The notes beneath the pieces were generated by a model. The model worked only from the letters and a program-made list of their open reading frames with translations. It had not been told where the DNA came from and ran no database searches. 45,588 bases of DNA from Nitrospirota bacterium. GTDB taxonomy: Bacteria; Nitrospirota; Thermodesulfovibrionia; Thermodesulfovibrionales; JdFR-88. Both the position numbers and the translations under genes were made by a program. Location: NCBI GenBank assembly GCA_021789215.1, contig JAJYJS010000014.1, positions 1 to 45,588 of the forward strand, read 5' to 3'. Below, piece after piece: positions 1 to 45,588 of this stretch (the stretch's first letter is position 1; each line of letters opens with the position of its first letter).

Positions 1-2
1 AT

Positions 3-881
3 ACCTACAAGGCAAGCAAGGGAACGGCGAAGGAAGGGCATTTCGGGATAACTACTGCGATGACGACGACGGTCACGGGTTCCATCAACGGGCTCTGCAC
101 GCCGTGCCACGACCCGCACGGGGTAAGCCCATCGCTCGGGGCCAACCAGGCCTACGGCGTGCCGCTTCTCAAAGGCACATGGCTCACCTCCCCCTATAAG
201 GAGGATGCCGCGCCTTTAGCCACCAACTTGCAAGTTGGTGGCAGCCCGCAGGGGCCGTCTAAATGGGCCGGCGCTAGTACGCCCGGATATCACATAGACC
301 AGAACACGTTCGAGACGCTCCCGGCAACGGCTCCCTATACATGGAATTTCGCCTCGCAGAAGAGGATAACCGAGACGCCGGACCAGTTCGCGGGCCTCTG
401 CCTCAAGTGCCATCCCAAGTCCAGCCTGGACCCTGGCACCAACTCGACTTGGAAGGGCGTGGACAGGATACATAATGTTGTGAAGGGCTGGGGCACCTTC
501 GGGGCAAACGCCAACAACGCCGTTCACTCTTATGTGTGCTCCAAGTGCCATGCCCCGCACGACTCGGCCCTGCCGCGGCTGCTGGTCACCAACTGCCTGG
601 ATTCCAACCACAGGGGGCAGAAGGCCTCCGGCGGCACCGCTGGGACAAGACAAATGTCTGGCAGTAACGGCAGGGGTAACGGAAGATTCCCCGCTGGCGG
701 AGGAGGTTATGGCCAGCAGCCCTATTTTTATCCCTACAACGGTGGCGGCTCGTTCTTCTTCGGCATACCTGGTAGTTCGCAGAACAGTTACCCGCCGTAC
801 CGCGTATGCCATGATAACGCCAACACCACCGGCGAGACATGGCCGGCCATCGAGCACTGGAACTCAAAGACGCCGTGGTAG
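3..881 (+). CDS. Secreted multiheme c-type cytochrome, 3' part only
   Basis: The frame is open to the left edge of the window, so the true start lies upstream; the ATG at 60 is internal. Three canonical CxxCH heme c sites are visible, CTPCH, CLKCH and CSKCH, with wide spacing and glycine/asparagine-rich linkers as in large periplasmic or extracellular respiratory cytochromes. A fourth site near the C terminus reads YRVCH: the first cysteine is tyrosine (tac instead of tgc), so it probably cannot hold a normal two-thioether heme. A tail region with a CLDSNHRG stretch and a Gly/Tyr/Phe-rich segment follows. It lies 39 bp upstream of an exported CnaB-like protein. Role as an electron carrier is inferred from the heme motifs; the exact family and total heme number cannot be told from this fragment. 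Confidence 0.85.
   Translation, partial: TYKASKGTAKEGHFGITTAMTTTVTGSINGLCTPCHDPHGVSPSLGANQAYGVPLLKGTWLTSPYKEDAAPLATNLQVGGSPQGPSKWAGASTPGYHIDQNTFETLPATAPYTWNFASQKRITETPDQFAGLCLKCHPKSSLDPGTNSTWKGVDRIHNVVKGWGTFGANANNAVHSYVCSKCHAPHDSALPRLLVTNCLDSNHRGQKASGGTAGTRQMSGSNGRGNGRFPAGGGGYGQQPYFYPYNGGGSFFFGIPGSSQNSYPPYRVCHDNANTTGETWPAIEHWNSKTPW
219..242. repeat. Perfect 24-bp palindrome inside the cytochrome gene
   Basis: The half-site GCCACCAACTTG at 219-230 is followed directly by its exact reverse complement at 231-242, with no spacer. It sits in frame inside the cytochrome coding sequence and is translated as part of ATNLQVGG, between two stretches that otherwise read like ordinary cytochrome sequence. 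It looks like a short REP-type palindromic repeat that inserted without breaking the frame. No second copy was noticed in this window. Confidence 0.6.
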
Positions 882-920
882 GATAATGCTGGTGGGCGTG
901 GGAAGGGAAGCATAAAGACT

Positions 921-1646
921 ATGAAAGGGCGCATATCCCTGACATTGCTGGCCATCTGCCTGTTGTTGGTGCCGGGCGTTGCCTTCGGGCAGGCAGGCGG
1001 TGATGGTTCAATCAAGGGCAAGGTCGTCGCCCAAGGCGACGAGTCGATGTCCGGCGGCCAGGTAAAGCTGTGGGACGTGAAAGGCGGGTATTCGCCTTTA
1101 GGGCATGAATACTGGCAAGTTCAGGGCTATGCCTTCCCGATTGCGGATGACGGCAGTTTTTCCGGACAGCTCCCTGAAGGCTCGTATTATCTGATTGCGA
1201 TAAAGAAACCGGGGGAAAGCCAGGCTGGCCCGCCGCAGAAGGGAGACTTGGTCTATCCGTCCGCGGACGCCGCAAAGTCGCCGGTCTATACCGTTAAGGC
1301 GGGGCAAACGACTGATATCGGGACGATATCCGGGGCCGTTCCGCTTAAGGAGGCGTGGGTCTTGAAAGGTAAGACCGGAGTTGAAGGAACCGTCGTCGAT
1401 GCAAGCGGGGAAAAACCTTTCCAGGGTGCGCTTGTGCTTGCCAACATTGCCGGCGTTCCCCCCGCTGCCATGAGACCTCTTTTTACTTCTGACGGCAGGA
1501 CGGGCAAGGACGGCAGGTATATTATCAGATTCCCAAAAGGCGGCCAGTACCTCCTGATGGTGCTGGGGCGGAATTCCGAACCCGTCAAAGTGACGGTAAA
1601 AACGGGGGACATGACGAAAGGGATTGACATAAGGCTTACCAGGTAA
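921..1646 (+). CDS. Exported protein with carboxypeptidase-regulatory-like (CnaB-like) domains
   Basis: 241 residues. The N terminus has a clear Sec signal peptide: Lys/Arg, then a leucine-rich core, then a cleavage site near AFGQA. Two beta-sandwich repeats follow. The first has GSIKGKVVAQGDE and LPEGSYYLIAIKKPG; the second begins at GVEGTVVDASGE and ends with FPKGGQYLLMVLGR. This is the pattern of carboxypeptidase regulatory-like / prealbumin-like folds that act as binding or structural modules outside the cell. The segment GPPQKGDLVYPS recurs in the protein at 1993, so the two are paralogues. A GGAAGGG stretch lies about 12 bp before the ATG. Substrate unknown; the cytochrome and beta-helix neighbours suggest an envelope or surface role. 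Confidence 0.75.
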   Translation: MKGRISLTLLAICLLLVPGVAFGQAGGDGSIKGKVVAQGDESMSGGQVKLWDVKGGYSPLGHEYWQVQGYAFPIADDGSFSGQLPEGSYYLIAIKKPGESQAGPPQKGDLVYPSADAAKSPVYTVKAGQTTDIGTISGAVPLKEAWVLKGKTGVEGTVVDASGEKPFQGALVLANIAGVPPAAMRPLFTSDGRTGKDGRYIIRFPKGGQYLLMVLGRNSEPVKVTVKTGDMTKGIDIRLTR

Positions 1647-1660
1647 AGGATGGGAAGTTT

Positions 1661-1683
1661 GACATGCCGGAGAAAGGTATGTC
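1661..1683. other. Small hairpin downstream of the CnaB-like gene
   Basis: GACATGCC (1661-1668) and GGTATGTC (1676-1683) form an 8-bp stem with one G:U pair and a 7-nt loop, 15 bp after the stop codon. No T-run follows, so it is not a typical intrinsic terminator. The sequence GTCATTCTGAGTGAG at 1681 resembles the edge of the dispersed repeats seen at 16.6 and 44.5 kb and may be a remnant. Confidence 0.3.
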
Positions 1684-1728
1684 ATTCTGAGTGAGGCGGC
1701 ACAGGCTTTTTTTGAAAGGAGGTTCATG

Positions 1729-1791
1729 ATGAAGAAGCTTGCATATGTAAAACCGAAGGTGGTCGGTTCAGCGAGCGTGCATCCCTGCTGA
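1729..1791 (+). CDS. 20-residue peptide ending in VHPC; candidate modified-peptide precursor
   Basis: A tiny open frame starts with tandem ATG codons at 1726 and 1729 and ends with TGA at 1789-1791. The near-consensus ribosome site AAAGGAGG ends at 1722, giving 6 nt to the second ATG, which I take as the start. The peptide has a basic head (MKK), an aromatic/Lys/Pro middle (AYVKPK), a short VVGSAS linker and a C-terminal Val-His-Pro-Cys. No upstream in-frame start exists. A strong intrinsic terminator begins 14 bp after the stop, so this looks like a short gene with its own end. The make-up (short basic head, terminal Cys, strong ribosome site) resembles ribosomally made, enzymatically modified peptides. 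The GeoRSP maturase cassette at 12.9-15.1 kb is a possible partner, but that link is inference. A regulatory leader peptide is the main alternative. Confidence 0.55.
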   Translation: MKKLAYVKPKVVGSASVHPC

Positions 1792-1805
1792 GCCGGAGAT
1801 GAAAG

Positions 1806-1846
1806 AGAGGTGGGACCGGAACGGGTCTCACCTCTGTTTTCTTCTT
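1806..1846 (+). terminator. Rho-independent terminator after the tiny peptide gene
   Basis: AGAGGTGGGACC (1806-1817) pairs with GGTCTCACCTCT (1824-1835), giving a 12-bp stem with one G:U pair and a 6-nt loop, followed by GTTTTCTTCTT. It starts 14 bp after the stop of the 20-residue peptide. Confidence 0.8.
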
Positions 1847-1945
1847 AAGGCGCTGTTTTTACGAACAAAGATATCTGTATGTTCTCATCCAGTGCGGAAA
1901 ACAACCTTAATAAAAGTCATTCCGGTCCGTCCGGGGTTTTTTCTT

Positions 1946-1984
1946 TCACCCTCTCCCTTGGGGAGAGGGGAAGGGTGAGGGAGG
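1946..1984 (+). repeat. C/G-rich hairpin repeat, copy 1
   Basis: CCCTCTCCC and GGGAGAGGG form a tight hairpin and are followed by GAAGGGTGAGGGAG. A near-identical unit is at 16799-16837, and a diverged, inverted unit lies near 2830-2873. In this copy the GAGGGAGG tail lies 9 bp upstream of the ATG at 1993 and appears to act as that gene's ribosome-binding site. Confidence 0.6.
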
Positions 1985-1992
1985 TAAAACGG

Positions 1993-2826
1993 ATGATTTC
2001 TGTCAAACGGAGTCTTGGGCTTCCTTTTTTTTCCGTAATAATCGCCTTTTTCCTGTCCGGCGCCTTTGCGGGCCAGGGCGGCGCTGCGGCGAAGGGCGTT
2101 GCGACAGGTGCCATTGCCGGAAGGATAATGATAAAGGGCGGCGGCCCCCTGGCGGACGGGCAGGTGCTCTTTTACGATGCAGCGGGAGGGCCTCCGCCTT
2201 CGCCCGGCAAATATGAGAGGACGCCTGATATAATCAGGGACATCGATGCCGGGGGAGGGTTCATCGCCGAGTTGCCCGCGGGGAAGTATTATATGCGGGC
2301 GATAAAGAGGCTTTCAGGCGACAAGGTCGGCCCGCCAAAAGAGGGGGATTACGTCTACAAGGGCGTTGATGAGAAGGGAGACCTGAAAGAATATATCATT
2401 CAGCCCGGAAGGTTTCTGGACATAGGCACCATTTCGGAGGCGGCCCCGTACAAGACGGATACCGCCGGGCGTGTGGTCACCACGGGGGTGGAAGGCATCA
2501 TCCTGGACACGAACGGGGACCCGGTCGAAAACGTGGTCGTGGTCGCCTTCGCGAAACCCTCTGTCAACAGCAAGCCGGTCTTTATTTCTGACATTTCGGA
2601 CAAGGACGGCAAATACACCCTGCCGCTGACAGCGGGCACGTATTATCTAAGGGTCAGGAACAGCTTTACGAGCGGGCCGCCCATGCCGGGCCAGATCGTC
2701 GGGTACTACGGCGACGGAAAGCCCGCGCCGATTACCCTGAAAGAGGGCGAAGTCAGGAGAGGCATCAATTTCAGCGTCATAAAATTCCCCGGCAGGGGGC
2801 CTTTCTCGGGGGCGCCGCAGAAATAG
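1993..2826 (+). CDS. Exported CnaB-like / carboxypeptidase-regulatory-like protein
   Basis: 277 residues. The ATG at 1993 is preferred over an in-frame ATG at 1879, because it has a GGGAGG ribosome site and begins a good signal peptide (MISVKRS, then a hydrophobic core ending in GAFAG). The mature part carries two beta-sandwich repeats: one with GRIMIKGGGPLADGQVLFYDA and AGKYYMRAIKRL, and one starting at GVEGIILDTNGDPVENVVV. It shares the GPPKEGDYVY segment with the 241-residue paralogue at 921. It ends in a Gly/Pro-rich tail. No catalytic residues are evident, so a binding or structural envelope role is inferred. The beta-helix protein downstream is likely functionally related. Confidence 0.75.
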   Translation: MISVKRSLGLPFFSVIIAFFLSGAFAGQGGAAAKGVATGAIAGRIMIKGGGPLADGQVLFYDAAGGPPPSPGKYERTPDIIRDIDAGGGFIAELPAGKYYMRAIKRLSGDKVGPPKEGDYVYKGVDEKGDLKEYIIQPGRFLDIGTISEAAPYKTDTAGRVVTTGVEGIILDTNGDPVENVVVVAFAKPSVNSKPVFISDISDKDGKYTLPLTAGTYYLRVRNSFTSGPPMPGQIVGYYGDGKPAPITLKEGEVRRGINFSVIKFPGRGPFSGAPQK

Positions 2827-2829
2827 TAA

Positions 2830-2873
2830 TTCCCTCACCCCCTCTGCCCCCCTCTCCCGCGGGGGCGCGGGGG
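2830..2873 (-). repeat. C/G-rich hairpin repeat, diverged inverted copy 2
   Basis: Read on the minus strand, this stretch contains GGGAGAGGGGGGCAG followed by AGGGGGTGAGGG, matching the core and tail of the units at 1946-1984 and 16799-16837 in opposite orientation. It begins 3 bp after the stop of the CnaB-like gene and could form a GC-rich hairpin at the transcript end. Confidence 0.45.
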
Positions 2874-2888
2874 GAAATGGGTGCCCGA

Positions 2889-2918
2889 TTGAGAATAAAA
2901 GCCGCGCTGTGATAACAT
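2889..2918 (+). promoter_or_regulatory. Possible sigma-70-type promoter
   Basis: TTGAGA at 2889-2894 and TAACAT at 2913-2918 are 18 bp apart, upstream of the beta-helix gene and after the GC-rich repeat that closes the preceding gene. This is sequence resemblance only. Confidence 0.3.
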
Positions 2919-2981
2919 ACATAGCGATTGAAGCGGGGCGAGTGAAGCAGGGGAGGTTTTTTCCTGAATGCGGCTCTGGAA

Positions 2982-5561
2982 ATGAGTTTTTTGTTTTCTC
3001 ATGGCGTGTTTATGACCCGTATGAAAAACGTCTTCCGGCTTGTCCTTCGCAATGCCTCCAGCATGAATAAGCCCGTGGCGGCCTTGTCTTTCCTGATTTT
3101 CCTTTTGCTTTGCCATGCGGCGTTTGGGACCGTGATAAAATCCGGCACGATATGGTCTGGCGAGGTCTCGGTCGACCAGGACGTCCTCATCCCCGCCGGG
3201 GTCACGCTGACCATCGCTCCCGGAACGACCATACGGGTGGTACCCGCGGAGAGCACCAGGACGGACCCCGAATTCCTTTCGCCACAGACCGAGATAACCG
3301 TAAGGGGCACGCTTGTGGCGGACGGACGCAAGGGCTTGCCCGTTACCTTTCTTTCTTCGGAAAAGAAGCGTGGATGGGCAGGGATAATAGTTGACGGCGG
3401 CAAGGCCGTCCTGCGCTCCGCCGCTATCCATGATGCCGATACCGCGGTTGAGGCGATAAGGGGTTTTGTGCAGCTCACGGACTCCGTGCTGACGGGAAAT
3501 AAGTACGGGCTGGTTGTCTACGGGCCTGATTCGGACGTCCATGCCGAAGGTACCCAGGTGAAAGACAACGATTACGGGGTGATGTTGCTCTCCGGGGCAA
3601 AGCTGGACAGCGTAAAAAACACCATTGTCAAGGGGAACAGGAAAAAGGACAGTTATTCCCTGTCCGCAAGGCAATACCGGCCGGCAATAAAGGAATACAG
3701 ACCGCAGGCGGGGGAGAAGAGCAGGGTATACAAAGATGACGCCTTATTGGGCACGACCATCTGGCAGGGCAGGATAGAGGTGGACGGAATTGTCCGCGTG
3801 CCGCAGGGGTCGCGGCTGATCATAACGCCGGGCACTGTTGTGGAGTTCAGGAAGAAAGACTCCAGCCATGACGGCATCGGCGAGAACGGGCTCCTCATAC
3901 AGGGGATAATCATAGCCAAGGGAACGCCGGAAAAGCCCATTTTCTTCAGATCGGCCGAGGAACACAGGGCGATGGGGGACTGGGACTCCATCAACATCAT
4001 AGACAGCGACAAGGCACAGAACCTGATAGAGTACTGCCAGATAGAGGACGCCTACAGGGGGCTGCACTTCCATTTCTCGAACGTGGCGGTCGCCAACTCC
4101 GTCCTGAAAAACAATTACAGGGGCATCCAGTTCCAGGAATCAATCGTGGAGATAAGGGACACCCGTTTCCTGGACAACAAGAGCGCGCTCCAGGCGAGGG
4201 ACTCTGAAATCGGGTTTTCGGGCAACACCATTTACAGGAACTATTCGGGCATCAATATATTCCGCGACACCATCACGTTTTCCGGCAATTCGATAATCGG
4301 CAACTACCGCGACGGGCTCAAGGTGAGGGAAGGGCTTCCCGTGGTGGAGGGAAACCTTATAGAGGGCAACAGGTTCGGCCTCATGATAATCGACGGCGCC
4401 TACGGGACATATGACGGCAACGTGATATCACACAACCTCGAATCGGGGATATCGCTAAAAAGCTCAGGCGGCATCGATATCGGCGGCAACCTTGTCCAGG
4501 GCAACGGCATCAACGGAATAAACATCCAGGATTCAGGCGCCCTGATACGCGGCAACCTCATCTCGGACAACGGCGAGAGGGGCATAGGCGTGGTGACTTT
4601 CGAGGGCAGCATAACGGGCAACAATATCCTGGACAACGGGCTCTATGACCTTGGGATAGAAGGCGCGGCCGACGTCCCGGCGCCCCTGAACTGGTGGGGC
4701 GGAGGGGACGTCCGCAAGACGATATTCGACAAGGCGGACGACCCGTCCAAGGGCAGGGCCGTTTATACGCCCGTGATGGAAAGGCCCGCCGTTTTCACCT
4801 GGCCCTTGAAAACAGTGCCGGTGGACGCGCTATGGCGCGGGGACATCGGGATAAAAGGCAGCGTCATCGTGGAGTCTGGCATTAATCTTGCTGTTAAATC
4901 AGGGGCGAAGGTGCTTTTTTCAAAGGGCGCCGGGCTTGTCGTAAGAGGAAGGATAGTTGCGCGAGGCAAAAAAAACAGGCCTGTTGTCTTTACCTCTCTC
5001 AAGGGGGGAGGCGCCGGCCAATGGGATGAGATGCTTCTGGACCATGCGGTGGGGAGCGCATTTTCAAACTGCGTTTTTTCAAACGCCACCTGGGCATTGC
5101 ACGTCCATTTCACAAATCTGAAGGTCAAAAACTGCTCTTTTTTGAATAACTACGGAGGCATGAGGTTCACGAGCGGGCCGATGGAGGTTGTGGGTTCGAC
5201 CTTCAAGGGCAACGAGATAGGCATCAGGGCGTTCAGGGGCAACGCACGCTTTGCCGGGAACGTCATAACAGGCAACAGCATAGGCCTCTTTGTCAGGGAA
5301 AAGGGCAGCGGGCTCACCCTGAGGGAGAACGATTTCTTTGACAACAACGAATACAACATACGGCTGGGCGATTTCAATACCGAGGACGTGGACGCAAGGG
5401 ACAACTGGTGGGGCGGCCCCGTCCCGTCCGAAACCATCTATGACGCAAGGAGAGAACCCGGAATCGGCATGGTGAATTACGAGCCTTACGCGAAGCGTCC
5501 GTTTTTTCCTGCGGACACCCCTGGCGGGAAACGCGTAGGTAAAGGGGCCGTGGCGAAATGA
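2982..5561 (+). CDS. Large exported right-handed parallel beta-helix protein
   Basis: 859 residues. After a hydrophobic export segment (around residues 28-49, AALSFLIFLLLCHAAFG), the protein has three repeated modules. Each opens with a W-S/Q/R-G-x-I/V strand and a T-I/L-x-I-x-P-G-T-like turn, followed by long runs of N/G-rich rungs (GNxI, GLxI). Two NWWGG motifs are at about residues 570 and 808. This is the pattern of pectate-lyase/NosD-like (CASH, PbH1) beta-helices, which bind or act on carbohydrate or serve as surface scaffolds. A good SD (GGGGAGG, 2951-2957) precedes a 5-codon frame (ATG 2968) whose TGA overlaps this ATG, suggesting coupled initiation; ATG 3012 or 3064 are alternative starts. 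It overlaps the next gene by 4 bp. Ligand unknown. Confidence 0.8.
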   Translation: MSFLFSHGVFMTRMKNVFRLVLRNASSMNKPVAALSFLIFLLLCHAAFGTVIKSGTIWSGEVSVDQDVLIPAGVTLTIAPGTTIRVVPAESTRTDPEFLSPQTEITVRGTLVADGRKGLPVTFLSSEKKRGWAGIIVDGGKAVLRSAAIHDADTAVEAIRGFVQLTDSVLTGNKYGLVVYGPDSDVHAEGTQVKDNDYGVMLLSGAKLDSVKNTIVKGNRKKDSYSLSARQYRPAIKEYRPQAGEKSRVYKDDALLGTTIWQGRIEVDGIVRVPQGSRLIITPGTVVEFRKKDSSHDGIGENGLLIQGIIIAKGTPEKPIFFRSAEEHRAMGDWDSINIIDSDKAQNLIEYCQIEDAYRGLHFHFSNVAVANSVLKNNYRGIQFQESIVEIRDTRFLDNKSALQARDSEIGFSGNTIYRNYSGINIFRDTITFSGNSIIGNYRDGLKVREGLPVVEGNLIEGNRFGLMIIDGAYGTYDGNVISHNLESGISLKSSGGIDIGGNLVQGNGINGINIQDSGALIRGNLISDNGERGIGVVTFEGSITGNNILDNGLYDLGIEGAADVPAPLNWWGGGDVRKTIFDKADDPSKGRAVYTPVMERPAVFTWPLKTVPVDALWRGDIGIKGSVIVESGINLAVKSGAKVLFSKGAGLVVRGRIVARGKKNRPVVFTSLKGGGAGQWDEMLLDHAVGSAFSNCVFSNATWALHVHFTNLKVKNCSFLNNYGGMRFTSGPMEVVGSTFKGNEIGIRAFRGNARFAGNVITGNSIGLFVREKGSGLTLRENDFFDNNEYNIRLGDFNTEDVDARDNWWGGPVPSETIYDARREPGIGMVNYEPYAKRPFFPADTPGGKRVGKGAVAK

Positions 5562-6277
5562 AAAGACGGCATAAGTATCCGGTCTCCGTTATATTGCTGT
5601 TTTTTGCCCTGATGTGCGTCCATCCGGTCCCTGCCACCTTGGCGGAAGAGACATCCGTATTAAAAGGAAAGGTAACCGATGTGTCCGGCAAGGCGGCGGA
5701 GGGCGCAATGGTGTTTTTGTATAACACCTCCGATGTGAGGAGGGCCGCGGATTTCATATCGCCTGGCACCGGCGGAAACGGCGAATATCAAATGACCGTG
5801 CCGCCCGGCCATTACTGGGCCGTGGCAAGGTTGAAGAAGTCTGGAGGATACGGGCCGCTCATGCCCGGCGACAAACATTCAGGAGACCCGGCGGAGATCG
5901 ACCTCGACCCCGGCAGCGAGACCAGCACGGATTTTGTCGTTGCGGACCTCAAAGAGGCCATGATGATGAAGAGGGAGAAAAAGGAGCGGCTCATAAAAAT
6001 AAGCGGAAGGATTATTGATGAAAAGGGCTCCCCTGTAAGCGGGGCATACGCGATTGCCAGCAGGAAGGAAAAATTTTCCGGAGTGCCCGATTATCTCTCC
6101 ACATGGGTCGACAAGGAGGGCCGGTACACGCTGTATCTCCCGAAGGGGAACTACTATATCGGGTGCGCCGGGGCCTTTCCCCCGGGACAGGATTTTCATT
6201 TCATGGGCGGGCAGGTGAACGCCGATGCGGACAAAACCGGCGTGGATATTGTATGGCGCTCCGGCGCGGGCAGATAA
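5558..6277 (+). CDS. Exported CnaB-like protein, third paralogue
   Basis: 239 residues, joined to the beta-helix gene by an ATGA overlap, so surely co-translated. A basic head and hydrophobic core (YPVSVILLFFALMCV) end near TLAEE, a typical signal peptide. Two carboxypeptidase-regulatory-like repeats follow: LKGKVTDVSGKAAEGAMVFLYN with PPGHYWAVARLK, then ISGRIIDEKGSPVSGAYAIAS with LPKGNYYIGCAG. A short Met/Lys/Glu-rich hinge (about residues 132-145) separates them. It is more distant from the paralogues at 921 and 1993 but has the same two-repeat design. Function is likely envelope binding or assembly; no enzyme signature seen. Confidence 0.7.
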   Translation: MKRRHKYPVSVILLFFALMCVHPVPATLAEETSVLKGKVTDVSGKAAEGAMVFLYNTSDVRRAADFISPGTGGNGEYQMTVPPGHYWAVARLKKSGGYGPLMPGDKHSGDPAEIDLDPGSETSTDFVVADLKEAMMMKREKKERLIKISGRIIDEKGSPVSGAYAIASRKEKFSGVPDYLSTWVDKEGRYTLYLPKGNYYIGCAGAFPPGQDFHFMGGQVNADADKTGVDIVWRSGAGR

Positions 6278-6333
6278 GGAACAGGGATATGTTAGACTAT
6301 GATGATTTTCAAGGCGAGTGGAGGTAGAGGCTT

Positions 6334-6921
6334 ATGAAAAGGGCGGCATTCAGGGCGGTATTGATTGCAGCTATGCTTGCATTATTTTCGCCGGGGGCCT
6401 GGGCCTGCGTCGGAAAGACGCTGAACGTCGGGGTCCTCAATTCAGTCGAGGGGCAGTTGTTCGCGGAGATGCTTTCCACCCTTATAAACGAGAGGACGGG
6501 CACGACGGTCAAGGTGTCCTATTACAAGGACGAGCAGGACCTTTACGGCGCCATAGAGGCAAAAAAGGTCGATATTTCCATTGAAAACACGGCAAGGGCG
6601 ATGCAGGTGCTGCGCAGGCCCGCGGACGCCGACGCAAGGAGGGCGTTTGAGGAGGTCAAGGCGGCATACGAGCAGAGGATGGGGCTCGTGTGGCTGAGAC
6701 CGTTTGGGTTCCTGAGGGGCGGCGGAAGCGCCCCGTCCTATACCGCGGCGGTCCTCAGGATGGAGGTCGTCAATAATTTCCCGGCCCTCCCCAGGGTCAT
6801 CAACAAGCTGGGCGAAGCGATAAACGATGCGACGTACACGAGGCTTATCAGGTCCGTCCAGTCGGGCGAGGCGCCCAAGACCGTGGCAAGGGATTTTCTG
6901 AGATCAAAGAAGATAATATGA
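6334..6921 (+). CDS. Short periplasmic solute-binding-like protein (OpuAC/ProX type)
   Basis: 195 residues with a signal peptide (MKRAAFRAVLIAAMLALFSPGAWA) and a GGAGG ribosome site upstream. The start of the mature protein, TLNVGVLNSVEGQLFAEMLS followed by GTTVKVSYYKDEQDLYGAIEAKKVDISIEN, resembles the first lobe of glycine-betaine/choline (OpuAC-like) binding proteins. The usual second lobe is missing, because family members are normally about 280-300 residues. The rest is helical and charged. No ABC permease or ATPase is nearby, so a transport role is doubtful; a sensing or chaperone role is possible. It is followed by ResB with 3 bp between the stop and its GTG. Confidence 0.5.
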   Translation: MKRAAFRAVLIAAMLALFSPGAWACVGKTLNVGVLNSVEGQLFAEMLSTLINERTGTTVKVSYYKDEQDLYGAIEAKKVDISIENTARAMQVLRRPADADARRAFEEVKAAYEQRMGLVWLRPFGFLRGGGSAPSYTAAVLRMEVVNNFPALPRVINKLGEAINDATYTRLIRSVQSGEAPKTVARDFLRSKKII

Positions 6922-6924
6922 CAA

Positions 6925-7857
6925 GTGGGGCCCGTGTCGAGACCATCGGAAATTTTAAGGAGATTTTACCGGTTTCTTGGATCAACGAAGCTGGCGCTGG
7001 TGCTGTTTCTGTTTCTCTGCGCGGACCTGATACCAAAGACTTTCGGGAAGGCGGCGGACGTTTATCTGGACAGGTGGAGCAGCCTGATATTCGGGCTCAT
7101 GGCCCTGAACCTCATGGTGTGCACCTTCCAGAAGATAAAGGGCCTTTCAAAACCGGTCCTGATAATACATGTTGGGGTGCTCCTGACCCTGGCTGGCGGA
7201 GTAATAAGCTCCATGGGCTACATCGCGACAGTGAACGTCTATGAAGGCACCTCGGTGGACACCGCTTACCGTTGGGACGTTAAAAAGGACATGCCGCTCG
7301 GGTTCACCCTTACCCTGAAGAAGATAAACATGCATTACTATCCGATACCCGTTAAAGTCGGGGTCCTCAAGGGCAAAGAGAAGGCCGGGCTCTTTGTGCT
7401 CAATACGGGAGAGAGTTTCAAAATCGGGCAATATTCGGTCAGGGCGGACTACATGGAGTTCCCGTCGGAGGACCTTAGGCTGAGCGTGTTCGAGGGAGAC
7501 AACCTTGTAGGCACCGCCGACACCGGCGGCACGAGCAATCTCCCCGGCGGCTTTCCATATGGGTTCAGGCTGGTGGCTTACAAGACGCCCCTGCTTAACG
7601 GGTCGGGGCTCGACCTTATGCTCTCCAGGGGCCCCGAAGTGCTGGCCGAAGGCGTCTCCGAAATAAACGGGCCTTTGACCTGGAAACGGCTTAGTTTTTA
7701 TAATACGCAAGTTGAGCAGGACAAATACGGCCTGCGCTACGCGGGCATTCAGATAACGGATGATCCCGGGAAACCCTATGTTTTTCTGGGTTTTTTAGTC
7801 ATGGGGATAGGGTCTCTGGTGTATGCTGTCAGAAGGCTCCGTGGATATAAAAAATGA
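6925..7857 (+). CDS. resB: ResB-like cytochrome c biogenesis protein
   Basis: 310 residues from a GTG start. Hydrophobic segments occur at about residues 20-36 (TKLALVLFLFLCADLIP), 52-66, 78-98 and at the C terminus (YVFLGFLVMGIGSLVYAV), with a long periplasmic domain between the third and the last. This is the ResB/Ccs1 layout. ResB partners CcsA/ResC in system II cytochrome c maturation, moving heme to the outside and keeping apocytochrome cysteines reduced. The protein is shorter than classical ResB (about 400-550 residues), as in short ResB-like proteins of anaerobes. No CcsA gene is visible in the window. The many CxxCH proteins here give it obvious clients. Confidence 0.7.
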   Translation: MGPVSRPSEILRRFYRFLGSTKLALVLFLFLCADLIPKTFGKAADVYLDRWSSLIFGLMALNLMVCTFQKIKGLSKPVLIIHVGVLLTLAGGVISSMGYIATVNVYEGTSVDTAYRWDVKKDMPLGFTLTLKKINMHYYPIPVKVGVLKGKEKAGLFVLNTGESFKIGQYSVRADYMEFPSEDLRLSVFEGDNLVGTADTGGTSNLPGGFPYGFRLVAYKTPLLNGSGLDLMLSRGPEVLAEGVSEINGPLTWKRLSFYNTQVEQDKYGLRYAGIQITDDPGKPYVFLGFLVMGIGSLVYAVRRLRGYKK

Positions 7858-7887
7858 TCCCGGCGGCAAAAGGCAGGGCGCATTTTC

Positions 7888-7923
7888 GCGTTTCCCGGCA
7901 AAAACGGCTTCACCCGGAAACGC
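7888..7923. other. Hairpin between resB and the PhnD-like gene
   Basis: GCGTTTCC (7888-7895) and GGAAACGC (7916-7923) are perfect inverted repeats separated by 20 nt, in the 91-bp gap. No T-run follows. It may be a processing or leader structure ahead of the TTG start at 7949. Confidence 0.3.
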
Positions 7924-7948
7924 TGCATGAATTGTTGGAGGTAACCAA

Positions 7949-8848
7949 TTGCTGATCAGAAGAGGTCTCATATTCCTTGTAGTCCTTTTTTCTCTGGTTT
8001 CATGTCACTCGCCTGCCGCAAAGCAGCAGGAGCGCACCTACAAGATAGGCTTTATGATATGCAACAGCAAGCAGGAGACCCTTTCCCGTTTCAGGCCGCT
8101 GTGCGCGTATCTTAGCCAGAAACTGGGCGTCAATTTCGAGCCGGTGCCCATCGATACCACGGATTTTACCAGACAGGTGGACAAGCTGGATTTCACCCAC
8201 ACCAACTCCCTGCTGTATATAATCATGCACAGAAACGACGGGGTGAACGTCCTGTGCGCGGAAAAAGCGGGGCCGCTGGGTTCCAGGTCTCAGGGAGCCA
8301 TCGTGACGCTGAAGAGCAGCGGCATAAAGACGCTTAAGGACCTGAAGGGCAAGTCGATGGTCTTTGGCCCCATGCTTGGGCCTACGGCTTACATGTCCGA
8401 GCTGGATCTGCTTCTGAAAGCCGGGATAGACCCCGACAGGGACCTCTCCTTTTACACGATACCGCCCGGCTCGTTCAAGCATGAAAAGGTCTTCTACAGT
8501 GTCCTGTTCGGGAAATATGACGCGGGCGCCTTCCCCATGCTCGACTTCGACAGGATGGTCGACGAGGGAAAGCTTGACCGCGATGACTTCCATGTCATCG
8601 CGTTGGGGACGCCAATCCCGTACTGCACCTTCGGCGTGACGCAAAGGGTTGACGACGCCTTTGCGAAAAAGGTGAAAGATGCCCTCACAAGCATCACGAA
8701 GGACGATACCGTCGCATTGGACGGCGAGATCGTTAAGGTCCTCGACAGGGCCAACATAGACGGGTATGAGGACATCAAGGACAAGGATTACGACGTGGTG
8801 CGCGACATGGCGAAGAGGACCAATATGCCGCCATACCAGAAATTCTGA
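7949..8848 (+). CDS. PhnD-type solute-binding lipoprotein
   Basis: 299 residues starting at TTG with GGAGG 7 bp upstream. The N terminus is a lipoprotein signal with lipobox LVSC followed by HSPAA. The body matches phosphate/phosphonate-type periplasmic binding proteins (PhnD-like): YKIGFMICNSKQETLSRFRPLCAYLSQKLGVNFEPVPID, then the hinge KTLKDLKGKSMVFGPMLGPTAYM, and GKYDAGAFPMLDF in lobe two. No ABC permease or ATPase lies next to it. Similar stand-alone proteins often act as ligand sensors or in uptake with a distant transporter. It overlaps the TPR gene by one base (tgATG), so they are co-translated. The ligand could be an oxyanion; that is inference from family only. Confidence 0.75.
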   Translation: MLIRRGLIFLVVLFSLVSCHSPAAKQQERTYKIGFMICNSKQETLSRFRPLCAYLSQKLGVNFEPVPIDTTDFTRQVDKLDFTHTNSLLYIIMHRNDGVNVLCAEKAGPLGSRSQGAIVTLKSSGIKTLKDLKGKSMVFGPMLGPTAYMSELDLLLKAGIDPDRDLSFYTIPPGSFKHEKVFYSVLFGKYDAGAFPMLDFDRMVDEGKLDRDDFHVIALGTPIPYCTFGVTQRVDDAFAKKVKDALTSITKDDTVALDGEIVKVLDRANIDGYEDIKDKDYDVVRDMAKRTNMPPYQKF

Positions 8849-9369
8849 TGGACTGGATAGACAGGGCCTCAATCTGGGCGATAACAGTTCTCATCATCGG
8901 CTCGGTTGCCCTTATCAGCAACCATACCGGCGCGGCGCGGCCCGGCCGCAGCCAGCAGAAGGCAAGGGCCGGTTACGCCCCGGCCAGCGGGGAAATGGAC
9001 AGCCAGGCGAAACTGGTAAAAGACCTTATCGACTCGGACAACCTCGACAAGGCGGGCTCCCTTGCCCAGGAGATGATGCGGAAATACCCTTATAATGGGG
9101 AGCCCCACATGCTGATGGGCGATGTCCTCATGAGGAAACAGGACGCGGTCAAGGCGGTGATGGAGTACAAGAAGGCGGTCGACCTCGATCCGGACTATCT
9201 CGACAAGAACACCCCGGACTTCGAGGGCAAGAAATTGCAGGTGGCCGTCAACGAGGCGCTGGCCGATATTGACAAAAAAATAAAGCAGAACCCTTCCGAT
9301 GAATCGCTGAAGAGCGACAGGAAGGCTGTCTATTACCTCCAGAGGAAGATAGCCGGAAGCTGCTCCTGA
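8848..9369 (+). CDS. Membrane-anchored TPR protein
   Basis: 173 residues. One N-terminal membrane segment (IWAITVLIIGSVALISN, about residues 9-25) is followed by a flexible linker and two tetratricopeptide-like helices pairs: AKLVKDLIDSDNLDKAGSLAQEMMRKYPYNGEPHMLMGDVL and KAVMEYKKAVDLDPDYLD. TPR units bind protein partners. The start overlaps the stop of the PhnD-like gene, so the two proteins probably work together at the outer face of the inner membrane. The specific partner is unknown. Confidence 0.6.
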   Translation: MDWIDRASIWAITVLIIGSVALISNHTGAARPGRSQQKARAGYAPASGEMDSQAKLVKDLIDSDNLDKAGSLAQEMMRKYPYNGEPHMLMGDVLMRKQDAVKAVMEYKKAVDLDPDYLDKNTPDFEGKKLQVAVNEALADIDKKIKQNPSDESLKSDRKAVYYLQRKIAGSCS

Positions 9370-9399
9370 AGACGGCGGCATTTTTCCCCGGCAAATGGA

Positions 9400-10584
9400 A
9401 TGGGAAATTTTTTTCTGGAAAAGATAAGAAAAAACTTTTTTGCGGCCGGCCCGCCCGCTCCGGCTGAGCCGTCCTGTTATCCCAGGTATTTGTTCGTCCT
9501 GACCGGGGCCGCCATCGGCATCGGCGGCGTCCTGCTGAGCTATTTCGGAAACCCCGCAAACACCGGGTTATGCGTGTCGTGCTTCATGGAGAACATAGCC
9601 GGCTCCCTCGGGCTCCATGGGAACGTGAGGATGCAGTACCTGAGGCCTGAGATAATGGGGTTTGTCCTCGGTTCATTCCTGATTTCGGTTTATAAAAAGG
9701 AATTCAGGGCAACCGGAGGAAGCTCTCCTCTTTTAAGGTATCTGGCCGGCATATTCCTGATGATCGGATGCGCCGTGTTCATGGGTTGCCCCATAAAGAT
9801 GGTGCTGAGGCTTGCCGCCGGAGACCTGACGGCGCTGATAGGGGTTGCGGGGCTTGCCGCCGGGGTGTTTATAGGGCTGAAATTTCTTGAAGGCGGCTTC
9901 AGCCTGGGCAGGCAAATCCAGATGCCCAGGGCGAACGCCTTTCTTGCGCCCGCCGGTATGGCGCTGCTGCTGGTTGCCCTCCTGTGGAAACCGGACTTCA
10001 TTTCTCTTAGCACTAAAGGGGCGGCCGCACAGCACGCCCCGCTGCTTATTTCCCTTTTTGCGGGGCTCGTTATCGGGGCCCTGGCCCAGAGGACAGGGTT
10101 TTGCGTAACAGGAGGGATTTCCAGGCTATTCCTCTGGGGGCCGAGGGAATTCACGTCATGCCCGAAGACCACCGGCCTCGCGATGGGCATAGGCTCGTTC
10201 TTTCTGACCGCGCTCGCCGCGAGCCTTCTCACCGGGCAGTTCTCACTGGGCTGGCACGGGCAGCCCAGCTCCAATGACAGCTATCTCTGGAATTTTCTGG
10301 GGATGCTCCTGGTGGGCTTCGGCTCCGTCCTCATAAGGGGCTGTCCCTTCAGGCAGCTCGTTTCAGCCGGTCAGGGGGACACCGATGCCGCCGCTGCAGT
10401 CCTGGGCATGCTGACCGGGGCCGCGCTCGTGCAGGACTGGGGACTTGGCGGGGATGCCGCCGGTACGCCCTATGAGGGGAAGCTGGCCGTCCTTTTCGGC
10501 CTCTGCGCCCTGTTTGTCATAGGGCTTCTTTACAGGAAAAGGGGAGAGACCTTTGCGCCGGAATTCCAGGAAGGGCTCGATTAG
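9400..10584 (+). CDS. yedE: YedE/FdhT-type selenium-metabolism membrane transporter
   Basis: 394 residues, about ten membrane segments, made of two YeeE/YedE half-repeats. Characteristic segments are GNPANTGLCVSCFMENIAGSLGLH, MQYLRPEIMGFVLGSF, FMGCPIKMVLRLAAGD and RGCPFRQLVSAGQGD, with paired cysteines that in the wider YeeE/YedE family line the path for thiosulfate-like sulfur species. The first-half pattern matches the branch tied to selenium metabolism (YedE/FdhT) as I recall it. It begins 30 bp after the TPR gene. With a UGA-containing DsrE gene 5 kb downstream, selenium uptake or handling is a sensible role; transport of thiosulfate or persulfide remains possible. Symbol is given for family resemblance. 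Confidence 0.8.
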   Translation: MGNFFLEKIRKNFFAAGPPAPAEPSCYPRYLFVLTGAAIGIGGVLLSYFGNPANTGLCVSCFMENIAGSLGLHGNVRMQYLRPEIMGFVLGSFLISVYKKEFRATGGSSPLLRYLAGIFLMIGCAVFMGCPIKMVLRLAAGDLTALIGVAGLAAGVFIGLKFLEGGFSLGRQIQMPRANAFLAPAGMALLLVALLWKPDFISLSTKGAAAQHAPLLISLFAGLVIGALAQRTGFCVTGGISRLFLWGPREFTSCPKTTGLAMGIGSFFLTALAASLLTGQFSLGWHGQPSSNDSYLWNFLGMLLVGFGSVLIRGCPFRQLVSAGQGDTDAAAAVLGMLTGAALVQDWGLGGDAAGTPYEGKLAVLFGLCALFVIGLLYRKRGETFAPEFQEGLD

Positions 10585-10617
10585 ACCGCATATGGACCGA
10601 AGCTGGAGACATACCCT

Positions 10618-12504
10618 ATGATATTCAGGAAGAAGCACGCTGAACAAAATGATGTCTGCGAGATACACGGGCACGGGGAAAAGGCGTTAAACAAATCCCT
10701 GCTCTCCATTGTCCTTGTCTCTGTTGTGCTTGTAATCTGGCACGTATGGGCTTACGGGCCGGTCGACCCCGCCCTGTCGCGGCGGCCTTTCCCTGTGCTC
10801 CTCGGCAACGAGATATGGGACATAATCTTCGGCAGAAAAGGCATCCTCGCGGAGTTGAGGGACATCTTCCCGTATTACCTGTCCGGCGTGCTTCTGGCTG
10901 GCCTCATACGCACGTACAAGCTTACGGTCAAGCTTCGGAGCTCTCTCAACCGGTACGGTTTTTTCAGCGTGTTCGTGGCCTCCCTGGCGGGCATATTGAC
11001 GCCGCTGTGCGCCTGCGGCACGTTGACCACGGCGATAAGCCTGCTGTTTGCGGGGATACCCCTGGCACCGGTCATGTCCCTGCTTGTCACCTCGCCGCTG
11101 ATGAGCCCTTCGGCCTATCTGCTGACCCTTAACGACCTGGGGCCGGAATGGGCGGTCATCAGGACGGTTGCGGCATTCCTGATGGGCATTTTCGCCGGAA
11201 TGGTGACCCATCTGGTCAGGGGAAAAGGTTTTCAGACAAGCTCCATATTTATCGAGGGGGCCATCCCTCGGGGGGATTTCCATGACGAGAATTACCCCGA
11301 CAAGCGGCTCAAGTGCAATTGCAAGGAGAAGTTCGGCAACAGGGTTGCGGCCAGGACGAGCAACAAATTCCTCATATTCCTGGCAAAGTCCTCGGAGATG
11401 CTCTGGCTGGTGGGTAAATACGTTCTGGCCGGGGTCGCGATAGGCACCGTCATTGAGAGATACATGTCCTATGAATGGCTTTACAAGCTGTTCGACGAGG
11501 GCGGCAGGTTCAGCATCATATGGATTACGCTTGGTACAATCCCCATATTCCTGCACCAGATCAGCGCCTCAAGCATTCTTTATCACATAAAAAGCGGGCT
11601 GGACGGCACCCTTAGCGGCGGGGCGGGGCTTGCCTTCATGATAGGGGGGCCGGTGACGGCCATTCCGACGCTCACGATGTTCTGGACGGCATTCAAAAAG
11701 AGGGTGTTCTTCCTTTACCTGTTCGTCTGCGTCCTGGGCACAATACTGATAGCCTATTCCTTTCAATACCTCGTGTTTGTCCCCGGCGTGGACACGGACA
11801 ACCCTCTTTTAAGGGGCGTAAGCTCGGTATCGGGCGGCAACTCGCCAGTCATCAATAAAACGGGCAAGCACGTGAGGGCCGTTATGGACCCCGGCGGCAA
11901 GACCATAATTGCGCTCTATGACAATTATATCGAGGGGCAGGGCGGCGTTGTTTTCGATGCTGGCGCGGAGAGGTTCCTCGGCCCCCAGGCAGGCAGGTAC
12001 GGCAACGTGCAATATGCGGGCAACATCGCGGGATGGCTTGAGCAAAACAACGATTCGGATGTCAAAAAGGATATTTTGATATACGTGTTCGGCCCCTCCG
12101 GGGCGGATGCGTTCAGCCGCGGTGCGGTTTCGTATCTGGAGAAAAAGGGCTTTAAGGTGGAGTTGGCGGACAGGAAAGAAACCCCTGTGCTCTCCGAAGG
12201 ATTGCTCGGCAAGCACAGCCAGTTATGGATATTCTTCCCGGGGGCGCAGGGAGGGGGAGGCCGCTTCTCCCAGGCCGAGCTGGATGCGATTTCAGGGTTC
12301 TCGGACGACGGCAAGGGGATGCTGTTAGTGCCTGAGGGGCAGCAAGGGGCGGATGCCGCCAACCAGGCGGCCTCCGGGTTTGGCGTCACGTTCTCAGGGC
12401 TTGCCCGGAACCCGGAAGAGCTTACCGTGTCCACGTCTACCTATTTTTTCAGCAGGATGTCGGGGGCTGTTGGGAAGGTGCTGAAACTTGTGCATAAGGC
12501 CTGA
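10618..12504 (+). CDS. ArsP/DUF318-type permease with a C-terminal extracytoplasmic domain
   Basis: 628 residues. The first about 400 form a permease of the ArsP_1 (formerly DUF318) type with two homologous membrane bundles. The hallmark ILTPLCACGTLTTAISLLFAGIPLAPVM has Cys131-Ala-Cys133, and the second half has GGPVTAIPTLTMFWTAFKKR. A cytosolic, Cys-containing loop (RLKCNCKEKFG) links the halves. After the last membrane segment (about residue 380) comes an extra region of about 230 residues ending in a Rossmann-like part (DILIYVFGPSGADAF, SQLWIFFPGAQGGG, GKGMLLVPEG) that resembles ThuA/GATase-like domains. ArsP proteins export methylated arsenicals; other members are of unknown substrate. 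Position after YedE suggests a thiol-reactive or selenium/sulfur substrate, which is inference. Confidence 0.7.
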   Translation: MIFRKKHAEQNDVCEIHGHGEKALNKSLLSIVLVSVVLVIWHVWAYGPVDPALSRRPFPVLLGNEIWDIIFGRKGILAELRDIFPYYLSGVLLAGLIRTYKLTVKLRSSLNRYGFFSVFVASLAGILTPLCACGTLTTAISLLFAGIPLAPVMSLLVTSPLMSPSAYLLTLNDLGPEWAVIRTVAAFLMGIFAGMVTHLVRGKGFQTSSIFIEGAIPRGDFHDENYPDKRLKCNCKEKFGNRVAARTSNKFLIFLAKSSEMLWLVGKYVLAGVAIGTVIERYMSYEWLYKLFDEGGRFSIIWITLGTIPIFLHQISASSILYHIKSGLDGTLSGGAGLAFMIGGPVTAIPTLTMFWTAFKKRVFFLYLFVCVLGTILIAYSFQYLVFVPGVDTDNPLLRGVSSVSGGNSPVINKTGKHVRAVMDPGGKTIIALYDNYIEGQGGVVFDAGAERFLGPQAGRYGNVQYAGNIAGWLEQNNDSDVKKDILIYVFGPSGADAFSRGAVSYLEKKGFKVELADRKETPVLSEGLLGKHSQLWIFFPGAQGGGGRFSQAELDAISGFSDDGKGMLLVPEGQQGADAANQAASGFGVTFSGLARNPEELTVSTSTYFFSRMSGAVGKVLKLVHKA

Positions 12505-12529
12505 CGAGCTTTCGCGGCCGGGTTAATTG

Positions 12530-12535
12530 TATAAT
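12530..12535 (+). promoter_or_regulatory. Possible -10 box ahead of the cupin/GeoRSP genes
   Basis: A perfect TATAAT lies 18 bp upstream of the cupin start and is preceded by TTG. No good -35 was found at the right distance. If real, the start site would be about 12542, giving the cupin-PqqD-radical SAM genes their own promoter. Confidence 0.3.
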
Positions 12536-12553
12536 TAAGCGGAGGAAATTTTT

Positions 12554-12880
12554 ATGAAAACAAAGACATTGATACTCGATATCCAGAAGCTCAAAAAATT
12601 CAGCGACGAGAAGCGCCATCAGGAGACCGTATGGTCCGACAATCTCTCCAGGATAAACCTCATATGCATGAAACCGGGCCAGGAGATTACAACCCATACG
12701 CATCACGGAAGCCACATCTGGATAGTCATGGAAGGGGCGGGGGAGTTCCTCTCCGCTGGTGAGAAGCAGGTCATCGAAACCGGCAAGGTGGTCATCGTCC
12801 CCCCGCTTGTCGACCACGGCATACGCAACTCCGCGAAGGAAAACCTCGTGATCGCATCCATCGCGGCCCAGGGCGACTGA
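12554..12880 (+). CDS. Small cupin-fold protein
   Basis: 108 residues with a GGAGG ribosome site. A single cupin domain is seen: CMKPGQEITTHTHHGSHIWIVMEGAGEF (motif 1, with the metal-binding His cluster THTHHGSH and a Glu) and GKVVIVPPLVDHGIRNSA (motif 2 with His). Such small cupins bind a metal or small ligand, and many act as sensors or isomerase/dioxygenase-like enzymes. It is 28 bp upstream of the PqqD-like gene and so probably part of the GeoRSP transcription unit, but cupins are not a defining part of that cassette. Function not assignable. Confidence 0.7.
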   Translation: MKTKTLILDIQKLKKFSDEKRHQETVWSDNLSRINLICMKPGQEITTHTHHGSHIWIVMEGAGEFLSAGEKQVIETGKVVIVPPLVDHGIRNSAKENLVIASIAAQGD

Positions 12881-12908
12881 GGGTTTTTTGCCGGAGCGTG
12901 TTGGCCGT

Positions 12909-13217
12909 ATGAGGATATTCAGGAACCCCGAGGCGATGTGGAGGGAAGAGGACAAGTTCGCGGAGCAGGCATACGACGGGCTTGGCAAGGGGGAAGATGT
13001 CTCCGAAATAGGGACCTCTATAATACTTTGCGCCGGGAAGATGCATTCCTTCAATGTGCTGGGGACAGAGATATGGAAACTGTGCGACGGGAAAACGGCG
13101 GAAGAAATAGTTTCCGGACTCCGGGAAAAATTCGATGTCGGGGAGGACGTCCTCAGGGAGGATGTCGGAGATTTTTTGAAGGGCCTGAAGGAGGAAGGGC
13201 TTATTTATGAAAAATAA
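12909..13217 (+). CDS. GeoRSP-type PqqD-like peptide chaperone
   Basis: 102 residues from ATG 12909 (a TTG at 12888 with GAGGG upstream is an alternative that adds seven residues). The core MHSFNVLGTEIWKLCDGKTAEEIVSGLREKFDV followed by DVGDFLKGLKEEGLIY is the PqqD/RRE fold: it binds the leader of a precursor peptide and hands it to a radical SAM enzyme. The N-terminal FRNPEAMWREEDKFAEQAYDG is typical of the GeoRSP branch. It overlaps the radical SAM gene by 11 bp. The cassette order PqqD-like, radical SAM/SPASM, radical-SAM-like SPASM matches the GeoRSP system named for Geobacter; its natural peptide is, to my knowledge, not established. Confidence 0.8.
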   Translation: MRIFRNPEAMWREEDKFAEQAYDGLGKGEDVSEIGTSIILCAGKMHSFNVLGTEIWKLCDGKTAEEIVSGLREKFDVGEDVLREDVGDFLKGLKEEGLIYEK

Positions 13218-14223
13218 CGCTTTCATCCCGTCCGCGCCCGTGACGGTAAACTGGGCGGTCACGAACGCATGCAACTTCAGGTGCAAGCACTGCTACAGCC
13301 GGGCCGACACAAAGGAAGAGCTTGATTTCGAGGCGTTGTGCGCCATTGTGAGGAAGCTCGCCCAGGCAAAGGTCTTCTCGGTGAACTTCGGGGGCGGCGA
13401 ACCCCTTTTGAGAAAGGACCTCCCTGGCATCGCCAGGCTGGCCGCGGATTTGGGGCTTACGGTTTCGATGAACAGCAACGGGTTTCTTGTCAGCGCGGAC
13501 ATGGCCCGCAAGCTTAAGGAAGCCGGTTTCGCAAAGGTAGGCATCAGCATAGACAGCCCCAAGCCCCAGGTGCATGACCAGTTCAGGGGTGTGGCCGGCA
13601 GCCATGAAAAGGCGCTTGCGGCGTTGGCCCACCTGAAGGAGGCTGGCATAGAGACCTCCATTTCATCGGTAATATGCAAGATAAATATCGGCGATATAGA
13701 CGGCCTGGTGCAAATGGCGCTTTCAGCGGGCGTATCGAATATAAATTTTCATAATTTCAAGTGCTCCGGCCTGGGCTTTACCAATAAGGACACCCTTGAC
13801 CTGGGACCCGCGGAGTGGAAGGAATTTTATACGCGGGCGCTCGAACTGAAAAAGACGGTAAAGGGGCTGAGGATTTCCCTTGAAGATCCGATTATCGCCT
13901 CTCTGGGGCACAAGAACGGCGATTCCCTTGTGAAAGGGAGCGTTTGCGGGAAGCTCTCCCTCAATATCAAGTCAAACGGGGACATGACCCCTTGCGGTTT
14001 CATCCCCATTGTGATAGGGAACATCTGCAAGGACGACCTGCTGGAAGTTTGGGACAAATCCCCCGTGCTCGAGATGATGAGGAACAAGGTGCCGAAGGGG
14101 AAATGCCTCAGTTGCAAGACGTACTCCGAATGCCTGGGCGGGTGCACCGCCAGGACGCTTGCGCTTACGGGAGATATCAACAACCCCGACCCCCACTGCT
14201 GGGTGTCCCCATCGGGTGAATGA
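13207..14223 (+). CDS. GeoRSP-type radical SAM/SPASM peptide-modifying enzyme
   Basis: 338 residues. The radical SAM cluster motif CNFRCKHC is at residues 22-29, followed by the GGGEPLL SAM-binding segment (NFGGGEPLLRKDL). The C-terminal SPASM region has the auxiliary-cluster cysteines: KGSVCG, GDMTPCGF, and CLSCKTYSECLGGC. SPASM enzymes of this size install crosslinks or other changes on ribosomal peptides. The start overlaps the PqqD-like gene and the stop overlaps the partner SPASM gene (ATGA), so the three are strictly co-translated. Family membership is well supported; the reaction and peptide are unknown. Confidence 0.85.
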   Translation: MKNNAFIPSAPVTVNWAVTNACNFRCKHCYSRADTKEELDFEALCAIVRKLAQAKVFSVNFGGGEPLLRKDLPGIARLAADLGLTVSMNSNGFLVSADMARKLKEAGFAKVGISIDSPKPQVHDQFRGVAGSHEKALAALAHLKEAGIETSISSVICKINIGDIDGLVQMALSAGVSNINFHNFKCSGLGFTNKDTLDLGPAEWKEFYTRALELKKTVKGLRISLEDPIIASLGHKNGDSLVKGSVCGKLSLNIKSNGDMTPCGFIPIVIGNICKDDLLEVWDKSPVLEMMRNKVPKGKCLSCKTYSECLGGCTARTLALTGDINNPDPHCWVSPSGE

Positions 14224-15110
14224 ACCTCAGTGAATTAACCTCTCCCATCAGGGTCTACTGGGACCTGGCTGGCTGGGCCCCTGGGCCCGCCCTCCGCCAA
14301 AAGATATGCGAGGAGATTGCGGAGGCGAAGATACTGTTTCTTGGCCTGAGCACTTTTGATGCCGGGCCAGTCCCTTCCTGTGCGGATATTATCGGGCGGC
14401 TTAAAGACAGGAATATTGCCTTGTCGCTTACAGTCCCCCCCGGCTCGTTTCCTTCCGCGTCCGCGATGCGGGCCGCCCCAGCCGTTAAGGCGGTGCTTAT
14501 CCAGTCTTCGTCGCTCGATGATGTGCGGGCATCGGTTGAGGCGATAAAAAAGGACGGCGGCTTCGTCTCACTGTCAGGCATATCGTTTGAGGTTAAAAGA
14601 GGCAATTACCGGGACATCCCCGGACTGGTCTCCTTCTGCCTGGACAGCGGCGTTAGGTCGCTGGTCTTTCCAATCCAGAGGCTGTGCGGCGGGGAAGAGG
14701 TCTTTTACCTTGACGAAAAGGAAAGAGAGGGACTCGGCCATAAGTTACGCGGGATCGGCCGCCGCGGGCTCCAGGTTACCATACACGACCCATTTCTCTG
14801 GCTGGTCTTTTACCCCGGCACGGACTATCACGAAGGGTCCTGCCAGGCGGCAAACAGCATGCTGTATATATCTCCGGACTGCCGGGTCTACCCGTGTCCG
14901 GCCATGCCGCTGGAGCTGGGAGACCTGAAGAAGACGACTCTTATGGAGATAATCCACTCGGAGGAGAAAAAGGAGCTGCGGAAGGCCCTCCACAACCCGC
15001 CAGGGCAATGCGCTCCATGCGTCCAGGCGGGCAAATGCCACGGCGGCTGCCGCGGCAGGGCGTTCGCGCTGGCCCGCTCCTTTAACTGTATCGACCCCTC
15101 ATGCGGGTAA
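14220..15110 (+). CDS. GeoRSP-type SPASM protein lacking the radical SAM cysteines
   Basis: 296 residues, homologous to radical SAM proteins along its length (IRVYWDLAGWAP at the first strand, LVFPIQRLCGGEEV midway). The CxxxCxxC that should follow the first strand is replaced by GWAPGPALRQ, so it cannot bind the SAM-cleaving cluster. The SPASM end is intact: GSCQAAN, CRVYPCPAMPLELGD, CAPCVQAGKCHGGCRG and a terminal CIDPSCG. This is the diagnostic third member of GeoRSP cassettes. It may be an inactive partner that holds auxiliary clusters or the peptide for the active enzyme. No frameshift or damage is seen, so it is not a pseudogene. Confidence 0.8.
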   Translation: MNLSELTSPIRVYWDLAGWAPGPALRQKICEEIAEAKILFLGLSTFDAGPVPSCADIIGRLKDRNIALSLTVPPGSFPSASAMRAAPAVKAVLIQSSSLDDVRASVEAIKKDGGFVSLSGISFEVKRGNYRDIPGLVSFCLDSGVRSLVFPIQRLCGGEEVFYLDEKEREGLGHKLRGIGRRGLQVTIHDPFLWLVFYPGTDYHEGSCQAANSMLYISPDCRVYPCPAMPLELGDLKKTTLMEIIHSEEKKELRKALHNPPGQCAPCVQAGKCHGGCRGRAFALARSFNCIDPSCG

Positions 15111-15146
15111 TCTGATTTTCCTCAGGATGTCCAAACGTCTTTTCCC

Positions 15147-15176
15147 TTGACAAATACATTCAAGGATGCTTATATA
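15147..15176 (+). promoter_or_regulatory. Promoter of the arsR-dsrE gene group
   Basis: A perfect -35 box TTGACA at 15147-15152 is followed after 18 bp by TATATA at 15171-15176. The surrounding 35 bp are AT-rich and contain ATTCA (15158-15162) and TGAAT (15185-15189) as spaced inverted pentamers, the arrangement expected for an ArsR/SmtB operator, so autoregulation by the ArsR gene 37 bp downstream is likely. Confidence 0.6.
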
Positions 15177-15212
15177 TCTATACATGAATGAATAGTGGGG
15201 AGAGCGGAGCAG

Positions 15213-15554
15213 ATGGACCAGCTTTCAAAAAAGATAGAGATGCTCAAGGTGATAGCCCATCCGGTGAGGATAAAGATACTGGATGAGCTTACGAAGGGTG
15301 TGAAGTGCGTGAGCGACTTCGAGGATTTTCTGGGCATCAACCAGCCAAATGTCTCGCAGCACCTTTCGGTCCTGAGGGTGCATAACATAATCGACTATTA
15401 CGTTGACGGGCGGCTCAGGTGCTATTTTCTTGTCGACCCGATGGTGCCTGAAATAGTCGGGGCGCTCAAGAAGGAGCACCTGGAGCCCCTGCCCGCCCCT
15501 GCCTGTTGCCCCGTCACGAAAAAGGGCAAGTACCCCGGAGAGAGGAGACACTGA
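15213..15554 (+). CDS. ArsR/SmtB-family repressor, probably thiol-responsive
   Basis: 113 residues from ATG 15213, chosen because GTGGGGAG lies upstream; the GTG at 15195 has no ribosome site. The winged-helix DNA-binding fold is clear: MLKVIAHPVRIKILDEL, then recognition helix QPNVSQHLSVLR, then the wing RLRCYFLVDP. Cysteines are at 32 (KCVSDF, where metal sensors have ELCVCDL), 70, and a pair at 98-99 (PACCPV). Lacking the CVC site, it is more likely a persulfide/thiol or soft-metalloid sensor of the SqrR/BigR kind than an arsenic sensor. It stands just upstream of dsrE-like, dsrF-like, dsrH-like and SQR-like genes, which it probably controls. Confidence 0.8.
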   Translation: MDQLSKKIEMLKVIAHPVRIKILDELTKGVKCVSDFEDFLGINQPNVSQHLSVLRVHNIIDYYVDGRLRCYFLVDPMVPEIVGALKKEHLEPLPAPACCPVTKKGKYPGERRH

Positions 15555-15617
15555 AAGCATTTTTAGTTTTTTTCAAGTGGGAGAATACGCAATCAAAGCG
15601 CAGGAGGTGATGAAGAG

Positions 15618-15974
15618 ATGCCAAAGACGTTCACGCTGTACCTGTCGACTTCGCCCTATTCCTATGAGAACACACTTACCGCAGCGAAGATTGCCGGGAG
15701 CGCCCTTGAAAGGGGGCACACGGTGAACCTTATCGCGTCGGGCGACGGGGTGTACTGTTTTCTGAAGGGGCAGAAGGCAAAGGGGATACTGAACGCGGAG
15801 GAGAAGTTCAGGGAGCTTATTTCGAAGGGATTGAAGGTCTATCTCTGAGGCGGGTGCCTGAACTTCCGCCGTGCGGCGAAAGACGACTACATGGAGGGGG
15901 CAGAGGTGGGCTCGATGAAGGGCCTTTTCAAGACCATGAGGGAGTCGGATGTCTGGCTCAATCTTGGCGCATAG
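15618..15974 (+). CDS. DsrE-like selenoprotein (UGA read as selenocysteine)
   Basis: The frame begins at ATG 15618 (AGGAGGTGA upstream) and meets TGA at codon 77 (15846-15848). It then continues as GGCLNFRRAAKDDYMEGAEV and GSMKGLFKTMRESDVW to TAG at 15972-15974, 118 residues in all. Homologous DsrE/TusD-type sulfur-carrier proteins have CGxCLN exactly here (V-Y-x-C-G-G-C-L-N), so the UGA replaces the first, reactive cysteine, giving U-G-G-C. The post-UGA part is good protein sequence of the same family and ends 10 bp before the next gene, arguing against a real stop. A hairpin with loop GTGC lies 22 nt after the UGA, as in bacterial SECIS elements. DsrE-like selenoproteins are a recognised class. 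Likely role: persulfide or selenide relay with the DsrF/H-like partners. Standard gene callers would stop at 15848. Confidence 0.85.
15846..15881 (+). promoter_or_regulatory. Putative bacterial SECIS element
   Basis: Starting at the in-frame TGA, the stem C15867-C15870 / G15875-G15878 is extended past a C-A mismatch by two T-A pairs (15864-15865 / 15880-15881) and has the apical loop GTGC (15871-15874). The loop starts with G and is 22 nt from the UGA, meeting the usual spacing (about 16-37 nt) and G-in-loop rule for bacterial SECIS. An alternative larger stem pairs GGCGG (15849-15853) with CCGCC (15866-15870). Found by eye, not by a covariance model. Confidence 0.6.
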
Positions 15975-15984
15975 GGGGAGAACG

Positions 15985-16338
15985 ATGGAGACAGCAGGAA
16001 TGATGCTCAGGAAACCGCCTTATGGCGACATAAACGCCGCCGAGGCCGTCAGGCACGCGCTGGGGGCCGTATCGGACGACCTCAAGGTCATGCTTTTCCT
16101 TGTGGACGGCGGGGTGATGCTCGCCAAAAAAGGCCATGACGAGTCCGGCACGGGCTTTACCAACCTTGAAGGCGCGCTCAGGGATTGCATAGATATGGGC
16201 GTGGAGGTCTACGCCGAATCAGGCTCAATGAGGGAGCAGGAGCTTGATCCCTCGGAAATGGCCGAAGGCGTCAAGGTGATAGCGCCGAATGAACTGTCTG
16301 CCATGGTGCAGGAAGTTGATACATTAATGATTTTCTAA
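15985..16338 (+). CDS. DsrF/TusC-like sulfur-relay protein
   Basis: 117 residues from ATG 15985 (GGGGGAG 4 bp upstream, formed just after the stop of the DsrE-like gene); an in-frame ATG at 15949 lies inside the DsrE-like gene and is not used. The fold pattern is DsrE/F-like: MLRKPPYGDINAAEAVRHALGAV, VMLFLVDGGVMLAKKG, then DCIDMGVEVYAESGSMREQ. One cysteine (RDCIDMG) is in the region that in TusC/DsrF lies near the subunit face. It should form the DsrEFH/TusBCD-type complex with its neighbours, passing persulfide sulfur between carriers. Confidence 0.8.
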   Translation: METAGMMLRKPPYGDINAAEAVRHALGAVSDDLKVMLFLVDGGVMLAKKGHDESGTGFTNLEGALRDCIDMGVEVYAESGSMREQELDPSEMAEGVKVIAPNELSAMVQEVDTLMIF

Positions 16339-16352
16339 AGGAGAGCAAGTCC

Positions 16353-16646
16353 ATGTTATTCATCATTAAAAGCGCGCCGGATACGCCCGAGGGCAGGAGG
16401 GGCGTCTCCCTGGCAAAAGAAAGCGGAGCGGATGTCGTCCTTCTGCAAAACGGGGTCTATTTCGCAAACGCTAAAAATGCGGGGCAGGCCTTTGCCGATG
16501 AACAGAAGGTTTACGTAATCGAGGAGGAAAGCAGGCTCCGGGGGCTTCATGCGGGAAAGGGCCGGCCGGGGAATATAAAAGGGATAAGCTACGGCGAATT
16601 TGTGGGCCTGCTTGAGAACGCGGACAAGGTGCAGGGGACATTCTAG
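16353..16646 (+). CDS. DsrH/TusB-like sulfur-relay protein
   Basis: 97 residues, 14 bp after the DsrF-like gene with GGAGAG upstream. Sequence shows the TusB/DsrH layout: FIIKSAPDTPEGRRGVSLAKESGADVVLLQNGVYFAN, KVYVIEEESRLRGL, ISYGEFVGLLENADKV. DsrH normally carries one catalytic cysteine in the loop after the second strand; here no cysteine is present at all, so the protein may be only structural and the selenocysteine of the DsrE-like subunit may be the sole reactive site. The stop codon TAG coincides with the left edge of a repeat element (16643-16773). Confidence 0.75.
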   Translation: MLFIIKSAPDTPEGRRGVSLAKESGADVVLLQNGVYFANAKNAGQAFADEQKVYVIEEESRLRGLHAGKGRPGNIKGISYGEFVGLLENADKVQGTF

Positions 16647-16773
16647 TGTGGTGTCCCGTAAATTTCCAGCATAAGTCATTGCGAGGGACAAGGGCCCCGG
16701 AGCAATCTCACGGCCAGATTCCTCGCTTCGCTCTGAATGACTTATTAAGGTTATTTGTGAGACGCCACATTAG
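16643..16773. repeat. Nested hairpin repeat element, copy A (MITE-like)
   Basis: Outer ends CTAGTGTGGTGTC (16643-16655) and GACGCCACATTAG (16761-16773) are inverted repeats with two G:U positions. Inside, ATAAGTCATT (16671-16680) pairs with AATGACTTAT (16736-16745), and GCGAGG with CCTCGC further in. The whole 131-bp unit could fold as one long hairpin. A related unit is at 44512-44705. Both share the end CTARTGTGG, GTCATTGCGAGG and AGCAATCTCA. No transposase; likely non-autonomous. Confidence 0.65.
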
Positions 16774-16798
16774 TTAGAGGCTCTTGCTTTCTTTCAAT

Positions 16799-16837
16799 CC
16801 CCTCTCCCAAAGGGAGAGGGGCAGGGGTGAGGGAGAG
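16799..16837 (+). repeat. C/G-rich hairpin repeat, copy 3
   Basis: CCCCTCTCCC and GGGAGAGGGG form a hairpin with an AAA loop, followed by CAGGGGTGAGGGAGAG that runs straight into the ATG at 16838. The same unit at 1946-1984 also sits directly upstream of a start. The GGTGAGGGAGAG tail serves as the ribosome site here. Confidence 0.6.
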
Positions 16838-18025
16838 ATGGCGAAAATAGTTGTTATTGGGGGCTCATTCGGCGGGCTTACCGCCGCGTTCGAGTTGAAG
16901 CGGCTGCTTGGGGAAAGGGCCGGCGTGACGGTGCTGGGAGACGACGAGCGGTTTGTCTTCCTCCCCTCCCTGCCCTGGCTCATCATGGGGCACAGAAGGG
17001 CTGAAGACATAACGCTGAATGTCCCGGAGATACTCAAACCGAAGGGGATAAGCTTCATCCGGGAGGCCGCAACCGGGGTCGATCCGGAAAAATCAAAGGT
17101 GCTCACCGCAAGCGGGGAGATCCCTTACGATTACCTTGTCATATCCACCGGCCCTTACCTCGCTTTTGAGGAGATACCGGGACTCGGCCCGGAAAGGGGC
17201 CATACCAGCTGCACATTTACATTGGGCCACGCAGTCAACACGAAGATGGCATGGGAAAAAATCCTTGAAGACCCCGGCCCTGTCGTCGTGGGCTCGGCCC
17301 AGGGGGTGAGCTGTTTCGGGCCGTCATACGAGCTTGCCTACGAGATGCACAACGAGCTTAAAAGGCGGAAGCTGCGCCACAAGGTGCCGATATTCTACAT
17401 CACCTCCGAGCCCTATCTTGGGCACATGGGGGTCGGAGGGCTTGGGAACTCAAAAAGGTTTTTCGAGGACACGTTTGCGGAAAGGGAGATAAAACCCCTG
17501 GTAAGCCAGGCGATAGAGGAGGTTGCGCCGGGAGAGGTGAGGCTCAGGGGCGGCGCCAAAATCCTGTTCAAGTTCGCGATGATAGCCCCGCCCTTCAAGG
17601 GGGTGCCTGCTGTCACCCCGCTTGGAAACCCGAGGGGGTTTATCCCCGTGGACAGGAATTTCAGGCACACAAAACATCAAAACATCTTTGTCGTGGGGGT
17701 CGCGATGGCGATAGCGCCGCCGGAGCCCACGCCTGTGCCAACCGGGGTGCCCAAAACCGGCTTCATGACCGTGAAGATGGCCAGGACCGCCGCGGCAACA
17801 ATAAGCGCGGAGATAAAAGGCGAAAACATCCCCTCCGCCTGGGAGCTTTCCGTCACCTGCCTTATGGACATGGGCAACACGGCTGCACTGATGAAGGCCG
17901 TCCCCGTGCTCCCGCCCAGGCAGGAATCCATAACAAAGGAAGGCATGCGGTACAGGTACCTGAAGGCGGCATTCGAGAGATATTTCCTCTGGAAGATGAG
18001 GCACGGCCTGAGCAGCCTGCCATAA
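16838..18025 (+). CDS. Sulfide:quinone oxidoreductase-like flavoprotein
   Basis: 395 residues from ATG 16838. An FAD-binding GxGxxG-like motif (VVIGGSFGGLTAAFELKR) opens the protein; the second dinucleotide motif is degenerate (VVVGSAQGVSCFGPSYEL). Three cysteines match the classical SQR set: Cys125 (HTSCTF), Cys159 (GVSCFGP) and Cys341 (VTCLMDMG). PTGVPKTGFMTVKMA near residue 300 is the usual SQR signature. It should oxidise sulfide or a persulfide, sending electrons to quinone and forming sulfane sulfur. This gives the DsrE/F/H-like carriers upstream a sulfur donor. The C-terminal amphipathic stretch (FERYFLWKMRHGLSS) fits monotopic membrane contact. Flavocytochrome c sulfide dehydrogenase subunit is a less likely alternative. 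Confidence 0.8.
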   Translation: MAKIVVIGGSFGGLTAAFELKRLLGERAGVTVLGDDERFVFLPSLPWLIMGHRRAEDITLNVPEILKPKGISFIREAATGVDPEKSKVLTASGEIPYDYLVISTGPYLAFEEIPGLGPERGHTSCTFTLGHAVNTKMAWEKILEDPGPVVVGSAQGVSCFGPSYELAYEMHNELKRRKLRHKVPIFYITSEPYLGHMGVGGLGNSKRFFEDTFAEREIKPLVSQAIEEVAPGEVRLRGGAKILFKFAMIAPPFKGVPAVTPLGNPRGFIPVDRNFRHTKHQNIFVVGVAMAIAPPEPTPVPTGVPKTGFMTVKMARTAAATISAEIKGENIPSAWELSVTCLMDMGNTAALMKAVPVLPPRQESITKEGMRYRYLKAAFERYFLWKMRHGLSSLP

Positions 18026-18058
18026 AAGGGGAAAACGGGAGAGGGGAAAAGACTCCGG

Positions 18059-20407
18059 ATGGGAAAGAACAAAATACGAAGGACTCTTGTGGAATTCTCC
18101 GTCAGGCGGCCAAAGCTCGTCCTGCTCCTGGTTGGGGCTGTCACGCTTCTGTTCATGACCCAGCTGCCCCGGATGAAGACGGACACCGACCCCAAAAACA
18201 TGCTGCCCGCGACATCCGGGGTGAGGGTCTGGAACGGCAAAGTGGAAAAGACCTTCGGCCTTTACGAGGACACTATAGTCCTTGGCATAACCAACGGAAA
18301 GGGCGTCCTCAATGAGGGCACGCTTGGCAGGATAAAACGGATAACCGACGGCGTCCTGACGCTTAAGGGTGTGGCGGCAAGGGATGTTTCGAGCTTCACG
18401 ACGACAGACAACGTAACGGTGGACGGGCAGACGCTCAAGGTGGGCCCGTTGATGACGGACGTCCCCAAAGACAGCGCCGGCATGGGTGCCCTCAGGCGGG
18501 ACCTCTTCGAAAACCCGCTCTTCCTGAACCGCATCATCTCCGGCGACGGCAAGGCAACCGCCATATATATCCCGCTCGAAAAGGGCGCAAACGGCAAGGA
18601 GATCGCGGACAGGATAAGGGAGATAGTCAAACGCGAGGGGGGCGGCGGGGACAGCTATTACATAGCGGGAGACCCCGTGGCCAGGGACACCTTCGGGGCC
18701 GAGATGTTCAAGCTCATGGGCGTTTTCTCCCCGATAGCGGGCATGGTGATGTTTGCCGTCGCCTTCTGGATGTTCAGGAGCTTCTTCCTCTCCTTTGCGA
18801 TAATGGTCCCCGCAATGGTCATTATCATCTGGAGCATGGGCCTCGTCATAGGGCTGGGATACCCTATCCACATAATGAGTTCGATGGGCCCCGTCTTCCT
18901 GATGGCCATAGCCACCGACAGCATACACATCTTCAACGAGTTCTACTTCAGGTACAAGGAGAAGAAAGACAGGCGTGCGGCGATACTTGAAACGATGGAC
19001 GCGGTGGCCGTCCCGCTGATTTACACCGATGTCACGACAGCCGTGGGTTTCGGCTCCCTGACGCTTGCAAATATAATCCCCGTGAGGGTCTTCGGGCTTG
19101 GCGTGGGTTTTGGCACGATTGCCCTCCTGCTTTTGAGCTTTACGCTCGTGCCGGCCATTCTCACGTTCGCCGGTGAGGAAAGGCTGGAGCGTGCAGCCCT
19201 TAAGGAGGATGCGGAGGCCGGAAGGGCCAGCGGACTTTTAAGGAGGCTTGCGGCACTTGGCGTGCACAGGCCGAAAACGGTTGCCGCAGCCGGGCTTGTC
19301 CTTTTTGTGATTGCGGCAATCGGAACATCGAAGATAATCGTGAACAACAACCTCATAGAGTGGTTCAAATACCATAGCGCAATAAGGACGGCGGACAGGG
19401 TGCTGAACAAGTCCCTGGGCGGCACTTCGCCCGGCTACATCGTTGCCATGGCAAACGATGACGATTTCATCAAGACCCCGGAGGCCATGAACTACCTGGA
19501 AGGGCTCCAGCACTACCTGGAAAGAAAGCTCCCGGTTGTCGGCAAGACGGCCTCCGTGGCCGATTACGTGAAACGGATAAACCGGGTGCTGCATAATGAC
19601 AACCCCGCGTTCGATGCAATCCCTGGCAATAAGGACACGATAGGGCAGTACCTGTTTCTGTTCGGGATGTCGGCCAAACCCGCCGACCTTGACAACATGG
19701 TGGACTACCCGTTCAGGCGGGCAAACATCTGGGTGCAGCTGAAGACATGGGACGCGCAGGCGATGAGGGACGTGATAAGGGCCGTGGGCCAATACAAAAA
19801 GGCTCATCCAATTGCGATGGAGTTCAAGCCCGCGGGCATAGCCTATTTCAACCTTGTCTGGAACGACGAGGTGTTGTGGGACATGCTGAAGGGGTTTGTC
19901 ACGGCCCTTGTAGTGGTTTTCATAATACTTGCCTTCAACTTCCGCTCGTTCAAATGGGCGCTTATCGGATATGTGCCGCTCCTTTTCACGATATTGGTTA
20001 TATACGGGGTTGTGGGCTTTACCGGGAAGGACTTCGACATGCCCATATCCGTGCTCTCGACGCTTTCGCTTGGCATGGCCGTGGACTTTGCCATTCACTT
20101 TGTGAGCCGGTTCAAAAGGCGGCTTTTTGCCTTAAAGGCCGGGGAGGACGGCGCCCCGGGGAAAGAAATGATAGCCGATTCCCTGCTCTGGACGGCGGCA
20201 AGGCCCGGCAAGGGGATAATGAGGAACGCGGTGCTTTTTGCCGCGGCGTTCTCCGTGATGCTTTTTGCCCCGCTTACGCCCTACGTCACGGTCGGGGCGT
20301 TCATTGTGGGCATGATGATGCTCAGTTCGCTCCTGACGATAATCTATCTGCCCGCGCTGATAACCCTTCTCAGCGGCTGGCTTTTTGAAGGAGGTCTTTC
20401 AGGATGA
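18059..20407 (+). CDS. MMPL-type RND exporter
   Basis: 782 residues with the two-fold RND layout: one membrane helix, a periplasmic loop, then five helices, repeated. The first loop begins DTDPKNMLPATSGVRVWNGKVEKTFG, a hallmark of the hopanoid/MMPL-like group of bacterial RND proteins. In the sixth-helix region of the first half, MGPVFLMAIATDSIHIFNEF carries the proton-relay acidic residue, repeated as LSLGMAVDFAIHFVSRF in the second half. It overlaps the LolA-like gene by 4 bp. With the following LolA-like and DUF1302-like porin genes it forms a common trio thought to move lipids or hydrophobic molecules to the outer membrane. Substrate not determined by sequence. Confidence 0.8.
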   Translation: MGKNKIRRTLVEFSVRRPKLVLLLVGAVTLLFMTQLPRMKTDTDPKNMLPATSGVRVWNGKVEKTFGLYEDTIVLGITNGKGVLNEGTLGRIKRITDGVLTLKGVAARDVSSFTTTDNVTVDGQTLKVGPLMTDVPKDSAGMGALRRDLFENPLFLNRIISGDGKATAIYIPLEKGANGKEIADRIREIVKREGGGGDSYYIAGDPVARDTFGAEMFKLMGVFSPIAGMVMFAVAFWMFRSFFLSFAIMVPAMVIIIWSMGLVIGLGYPIHIMSSMGPVFLMAIATDSIHIFNEFYFRYKEKKDRRAAILETMDAVAVPLIYTDVTTAVGFGSLTLANIIPVRVFGLGVGFGTIALLLLSFTLVPAILTFAGEERLERAALKEDAEAGRASGLLRRLAALGVHRPKTVAAAGLVLFVIAAIGTSKIIVNNNLIEWFKYHSAIRTADRVLNKSLGGTSPGYIVAMANDDDFIKTPEAMNYLEGLQHYLERKLPVVGKTASVADYVKRINRVLHNDNPAFDAIPGNKDTIGQYLFLFGMSAKPADLDNMVDYPFRRANIWVQLKTWDAQAMRDVIRAVGQYKKAHPIAMEFKPAGIAYFNLVWNDEVLWDMLKGFVTALVVVFIILAFNFRSFKWALIGYVPLLFTILVIYGVVGFTGKDFDMPISVLSTLSLGMAVDFAIHFVSRFKRRLFALKAGEDGAPGKEMIADSLLWTAARPGKGIMRNAVLFAAAFSVMLFAPLTPYVTVGAFIVGMMMLSSLLTIIYLPALITLLSGWLFEGGLSG

Positions 20408-21195
20408 GACGGTTTTTTATACTCACTGTCATGTTTTTGTTGCTGGCCGGAAACGCGTTTGCCATCGATGGCCGCGCCATAATGGAGAAATCCGAGGCGG
20501 CGTTCTATTACCCCGGCAGGGACTTCAAGGCCAGGATGGTAATGAAGCTGGTGAGCGCAGGCGGGCAGGAGAGGCTCCGGGAGCTTACCATGCTCAGGAA
20601 GAATTACGGCCACCCAGGCGGCCCCCAGAAATATTTCATCTACTTTTTCCGCCCCGCCGATGTGAAGGACATGACCTTCATGGTCTATAAATACCCCGAC
20701 AGGGACAGCGACAGGTGGCTCTATGTGCCTGCAATAAACATGGTGAGGAGGATTGCCGCCCAGGACAAGCGCTCAAGCTTTGTGGGGTCGGACTTCTCCT
20801 ACGAGGACGTCTCGGGCAGGAACGTGGGCGATGACAACCACGTGCTTTTAAGAGAGGAAAAACTGGGCGGCAGAGACTGCTACCTTGTGAAGAGCACCCC
20901 CAAAAAAACGGACGTGGAATACGGCTGGAAGCTCTCCTGGATAGACAAGGCGAGTTTCCTGCCCCTTAAGGAGGAATACCATGACAGGCGGGGGGAGATA
21001 TATAAGGTCTTTACCGCAGATGAAATAAAGACGGTAAAAGGCTTCCCTACCATAACGAAAAGGACGATGAAGAACATTCAGAGCGGGCACAGGACTGAGG
21101 TGGCCTTTGAGAAAGCCGATTACAACATAGGGGTCCCCGACAGTCTTTTTTCAGAGCGCTTCCTCAAGCAGCCCCCGAAGAGATGGATAGAATAA
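20404..21195 (+). CDS. LolA-like outer-membrane lipoprotein-sorting protein
   Basis: 263 residues with a signal peptide (MRRFFILTVMFLLLAGNAFA). The beta-barrel-like half-pipe signature of the LolA-like family PF17131 is clear: WLYVPAINMVRRIAAQDKRSSFVGSDFSYEDVSGR, and ETVKGFPTITKRTMKNIQSG-like end. These proteins bind a lipid or lipoprotein in the periplasm. The gene overlaps both neighbours (RND exporter by 4 bp, porin by 13 bp), so the three are made together. Probably the periplasmic carrier for the molecule pumped by the RND protein; that role is inferred from context. Confidence 0.8.
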   Translation: MRRFFILTVMFLLLAGNAFAIDGRAIMEKSEAAFYYPGRDFKARMVMKLVSAGGQERLRELTMLRKNYGHPGGPQKYFIYFFRPADVKDMTFMVYKYPDRDSDRWLYVPAINMVRRIAAQDKRSSFVGSDFSYEDVSGRNVGDDNHVLLREEKLGGRDCYLVKSTPKKTDVEYGWKLSWIDKASFLPLKEEYHDRRGEIYKVFTADEIKTVKGFPTITKRTMKNIQSGHRTEVAFEKADYNIGVPDSLFSERFLKQPPKRWIE

Positions 21196-22463
21196 GGTTT
21201 TTTTTTGCGCCTGCAATCGCGGCGCTGCTTTTCTTCTCAGGCGCCGGGGGAAGGGCTTTTGCGCTGGACTTCCCGCCCAAAGGCGTTGAGCTGAACGGGT
21301 TTTTGCAGGGCAACTATTCCCTTGACACGGCGAGGCGAAACCCCGACGGCGGGAGCTTCAAGCTTGCCGAGGAGCGGGTGCAGCTCAAGCTGGATGCGGA
21401 TAAAGACCCCTTCCGTGTTTTCCTGAAGGGAGATTTTTTCCACGACTGGATAGACAGCAGAAAGTTCGATTCGGAGCTGAGAGAAGGCTATGCCGAATAC
21501 ACTTCCGGAAAATGGGACGCCAGGCTCGGCAGGCAGATAATCACCTGGGGCGTCGGGGACCTCATATTCATAAACGATGTGTTCCCAAAGGACTACGCCG
21601 CGTTTTTCTCCGGCAGGCCGCTTGAATACCTGAAAAAAGGCGTTGACGGCGTGAAGTTCGGCATCTATCCGGGGTTTGCCTCATTCGAGGTTGTCGCGAT
21701 ACCCTTTTTCACGCCTAACGTTTATCCCTCGCCGCAAAAATTCTGGATGTTCGACCCGATGCCGCAGATTGCTGGCAGGCCAAAGGAGGAGCCCGCGACG
21801 AGCCTCAGGAACACTGAGGCAGCCCTGCGTGCATACCGGGAGGTCGCGGGGTTCGACACATCCGTGTATTTTTACCGGGGCTTTTTCCGGCAGCCCTCGG
21901 CAATCCCGGACAACCCGCTGGCCCCCTCCAGGCTGGACCTCATATTCCCAAGGCTTTCCGTCTACGGCGCAAGCGCCCAGGGCAGGGCCTTTTTTGACGG
22001 GGTCCTGAGTCTTGAAGCGGGCTATTACGATTCCAGGGACGACGAGAGCGGCACCAACCCGTTCATCCCCAACTCCCAGACGAGGTTCCTTATAGGCTAC
22101 CAGAGGCAGCTCGGGGAGGATCTCACCGCCTCCGTGCAGTATTACGCGGAATACATGCACAACTATTCGCGGTATGTCAGCACCCTGCCCGCCGGGTTGC
22201 CAAAGGCAAGGAGATTATATGAGCTCACTTCACTGAGACTTACGCAGCTGCTGCGCCACCAGACGCTCAGACTTTCCTGGTTCATGTTTTACAGCCCCTC
22301 CGAAGGCGACTTCATGCTCAACCCCGAAGTCAAGTACTCCTTTACCGACAATATCTGGGCCGCGCTCGGCGCGAACGTATTTGGGGGCGGGCACGAATAC
22401 ACGCAGTTCGGCCAGTTTGGCAGGGATGACAATACTTACGTGCAGATGAGATACGAGTTCTAG
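21183..22463 (+). CDS. DUF1302-like outer-membrane beta-barrel protein
   Basis: 426 residues with a signal peptide ending near GRAFA. The body is made of alternating beta-strands, starting LNGFLQGNYSLDT and ending YVQMRYEF with a C-terminal phenylalanine, the outer-membrane barrel signature. GRQIITWGVGDLIFINDVFPKD is a characteristic segment of the DUF1302-like family. Its 5' end overlaps the LolA-like gene. It probably forms the outer-membrane exit or receptor for the RND/LolA-like pathway. The ligand is unknown. Confidence 0.75.
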   Translation: MDRIRFFFAPAIAALLFFSGAGGRAFALDFPPKGVELNGFLQGNYSLDTARRNPDGGSFKLAEERVQLKLDADKDPFRVFLKGDFFHDWIDSRKFDSELREGYAEYTSGKWDARLGRQIITWGVGDLIFINDVFPKDYAAFFSGRPLEYLKKGVDGVKFGIYPGFASFEVVAIPFFTPNVYPSPQKFWMFDPMPQIAGRPKEEPATSLRNTEAALRAYREVAGFDTSVYFYRGFFRQPSAIPDNPLAPSRLDLIFPRLSVYGASAQGRAFFDGVLSLEAGYYDSRDDESGTNPFIPNSQTRFLIGYQRQLGEDLTASVQYYAEYMHNYSRYVSTLPAGLPKARRLYELTSLRLTQLLRHQTLRLSWFMFYSPSEGDFMLNPEVKYSFTDNIWAALGANVFGGGHEYTQFGQFGRDDNTYVQMRYEF

Positions 22464-22529
22464 GGGAAAAAGAAAAAATCCATTTTAAAATCCCTTGTGC
22501 GGAGCGCCCTTACTGACTAAGCTTATTTT

Positions 22530-23498
22530 ATGAGCTTGTCCGTGCTGCTTGGCTCCTGCTTTACGGGTTCCGTCCTGGGCATGTATCTAGGCCAGTCTTT
22601 TCTTCATTCCCTTGTGGCCGCTGTTGCATCCGGCGGGGCGGTTAGGATTTGGGGGATTGAAAGCCCTGCGGTGAGGCAGCGGTTCCGTCTTGGCGTAATC
22701 ATTGCGGCGGTCTTTTCCTTTCCCGTCTATCAGCTCATTGACCCGGACAGGGGCTCGGCTTATTTCAGGCTTGGCGCAGTCTTCGATTCTGCCAGATGGC
22801 TTACGCTTGAGCTTGCGGGCATCCCGCTTTCAATATTCTTCCTGCTGATGATTGCCGCAACCGGAGCGGTTTTCCTGCATCAGGAACTCATCCCCGTTAT
22901 AGGGCATACGCTTGAGGCGCGGAAAAAATCCATGCCGGAGTCCGCCCGTCCGCTTAACGGCATCCTGCCGGGCGGGCCTGGAGTCTTCGTGTTTCAAAGC
23001 GATGAGCTTCTGTCTTTTTCCATCATGGGGCGGGAGCCCGCCATTTATATCTCCTCCGGGCTCGAACAGGTGCTGGATGCAGGGGAGGTCGCCGCATCCA
23101 TAGCACATGAGGCGGCCCATATAGAGCGGAACAGGAAACCCATGCTGACGGCGGTGTTTTTTTTGAGGGTGCTCCAGTTTTTCAACCCAGTGGCGCTCTT
23201 TGAGTTCAGGAAGATAGTGCAGGAAGAGGAGAAGATATGCGACGGCATTGCGGCCTCCGCCACGGGCAGGCCGGAGGCGCTCGCGGGCGCGCTCAGGAAG
23301 ATATACCGAGGGGCGGAAACCGCAAGCCCGAAAAGCCCGCTCAGCCTGGGCGACATCGAGGAGTACAGCCACGGGCTTCACATCAAAAGCAGGATAGAGA
23401 GGCTTGAGAGGTGGGAGTGCTGCGATGAGCGCGGCCGCTGGCCGGAGCTGGCATTTACTTTTTTTGCGATAGCGGCTATAAACTATTTCATGGTATGA
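22530..23498 (+). CDS. M56-family membrane metallopeptidase
   Basis: 322 residues with N-terminal membrane segments (about residues 15-125) and a zinc-peptidase motif His193-Glu-Ala-Ala-His197 (SIAHEAAHIERNRKP), with a downstream Glu in EEEKICDG as third ligand candidate. This is the layout of BlaR1/MecR1-type M56 peptidases without the sensor domain. A partner repressor is not seen nearby; the gene is followed 13 bp later by a membrane-anchored protein of unknown type. It may process a membrane protein in stress or envelope control. Confidence 0.7.
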   Translation: MSLSVLLGSCFTGSVLGMYLGQSFLHSLVAAVASGGAVRIWGIESPAVRQRFRLGVIIAAVFSFPVYQLIDPDRGSAYFRLGAVFDSARWLTLELAGIPLSIFFLLMIAATGAVFLHQELIPVIGHTLEARKKSMPESARPLNGILPGGPGVFVFQSDELLSFSIMGREPAIYISSGLEQVLDAGEVAASIAHEAAHIERNRKPMLTAVFFLRVLQFFNPVALFEFRKIVQEEEKICDGIAASATGRPEALAGALRKIYRGAETASPKSPLSLGDIEEYSHGLHIKSRIERLERWECCDERGRWPELAFTFFAIAAINYFMV

Positions 23499-23511
23499 GG
23501 GGGCTGGCCGG

Positions 23512-24042
23512 ATGAAGAAAAAATTCCTGATAAGGGCTGCGCTTTCAGTGGCGGCGATAGCGGCCCTTGTTGTCTTCCTTAAAACCCTGAATTGGCTTCC
23601 TTCCGCAATAGAGGACGGCTATATGAGAAGCTACGCCGATGTTTCCGGCCTGCGCCTCAAGTCCGGGATAAAAGACCCGCATGTCCCAAGCTATTTCCCC
23701 GAGGGCCTCCGGTGGCCCCCCTCGGCCATACTTGCCCAGAGGAGGCCTTATCCCGCCATTATCATGGAGTTCAACGGCACGAAAAGAAACGATGTCTGCC
23801 TGGAGATTTTCCAGTATGCCAGGGGTGGCCGCATGCCCGCAGAGGGGAGGATAAAATTTTCGGAGATAAAAGAAAAGGCCCGCTACGCGCTCAAAGGCAG
23901 GCCCGCCCTGCTTGAAGCGGGCGTCTGCGGAGGTGAGCCGTGCAGCCGCATTACGTGGGACGAAGGCACATACAGGATGCGGGCCGTGATGAAGTCCCCG
24001 CCCTTCGAGCTTATCAGGGTGGCCGGGAGCATGCTGCGCTAG
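23512..24042 (+). CDS. Membrane-anchored protein of unknown function
   Basis: 176 residues. One N-terminal membrane segment (about residues 7-25, LIRAALSVAAIAALVVFL) is followed by an extracytoplasmic domain of unrecognised family. Noticeable parts are DPHVPSYFPEGLRWPPSAILAQRRPYPAIIMEF and a VCGGEPCSRI cysteine pair. It directly follows the M56 peptidase gene and may be its substrate or partner. I do not recognise the family. Confidence 0.55.
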   Translation: MKKKFLIRAALSVAAIAALVVFLKTLNWLPSAIEDGYMRSYADVSGLRLKSGIKDPHVPSYFPEGLRWPPSAILAQRRPYPAIIMEFNGTKRNDVCLEIFQYARGGRMPAEGRIKFSEIKEKARYALKGRPALLEAGVCGGEPCSRITWDEGTYRMRAVMKSPPFELIRVAGSMLR

Positions 24043-24088
24043 CCGAAAATATTTTTTCCTCTGATTTATGAAAAATTAACCCGCCTGC

Positions 24089-24104
24089 TAGGTAAAAATA
24101 CCTA
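24089..24104. promoter_or_regulatory. Perfect palindrome upstream of the respiratory operon, possible NarL-type site
   Basis: TAGGTA (24089-24094) and TACCTA (24099-24104) are exact inverted repeats separated by AAAA, 100 bp before the first gene of the cytochrome operon. TACC/GGTA halves recall the heptamers bound by NarL/FixJ regulators, and such a regulator (31843) closes the same gene group. Spacing differs from the classical 7-2-7 site. Confidence 0.4.
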
Positions 24105-24160
24105 CCCGGAATACTGATTTCTTCCGATTTCCCAGTCTGTGCCCCCCTGATAGAGTTTAA

Positions 24161-24185
24161 CCGGCGGAAGGGAAAAAACCGCCGG
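24161..24185. other. Leader hairpin ahead of the respiratory operon
   Basis: CCGGCGG (24161-24167) pairs with CCGCCGG (24179-24185) around an A-rich 11-nt loop, 18 bp before the first ATG. It may shape the 5' leader of the mRNA. No T-run, so not a terminator. Confidence 0.35.
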
Positions 24186-24203
24186 AAAGAAAGGGGGTGC
24201 GAA

Positions 24204-24437
24204 ATGGTCGCTTACGAGGATGACGGAAACAGCAAGGGGATTTTGATGCTCATTCTCGGGCCGTTTGTGGGGCTGGCCTATGTGATTGCCATGCCGTTTA
24301 TCGCGATTGGGACGACGGCTGCCCTGCTTGCGGGAAAGGCCTTTCACGGACTGGCGGGCCTGATAAGGAACGTCGTCTCGTTCGGGTGGAGGCCTTCGGA
24401 GTCCTATCTGGCCGGCAAGAAAAAAGGGAAAAAATAG
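24204..24437 (+). CDS. Small membrane protein with FGWRPSESYL motif
   Basis: 77 residues. Two hydrophobic stretches (ILMLILGPFVGLAYVIAMPFIAIG and AALLAGKAFHGLAGLI) are followed by the motif FGWRPSESYLAGKKKGKK. The next gene repeats the same block (GLAYVI-x-PF, then FGWRPTEAYLEGKKKK), so this is a tandem paralogue pair. AGGGGG upstream of the ATG is a fair ribosome site. First gene of a cytochrome operon; maybe an assembly or subunit protein. Family not recognised. Confidence 0.6.
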   Translation: MVAYEDDGNSKGILMLILGPFVGLAYVIAMPFIAIGTTAALLAGKAFHGLAGLIRNVVSFGWRPSESYLAGKKKGKK

Positions 24438-24468
24438 ACGCCGGCAAACGGCAACGAAAGGAGGACAC

Positions 24469-24867
24469 ATGCATACCTTTTTCGATTTCGTGACGCACAT
24501 CAAGATAGTGGAGTACGTGATTGCCATCGGGTTTATCGCGGGCTACCTCCTCTACTGGGAGTTCCTGAAACCGAGGCCGTTCAAGAGGCTTTCCACCGCC
24601 GTCAATGAAGACCTGGCCCATCTGAAGAGGAGGGGGCCTGAGAACCTGAAGACCATCGGCAGGGCCGTGTCCATCCCGTTTATCGGACTGGCCTATGTGA
24701 TTGTCCTGCCGTTCAGCTTCCTGTATGCGCTTGGCATTGCCGCCGTGAGGGGCGTGCTGGCGCTGGCGGGCAAGGAGGCGGCATTCGGGTGGAGGCCGAC
24801 AGAGGCCTATCTTGAAGGCAAGAAAAAGAAAACCGGCAAAGGCGAAACGGATGAGGAAGGCGAATGA
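24469..24867 (+). CDS. Membrane protein, paralogue of the preceding gene
   Basis: 132 residues. An extra N-terminal membrane helix (VEYVIAIGFIAGYLLYW) with a soluble linker precedes a block that matches the upstream protein: VSIPFIGLAYVIVLPFSFLYALGIAAV, then FGWRPTEAYLEGKKKK. A ribosome site (AAAGGAGG) is just before the ATG. It lies between its paralogue and a c3-like cytochrome. I infer a structural role in the respiratory complex. Function otherwise unknown. Confidence 0.6.
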   Translation: MHTFFDFVTHIKIVEYVIAIGFIAGYLLYWEFLKPRPFKRLSTAVNEDLAHLKRRGPENLKTIGRAVSIPFIGLAYVIVLPFSFLYALGIAAVRGVLALAGKEAAFGWRPTEAYLEGKKKKTGKGETDEEGE

Positions 24868-24946
24868 AAATTTTTCCCCGGACGGCGGCGAAGGGACTGC
24901 CGGAAAAAACCGGCGGCTCCTTTGCCCAGGGAGGAGGGGTCAATAA

Positions 24947-25393
24947 ATGAAAAAGACCATGGTTGTCTTCCTGCTTCTTTTCCTGATATCACTTGCGTGC
25001 GCGGCTGCGGCGGAAACTGGCGCTGCCGCCCCGCAAACGGCCGTGCTGGACAGCATCAGCGACAAATACGGGCCGGTCTTCTTCACGCATGAAAGGCATG
25101 CACGGATGGCCGGGGACTGCGGGATATGCCATCACGAGCACGGCGGAAACGGGGCCCTCCCGTGCGGCCAGTGCCACAGGCTTGGCGCGGAGGCGTTCAA
25201 GTCCTCAGTGGGCAAAAGCTTCCTGGCTTGCAGAAACTGCCACGGCGGATACGGCTCCGATCCGGCGATGCCTTCGCTCAAGGTGGCCTATCACAGGCAG
25301 TGCTTCCAGTGCCACACGGCCATCGGCGGCATCGGAGTTACCCCAAAGGGGTGCGCCATGGTGTGCCACGCGGCAAGGCAATGGAAGGACTGA
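24947..25393 (+). CDS. c3-like periplasmic multiheme cytochrome
   Basis: 148 residues with a signal peptide (MKKTMVVFLLLFLISLACAAAA). Four CxxCH heme sites are visible: CGICH, CGQCH, CRNCH and CFQCH. A fifth, CAMVCH, has three residues between the cysteines (CxxxCH). Upstream, FFTHERHARM supplies distal histidines as in cytochrome c3. It should carry electrons between the membrane complex encoded downstream and periplasmic partners. Confidence 0.85.
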   Translation: MKKTMVVFLLLFLISLACAAAAETGAAAPQTAVLDSISDKYGPVFFTHERHARMAGDCGICHHEHGGNGALPCGQCHRLGAEAFKSSVGKSFLACRNCHGGYGSDPAMPSLKVAYHRQCFQCHTAIGGIGVTPKGCAMVCHAARQWKD

Positions 25394-25431
25394 ATCAGGC
25401 CCAAAAAGCAAAAAACTCAAGGAGGCCATTA

Positions 25432-26406
25432 ATGGCTAAGATACCGGATAAAGACAAGCTGAAAGACGATGAGAGGACGGACGGGTCGGGAAAAAAACCC
25501 GGAGAGCGGGGCCTCAGCCGGAGGCAGTTCTTCATGGGCTCCGCGGCCGCTGCGGGGTCGGCAGTGCTCGCCGGGGCTTCCGGCTCGTATGCCATGAAGG
25601 AGTTCTCCGGCTGGCCGGGCCGCTACGGGTGCCTTACCGACCTTACGATGTGTGTCGGCTGCCGGAGCTGCGAGAAGGCCTGCAACGCCGCAAACAAGCT
25701 GGCCAGGCCGGAGGCGCCCTTCGACAGCCCCTCCGTGTTCAACGGGACAAGAAGGCCCACGAAGAATGCCTATACGGTCGTGAACAGGTATGAGCCGAAA
25801 TCGGGCGGCAAGCCCGTTTACCGCAAGATTCAGTGCAACCACTGCAACGAGCCCGCCTGCGCCTCGGCCTGTCCGATACACGCCTACACCAAGACGAAGG
25901 AGGGCCCGGTGCTTTATAACCCCGACCTCTGCTTCGGGTGCAGGTACTGCATGGTGGCATGCCCCTTCTATGTGCCCGCCTACGATTACGACAGCGCCCT
26001 GGAACCGAAGATAATCAAGTGCACGATGTGCCACGGGCGGATAAGCAAGGGCGGCATCCCGGCGTGCGTGGAGGCGTGCCCGGCAGGGGCCCTGACTTTC
26101 GGCAAAAGGGACGACCTGATAAAGCTCGCCAGGAAAAGGATAGAGAAATCCCCGGACAAGTACATCGACCATATATATGGCGAAACGGAGGCCGGGGGGA
26201 CGAGCTGGCTCTATCTCTCCGCCGTGCCGTTTGGCGAGGTGGGCCTGCCGGAAGACCTTCCCAAGGCCCCGATGCTGGAGCAGACGAAAGGGTTCCTCGC
26301 GGCAGTGCCCCTTGTGTTCACCATCTGGCCGGCGCTATTCGGCATGTTCTACGCAGCGCTGAAGCACAGGACGGGCCCCGGAGACGACCACGGCGGCCAA
26401 AGATAA
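25432..26406 (+). CDS. Tat-exported polyferredoxin subunit (HybA/NrfC/DsrO-like)
   Basis: 324 residues from ATG 25432 (AAGGAGG 8 bp upstream). A Tat signal with LSRRQFFMGS and AAAAGSAV lies at residues 28-46, so the folded protein is exported. Four [4Fe-4S] sites are formed by CVGCRSCEKAC, CNHCNEPACASAC, CFGCRYCMVAC and CTMCHGRIS with CVEACPAG. The C terminus has a hydrophobic anchor (AAVPLVFTIWPALFGMFYAAL), as in HybA. It should pass electrons between the NrfD/HybB-like membrane subunit and the c-type cytochromes. It overlaps no gene but is 16 bp from the next. Confidence 0.85.
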   Translation: MAKIPDKDKLKDDERTDGSGKKPGERGLSRRQFFMGSAAAAGSAVLAGASGSYAMKEFSGWPGRYGCLTDLTMCVGCRSCEKACNAANKLARPEAPFDSPSVFNGTRRPTKNAYTVVNRYEPKSGGKPVYRKIQCNHCNEPACASACPIHAYTKTKEGPVLYNPDLCFGCRYCMVACPFYVPAYDYDSALEPKIIKCTMCHGRISKGGIPACVEACPAGALTFGKRDDLIKLARKRIEKSPDKYIDHIYGETEAGGTSWLYLSAVPFGEVGLPEDLPKAPMLEQTKGFLAAVPLVFTIWPALFGMFYAALKHRTGPGDDHGGQR

Positions 26407-26422
26407 AAGGAGGTTTTTCGCG

Positions 26423-27679
26423 ATGAGTCAAAACGGGACAATGGACAATAACGGGATAATGGAAGGCATGGAGGGCGCAAAGGTAAAAAACTTCCGCAAA
26501 TGGTTCATGGACAAGCTCCTGATGGGCATGACGTGGCCCGAATACGCCAGAAAGCTCGTGACCCCGTTCAACATGATAGCGGCGCTGATACTGGCCGTGG
26601 GGATACCGCTGATAATCCTCCGCTTTGTGGTCGGTCTCTCGCTGGTGACCCACGCCTCGAACGAATACCCCTGGGGGCTCTTCCTCGGATGGGGGCTCTT
26701 CGCGGGTGTCCCGCTTTCGGCAACCGGGTTCATAATGGCCACGGCGTATTACATTCTGGGGTTCAAGAGGTACCATCCCCTTGTAAGGCTGGGCGTGCTC
26801 ACGGGGTTCATGGGCTACCTGTTCGCAGTCATCTACCTGCTTGTGGACCTTGGCAGGCCGTGGCGCATCTATTATCCGATGTTCATAGGGTTCGGCACGG
26901 CGTCGGTGCTGTTTCTTGTGGCGTGGCATGTGGCCACTTACCTCTCGGTGCAGTTCGTGGAATTCAGCCCCGCGATACTGGAATGGCTGAGGGCGAAGAG
27001 GCTGCACAGGTGGGCCACGATGATTACAATCGGGATGACAATAGCGGGCATAATCCTTTCCACGCTGCACCAGTCCGCGCTCGGGGCCATGTTCCTGCTT
27101 GCGCCTGGGAAGCTGCATCCCCTGTGGTATTCGCAGTATATCCCGGTGCTGTTTTTGAGTTCGAGCATCTATGCGGCCCTGTGCATGGTCATCGTTGTGA
27201 GCACCCTTGCGTCCCGTTTTCTAAGGGACAAGGCGGACTACAACTTCCTGAGCAGCCTGGACAGGCTCACCCTGGGGCTTGGCAAGGGGGCCGCCGTGGG
27301 CATGTTCATCTACTTTGCCCTCAAGGTCGTGAGCGTCGCCCATGACGACAACTGGGCGCTGCTTGCCACGGGATACGGGAAATGGTTCCTCGTCGAACTG
27401 CTTGGGTTTGTCCTGCTGCCGGCGCTTGTGCTGGTAAGCGGCATAAAGACGGGCTCCCCGGCGGTGGTGCGGTTCGGGGCGTTCTCCGGGGTGGCCGGCG
27501 TAATCCTGAACAGGATAAACGTCTCCATGATAGCCTTCAACTGGAACCTTCCCCATCATCTGAGCCACCTTGTGCCGCCGTGGACCGAAGTTGCGGTGGT
27601 GTCCACGATATTCACCATACACGTGCTCATATTCCGCTGGATACTGAACAGGATGCCCGTCATCAGGGAAGAGCCATAA
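26423..27679 (+). CDS. HybB/NrfD-like integral membrane quinol subunit
   Basis: 418 residues with about ten membrane segments. The pattern matches the HybB type of the NrfD/PsrC family: PWGLFLGWGLFAGVPLSATGFIMA, RPWRIYYPMFIGFGTASVLF, WATMITIGMTIAGIILSTLHQSALGAMF, and DNWALLATGYGKWFLVELLGFVLLPALVL. These subunits bind quinol/quinone at the outer side and exchange electrons with a ferredoxin subunit. Its partner is the HybA-like gene just upstream (16 bp away). No hydrogenase or molybdopterin subunit is in this operon. The oxidised substrate therefore cannot be named; menaquinol-to-cytochrome transfer is the likely role. Confidence 0.85.
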   Translation: MSQNGTMDNNGIMEGMEGAKVKNFRKWFMDKLLMGMTWPEYARKLVTPFNMIAALILAVGIPLIILRFVVGLSLVTHASNEYPWGLFLGWGLFAGVPLSATGFIMATAYYILGFKRYHPLVRLGVLTGFMGYLFAVIYLLVDLGRPWRIYYPMFIGFGTASVLFLVAWHVATYLSVQFVEFSPAILEWLRAKRLHRWATMITIGMTIAGIILSTLHQSALGAMFLLAPGKLHPLWYSQYIPVLFLSSSIYAALCMVIVVSTLASRFLRDKADYNFLSSLDRLTLGLGKGAAVGMFIYFALKVVSVAHDDNWALLATGYGKWFLVELLGFVLLPALVLVSGIKTGSPAVVRFGAFSGVAGVILNRINVSMIAFNWNLPHHLSHLVPPWTEVAVVSTIFTIHVLIFRWILNRMPVIREEP

Positions 27680-27753
27680 AAAAATGAGAGAGGGGGCGTA
27701 CGGGGCCGGGATAGCGGCAGCTTTGGGGAGGCACAGCTTTTCAGGAGGCTGAT

Positions 27754-29250
27754 ATGGAAGCCGGGATGAAAAAAGAAGAAAAAATAAAGATAAAAATAAA
27801 AAACAGCCTGAAGGTTTTTTTCGCCGTCCTGGCGGTGCTCCTGGCCGCAATGGCCTTCCTCTCCGGGGCCGCGCGGGGGCAGGAGAGGGCGGATGAGGAC
27901 GGGGAAAAATGTCTCGGATGCCACGGCAAGAGGGAGATGACAAAGAAGCTGCGCGAAGGCCGGATGACGGTGGCCCGCATCGACGAAAAGGCGTTCAGGG
28001 CCTCCGCTCACGGCTTCCTTTCCTGCCGGGACTGCCACGAGGGCCTTTTCCCCCCTGGCGGGCGGCACCCCTCAAGCAGGTTCCGCAGCAGGGAGCAGTT
28101 CGAGGCAAGGTATTCGCGCATCTGCAGGCGCTGCCACCCGGACAGGCAGCTCCGGGAAAAAGGCGTGCATAACGACGTGCTTGAAAAAGAAAGCGGGGGG
28201 CAGACCCCGGTCTGCACGGACTGTCACAGCGCGCATTCGATGAAGCCCGCCCCGAGGGGCAGGATACTGACCGCGGAGGAGATATATTGCATGGGCTGCC
28301 ACAGCCGCCCGCTATCCATGACCTTTAAAAGGGACGAGGCGATGCCCGTGGATGTGGACGTCAGGGAGATAAAGTCGTCCGTCCACAGCAGCCTTGGATG
28401 TTCGGACTGCCATTACGGTTTTTCCTCCCAGGAGCATCCGGTGAGGAATTTCAAGACCAGGCGTGATTACGTTATAGCGTCCTCGGACAATTGCAGGAGA
28501 TGCCACTTCGACAAATACGCGCAAAACCTTGAGTCCACACATAACATCATTTTGAGCAAGGGGAACCTGAAGGCCCCGGTCTGCTCGGACTGCCACGGCT
28601 CGCATGCCACGGCCCGCATTGCCAGGGAAAAGACCGTTATTGCCAGGAGGTGCAGGGGGTGCCATACGGCGGTTTACGAAAAATACGCCCGGAGCGTTCA
28701 CGGCAGGGCGCTGCTTGAGGAAGGCAACCTGGACGTGCCAGCCTGCACGGACTGCCATCCGGCGCATAACATCAAGGACCCGTTTACCCTGAGCTACCGG
28801 GAGAGGACACCGGAGATGTGCGCCAACTGCCACGGAAACAAGGCCATTGCGAGCAGGTACGGGCTCTCGGTTGACGTGGTGAAGACGTACCTTACCGACT
28901 TTCACGGCGTTACGCTCGGGTTTTACAGGGACCAGAAAGGGGAATCTTACAGGCCGGGCAGGCCGATTGCCGTCTGCACGGACTGCCACGGCTCCCACGA
29001 GATAAAAGGCACCCTTGGGCCGGACGCCGCCGTTCTGAAGGCGAACCTGGTCAGGGCCTGCGCCAGGTGCCATGCGGGGGCGACCGCCAACTTCCCCGAT
29101 GCGTGGCTTTCCCATTACGGGCCAAGCCTGAGGAACGCCCCCCTGGTCTTCATCGTGAACCTCGCGTACAGGATATTCATCCCCGTCATGCTGACAGGGC
29201 TCTTCCTCCAGATACTGCTCCATATCTGGAGATATGCCGTGAACAGGTAG
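27754..29250 (+). CDS. 13-heme membrane-anchored cytochrome c
   Basis: 498 residues from ATG 27754 (CAGGAGG 5-6 bp upstream; ATG 27766 is alternative). After a cleavable or anchoring N-terminal hydrophobic stretch, 13 CxxCH heme motifs follow, mainly CTDCH, CSDCH, CRRCH and CxGCH, each with nearby histidines as axial ligands (such as GSH, PAH, SVH). A C-terminal helix (LAYRIFIPVMLTGLFLQILLHI) anchors it to the membrane. This is a large periplasmic electron conductor, of the type that takes electrons from a quinol complex such as the HybA/HybB pair upstream to a terminal acceptor. Known large-cytochrome families show similar spacing, but no exact assignment is made. Confidence 0.85.
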   Translation: MEAGMKKEEKIKIKIKNSLKVFFAVLAVLLAAMAFLSGAARGQERADEDGEKCLGCHGKREMTKKLREGRMTVARIDEKAFRASAHGFLSCRDCHEGLFPPGGRHPSSRFRSREQFEARYSRICRRCHPDRQLREKGVHNDVLEKESGGQTPVCTDCHSAHSMKPAPRGRILTAEEIYCMGCHSRPLSMTFKRDEAMPVDVDVREIKSSVHSSLGCSDCHYGFSSQEHPVRNFKTRRDYVIASSDNCRRCHFDKYAQNLESTHNIILSKGNLKAPVCSDCHGSHATARIAREKTVIARRCRGCHTAVYEKYARSVHGRALLEEGNLDVPACTDCHPAHNIKDPFTLSYRERTPEMCANCHGNKAIASRYGLSVDVVKTYLTDFHGVTLGFYRDQKGESYRPGRPIAVCTDCHGSHEIKGTLGPDAAVLKANLVRACARCHAGATANFPDAWLSHYGPSLRNAPLVFIVNLAYRIFIPVMLTGLFLQILLHIWRYAVNR

Positions 29251-29267
29251 GAAGGGAGGTTTTTTTT

Positions 29268-30023
29268 ATGGGAACGGCAAAATCCTTTTCGGTAAGAAGG
29301 TTCAGCTACAGGAGAATAATCGAGCACTGGCTCTATGCGGCTGTCTTCATGGCGCTCGTCATAACGGGCCTGGCGCAGAAGTTCTATTTCCTTGACGCAT
29401 CGAAGCGGCTGATTATGGGTTTGGGCGGCATAGACTCCGTGAGGCTTATCCACAGGCTGGCGGGGGTGCTCCTCATATATTTGACGGCCCAGAACATACT
29501 GGCGGGCCTCTGCGGCGTGATGCTCAAAAAGTGGAAGCCCAACATGATAATACGGAAGAAGGATTTTACGGACGCGGTGGAGGACCTGCGTTATTACTTC
29601 GGCGCGACGGAGGCCCCCGCAAGCTGCGGCAGGTACAGCTACAAGCAGAAATTCGAATACTGGGGGATACTCACAGGGGCCGTCCTGATGATGGCGACGG
29701 GGCTGGTGCTCTGGTTCCCGGCGTTCGCGGCCAGCTATCTGCCGGGGGAGGTCATCCCCGCGGCAAAGGCGCTCCATTCCAACCATGCCCTGCTGATATT
29801 CCTTATTATCTCCGTGTGGCACATCTACAATTCCATATTCAGCCCGGAGGTCTTTCCGCTTGACACAAGCATGATAACGGGCTATATATCAAGGAAAAGG
29901 ATGGTAGAAGAACATCCGCTCGAACTGGCGGAGATGGAGGGGGCCGGCGAGAGTGTCCATGCAGGCAAAAACGTCCCGCCTTTCAATCCGGGCAGCGATG
30001 AAACAGGAATGAAGACCTCATGA
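29268..30023 (+). CDS. Cytochrome b-type membrane subunit
   Basis: 251 residues from ATG 29268 (GGGAGG 7-8 bp upstream). Four membrane segments with a cytochrome b561/formate-dehydrogenase-gamma layout: RIIEHWLYAAVFMALVITGLAQKF (heme His), VRLIHRLAGVLLIYLTAQNILAG, YWGILTGAVLMMATGLVLWF and LHSNHALLIFLIISVWHIYNS (heme His pair). It would bring electrons from or to quinone through two b hemes. It follows the 13-heme cytochrome by 17 bp, so both probably form one complex with HybA/HybB. It ends with a charged, disordered tail. Confidence 0.8.
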   Translation: MGTAKSFSVRRFSYRRIIEHWLYAAVFMALVITGLAQKFYFLDASKRLIMGLGGIDSVRLIHRLAGVLLIYLTAQNILAGLCGVMLKKWKPNMIIRKKDFTDAVEDLRYYFGATEAPASCGRYSYKQKFEYWGILTGAVLMMATGLVLWFPAFAASYLPGEVIPAAKALHSNHALLIFLIISVWHIYNSIFSPEVFPLDTSMITGYISRKRMVEEHPLELAEMEGAGESVHAGKNVPPFNPGSDETGMKTS

Positions 30024-30038
30024 CATGAAAAACATGAG

Positions 30039-31841
30039 ATGAAAAAAAGGATAATCGCCTCGGTCACCTTCAGTACGCTGATAATCCTGGGCAGCCTGGG
30101 GATAATGAGCTATCTCAGCGTGAACAGCAGCATCGAGAGGTCTCTTGCAAGCAGGCTCGCACTGGCAAGCATACTAAGCAAGTACATAGACTACGTCCTG
30201 GAAAACAACCTCACAAGGCTTTACGACATATCCATCGCGGGCGGGGTGGATTTAAAGAGCGGAAACACCGCCCCGGCACTGAAGGCCATGAAAGCGGCCT
30301 ATGCGTACTCGATTTTCACCGAGGGTATTTTCCTGCTCGATAAATACGGCAATGTGGTGCTCAGTTATCCGCGCCAGGAAAGCCTGGATGTCAACCTGCT
30401 TGGCGTTACATATGTGAGCAGGACTTTGAGGGAACTCAAGCCCGTCATCTCGGACGTCTACACCATCGAGCCGATAAAGAAACAGGTCATCTTCGCCCTT
30501 GTCCCCCTGAAAGACAAAAACGGCGAACTGGCGGGCGTGGCGGGCGGGATAATAAACCCGGCCAACTACATGTTCACACAGATAATAAAGTCCGCGCTGA
30601 CCGAATCCAGGACATCCATCGAGCTTATCGACAGCCACGGCACAATCATAGCCTCCAACGACCAGAAACGCGTGCTCAGGAGCAGCGACCACGAAAAGTT
30701 CATAGGCAACCTGATAAACAGCCGGAAGAGCTACGTCGGGAAGTGCCACAGGTGCCATTTTGAGGACTCCGACCAGGCCAGGACAAAGGACATGCTGGCG
30801 CTGGCCACTCTGGTGTCCGCCCCCTGGGGCGTTACGGTGAGGGACCCCCAGGAGATAGTGTTCTCCCCTTCCACGAAGCTTGAAAACGGGTTTATCATCC
30901 TGACCGTTATATCGATAGCCACAACCTTCCTGCTCGGCATAGGGCTCAGCAGGAGCATAGTGAACCCCGTCCGCTCCCTGATAAAGGCGGCCAAGCGGAT
31001 AGGAGGCGGGAACCTGCGGGAGCCCGTCGAGATACACAGCAGCGACGAAATAGGCACGCTGGCCCTGAGCTTTGAGGACATGAGGGCAAAGCTTGCGGAA
31101 TCCCTCGACAAGATACAGAGGCACAACACCGAGCTTGAGGAGCAGGTGCACAAGCGGACCAACCAGATAAGGCTCGGCAGGCAGAAGATAGAGAAACTCT
31201 TCAAAAAGGTCATCTCCTCGCAGGAGGAAGAGAGAAAGAGGATAGCCAGGGGGCTCCACGACCAGACGCTCCAGGACATCTCGGCCGCCCTGCTCAAGCT
31301 GGAGCTGTGCAGGATGTATCCCGAACGGGTGGACATGAAGAAAATAGAAGAGATGAGGGAGATACTGCTTGGCATCATGGGGGGCGTGCACAACCTGATA
31401 CAGAACCTCAGGCCTCCCGTGCTCGACGACATGGGGCTGGAAGCGGGCGCGAGATGGCTCCTCGACGAGCACCTGGCGGGCAAGGGGGTGAAATGTTTCC
31501 TCAATTACGGGCTCAGGAGGAGGTTCGGCCAGCGCATAGAGATAATCTTTTTCAGGATACTCCAGGAAATCGTCATTAACATAGCCAGGCACGCGGGGGC
31601 CGCGAACGTTTTTGTAAGCCTCAGGGAGAAAAGGGGGTTTGTGATTCTTGAGGTTGAAGACGACGGGGTGGGTTTCGATGCGGCCGGTGTCCTGAGGCAT
31701 CCGACAGAGGACGGGAGGGGGCTTGGCATCCTGGGCATGAAGGAAAGGGCTTCGCTTCTGGACGGGGAGCTGGAGATATGCTCCGCCGCGGGGGCCGGGA
31801 CTCAGCTGCGCCTTAAATTTCCATTCAAACTGGAGGACTGA
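30039..31841 (+). CDS. NarL-type sensor histidine kinase with a CHRCH heme-c motif
   Basis: 600 residues. A membrane helix (residues 7-26), a long extracytoplasmic dCache-like sensor (about 30-285), a second helix (GFIILTVISIATTFLLGIGLS), HAMP, a coiled coil and a HisKA_3 module (ERKRIARGLHDQTLQDISA, His407) with HATPase (N box EIVINIARHAGAANV, then DDGVGFD and GRGLGILGMKERA). Between the sensor strands, residues 236-240 read Cys-His-Arg-Cys-His, a CxxCH site exposed to the periplasm, where cytochrome c maturation could attach heme. It lies 15 bp after the respiratory operon and 1 bp before its regulator, so it probably senses redox or a gas through heme and controls this operon. Confidence 0.85.
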   Translation: MKKRIIASVTFSTLIILGSLGIMSYLSVNSSIERSLASRLALASILSKYIDYVLENNLTRLYDISIAGGVDLKSGNTAPALKAMKAAYAYSIFTEGIFLLDKYGNVVLSYPRQESLDVNLLGVTYVSRTLRELKPVISDVYTIEPIKKQVIFALVPLKDKNGELAGVAGGIINPANYMFTQIIKSALTESRTSIELIDSHGTIIASNDQKRVLRSSDHEKFIGNLINSRKSYVGKCHRCHFEDSDQARTKDMLALATLVSAPWGVTVRDPQEIVFSPSTKLENGFIILTVISIATTFLLGIGLSRSIVNPVRSLIKAAKRIGGGNLREPVEIHSSDEIGTLALSFEDMRAKLAESLDKIQRHNTELEEQVHKRTNQIRLGRQKIEKLFKKVISSQEEERKRIARGLHDQTLQDISAALLKLELCRMYPERVDMKKIEEMREILLGIMGGVHNLIQNLRPPVLDDMGLEAGARWLLDEHLAGKGVKCFLNYGLRRRFGQRIEIIFFRILQEIVINIARHAGAANVFVSLREKRGFVILEVEDDGVGFDAAGVLRHPTEDGRGLGILGMKERASLLDGELEICSAAGAGTQLRLKFPFKLED

Positions 31842-31842
31842 A

Positions 31843-32505
31843 ATGGCCAGGATAAACGTCCTGATAGCAGACGACCATGCCCTTGTAAGGGAAGGCATTA
31901 CGGCCATACTGAAGTGCTGCGGGGAGATCGAGGTGGTCGCCGAGGCCTCCGACGGCATAGATGCGGTGCAGAAGTTCAAGACCTTCAAGCCGGACGTGGT
32001 GCTTATGGACATCTCCATGCCCAAGCTTGGAGGACTGGAGGCCGTCTTTGAGATAAAAAAGATAAGGCATGACGTAAAGATACTGGTGCTGACGCAGTAC
32101 AGCGACAAGGAATACATCTCCCGTTTTTTCAAGGCCGGGGTCTCGGGCTACCTGCTCAAGACGGCGCTGGGCGGGGAGCTGATTTCGGCCATAAAGGCCG
32201 TAAGCCGCGGGGAGTGCTATCTTTTCCCCACAATAGCCTCCGAGATAGTGACGGGCTATCTGGACAGGGACAAAAAACCCGTTGACGACGCCTACGAGGG
32301 CCTCACCGGCAGGGAGAAGCAGGTGCTGAAACTTGTTGCGGAAGGGTTCACCTACAAGGAGATTGCAAGCGAGCTGAAGATAAGCTTCAAGACCGTCATC
32401 GCCCACCAGGCGAACCTCAAGGAGAAGCTCGGCCTGTCGGCGCGCGCGGAGCTTATAAAATTCGCCATTCGCAGGGGGATAATCAAGATAGGCCCGGAGG
32501 AGTGA
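31843..32505 (+). CDS. NarL/FixJ-family response regulator
   Basis: 220 residues. The receiver domain has the acidic pair Asp10-Asp11, phospho-acceptor Asp56 (VVLMDISMP) and the conserved Lys near YLLKTAL. The C-terminal LuxR-type HTH is clear (LTGREKQVLKLVAEGFTYKEIASELKISFKTV). It follows the heme-motif kinase by a single base and is its obvious partner. The palindrome at 24089-24104 upstream of the operon is a possible target. Confidence 0.9.
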   Translation: MARINVLIADDHALVREGITAILKCCGEIEVVAEASDGIDAVQKFKTFKPDVVLMDISMPKLGGLEAVFEIKKIRHDVKILVLTQYSDKEYISRFFKAGVSGYLLKTALGGELISAIKAVSRGECYLFPTIASEIVTGYLDRDKKPVDDAYEGLTGREKQVLKLVAEGFTYKEIASELKISFKTVIAHQANLKEKLGLSARAELIKFAIRRGIIKIGPEE

Positions 32506-32556
32506 AAAGGAAGGATCCCGGACAAGACATAATGACGGCTAAAAAGTCTTTTGTCC

Positions 32557-32582
32557 GTCATGCCGGCGAGCGCCGGTATGAC
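32557..32582. terminator. Hairpin between convergent genes
   Basis: GTCATGCCGGC (32557-32567) and GCCGGTATGAC (32572-32582) pair with one G:U and a 4-nt loop (GAGC); the stem can extend past a bulge. It lies between the response regulator (+) and the efflux pump (-), and may end transcription from both sides. The GTCATGCCGGC core also looks like a common dispersed repeat. Confidence 0.5.
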
Positions 32583-32616
32583 CGGATGTGCGGCATAATA
32601 TTCTATTTCAGGAAGA

Positions 32617-35600
32617 TTAATAATGGCTTCCGGTCTTCTTTTCGAAGCGGCCGAACCGGAGCGCCAGCGCGGGCATCACGAGCAGGTTCAGCAGCGTGGA
32701 GGTGACGAGGCCGCCCAGTATTATCTGGGCCATGGGGCCTTCCACTTCCCTGCCCGGCGCCCCGCTGCCAATGGCAAGCGGCAGCAGGCCCAGCGCCGTC
32801 ACGGAGGCGGTCATGAGGATAGGCGCAAGCCGCTCGGACGCCCCGCGCACCGCCGTCTCCATCCCCCAGTCCTCCCCCTCGGCCCATACCAGGTGCTCGT
32901 AATGCGATATCAGCATAACGGAATTCCTCAGGGTTATGCCAAAGAGCGTAACGAAGCCCACGATTGAGCCTATGGACAAAAACCCCCCTGTGGCGAGGGC
33001 GACGAAAACGCCCCCCGCAAGCGCAAACGGCAGGTTAAGAAGAATAAGGGCCGCGTTCCTGTAATTTCCGGCGACGATTGAAATGAGCATTATTATCCCG
33101 ATGCCTGCCAGGGCGGAGTGCATGAACAGGTCCCTTCTTGTGCGGGCCTGCTCCTTTGCCGTCCCGGCAAACTCCATGTACGTGCCGGGGGGCAGGGAGA
33201 CCCGCGAGTGCAGGGCGCTTTCCGCCTCCTTCACGAAGGAGCTTACGCTCCTGCCCGCAACGTCGCAGGTCACGGTCTGCACGCGCCTTGCCCCTTCGTG
33301 CAGGACGGTAAAGCGGGCGGGCATTTCGTGCAGGCTGGCAAGCTGGCCGAGCCTCACGTAAGCGTCCTGAGGGTTGCGCAGCGGGAGCATGCCCACATCA
33401 GTAATGCTCTTCCTGAACTCCGGGGCAAGCACCACCGAGACATCGAAGACCCGGTCGCCCTCATAAATCTGCCCCACGGTCTTCCCCTGGAATGCCGTGC
33501 GGATGGAGTCCAGCACGTGAAGCGGGGTGAACCCCCAGGCGGCGAGGGCCGGTTTCCTTAGAGCGGCCATAAGCTCCGGGGCGCTTGGAGGGGCCTGGAG
33601 GCGGACATCCGCGGCCCCGCGTATCCCGCTCAGCACCGTTGCCGCTTCCCCGGCTTTTTCATCGAGCGTGTTAAGGTCGTTGCCGAAGATATTCACGACC
33701 ACCGGGGCCGTGTAGCCGGATATGGTCTCGTTTATCCTCTCGGTGAGGAAGGTGTCAATCGAGATGTCGATGCCGGGGAATTTTTTCCCCAGCGTTTCCC
33801 TGATTTCCTTTTTTGCCCGCAGGAACTGCTTCCTCTCAAGCGGCTTCAGCACAAGGTCGAACTCGCTTGCGTTCGTCCCCCTTGCCTCCTCGCCCTTCTC
33901 GGCCCTTCCGGCGCGCTGGGAGACGGAGCGTACATAAGGCAAACGGAGCAGTCCATCCGATATGCGTTTACCCATGCGCAGGGTCTCGGGAAGCGAAGTC
34001 CCCGGCACGGTGGACACATGGACGATGAAGTTCCCCTCGATAAGCTCCGGCAGGAAGCTCCCGCGGAGCAAGGGGATTATGGCGAGCGTCACAAGCACGA
34101 TTACGGCGGCCGCCGCGATGATTGCGCGCGGATGCCTTTCGACCCCGTAAAGCATTTTCCTGTATCTTGCCTTTGTCCAGCGCACAATAGGGGGCTCCCC
34201 TTCAGGCAGCTCCTTCCTGCCCAGCAGGACAAGCGACAGGGCCGGGGTCACCGCGAGGGCCACAAGCAGCGAGGAGAGGATGGCAAGGATATAGGCGATC
34301 CCCAGCGGCGCAAAGAGCTTGCCCGCAACACCCGTCATCGTGAGCACGGGGATGAAGACCAGCACCACGGCAAATGTGGCGTAGACAACGGCGCTCCTTA
34401 CCTCCATCGAGGCGTCGAACACAACAGCCAAAGCGGGGCGCGGCTCTTCCAGGGCGCGGTTTTCCCTCAGCCGCCTGAATATGTTTTCCACATCTATCAC
34501 GGCGTCGTCCACTACCTCTCCTATCGCGATGGCCAGCCCGCCCATCGTCATCGTATTCAGGCTCAGGCCCATCCGCCCCAGCACAGTGACCGCGGCCAGA
34601 AGCGAAAGCGGTATCGCGGCGCAGGAGATGGCGGCGGTGCGCAGGTTGAAAAGGTAAAGGAAGAGCACGGTTATGACGAGCGCAGCCCCGATAAGGAGCG
34701 ACGTCTTCACGTTGTGGAGCGCGGTCTCTATGAAGTCGGCTGGCCGGAAGAGGTCCGGATGGATGGTTATCCCCTCCTTAAGGAGCGCTGGGCGCAGGTC
34801 CGCGACCGCCTTTTCAAGCTTGTCTGTCAGCTCTATCGTGTTTGCGCCGTATTGTGCCGAGACCACCATGAGCAGGCCCGGCCTGCCGTTTATCAGGCCT
34901 CCGCCTATGGGGGGCTCCGGGGCGTTTACCACGCGGGCCACGTCTCCAATCATCACGCTGGCCCCGTCTCTGTGAATGAAGACAGTCCTGGCAAGCTCCT
35001 CCGGTGTGAGCGACTGGCCCTCGGAAAGTATCGGGACGCGCTGGTTTGCGCCCTCGATGAACCCTCCCCCCCTCATGCCTGTGGCCCTGCCTGCCGCAGC
35101 CGCAACGTCTTCCAGCGAGGCGCCATATTTTATCAGGCGCCCGGGCAGGGCCTGCACCTGGAGCTGCCTCACCTCTCCGCCGAAGATGGCCACCTTCGAC
35201 ACCCCTGGCACCGCGAGCAGACTCGGCCTCACTGTCCAGTCCGCCGCTGTCCGCAGCTCCATCTGCGAGCGCACACTGGAGGAAAGCCCAATCACCAGGA
35301 CCGTTCCGGTCGATGAGGTAAGCGGGGTCATGATGGGCGTTACGCCCTGGGGCAGCTGCCCTGGCAGGGTGGAAAGGCGCTCCGCTATCTTTTGCCGTGC
35401 AAGGTAAATGTCCGTGCCTGTCTTGAATTTGACCGTGACGACAGACAACCCCTGTATGGACTTTGAACGCATGGACGCTATTGCGCCCACGCCGTTTACG
35501 GCATTCTCCACGGGGCGGGTTATCAGTTCCTCCACCTGCACGGACGAAAACCCCGCCGCCTCCGAATGGATGGTGACCTGGGGGGGTGCGAACTCCGGGA

Positions 35601-35742
35601 ACACATCATACCTTGCACTGCCAAGCGAATAAATCGAGTATCCGAGGAAAATTGCCGCAAGCGCTATTATGACGCCCCTGCGGCGGAGCGCAAACAGGAC
35701 GATGGAGCCCAGGACGCCGTGATGCCCCGCGTCTATTCTCAA
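32617..35742 (-). CDS. Heavy-metal RND efflux pump (CusA/CzcA type)
   Basis: 1041 residues. RND architecture with two repeats of periplasmic loop plus membrane helices. It begins with an N-terminal helix (GVIIALAAIFLGYSIYSLG), then the porter loop starting ARYDVFPEFAPPQVTIHSEAAGFSS. The transmembrane segment GGLAIAIGEVVDDAVIDVENIFRRLRE carries the Asp pair of the proton relay in heavy-metal-efflux RNDs, and ITLRNSVMLISHYEHL is in the second half. It overlaps the membrane-fusion gene by 4 bp. The substrate (Cu/Ag versus Zn/Co/Ni) cannot be assigned by eye. The unit is a complete efflux operon and seems unrelated to its respiratory neighbours. Confidence 0.85.
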   Translation of the reverse strand: MRIDAGHHGVLGSIVLFALRRRGVIIALAAIFLGYSIYSLGSARYDVFPEFAPPQVTIHSEAAGFSSVQVEELITRPVENAVNGVGAIASMRSKSIQGLSVVTVKFKTGTDIYLARQKIAERLSTLPGQLPQGVTPIMTPLTSSTGTVLVIGLSSSVRSQMELRTAADWTVRPSLLAVPGVSKVAIFGGEVRQLQVQALPGRLIKYGASLEDVAAAAGRATGMRGGGFIEGANQRVPILSEGQSLTPEELARTVFIHRDGASVMIGDVARVVNAPEPPIGGGLINGRPGLLMVVSAQYGANTIELTDKLEKAVADLRPALLKEGITIHPDLFRPADFIETALHNVKTSLLIGAALVITVLFLYLFNLRTAAISCAAIPLSLLAAVTVLGRMGLSLNTMTMGGLAIAIGEVVDDAVIDVENIFRRLRENRALEEPRPALAVVFDASMEVRSAVVYATFAVVLVFIPVLTMTGVAGKLFAPLGIAYILAILSSLLVALAVTPALSLVLLGRKELPEGEPPIVRWTKARYRKMLYGVERHPRAIIAAAAVIVLVTLAIIPLLRGSFLPELIEGNFIVHVSTVPGTSLPETLRMGKRISDGLLRLPYVRSVSQRAGRAEKGEEARGTNASEFDLVLKPLERKQFLRAKKEIRETLGKKFPGIDISIDTFLTERINETISGYTAPVVVNIFGNDLNTLDEKAGEAATVLSGIRGAADVRLQAPPSAPELMAALRKPALAAWGFTPLHVLDSIRTAFQGKTVGQIYEGDRVFDVSVVLAPEFRKSITDVGMLPLRNPQDAYVRLGQLASLHEMPARFTVLHEGARRVQTVTCDVAGRSVSSFVKEAESALHSRVSLPPGTYMEFAGTAKEQARTRRDLFMHSALAGIGIIMLISIVAGNYRNAALILLNLPFALAGGVFVALATGGFLSIGSIVGFVTLFGITLRNSVMLISHYEHLVWAEGEDWGMETAVRGASERLAPILMTASVTALGLLPLAIGSGAPGREVEGPMAQIILGGLVTSTLLNLLVMPALALRFGRFEKKTGSHY

Positions 35743-36800
35743 TCCTCCTCGCCGCCTCCCCCGCCCGAAGGCGGCAGGCCCTCCTTCGACAGGAGCGCCT
35801 GGGTCCCGCGCACGACGATCTCACTTCCGGGGCGGAACCCCTGCGTCACGAAATAGCCATCCCTCACCGGCATGGCCGTGGGGACCTCCACTTTTGTAAA
35901 ACCTGTTTCCGATACCCTTATGTATGCCCACGCCTTCCCCTGGAGCCAGACGACTGAGGAAAGGGGAATGACGAAACCGCGTTCGCCTTTTTTTTCTGAC
36001 GGCAGATATGCTGCGACGTTCATCCCGGGGACAAGGCGGGTCACGCAAGAGGGGGCAAGGTATATGAAGCTTATCCCCTGGATGCGCGGGTCGGTGCCGG
36101 GGGCGCGCATGATGAACCTCGCGGGGACAGGAAGGCCTCCGGGGGCCCCGATGCTTATGGCCGCCGGGGCGGAACGGACTGAAACCTCCGGTGGCAGGGT
36201 GACCTGCACCAGGACCTCCTTTATGGCCACGAGCTTGCGGTATCCCGGTGAGTAATTGATTATCCATCCCCGGAGCGTGGGGCCCCACTGAAGCGTGAGG
36301 GCATCTTTGGCGGACTGCAAGTCCTCTCTCGCCTGGACCTCAGCCGCGCTGTCCGCCCCCATCACGGCCTGGGCTGCCTGGAGCGCCCGGTCGGAGATGT
36401 TTTTGTTGTTCTGGTTAAGCTCCCTAAGCCTTTCGTATTCCTTCTTCGACTTGGCCAGCGCGGCCTCCGCCTTGACCAGCGCCGCCCTTGCGGACACGTA
36501 TTTGCTGCGGGCCTCTATAAGGCCGCTTGGTCCCAAAACCGTCCCGTATGCCTCTACCGGCTCTGTGTAGCGGACGGGCCTCAGCGTTTCCGTAACGATG
36601 CCGCCGCCCCTCTGCGCCTCTTCATCGACGGTTACTTGCCCTTCGGCCTGTGCCGCGGATTCAGGGGCGGGCGCTGGCCGCTCTTTGCCCGATTTCTTCC
36701 CCCTCTCGGGTGAAGAGAAAAAAAACAGCGCGAGCACAAACGCTGTTATAATGAGAGCTGCTGTAATGATTTTTTTGTTTATGCTTTTTTCTGTCTTCAT
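35739..36800 (-). CDS. Periplasmic adaptor (membrane-fusion) subunit of the metal pump
   Basis: 353 residues. An N-terminal hydrophobic anchor (IITAALIITAFVLALFFF) is followed by a Pro/Ala-rich linker. Then come the HlyD/CusB-type parts: first beta-barrel strands (PVRYTEPVEAYGTVLGPSG), an alpha-hairpin coiled coil (ARAALVKAEAALAKSKKEYERLRELNQNNKNISDRALQAAQ), and the membrane-proximal domain (FVIPLSSVVWLQGKAWAYI, GFRPGSEIVVRGTQALLSKEG). It is shorter than CusB because the metal-binding N-terminal extension is missing. It overlaps both neighbours by 4 bp. Confidence 0.85.
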   Translation of the reverse strand: MKTEKSINKKIITAALIITAFVLALFFFSSPERGKKSGKERPAPAPESAAQAEGQVTVDEEAQRGGGIVTETLRPVRYTEPVEAYGTVLGPSGLIEARSKYVSARAALVKAEAALAKSKKEYERLRELNQNNKNISDRALQAAQAVMGADSAAEVQAREDLQSAKDALTLQWGPTLRGWIINYSPGYRKLVAIKEVLVQVTLPPEVSVRSAPAAISIGAPGGLPVPARFIMRAPGTDPRIQGISFIYLAPSCVTRLVPGMNVAAYLPSEKKGERGFVIPLSSVVWLQGKAWAYIRVSETGFTKVEVPTAMPVRDGYFVTQGFRPGSEIVVRGTQALLSKEGLPPSGGGGGEED

Positions 36801-38194
36801 TGGTTGGCATCCTGTTCATTGAGCGGTCTTTGCAAGGCATCCTCCAATTGGCCGACGGCCTCCTGGGCCAGCAGGAGCGCCTCCAGGCTGGAAAGCTCCG
36901 CCGAGACAAGCTCCTGTCTGGCAAGGAGCAATGCGAGCCTGTCTTCCTGCCCGGCCCTGACCCTTGATGCGGCTGCTTCAAGGTTTTTTTTCTGGGCCGA
37001 AACGAGCGAGTCAGCCGTCTTCAAATTTTCCAGCGCGCCGCTATAACCGGCAAATGCGCGGTCTGTTTCCGCTGAAACCACGGCCTGGAGGGCGGTGAAC
37101 TCCGCCGCAACCTGCTTCCTCCTTGCCCTGGCCTCGGCAATCGGTCCCTGGTTCCGGTTCAGGACGGGAAGGACGAGCGCCACCCCTAAGGACCATCTGT
37201 TGTCCCCCTGGTCCCAGGAGTAAGCGGGGCCAAGGTGGATGTCCGGGTACTGCCTCGCGATTTCCAGCTGGAGCGCGGACTGCGCGGCCCCGTATTCCTC
37301 AAGTTTGGCCAGTATGTCCGCCCTGCCTGTGAGCGCCTCGCGGCGCACCTCCGCCGAATACAGGTTTTTTCTTGCGTTTACCTGTTCAAAATCCCCAAAC
37401 GATATATTGACCCCGTTTAAGGCGGCTGCGGGCAGCCCAATTGCCCCGGCAAGGCCCGCCCTTGCCTGCGCCTTGTCTTTCACGGCGCGTGAGAGGGCCA
37501 GCGCGGTCTTGTCCCGCGCAATGCCCTGGACCGAGAGGTCAAAGCTCGAGTCCTCGCCAGCGGCCAGCCGCTCCCTGTATATCCGCACGATGTCTTCCTG
37601 TATGGATAATTGCTCTTTAAGCAGAAGCTCTTTTTGGACAAACCCGAAAAGGGCAAGGAGGTTTTTCCTCAACCTGCTCCTCACCTTCCATGCCGTTTCC
37701 ACAATTTCCATGTGGGCTGCGGCGGAGAGGTGTTTTGCGCGGGCGATGCGGTAGCCGCGCCTGCCCGCCGTCTCGATGGGGACGTCCAGCAAGAGCGTAA
37801 GAGTCCACGGCGGGAGCCCGCCAGGGTTGGCGTGATACTGGGGCGTGAACGCGGCAGCGGGGTTCGGGCGCTCCCCCGCAGTTATGACCCCCGCCTCCGC
37901 TACCCCCCACCTTGCGCGGGCCACATCCATCTCCGGGTGGTAATAAAGGGCGGCAAGCGAAAGCGTATTCAAGTCCCATTTTTTTGGAGGCCAGGGGGTT
38001 TTTTTCCCCTTTTCTTTCAGGTTCTTCCCGATAAACTTCCTGAGCCCGGAGCTGTCCAGCGTGCGTGCCTCGAAATCCGAGGCCGTTTTGGAGGGTTGCA
38101 GAGGCCTGCTGTTAAAAGCCGCGCACCCGCATAAAAATAAAAAAATGATGAGCAGAAGAGCTTTTTCCTGTTTCAGAATATGTTTTCCTTCCAT
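36797..38194 (-). CDS. TolC-family outer-membrane lipoprotein of the metal pump
   Basis: About 465 residues from ATG 38194; a TTG at 38206 extends it by four. The lipobox LCGC is in LFLCGCAAFNS, so the mature protein is a lipoprotein. Two TolC/OEP repeats of long helices and beta strands follow, including LSLAALYYHPEMDVARARWGVAEAGV, PNPAAAFTPQYHANPG, RQYPDIHLGPAYSWDQGDNRWSLGVALVLPVLNRNQGPIAEARARR. This forms the exit duct for the RND pump below. A TATAAT on the minus strand (38208-38213) is just upstream and may be its -10 box. Confidence 0.85.
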   Translation of the reverse strand: MEGKHILKQEKALLLIIFLFLCGCAAFNSRPLQPSKTASDFEARTLDSSGLRKFIGKNLKEKGKKTPWPPKKWDLNTLSLAALYYHPEMDVARARWGVAEAGVITAGERPNPAAAFTPQYHANPGGLPPWTLTLLLDVPIETAGRRGYRIARAKHLSAAAHMEIVETAWKVRSRLRKNLLALFGFVQKELLLKEQLSIQEDIVRIYRERLAAGEDSSFDLSVQGIARDKTALALSRAVKDKAQARAGLAGAIGLPAAALNGVNISFGDFEQVNARKNLYSAEVRREALTGRADILAKLEEYGAAQSALQLEIARQYPDIHLGPAYSWDQGDNRWSLGVALVLPVLNRNQGPIAEARARRKQVAAEFTALQAVVSAETDRAFAGYSGALENLKTADSLVSAQKKNLEAAASRVRAGQEDRLALLLARQELVSAELSSLEALLLAQEAVGQLEDALQRPLNEQDANQ

Positions 38195-38207
38195 CTTTTC
38201 TGGCAAG

Positions 38208-38213
38208 ATTATA
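38208..38213 (-). promoter_or_regulatory. Possible -10 box of the metal-efflux operon
   Basis: TATAAT on the minus strand, 13 bp before the ATG at 38194. No convincing -35 box found; a start about 7 bp downstream would leave almost no 5' leader for the ATG at 38194. Confidence 0.3.
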
Positions 38214-38319
38214 TCACCGGGACAGGGAAAAGGCCCGATTAAAGTTTACCCGCTTCCGGCCCGATAATAATACTAAAAACTTTAAAAAACAGAACTGAAA
38301 ATGGGTTTTTATCCGCGCC

Positions 38320-40842
38320 ATGTTAGAAAAAGGGCCTGAGATCAAAGATAAAACAGCCGGAACGCAGGTGGCCGGAAAAATCAATCCCCGCTCTGCCGCC
38401 TTTTTTGCCCTTCTTGTGGTGTCAGGCTTTGCGGGCAATTATTTCCGCCTGCCGCTTTTCTTCGGCGCTGATTTCGTATTCGGCAGCGTGGCTGCCATGA
38501 TAGCGAACGGCCTTTTCGGGCCGGCGGCCGGCGTTGCCGTCTCCCTTGCCGGGAGCGCCTATACATATTTCCTCTGGGGCCATCCCTACGCAATTGCCGT
38601 TTTCACTGCCGAGGCCCTCTTCGTGGGCCTGGTTTACCGGCGCACCAGCAAGAGCCTGGTCTGCATAGACGGGATATTCTGGCTCCTGCTGGGGATACCG
38701 ATGGTCTGGTTCCTCTATTACGGCCTGCTGCGCATGGACAGGAGCGCGGTGTCGCTTGTCATGTTCAAGGAGAGCGTCAACGGGATACTGAACGCCCTGC
38801 TTGCAAGCCTGTTCATCACGCACATGCCCTTGCGGAAATGGATGCCGTCCAATGGGGCCAGAAAGGCGCTCACGCTCCAGAACATGATATTCGACATCAT
38901 CCTGCTGCTGGTATTCGTGCCGATGCTCTTTGTCACTTTCATAAACGGCAGGGACAGGTATGCCAATATGAAAGGCGATATAAATGACAAGCTGGAAGAC
39001 AAATCTGTGGACGCCCAGGCGATGCTTTCACGGATGGTGCAGAAACGGCTCGACCAGGTGCAGGAGCTTGCCGACAGCGTCTTTCTGAAGTCGCCCGTAC
39101 TGGTTGGGCAGGTCATGCGGGGGATGCCGCGGGACATGGAAAGCGTATACATAGCCAACAGGCTGGGCGCGGTCACATCCATGCTGTGGGCTGAGCGCCT
39201 GGATAAAGGGGAGCCTCCGGAAGCGGACATCTCCGGCAGGCCCTATTTCAGGGAGGCCCGGTCCACCTTGCAGCCCTTCCTGTCCGTCACCCGCGGCAGA
39301 GGCAACCCGCTGGAGCCGGTGTTGCTTGTGAGCGTGCCGGTGGTGAAAGAGGGCCGGTTCGAGGGATGCGTCTCCGGAGAGTTCGACCTTGCGCCCATTC
39401 GGGATGCAATCAGGCAGATACTGAAGGACCTGCCAATGAGCATGACGCTGGTGGACCGGGACAATGCCGTTATCGCCTCCACGGACCCGGCCATGAAGCC
39501 GCTTGAGAGGTTCGCATGGGAAGGCGGCATCAGGTTCAGCAAATTGGGCCCCGGCCTTTATATGTGGCAGCCCTCCGGCAAGATGCCCTCCATGGAGCGG
39601 TGGAGGAGGTCCGGGTACGTAATGGAGACTTTTCTGGATGGCAATATCCCCTGGAAGCTGATAGTCGAGGCCCCGGTGGCGCCGCACAGGGAGGCCCTTT
39701 TTGCGGGTTATGTCAGGAACATGCAGATGATGCTGTTTATCTCGGTCATTGCCGTCATGCTCTCAACCATATTGAGCCGCAAACTGGCCAGCCCGCTGCT
39801 AAAGCTGGAAGATGTCACCAACGACCTGCCCGCAAACCTCTCCGTTTATAAGGATATCGAGTGGCCCCGCAGCTCGATCGTCGAGATAGACTCCCTCGTG
39901 GGCAATTTCAGGGAGATGGGGAGAGTATTGGGCGAGACGTTCTATGAGGTGGGAGTCGCAAACGCGGCCCTGAAGGACCGGGCAACCCAACTGGAGCGCG
40001 CCAATGCCGAGCTGAAGGCCGCGCAGTCCCGCATACTCCAGCAGGAGAAAATGGCCTCGATAGGCCAGCTTGCGGCCGGAGTCGCCCACGAGATCAACAA
40101 TCCCATAGGATACATAATGAGCAATCTGGGGACGCTGCAAAAATATGTGGAGCGGTTCTCCATCTTTATCAAGGCCCAGTCGGAGGCGGTGGAGAAGCTG
40201 GCGGCGGGGCAGCCTGAGGATGCCGGAGCGGTGCGCGGGCATGTGGAGGACCAGAAAAAGGCGCTGAAACTGGACTATATAATGGATGACGCGGCCACGC
40301 TGATAACTGAGTCTGTCGAGGGGGCTGAAAGGGTCAAGGGCATAGTGAGGGACCTAAAGAGCTTCTCCCGCGTGGACGAGGCGGAGCAGAAAATGGCCGA
40401 CATCAACGCCGGGCTGGAAAGCACCATCAACATCGTCTGGAACGAGCTGAAATACAAGGCCACCCTGAAAAAGGAATATGGGCAGATACCCCTCACGAGG
40501 TGCAACCCCGGCCAGCTCAACCAGGTTTTCATGAACCTGCTTGTAAACGCCGCGCAGTCGATCGGGAAACACGGCGAGATAGTGGTGAGGACATGGAACG
40601 GCGACGGAAACGTGAATGTATCGGTTTCGGACACCGGGTGCGGGATCCCGCAGGACAAAACCGGCAGGATTTTCGAGCCGTTCTATACGACAAAGGAGGT
40701 GGGCAAGGGCACCGGCCTGGGGCTGAGCATCGCCTACGACATAGTGGTCAAGAAGCACCACGGCGAGATAAAGGTGGAAAGCGAGCCCGGAAAGGGCTCC
40801 GTGTTCACGGTGAGAATCCCCGTTGTGGAGGGGGAGGGATAA
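38320..40842 (+). CDS. Membrane sensor histidine kinase (NtrB-like)
   Basis: 840 residues. An N-terminal block of about six membrane helices (residues 25-175) of the kind seen in integral-membrane sensor domains is followed by another helix, a dCache/PAS-like extracytoplasmic domain (about 240-470), a helix (MQMMLFISVIAVMLSTIL) and a HAMP-like region. Then comes a coiled-coil, HisKA (ASIGQLAAGVAHEINNPIGYIMSNLG, His590) and HATPase (N box NQVFMNLLVNAAQSIG, DTGCGIP, GKGTGLGLSIAYDIV). The acceptor-type module resembles NtrB/AtoS kinases that pair with sigma-54 activators. No response regulator gene is adjacent. The start is tentative, because only a weak ribosome site is seen. Confidence 0.8.
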   Translation: MLEKGPEIKDKTAGTQVAGKINPRSAAFFALLVVSGFAGNYFRLPLFFGADFVFGSVAAMIANGLFGPAAGVAVSLAGSAYTYFLWGHPYAIAVFTAEALFVGLVYRRTSKSLVCIDGIFWLLLGIPMVWFLYYGLLRMDRSAVSLVMFKESVNGILNALLASLFITHMPLRKWMPSNGARKALTLQNMIFDIILLLVFVPMLFVTFINGRDRYANMKGDINDKLEDKSVDAQAMLSRMVQKRLDQVQELADSVFLKSPVLVGQVMRGMPRDMESVYIANRLGAVTSMLWAERLDKGEPPEADISGRPYFREARSTLQPFLSVTRGRGNPLEPVLLVSVPVVKEGRFEGCVSGEFDLAPIRDAIRQILKDLPMSMTLVDRDNAVIASTDPAMKPLERFAWEGGIRFSKLGPGLYMWQPSGKMPSMERWRRSGYVMETFLDGNIPWKLIVEAPVAPHREALFAGYVRNMQMMLFISVIAVMLSTILSRKLASPLLKLEDVTNDLPANLSVYKDIEWPRSSIVEIDSLVGNFREMGRVLGETFYEVGVANAALKDRATQLERANAELKAAQSRILQQEKMASIGQLAAGVAHEINNPIGYIMSNLGTLQKYVERFSIFIKAQSEAVEKLAAGQPEDAGAVRGHVEDQKKALKLDYIMDDAATLITESVEGAERVKGIVRDLKSFSRVDEAEQKMADINAGLESTINIVWNELKYKATLKKEYGQIPLTRCNPGQLNQVFMNLLVNAAQSIGKHGEIVVRTWNGDGNVNVSVSDTGCGIPQDKTGRIFEPFYTTKEVGKGTGLGLSIAYDIVVKKHHGEIKVESEPGKGSVFTVRIPVVEGEG

Positions 40843-40847
40843 AAAAA

Positions 40848-40931
40848 TGCCGGTGGGGGGAATCGAACCCCCACGAGGTTGCCCTCACCGGATTTTGAGT
40901 CCGGCGCGTCTGCCAGTTCCACCACACCGGC
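40848..40931 (-). tRNA. tRNA-Leu (CAA anticodon)
   Basis: Read on the minus strand: acceptor stem GCCGGTG / CACCGGC, D arm with AACTGGCAGACGC, anticodon stem-loop CCGGA-CTCAAAA-TCCGG giving anticodon CAA, a long variable arm (GAGGGCAACCTC) typical of class II Leu/Ser tRNAs, and T arm GGGGGTTCGATTCCCCC. Discriminator A at 40848; CCA is not encoded. A T-run follows on the minus strand. The 84-nt gene sits 5 bp from the stop of the convergent kinase gene. Confidence 0.95.
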
Positions 40932-40952
40932 TGGCTGGAAAAAATAAAAAAA

Positions 40953-41144
40953 CTACTTCCCGCGCATACGCAAAAAGTTCTCTATGCTGCGGTCGTAGGT
41001 CCTCTCGTACTCCGCGTTGAAGTAGCAGGCCGGAAGCTCGCCGCTTTCCCTGTGATGGCTTACGCACAGGCAGCACTTCCCCTTCCGCTCGCAGGGATAC
41101 GTGCACGCGCAGCGCGCCTTGTTCTTTTCAACAACGCAATCCAT
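40953..41144 (-). CDS. DUF6485-type small cysteine-rich protein
   Basis: 63 residues with eight cysteines, starting MDCVVEKNKARCACTYPCERKG, then KCCLCVSHHRESGELPACYF and AEYERTYDRSIENFLR. This matches the DUF6485 family, common in anaerobes. The Cys spacing (CxC, CxxxxxxCC, CxxC) suggests a structural Zn or Fe-S site. A GGAGG lies 11 bp upstream of the ATG. It sits between the tRNA and mnmE. Function unknown. Confidence 0.75.
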   Translation of the reverse strand: MDCVVEKNKARCACTYPCERKGKCCLCVSHHRESGELPACYFNAEYERTYDRSIENFLRMRGK

Positions 41145-41181
41145 ACAAAAAATGACCTCCGGACAGATTAATTATTATATC

Positions 41182-42573
41182 TCATTTCCCGATGCAGAAT
41201 TCATCAAATATTTTGCGCAGGATGTCCTCCGTCGTTACCATGCCCGTTATCTCGCCCAGTGCATCGAGGGCGTCGCGCAGCTCTATGGAGACCACCTCAA
41301 GCGGCATCCCGTCCGAAAGCGCCCCGCCCCCCCTCTCAAGCGCCTGGGCCGCACGCTCCAGGGCCGTCTTGTGGCGGAGGCTGGTGATGATCGCGCCTGG
41401 GGCGGCCTCGGCGGGATCCTTTGCGCGGGACGTGAAGGACTCCCGTATCCTTTCCTTCAGCGCCTCAAGGCCCGCACCCGTTTTGGCCGAGACGCTTATG
41501 CAATCGCCGCTTTCTCCGGGCCGCCATGCCCGAGGGAGGTCTGCCTTGTTCACCGCCACGATGCGCTTTTTCCCCTCCGCGGCCTCAAGCACCTCCCTGT
41601 CCTCATCCGTAAGCCTGGCGCTGCCGTCCAGCACGCAGATGACAAGGTCCGCCCCCTCGATTGCCTGCCTGCTGCGCCTGACACCCTCCATCTCGGCAAT
41701 GTCCTCCGTCCGCCTGATGCCCGCCGTGTCCATGATGCGCAGGGCGAACCCGCCTATGTTTATGTATTCCGAGATGACATCCCTTGTCGTGCCAGGCAGC
41801 GGGGTGACGATGGCGCGCTCCTGGCCGAGCAGGGCATTCAGGAGCGAGGACTTGCCCACGTTGGCCCGCCCGGCGATCGCCGTTTTCAGCCCTTCGCGGA
41901 TGAGTCTGCCCTCTTCGTAAGTGCGCGAGAGGGCGAGGAGATTTTCCCTTGCCTGCTCTATCCCGGCCTTTAGCTGGCCCTCAGTCTTTTCCTCTATCCC
42001 TTCCTCGGGGAAATCCAGGTACGCCTCCATATGGGCGCAGATGTCCGCAAGCCCGTCCCTGACGGCGTTTATCTTCCCGGAGAGGCCGCCCGAAAGCTGC
42101 TCCAGCGCAAGTTTTTCCGCCTGGGCGGACTTTGCCTGGATAAGCTCCAATACCGCTTCGGCCTGAGAAAGGTCTATCCTGCCGTTAAGGAATGCGCGTT
42201 TGGTGAACTCCCCCGGCTCCGCAAGCCGTGCCCCCCCGTTAAGCACAAGCTCAAGCGTCTTTCTTGCGGGGATGCCCCCGCCGTGGCAGTTTATCTCTAT
42301 CATGTCCTCGCGGGTGTAGGTGTTTGGGGCCCTCATGACGGAGAGAAGGACTTCGTCCACCTGCTCCCCGGTTGCCGGGTCCGCTATAAATCCGTAGAGC
42401 ATCCTGTGGCTTTTGGCTGCCGAAGGTCTTTTTCTTTTCTTCCCGTCCTTTACGGAGCTGGAAAAAATCCCGTCAGCGATATAAAGCGCCTTTGGGCCGC
42501 TCAGCCTCACTATTGCGATGCCTCCCTCCCCCGGCGGGGTGGATATGGCGGCTATTGTATCGTTTTCGCCCAT
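41182..42573 (-). CDS. mnmE: tRNA modification GTPase MnmE
   Basis: 463 residues, usual family length. The tetrahydrofolate-binding N-terminal domain starts DTIAAISTPPGEGGIAIVRLSG. The G domain has GRANVGKSSLLN (P-loop), GTTRD, DTAG and NKAD. The protein ends in the conserved CIGK. MnmE works with MnmG to add 5-carboxymethylaminomethyl groups to the wobble uridine of several tRNAs. It is transcribed away from the Old Yellow Enzyme gene; its neighbour on the same strand is DUF6485. Confidence 0.97.
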   Translation of the reverse strand: MGENDTIAAISTPPGEGGIAIVRLSGPKALYIADGIFSSSVKDGKKRKRPSAAKSHRMLYGFIADPATGEQVDEVLLSVMRAPNTYTREDMIEINCHGGGIPARKTLELVLNGGARLAEPGEFTKRAFLNGRIDLSQAEAVLELIQAKSAQAEKLALEQLSGGLSGKINAVRDGLADICAHMEAYLDFPEEGIEEKTEGQLKAGIEQARENLLALSRTYEEGRLIREGLKTAIAGRANVGKSSLLNALLGQERAIVTPLPGTTRDVISEYINIGGFALRIMDTAGIRRTEDIAEMEGVRRSRQAIEGADLVICVLDGSARLTDEDREVLEAAEGKKRIVAVNKADLPRAWRPGESGDCISVSAKTGAGLEALKERIRESFTSRAKDPAEAAPGAIITSLRHKTALERAAQALERGGGALSDGMPLEVVSIELRDALDALGEITGMVTTEDILRKIFDEFCIGK

Positions 42574-42645
42574 AATTTAAAATTAATCAATCAGGGCCGC
42601 AGATGTCCAATCCGATTTTTTATGGAGGAAGGGGAAACAAAAAAA

Positions 42646-43737
42646 ATGCTCTTTGAGCCTGTATCGATATCCGGCCTTACGGCCAAAAACAGGATTGTGC
42701 GCTCGGCCACATATGAAAAGAGGGCCGACGAGGACGGGTTTGCCACCGAAGAATTGATAAACATGTACGAGGAGCTTGCCAGGGGAGGCGTGGGGCTTAT
42801 CGTTACGGGCGTTGCGCTTGTGCATCCAAGCGGCAGGGGCATGCCAAAGATGCTCTCTGTCCACAGCGACAGGTACATAGATAAATTAAGTGAGCTTACC
42901 GGCAGGGTGCACGCTGCCGGCGGCGTGATCGCGCTCCAGCTGCTGCACGGCGGAAGGCAGTGCCCTCCGCTCTATATAGGCGGAGAGGCCCCCATGGCCC
43001 CCTCCGAGGTGCCGGACACCTCCACCGGCATCACCCCGCGTGCGATGCGGGACGAAGAGATATGGATGATAATAGAAGCCTTCGGCGAGGCCGCAAGGCG
43101 GGGGCTTGCCGCGGGGTTCGACGCGGTGCAGATACACGCCGCGCACGGATATCTTGTGAGCAGTTTCCTGTCCCCGTACACAAACCGCAGGGACGACTAC
43201 TGGGGCGGGGACGAGGAACGCAGGTTCCATTTTGTGGAGGAGGCGTACAAGGCGATGAGGGCCGGGGCCGGGAAAAGCTTCCCGCTCATGATAAAGATGA
43301 ACGGAGACGACCTTCTGCCGGGCGGCATCACCCCCGGGGAGAGCATGAGGGCCGCCCGGAGGCTTGAGGACATGGGGATTGACGCCATAGAGATAAGCGG
43401 CGGGATGAGGGAGTCCGCAATAAAGACCATAAGGCCGGGTATTCTCAAGCCGCAGGACGAGGCATATTTCAGAGATATCGGCGCACTGTTTAAAAAGAAT
43501 GTGAGCGTCCCGGTGATAGTTACGGGCGGGATGCGCACCAGGAAGGTCATGGAGGGGGTGCTTAAGCGCGGGGAGGCGGACCTGGCCGGCATGAGCAGGC
43601 CCCTCATAAGGCAGCCGGACCTGCCAAAACTGTTTAAACAGGGCAGGGAGAAGGCGGACTGCATCTCCTGCAACAAGTGCGCGAATTTCCTTAAGCTGGA
43701 CACCGTAAGGTGCGTCGCGCTTGAGGAAGGGGCCTGA
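42646..43737 (+). CDS. Old Yellow Enzyme-family NADH:flavin oxidoreductase
   Basis: 363 residues from ATG 42646 (an in-frame ATG at 42622 has no ribosome site before it). FMN-binding TIM-barrel motifs are present: VRSATYEKRADEDG, LQLLHGGRQ, QIHAAHGYLVSSFLSPYTNRRDDYWGG, MIKMNGDD, VIVTGGMRT and MSRPLIRQPDL. A cysteine cluster CISCNKC near the end plus a further Cys (TVRC) recalls the Fe-S site of the 2,4-dienoyl-CoA reductase branch, but the FAD domain is absent. Probably reduces activated C=C bonds. Substrate not assignable. Confidence 0.85.
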   Translation: MLFEPVSISGLTAKNRIVRSATYEKRADEDGFATEELINMYEELARGGVGLIVTGVALVHPSGRGMPKMLSVHSDRYIDKLSELTGRVHAAGGVIALQLLHGGRQCPPLYIGGEAPMAPSEVPDTSTGITPRAMRDEEIWMIIEAFGEAARRGLAAGFDAVQIHAAHGYLVSSFLSPYTNRRDDYWGGDEERRFHFVEEAYKAMRAGAGKSFPLMIKMNGDDLLPGGITPGESMRAARRLEDMGIDAIEISGGMRESAIKTIRPGILKPQDEAYFRDIGALFKKNVSVPVIVTGGMRTRKVMEGVLKRGEADLAGMSRPLIRQPDLPKLFKQGREKADCISCNKCANFLKLDTVRCVALEEGA

Positions 43738-43748
43738 AAAAAACAATC

Positions 43749-44516
43749 TTGAAGCCCGGACTGAGCCAGAATTTCCTGTTCGACCCTTCCATCCTCAAAA
43801 GGATAGTGGCGGCATCGGGCATTGGCCCGGAGGACACGGTTGTCGAGATAGGCCCCGGCCTCGGCACCCTCACGGGCGAGCTTTGCCGCAGGGCCGGGAA
43901 AGTGGTGGCCATCGAGGTGGACAGGCGGCTTTACGAGCGGATGAAGGCGCGTGAGGCCGGGTTCAGGAACCTGACAGTGGAACTTGGGGACGCGCTCAGG
44001 TTCCCGTATGGGGACTTGGGGGAGTTCCGGGTTGTGGCGAACATCCCCTACCACATAACGACGCCCATCATATTCAGGCTCCTTGAGGAAAAGGGCCTGC
44101 GCTCCATGACGCTCACCATCCAGAAGGAGGTCGCCCAGAGGATTGCCGCCGGGCCCGGCTCGAAGACTTACGGCGTTTTGTCCCTGATGGTGCAGTACCG
44201 GGGGAGGCCGGAGCTTAAGTTTACGATACCAAGGGGGGCGTTCCGCCCGGTGCCAAAGGTGGACTCCGCCTGCATCCATATAGATGTTCACGTCAGGCCG
44301 CCCGTTGCGGTCAGGGACGAGGCGCTCCTTTTCAGGCTTGTAAAGGCCGCGTTCTCCCAGCGGAGAAAGACGGTTGCAAACGGGATAAAATCCGTCTGCG
44401 GGGAAGGGACTCTGGAGGCGCTCCGCAGGGCGGGGATTGAGGCTGGAAGGAGGCCGGAGACGCTTTCGCTGGAGGAGTTCGCGCGGCTCGCGGACGCCGC
44501 GTTCCCATTACTCTAA
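43749..44516 (+). CDS. rsmA: 16S rRNA dimethyladenosine transferase RsmA (KsgA)
   Basis: 255 residues. Adds four methyl groups to two adjacent adenines near the 3' end of 16S rRNA during ribosome assembly. Motifs: QNFLFDPSILKRIV at the N terminus, SAM site VVEIGPGLGTLTGEL, and catalytic NIPYHITTPIIF, then AFRPVPKVDSACIHI and AAFSQRRKTVANGI. The start is uncertain: TTG at 43749 has no SD close by, whereas CTG at 43734, overlapping the stop of the preceding gene, lies about 5 bp from GAGGAAGGG and would add KKTI, close to the MKK-type N terminus of many homologues. The TAA is inside the left end of a repeat element. Confidence 0.93.
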   Translation: MKPGLSQNFLFDPSILKRIVAASGIGPEDTVVEIGPGLGTLTGELCRRAGKVVAIEVDRRLYERMKAREAGFRNLTVELGDALRFPYGDLGEFRVVANIPYHITTPIIFRLLEEKGLRSMTLTIQKEVAQRIAAGPGSKTYGVLSLMVQYRGRPELKFTIPRGAFRPVPKVDSACIHIDVHVRPPVAVRDEALLFRLVKAAFSQRRKTVANGIKSVCGEGTLEALRRAGIEAGRRPETLSLEEFARLADAAFPLL

Positions 44517-44705
44517 TGTGGGTGCTGAAAAAGTCCCATTTTGAGTCATTGCGAGGAGCTTAAAGCGCCGGCTGGCGCGAGCGCTGACTAGCGCAAGCGA
44601 CGAAGCAATCTCATAAAAAATTGCTGATTAATATAAAAAACGGGATTGCTTTGCTTCGCAATATTCATTGCTTTGCTCGCAATGACAGTCAAAACAGTTT
44701 TTCAG
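44512..44705. repeat. Nested hairpin repeat element, copy B
   Basis: Starts TCTAATGTGGG (end of rsmA) and contains the stem pairs CTGAAAAA (44525-44532) / TTTTTCAG (44698-44705) and GTCATTGCGAG (44545-44555) / CTCGCAATGAC (44676-44686), with AGCAATCTCA in between. The same features are in copy A at 16643-16773. The right end lacks the CCACATTAG terminus, so it is either decayed or a variant. Between 44517 and 44813 no gene is supported. Confidence 0.6.
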
Positions 44706-44813
44706 CGAGGACACAAAAAAGATGACATGGTCCCCATGTACAATGTCCGCCCTCCTGTTCTAATCTCCATGCGGGAGAGATTTCCTGTTCTCCGGGAGAG
44801 GAGGCGCTGCGCG

Positions 44814-44987
44814 GTGACAAAAAAAGAGAGGCAGATAGCCTGGAAAAAAAGGGAGCTTGCGCGGGTGTTGCTGGCCTCCGGGCGTACTTGCAGGGAGGTG
44901 GCCGAGGCGCTCGATATCAGCGTGGGGAGCGTCCACAACATCATGAAGGAGTCCGGCGAGAGGGTCGGGCCGAAGGGGGAGAGTTAA
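44814..44987 (+). CDS. Small helix-turn-helix protein
   Basis: 57 residues from GTG 44814, chosen for the strong GGGAGAGGAGG upstream. Longer starts in the same frame run back through the repeat and are less likely. The protein is mainly an HTH: ERQIAWKKRELARVLLASGRTCREVAEALDISVGSVHNIMKESGE. It resembles the resolvase/sigma-region-4-like HTH that recognises DNA through a single helix. The stop overlaps the 3' end of the convergent HD-domain gene. Function unknown; possibly a small regulator. Confidence 0.55.
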   Translation: MTKKERQIAWKKRELARVLLASGRTCREVAEALDISVGSVHNIMKESGERVGPKGES

Positions 44988-45532
44988 AAATGGCCGAAAA
45001 GCCTGAGCCAGCCGTCGAAGACAGCGAGCTTGTCCTCCCCATAGCGTGCGATGGAGCGCCTGACCTCTTCCACGGGCTTCTCCCTCGCGGGGGTCTTGCC
45101 GCCCTTGGAGTAGAACTTGTCCGCAAAGCAGACGATTATCTCCTCTATGCTCCGGGGGGTCATGTCCCGCGCGGGGAGGGGGAGGCCGTGGGTGCGGATG
45201 TCTCCGGCGGTTATCCCCACGCCCACATGCCTTTCGGCGACGAGGGCGTGACGCGGGAGGCCCGCGTTCTCAAGGATCTCCCTGCCCAGGTATCCGTGGC
45301 AGATGTAGGGCTTGTCCCCGTGGCAGCCGATGGATGGGGCGCCGGTGAGGAAGATGGCGATATCGTGGAGCATCGAGGCCTCGAAGATGAAGTCCGGGTC
45401 CGGGGCCAGGTGCGGGACCTTTCCGGCGGTTTCAAGCGCCTTTCCGGCCACAAGCCGGGAATGCTCCGTGAGGAGCCTCAGCGAGAGGCTTCCCGGCGGA
45501 TAGAATTTTTCTATTAATTCGAGGGGTTCCAC
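44984..45532 (-). CDS. HD-domain phosphohydrolase
   Basis: 182 residues from GTG 45532. The metal-binding HD signature is clear: His in TEHSRLVAGKALE, His-Asp in EASMLHDIAIFL, His in GYLGREI region (CHGYLG), His in RHALVAERH. Similar proteins (TIGR00295-like) hydrolyse nucleotides or phosphate esters; the substrate is not known. The ribosome site is weak. TATAAT on the minus strand at 45545-45550 could be its -10 box. Confidence 0.8.
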   Translation of the reverse strand: MEPLELIEKFYPPGSLSLRLLTEHSRLVAGKALETAGKVPHLAPDPDFIFEASMLHDIAIFLTGAPSIGCHGDKPYICHGYLGREILENAGLPRHALVAERHVGVGITAGDIRTHGLPLPARDMTPRSIEEIIVCFADKFYSKGGKTPAREKPVEEVRRSIARYGEDKLAVFDGWLRLFGHF

Positions 45533-45549
45533 GGGTCAGCACTTATTAT

Positions 45550-45580
45550 AACACGGCAATATTCTTGTAATTGCCGTGTT
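45550..45580. other. Perfect 11-bp inverted repeat at the window end
   Basis: AACACGGCAAT (45550-45560) and ATTGCCGTGTT (45570-45580) form an exact hairpin with a 9-nt loop, followed on the plus strand by TTTTAAG. It may be a terminator for plus-strand transcription or an operator in the promoter region of the HD-domain gene. Context beyond the window edge is missing. Confidence 0.4.
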
Positions 45581-45588
45581 TTTAAGTT

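Follow-up and report, generated by a model that had tools for sequence, protein, structure and literature searches.

A predicted DsrE-family selenoprotein at the head of a conserved DsrE-DsrF-DsrH gene set in Nitrospirota

Does a DsrE-like reading frame of a Nitrospirota bacterium end at an in-frame TGA, or is this TGA read as selenocysteine (Sec), and what would the longer protein do? The frame lies in a 45,588-nucleotide stretch of DNA (contig JAJYJS010000014.1 of assembly GCA_021789215.1, forward strand), which as a whole is called the window here. The gene and its candidate decoding signals were located in window coordinates as follows.

15618..15974, + strand: Sec-DsrE, predicted DsrE-family selenoprotein gene (118 residues; UGGC active centre; Sec as residue 77)
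15846..15848, + strand: in-frame UGA, interpreted as selenocysteine (same column: TGA in 92 of 96 genomes, Cys codon in 4 of 96)
15864..15881, + strand: SECIS-like hairpin within the coding sequence (consensus 6-bp stem 15864-15869 / 15876-15881; 6-nt loop CGUGCG)

The frame began with ATG at 15618, met the TGA (15846-15848) as codon 77 and ended with TAG at 15972-15974. The read-through product of 118 residues contained LUGGCLNFRRAAKDD, and the Pfam model PF02635 (DsrE) covered its residues 5-114 with 61.1 bits (cut-off 22.7). A first-pass annotation had described a DsrE-like frame interrupted by TGA 15846 with family sequence resuming up to the TAG, and the frame and the Pfam match bore this out. 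TusC (TIGR03010) was the sole NCBIfam match at E <= 0.001, and its 19.6 bits fell below the cut-off of 94.15. In the ORF list made with translation table 11 the gene was only 76 aa long; that the active centre is lost in automatic gene calling, as was also claimed, is therefore likely.

A close homologue (E <= 1e-20) was detected in 96 of 395 genomes of the phylum, and the codon at the UGA column was TGA in 92 of them and a Cys codon (TGC or TGT) in four. All extracted genes (112, from 105 genomes) divided into 108 with TGA and four with Cys. The Cys of the UxxC motif was retained in 106 of the 108 TGA genes, the exceptions being L089 (Ser) and the frame-broken L093. The Cys-form homologues (L190-L193) came from four genomes of one family, carried TGC or TGT within ELCGTC and could be read through without any stop. 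The host genome is an incomplete draft (2.2 Mb, 50 contigs, 89% complete), which might favour a pseudogene, a nonsense mutation or a sequencing error with TGC read as TGA; conservation of the TGA in 92 of 96 genomes and 108 of 112 genes refutes this explanation, which is hardly credible. Thus the column was occupied by Sec or Cys throughout these genomes, and chance and a miscalled TGC, the latter named in the first-pass annotation as a possible refutation, were excluded by the conserved TGA column.

The TGA genes fell into two clades. Clade M, including the window gene, had UGGC in most rows and was 57-88% identical to the window gene; clade S had UTGC in most rows and was 40-48% identical to it. 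Both clades were present in some genomes (G002 and G065). Among the matches listed from 149 relatives, all those of at least 41% identity carried one in-frame TGA, bar the 3′ piece of a frame-broken gene of G062, and the row of G095 had a TAG additionally at its end; the TGA-less matches listed were otherwise at most 36% identical. A further 57 loci had TGA in all cases (exactly one in 56; L176 was frame-broken), and their record titles read Nitrospirae, Nitrospiraceae, Nitrospira, Thermodesulfovibrionales and the like, plus one "uncultured bacterium". These loci were not taken as independent support because 52 of the 57 look like records already counted. A plasmid search gave 18 records, all below 60% identity, the best 10 of the 18 being 32-33% identical and mostly haloarchaeal. 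In L093 / L176 (G062) the frame break lay directly after the UGA, and the hairpin sequence was kept.

In a tree built without three partial rows (L090, L116 and L117) and the frame-broken L093, the four Cys rows fell outside the Sec rows (SH-aLRT 99). No direction of Sec/Cys change is claimed, because the outgroup branch was very long (6.4). Loss of the Sec machinery as the cause of the Cys form was unsupported, since selA was still found in three of the four Cys-form genomes. Alignment A1 was made without L090 and L093, A2 without L116 and L117, and A4 comprised 43 of the 57 loci; 24 later-fetched genes stand outside the codon, stem, synonymous, tree, Cys-conservation and neighbour counts.

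The synonymous share of single-base codon differences was 88% before and 77% after the UGA in clade M, and 89% and 80%, respectively, in clade S (rows that were too short, L091, L111, L116, L117 and frame-broken L093 were left out of the count). These shares indicated that the sequence 3′ of the UGA behaves as protein-coding and that coding constraint persists there. If the UGA were a true stop, the real output would be the 76-residue product or a regulated mixture of truncated and full-length protein. Standard ORF calling does give 76 aa, and bacterial Sec decoding competes with termination. A true stop is nevertheless very improbable: the downstream codons are under in-frame purifying selection, the UxxC cysteine is kept in 106 of 108 TGA genes, and the four Cys homologues have no stop at all.

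The genome also encoded selA (contig C40, 613 bits), selB (contig C32, 378 bits), selD (contig C32, 353 bits; with an in-frame TGA of its own, predicted as Sec in CAGU) and a tRNA-Sec (contig C36, 73 bits, anticodon TCA), each above its curated cut-off, so the Sec machinery that the first-pass annotation had proposed to look for was complete. A second match to RF01852, on contig C5, was marginally over the cut-off of 47 with 47.4 bits. In the window itself, a tRNA-Sec family match on the - strand (40849-40931) stayed below this threshold with 41 bits and was probably an ordinary long-arm tRNA.

Across the phylum, 85 of the 92 genomes carrying the Sec gene had selA, as against 90 of 303 others; for dsrA the figures were 83 of 92 and 95 of 303. 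All four counts are uncorrected for relatedness, so that Fisher values computed from them do not amount to independent tests. At E <= 1e-40, selA was not detected in seven of the 92 Sec genomes (G068, G111, G178, G179, G185, G219 and G367), four of which (G068, G111, G185 and G367) were at least 95% complete. In two genomes of one family, the genes L089 (G111; motif UGTS) and L079 (G068; motif UGAC) had kept the TGA although selA was not found, and they are possibly decaying or incompletely assembled.

The first-pass annotation had also noted a hairpin with a G-starting loop 22 nt after the UGA. Its position held: the GUGC loop at 15871 is separated from the UGA by 22 nt, and the consensus loop starts 21 nt after the UGA. 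The 24 nt folded alone gave the expected stem (-7.9 kcal/mol, z -1.9), in which the third pair from the outside was C-A; over 60 nt from the UGA, the minimum-energy fold differed from the hairpin (z -1.5). Minimum-energy folding was therefore dropped as proof of a SECIS, and codon and covariation tests were used instead; because the 60-nt fold differs, folding the window sequence alone would not prove the hairpin, but the comparative evidence does.

Codons were counted without frame-broken L093 and, in clade S, also without L117. In clade M, CGC stood at codon +7 in all 43 rows, CGT at +8 in 39 of 42 Arg rows, and GCG at +10 in all 40 Ala rows; the corresponding values in clade S were CGC in 21 of 23, GGT in 23 of 23 and GCG in 20 of 20 Ala rows. 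The entropy of other degenerate codons was mostly 1.2-2.3 bits, though not at, for example, -23 and -1 in clade M or -1 and +9 in clade S. Among the 24 later-fetched genes, CGC was found at +7 in 24 and GCG at +10 in 23. Codons +7, +8 and +10, which would form the sides and the loop of the predicted hairpin, are nearly without synonymous variation.

The stem was aligned over 83 rows, 70 of them distinct, without L093. Its six pairs were paired in 90.7% of cells, as against 41-61% with one side slid. Double-change cells numbered 60 (shuffled mean 23; none of 500 shuffles as high), and a covariation score of 0.41 (0.17 shuffled) was reached by none of 500 shuffles. Two of the five covariation measures did not rise above shuffling: the number of stem pairs altered on both of their sides (4 versus 3.1 shuffled; 73 of 500 shuffles as high) and that of further pair types (12 versus 10.2 shuffled; 37 of 500 as high). 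Compensatory changes were seen from CGC/GCG to CGT/ACG (L098, L195 and L197) and from AGC/GCT to ACC/GGT (L094 and L108), and in L092 (when folded) and L090 (by sequence) the stem was kept through a one-base shift with different codons and a five-base loop. RNAalifold on gap-free stretches was weak for clade M (-2.3) and clearer for clade S (-9.6). In the four Cys homologues codon +10 was AAA or AAG, so that the 3′ side of the stem was gone, and folding of one of them (L193) did not form the hairpin.

The loop was CGUGCN in most of clade M and GGUCUU in most of clade S, with G among its first two bases, as is the rule in bacterial SECIS elements. The clade S loop GGUCU (e.g. L094, 3610-3633) presumably resembles the SECIS loop of E. 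coli fdhF. On this comparative support, the UGA at 15846 would be read as Sec under the direction of the hairpin 16-33 nt downstream, which would recruit SelB and Sec-tRNA.

A code change in this lineage, with UGA standing for an amino acid other than Sec, would also let the frame be read through. No support for it was found, and TGA ends several window genes with short extensions behind it (16 codons after 2982-5561 and 9 after 10618-12504). Together with the full Sec machinery and a hairpin that accompanies the UGA and lacks its 3′ side in the four Cys homologues, this makes a code change extremely improbable. The selenocysteine reading made by the first-pass annotation was thus supported by the machinery, the Sec/Cys column and the conserved TGA, and judging from these sequence comparisons Sec-DsrE is almost certainly a selenoprotein gene.

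Sec-DsrE was surrounded by the following genes. Their counts refer to Sec loci with enough flank and to the gene strand only, with no identity limit.

15195..15554, + strand: ArsR/SmtB-family regulator (at most 2.6 kb upstream in 54 of 63 loci)
15985..16338, + strand: DsrF-like subunit, PF02635 (81 of 81 loci)
16353..16646, + strand: DsrH/TusB-like subunit, PF04077 (77 of 79 loci)
16784..18025, + strand: sulfide:quinone oxidoreductase (SQR)-like FAD protein (53 of 65 loci, counting matches at any identity)
18059..20407, + strand: MMPL-family transporter, looser neighbour (36 of 59 loci)
20404..21195, + strand: LolA-like outer-membrane lipoprotein-sorting protein, looser neighbour (28 of 47 loci)

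For dsrF, ATG 15985 was preferred to the start of the longest ORF (15949) because GGGGGAGA sits just before it. The longest ORF of the SQR-like gene starts with TTG, and ATG 16838 is the more likely start. The best PDB match of the SQR-like protein was the sulfide-quinone reductase 3hyv (327 bits), and, among 55 homologues with 50% identity or more, three of its cysteines were conserved in 54, 55 and 55; at some loci (L196 and L197) the matches were just 22-28% identical, and near 12 of the 65 loci with enough flank a match was missing. The ArsR-type regulator was missing near 9 of 63 such loci. Its cysteines 38, 76, 104 and 105 were shared by all 65 homologues with an identity of 55% or more. 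Against the BigR model it scored 49 bits, and because this is below the cut-off of 155 a role as persulfide sensor is only a guess. The best-kept cysteine was found in 58 of 80 rows of DsrF and 33 of 76 of DsrH, and Cys80 of DsrE in 85 of 86. These results showed that the DsrE(Sec)-DsrF-DsrH set is conserved, usually with the ArsR and SQR-like genes. Its three products may form a physical complex, and the ArsR protein may regulate the set.

A YedE/FdhT-type transporter 5 kb upstream had been offered in the first-pass annotation as support for Sec. The gene is real (9400-10584; TIGR04112, putative selenium transporter, 394 bits, cut-off 200), but it is not a conserved neighbour: a match to it was found in none of 87 loci on either strand, and, on the gene strand, in none of the 45 Sec loci whose upstream flank measured 8 kb or more. 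Since YedE is not conserved beside the Sec gene, the argument carries no weight and was dropped. In the window it adjoins an ArsP-type permease (together 9400-12504). YedE and YedF are dealt with in PMC5322559, and the YTD cluster in PMC12998232. Directly upstream of the Sec operon, window positions 12888-15110 held genes for a PqqD-like protein, a GeoRSP radical SAM/SPASM protein (547.7 bits) and a GeoRSP SPASM protein (300.2 bits, cut-off 300); the GeoRSP radical-SAM genes were found at this place in one of 54 Sec loci and are outside the conserved set.

An AlphaFold2 model of Sec-DsrE, with Cys in place of Sec, had a mean pLDDT of 89.5 and a DsrE fold. The closest folds were YchN (the best Foldseek match), DsrEFH chains and other DsrE-family chains including TusD, with TM-scores by query length of 0.85 for YchN, 0.86 for 2hy5_A (DsrE) and 0.85 for 2d1p_A (TusD). 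PDB matches of clade S to designed PPR proteins were taken as repeat artefacts.

A Cys-type DsrH-DsrE-DsrF set was present in the same genome (L216 7142-8545, on contig C42). It is followed by what we take, from the sequence, to be a TusA-like protein, and is adjoined on the other strand by what are presumably dsrMKJOP-like genes. Sec77 and Cys80 of the window protein aligned on CEAC of the Cys-type DsrE (24% identity), Sec occupying the column of the first Cys of its CxxC; the active cysteine there is thus replaced by Sec in Sec-DsrE.

From these data we propose that Sec-DsrE acts as the DsrE-like subunit of a DsrE-DsrF-DsrH set mostly encoded beside an SQR and an ArsR-type regulator. Sulfane sulfur, perhaps polysulfide from the SQR, would be loaded on Sec77 as a selenosulfide, in parallel to the persulfide on the Cys of an ordinary DsrE, and it is by this analogy that Sec77 is proposed as the sulfur carrier. 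Cys80 of UGGC could then resolve the selenosulfide, and a carrier, for instance DsrC or TusA, would take over the sulfur, so that the Dsr pathway would be either supplied or drained. The explanation as a whole, a selenoprotein that transfers sulfur by its Sec, appears reasonably probable to us.

Sec-DsrE could instead be a selenoprotein with a redox function on a DsrE fold, such as a reductase acting on disulfides, on peroxides or on compounds of selenium or metalloids, with ArsR and SQR belonging to a sulfide- or metalloid-stress response. SQR also works in sulfide detoxification, and a four-Cys ArsR with MMPL and LolA-like neighbours would suit stress export. In addition, UxxC is described as a common thiol-redox motif (PMC1088965). 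However, DsrF (81 of 81 loci) and DsrH (77 of 79) accompany Sec-DsrE, which is the make-up of a sulfur relay, and the Cys-type DsrE of the same genome, located with the TusA-like and dsrMKJOP-like genes, has a CxxC as well. A redox enzyme is a possible but rather unlikely identity, and sulfur transfer by Sec is preferred here.

The class of selenoprotein is not new, because DsrE-like UxxC selenoproteins, with a SECIS downstream, were reported as early as 2005 (PMC1088965). A DsrE-like selenoprotein was described from Desulfovibrio vulgaris in 2006 (PMC1794560), and DsrE 1 and DsrE 2 selenoproteins followed in 2008, DsrE 1 standing without a Pfam entry in the GOS table (PMC2398784); WP_014524487.1 is treated in two reviews (PMC9312934 and PMC13188914). 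The window gene shares with this family PF02635 and Sec as the first residue of UxxC. In the published descriptions of the family, on which alone the comparison is based, as far as their available parts go, a DsrF-DsrH-SQR operon does not appear and Nitrospirota are not named. Among the papers listed from open-access PMC, no title or abstract opening described Sec in DsrEFH or in a Nitrospirota DsrE. The new part of the finding is that Sec-DsrE heads a conserved DsrE-DsrF-DsrH set.

Among the nearest known systems is DsrEFH type II (PMC13293266, ISME J 2026). According to the available parts of that paper, the DsrE cysteine (active Cys67/Cys78) accepts sulfur from TusA, DsrC receives sulfur from the complex in vitro, and the type II genes are syntenic with tusA and yeeE/yedE. 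Shared with it are syntenic DsrE, DsrF and DsrH genes, occurrence mostly in dsrA genomes including Nitrospirota, and an active-site chalcogen residue in DsrE. The window set differs in having Sec for Cys. None of the 17 window genes scanned was a tusA, and the YedE of the window is not a conserved neighbour; a second set, DsrH-DsrE-DsrF of the Cys type, accompanied by a TusA-like gene, is located elsewhere in the genome. The survey in PMC13293266 used HMM annotation and, in the portion available, put DsrE proteins without Cys (0.7%) down to sequencing errors; the string "selen" is absent from its main text. If its protein sets came from ordinary gene calling, DsrE genes cut at the UGA would have been missed, and the counts of Nitrospirota DsrEFH-like sets may be too low.

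Type I DsrEFH and TusBCD (2hy5 and 2d1p) share the fold (TM-scores of 0.86 for 2hy5_A and 0.85 for 2d1p_A). They differ from the window protein in sequence (17% identity to 2hy5_A and 13% to 2d1p_A) and in having Cys where it has Sec, and the window protein is below the NCBIfam TusC cut-off. E. coli YchN (1jx7) was the best PDB match by sequence (26.5 bits, E 4e-5) as well as by Foldseek; the first Cys of its LCKTC aligned with the Sec of the window protein, at 22% identity.

Selenium would thus occupy what is probably the catalytic site of a sulfur-transfer set, in bacteria most of which have dsrA. The chances seem evenly balanced that Nitrospirota possess a selenium-dependent DsrEFH sulfur relay, fed by its own SQR, carrying sulfane sulfur on Sec beside a Cys-type DsrEFH, and overlooked because gene finders cut its DsrE at the UGA. 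If such a relay exists, the dissimilatory sulfur metabolism of these bacteria would be partly selenium-dependent. What Sec adds to persulfide chemistry could be tested directly, because the phylum itself includes natural Cys homologues, in four genomes belonging to one family.

Further Sec candidates were sought in the window among ORFs of at least 130 aa, and the three longest TGA extensions (311, 404 and 605 codons) were rejected because they enter the next ORF in frame. Read through its TGA, the ORF at 8848-9369 stays open into YedE and that at 24469-24867 stays open for 74 more codons, both probably by chance.
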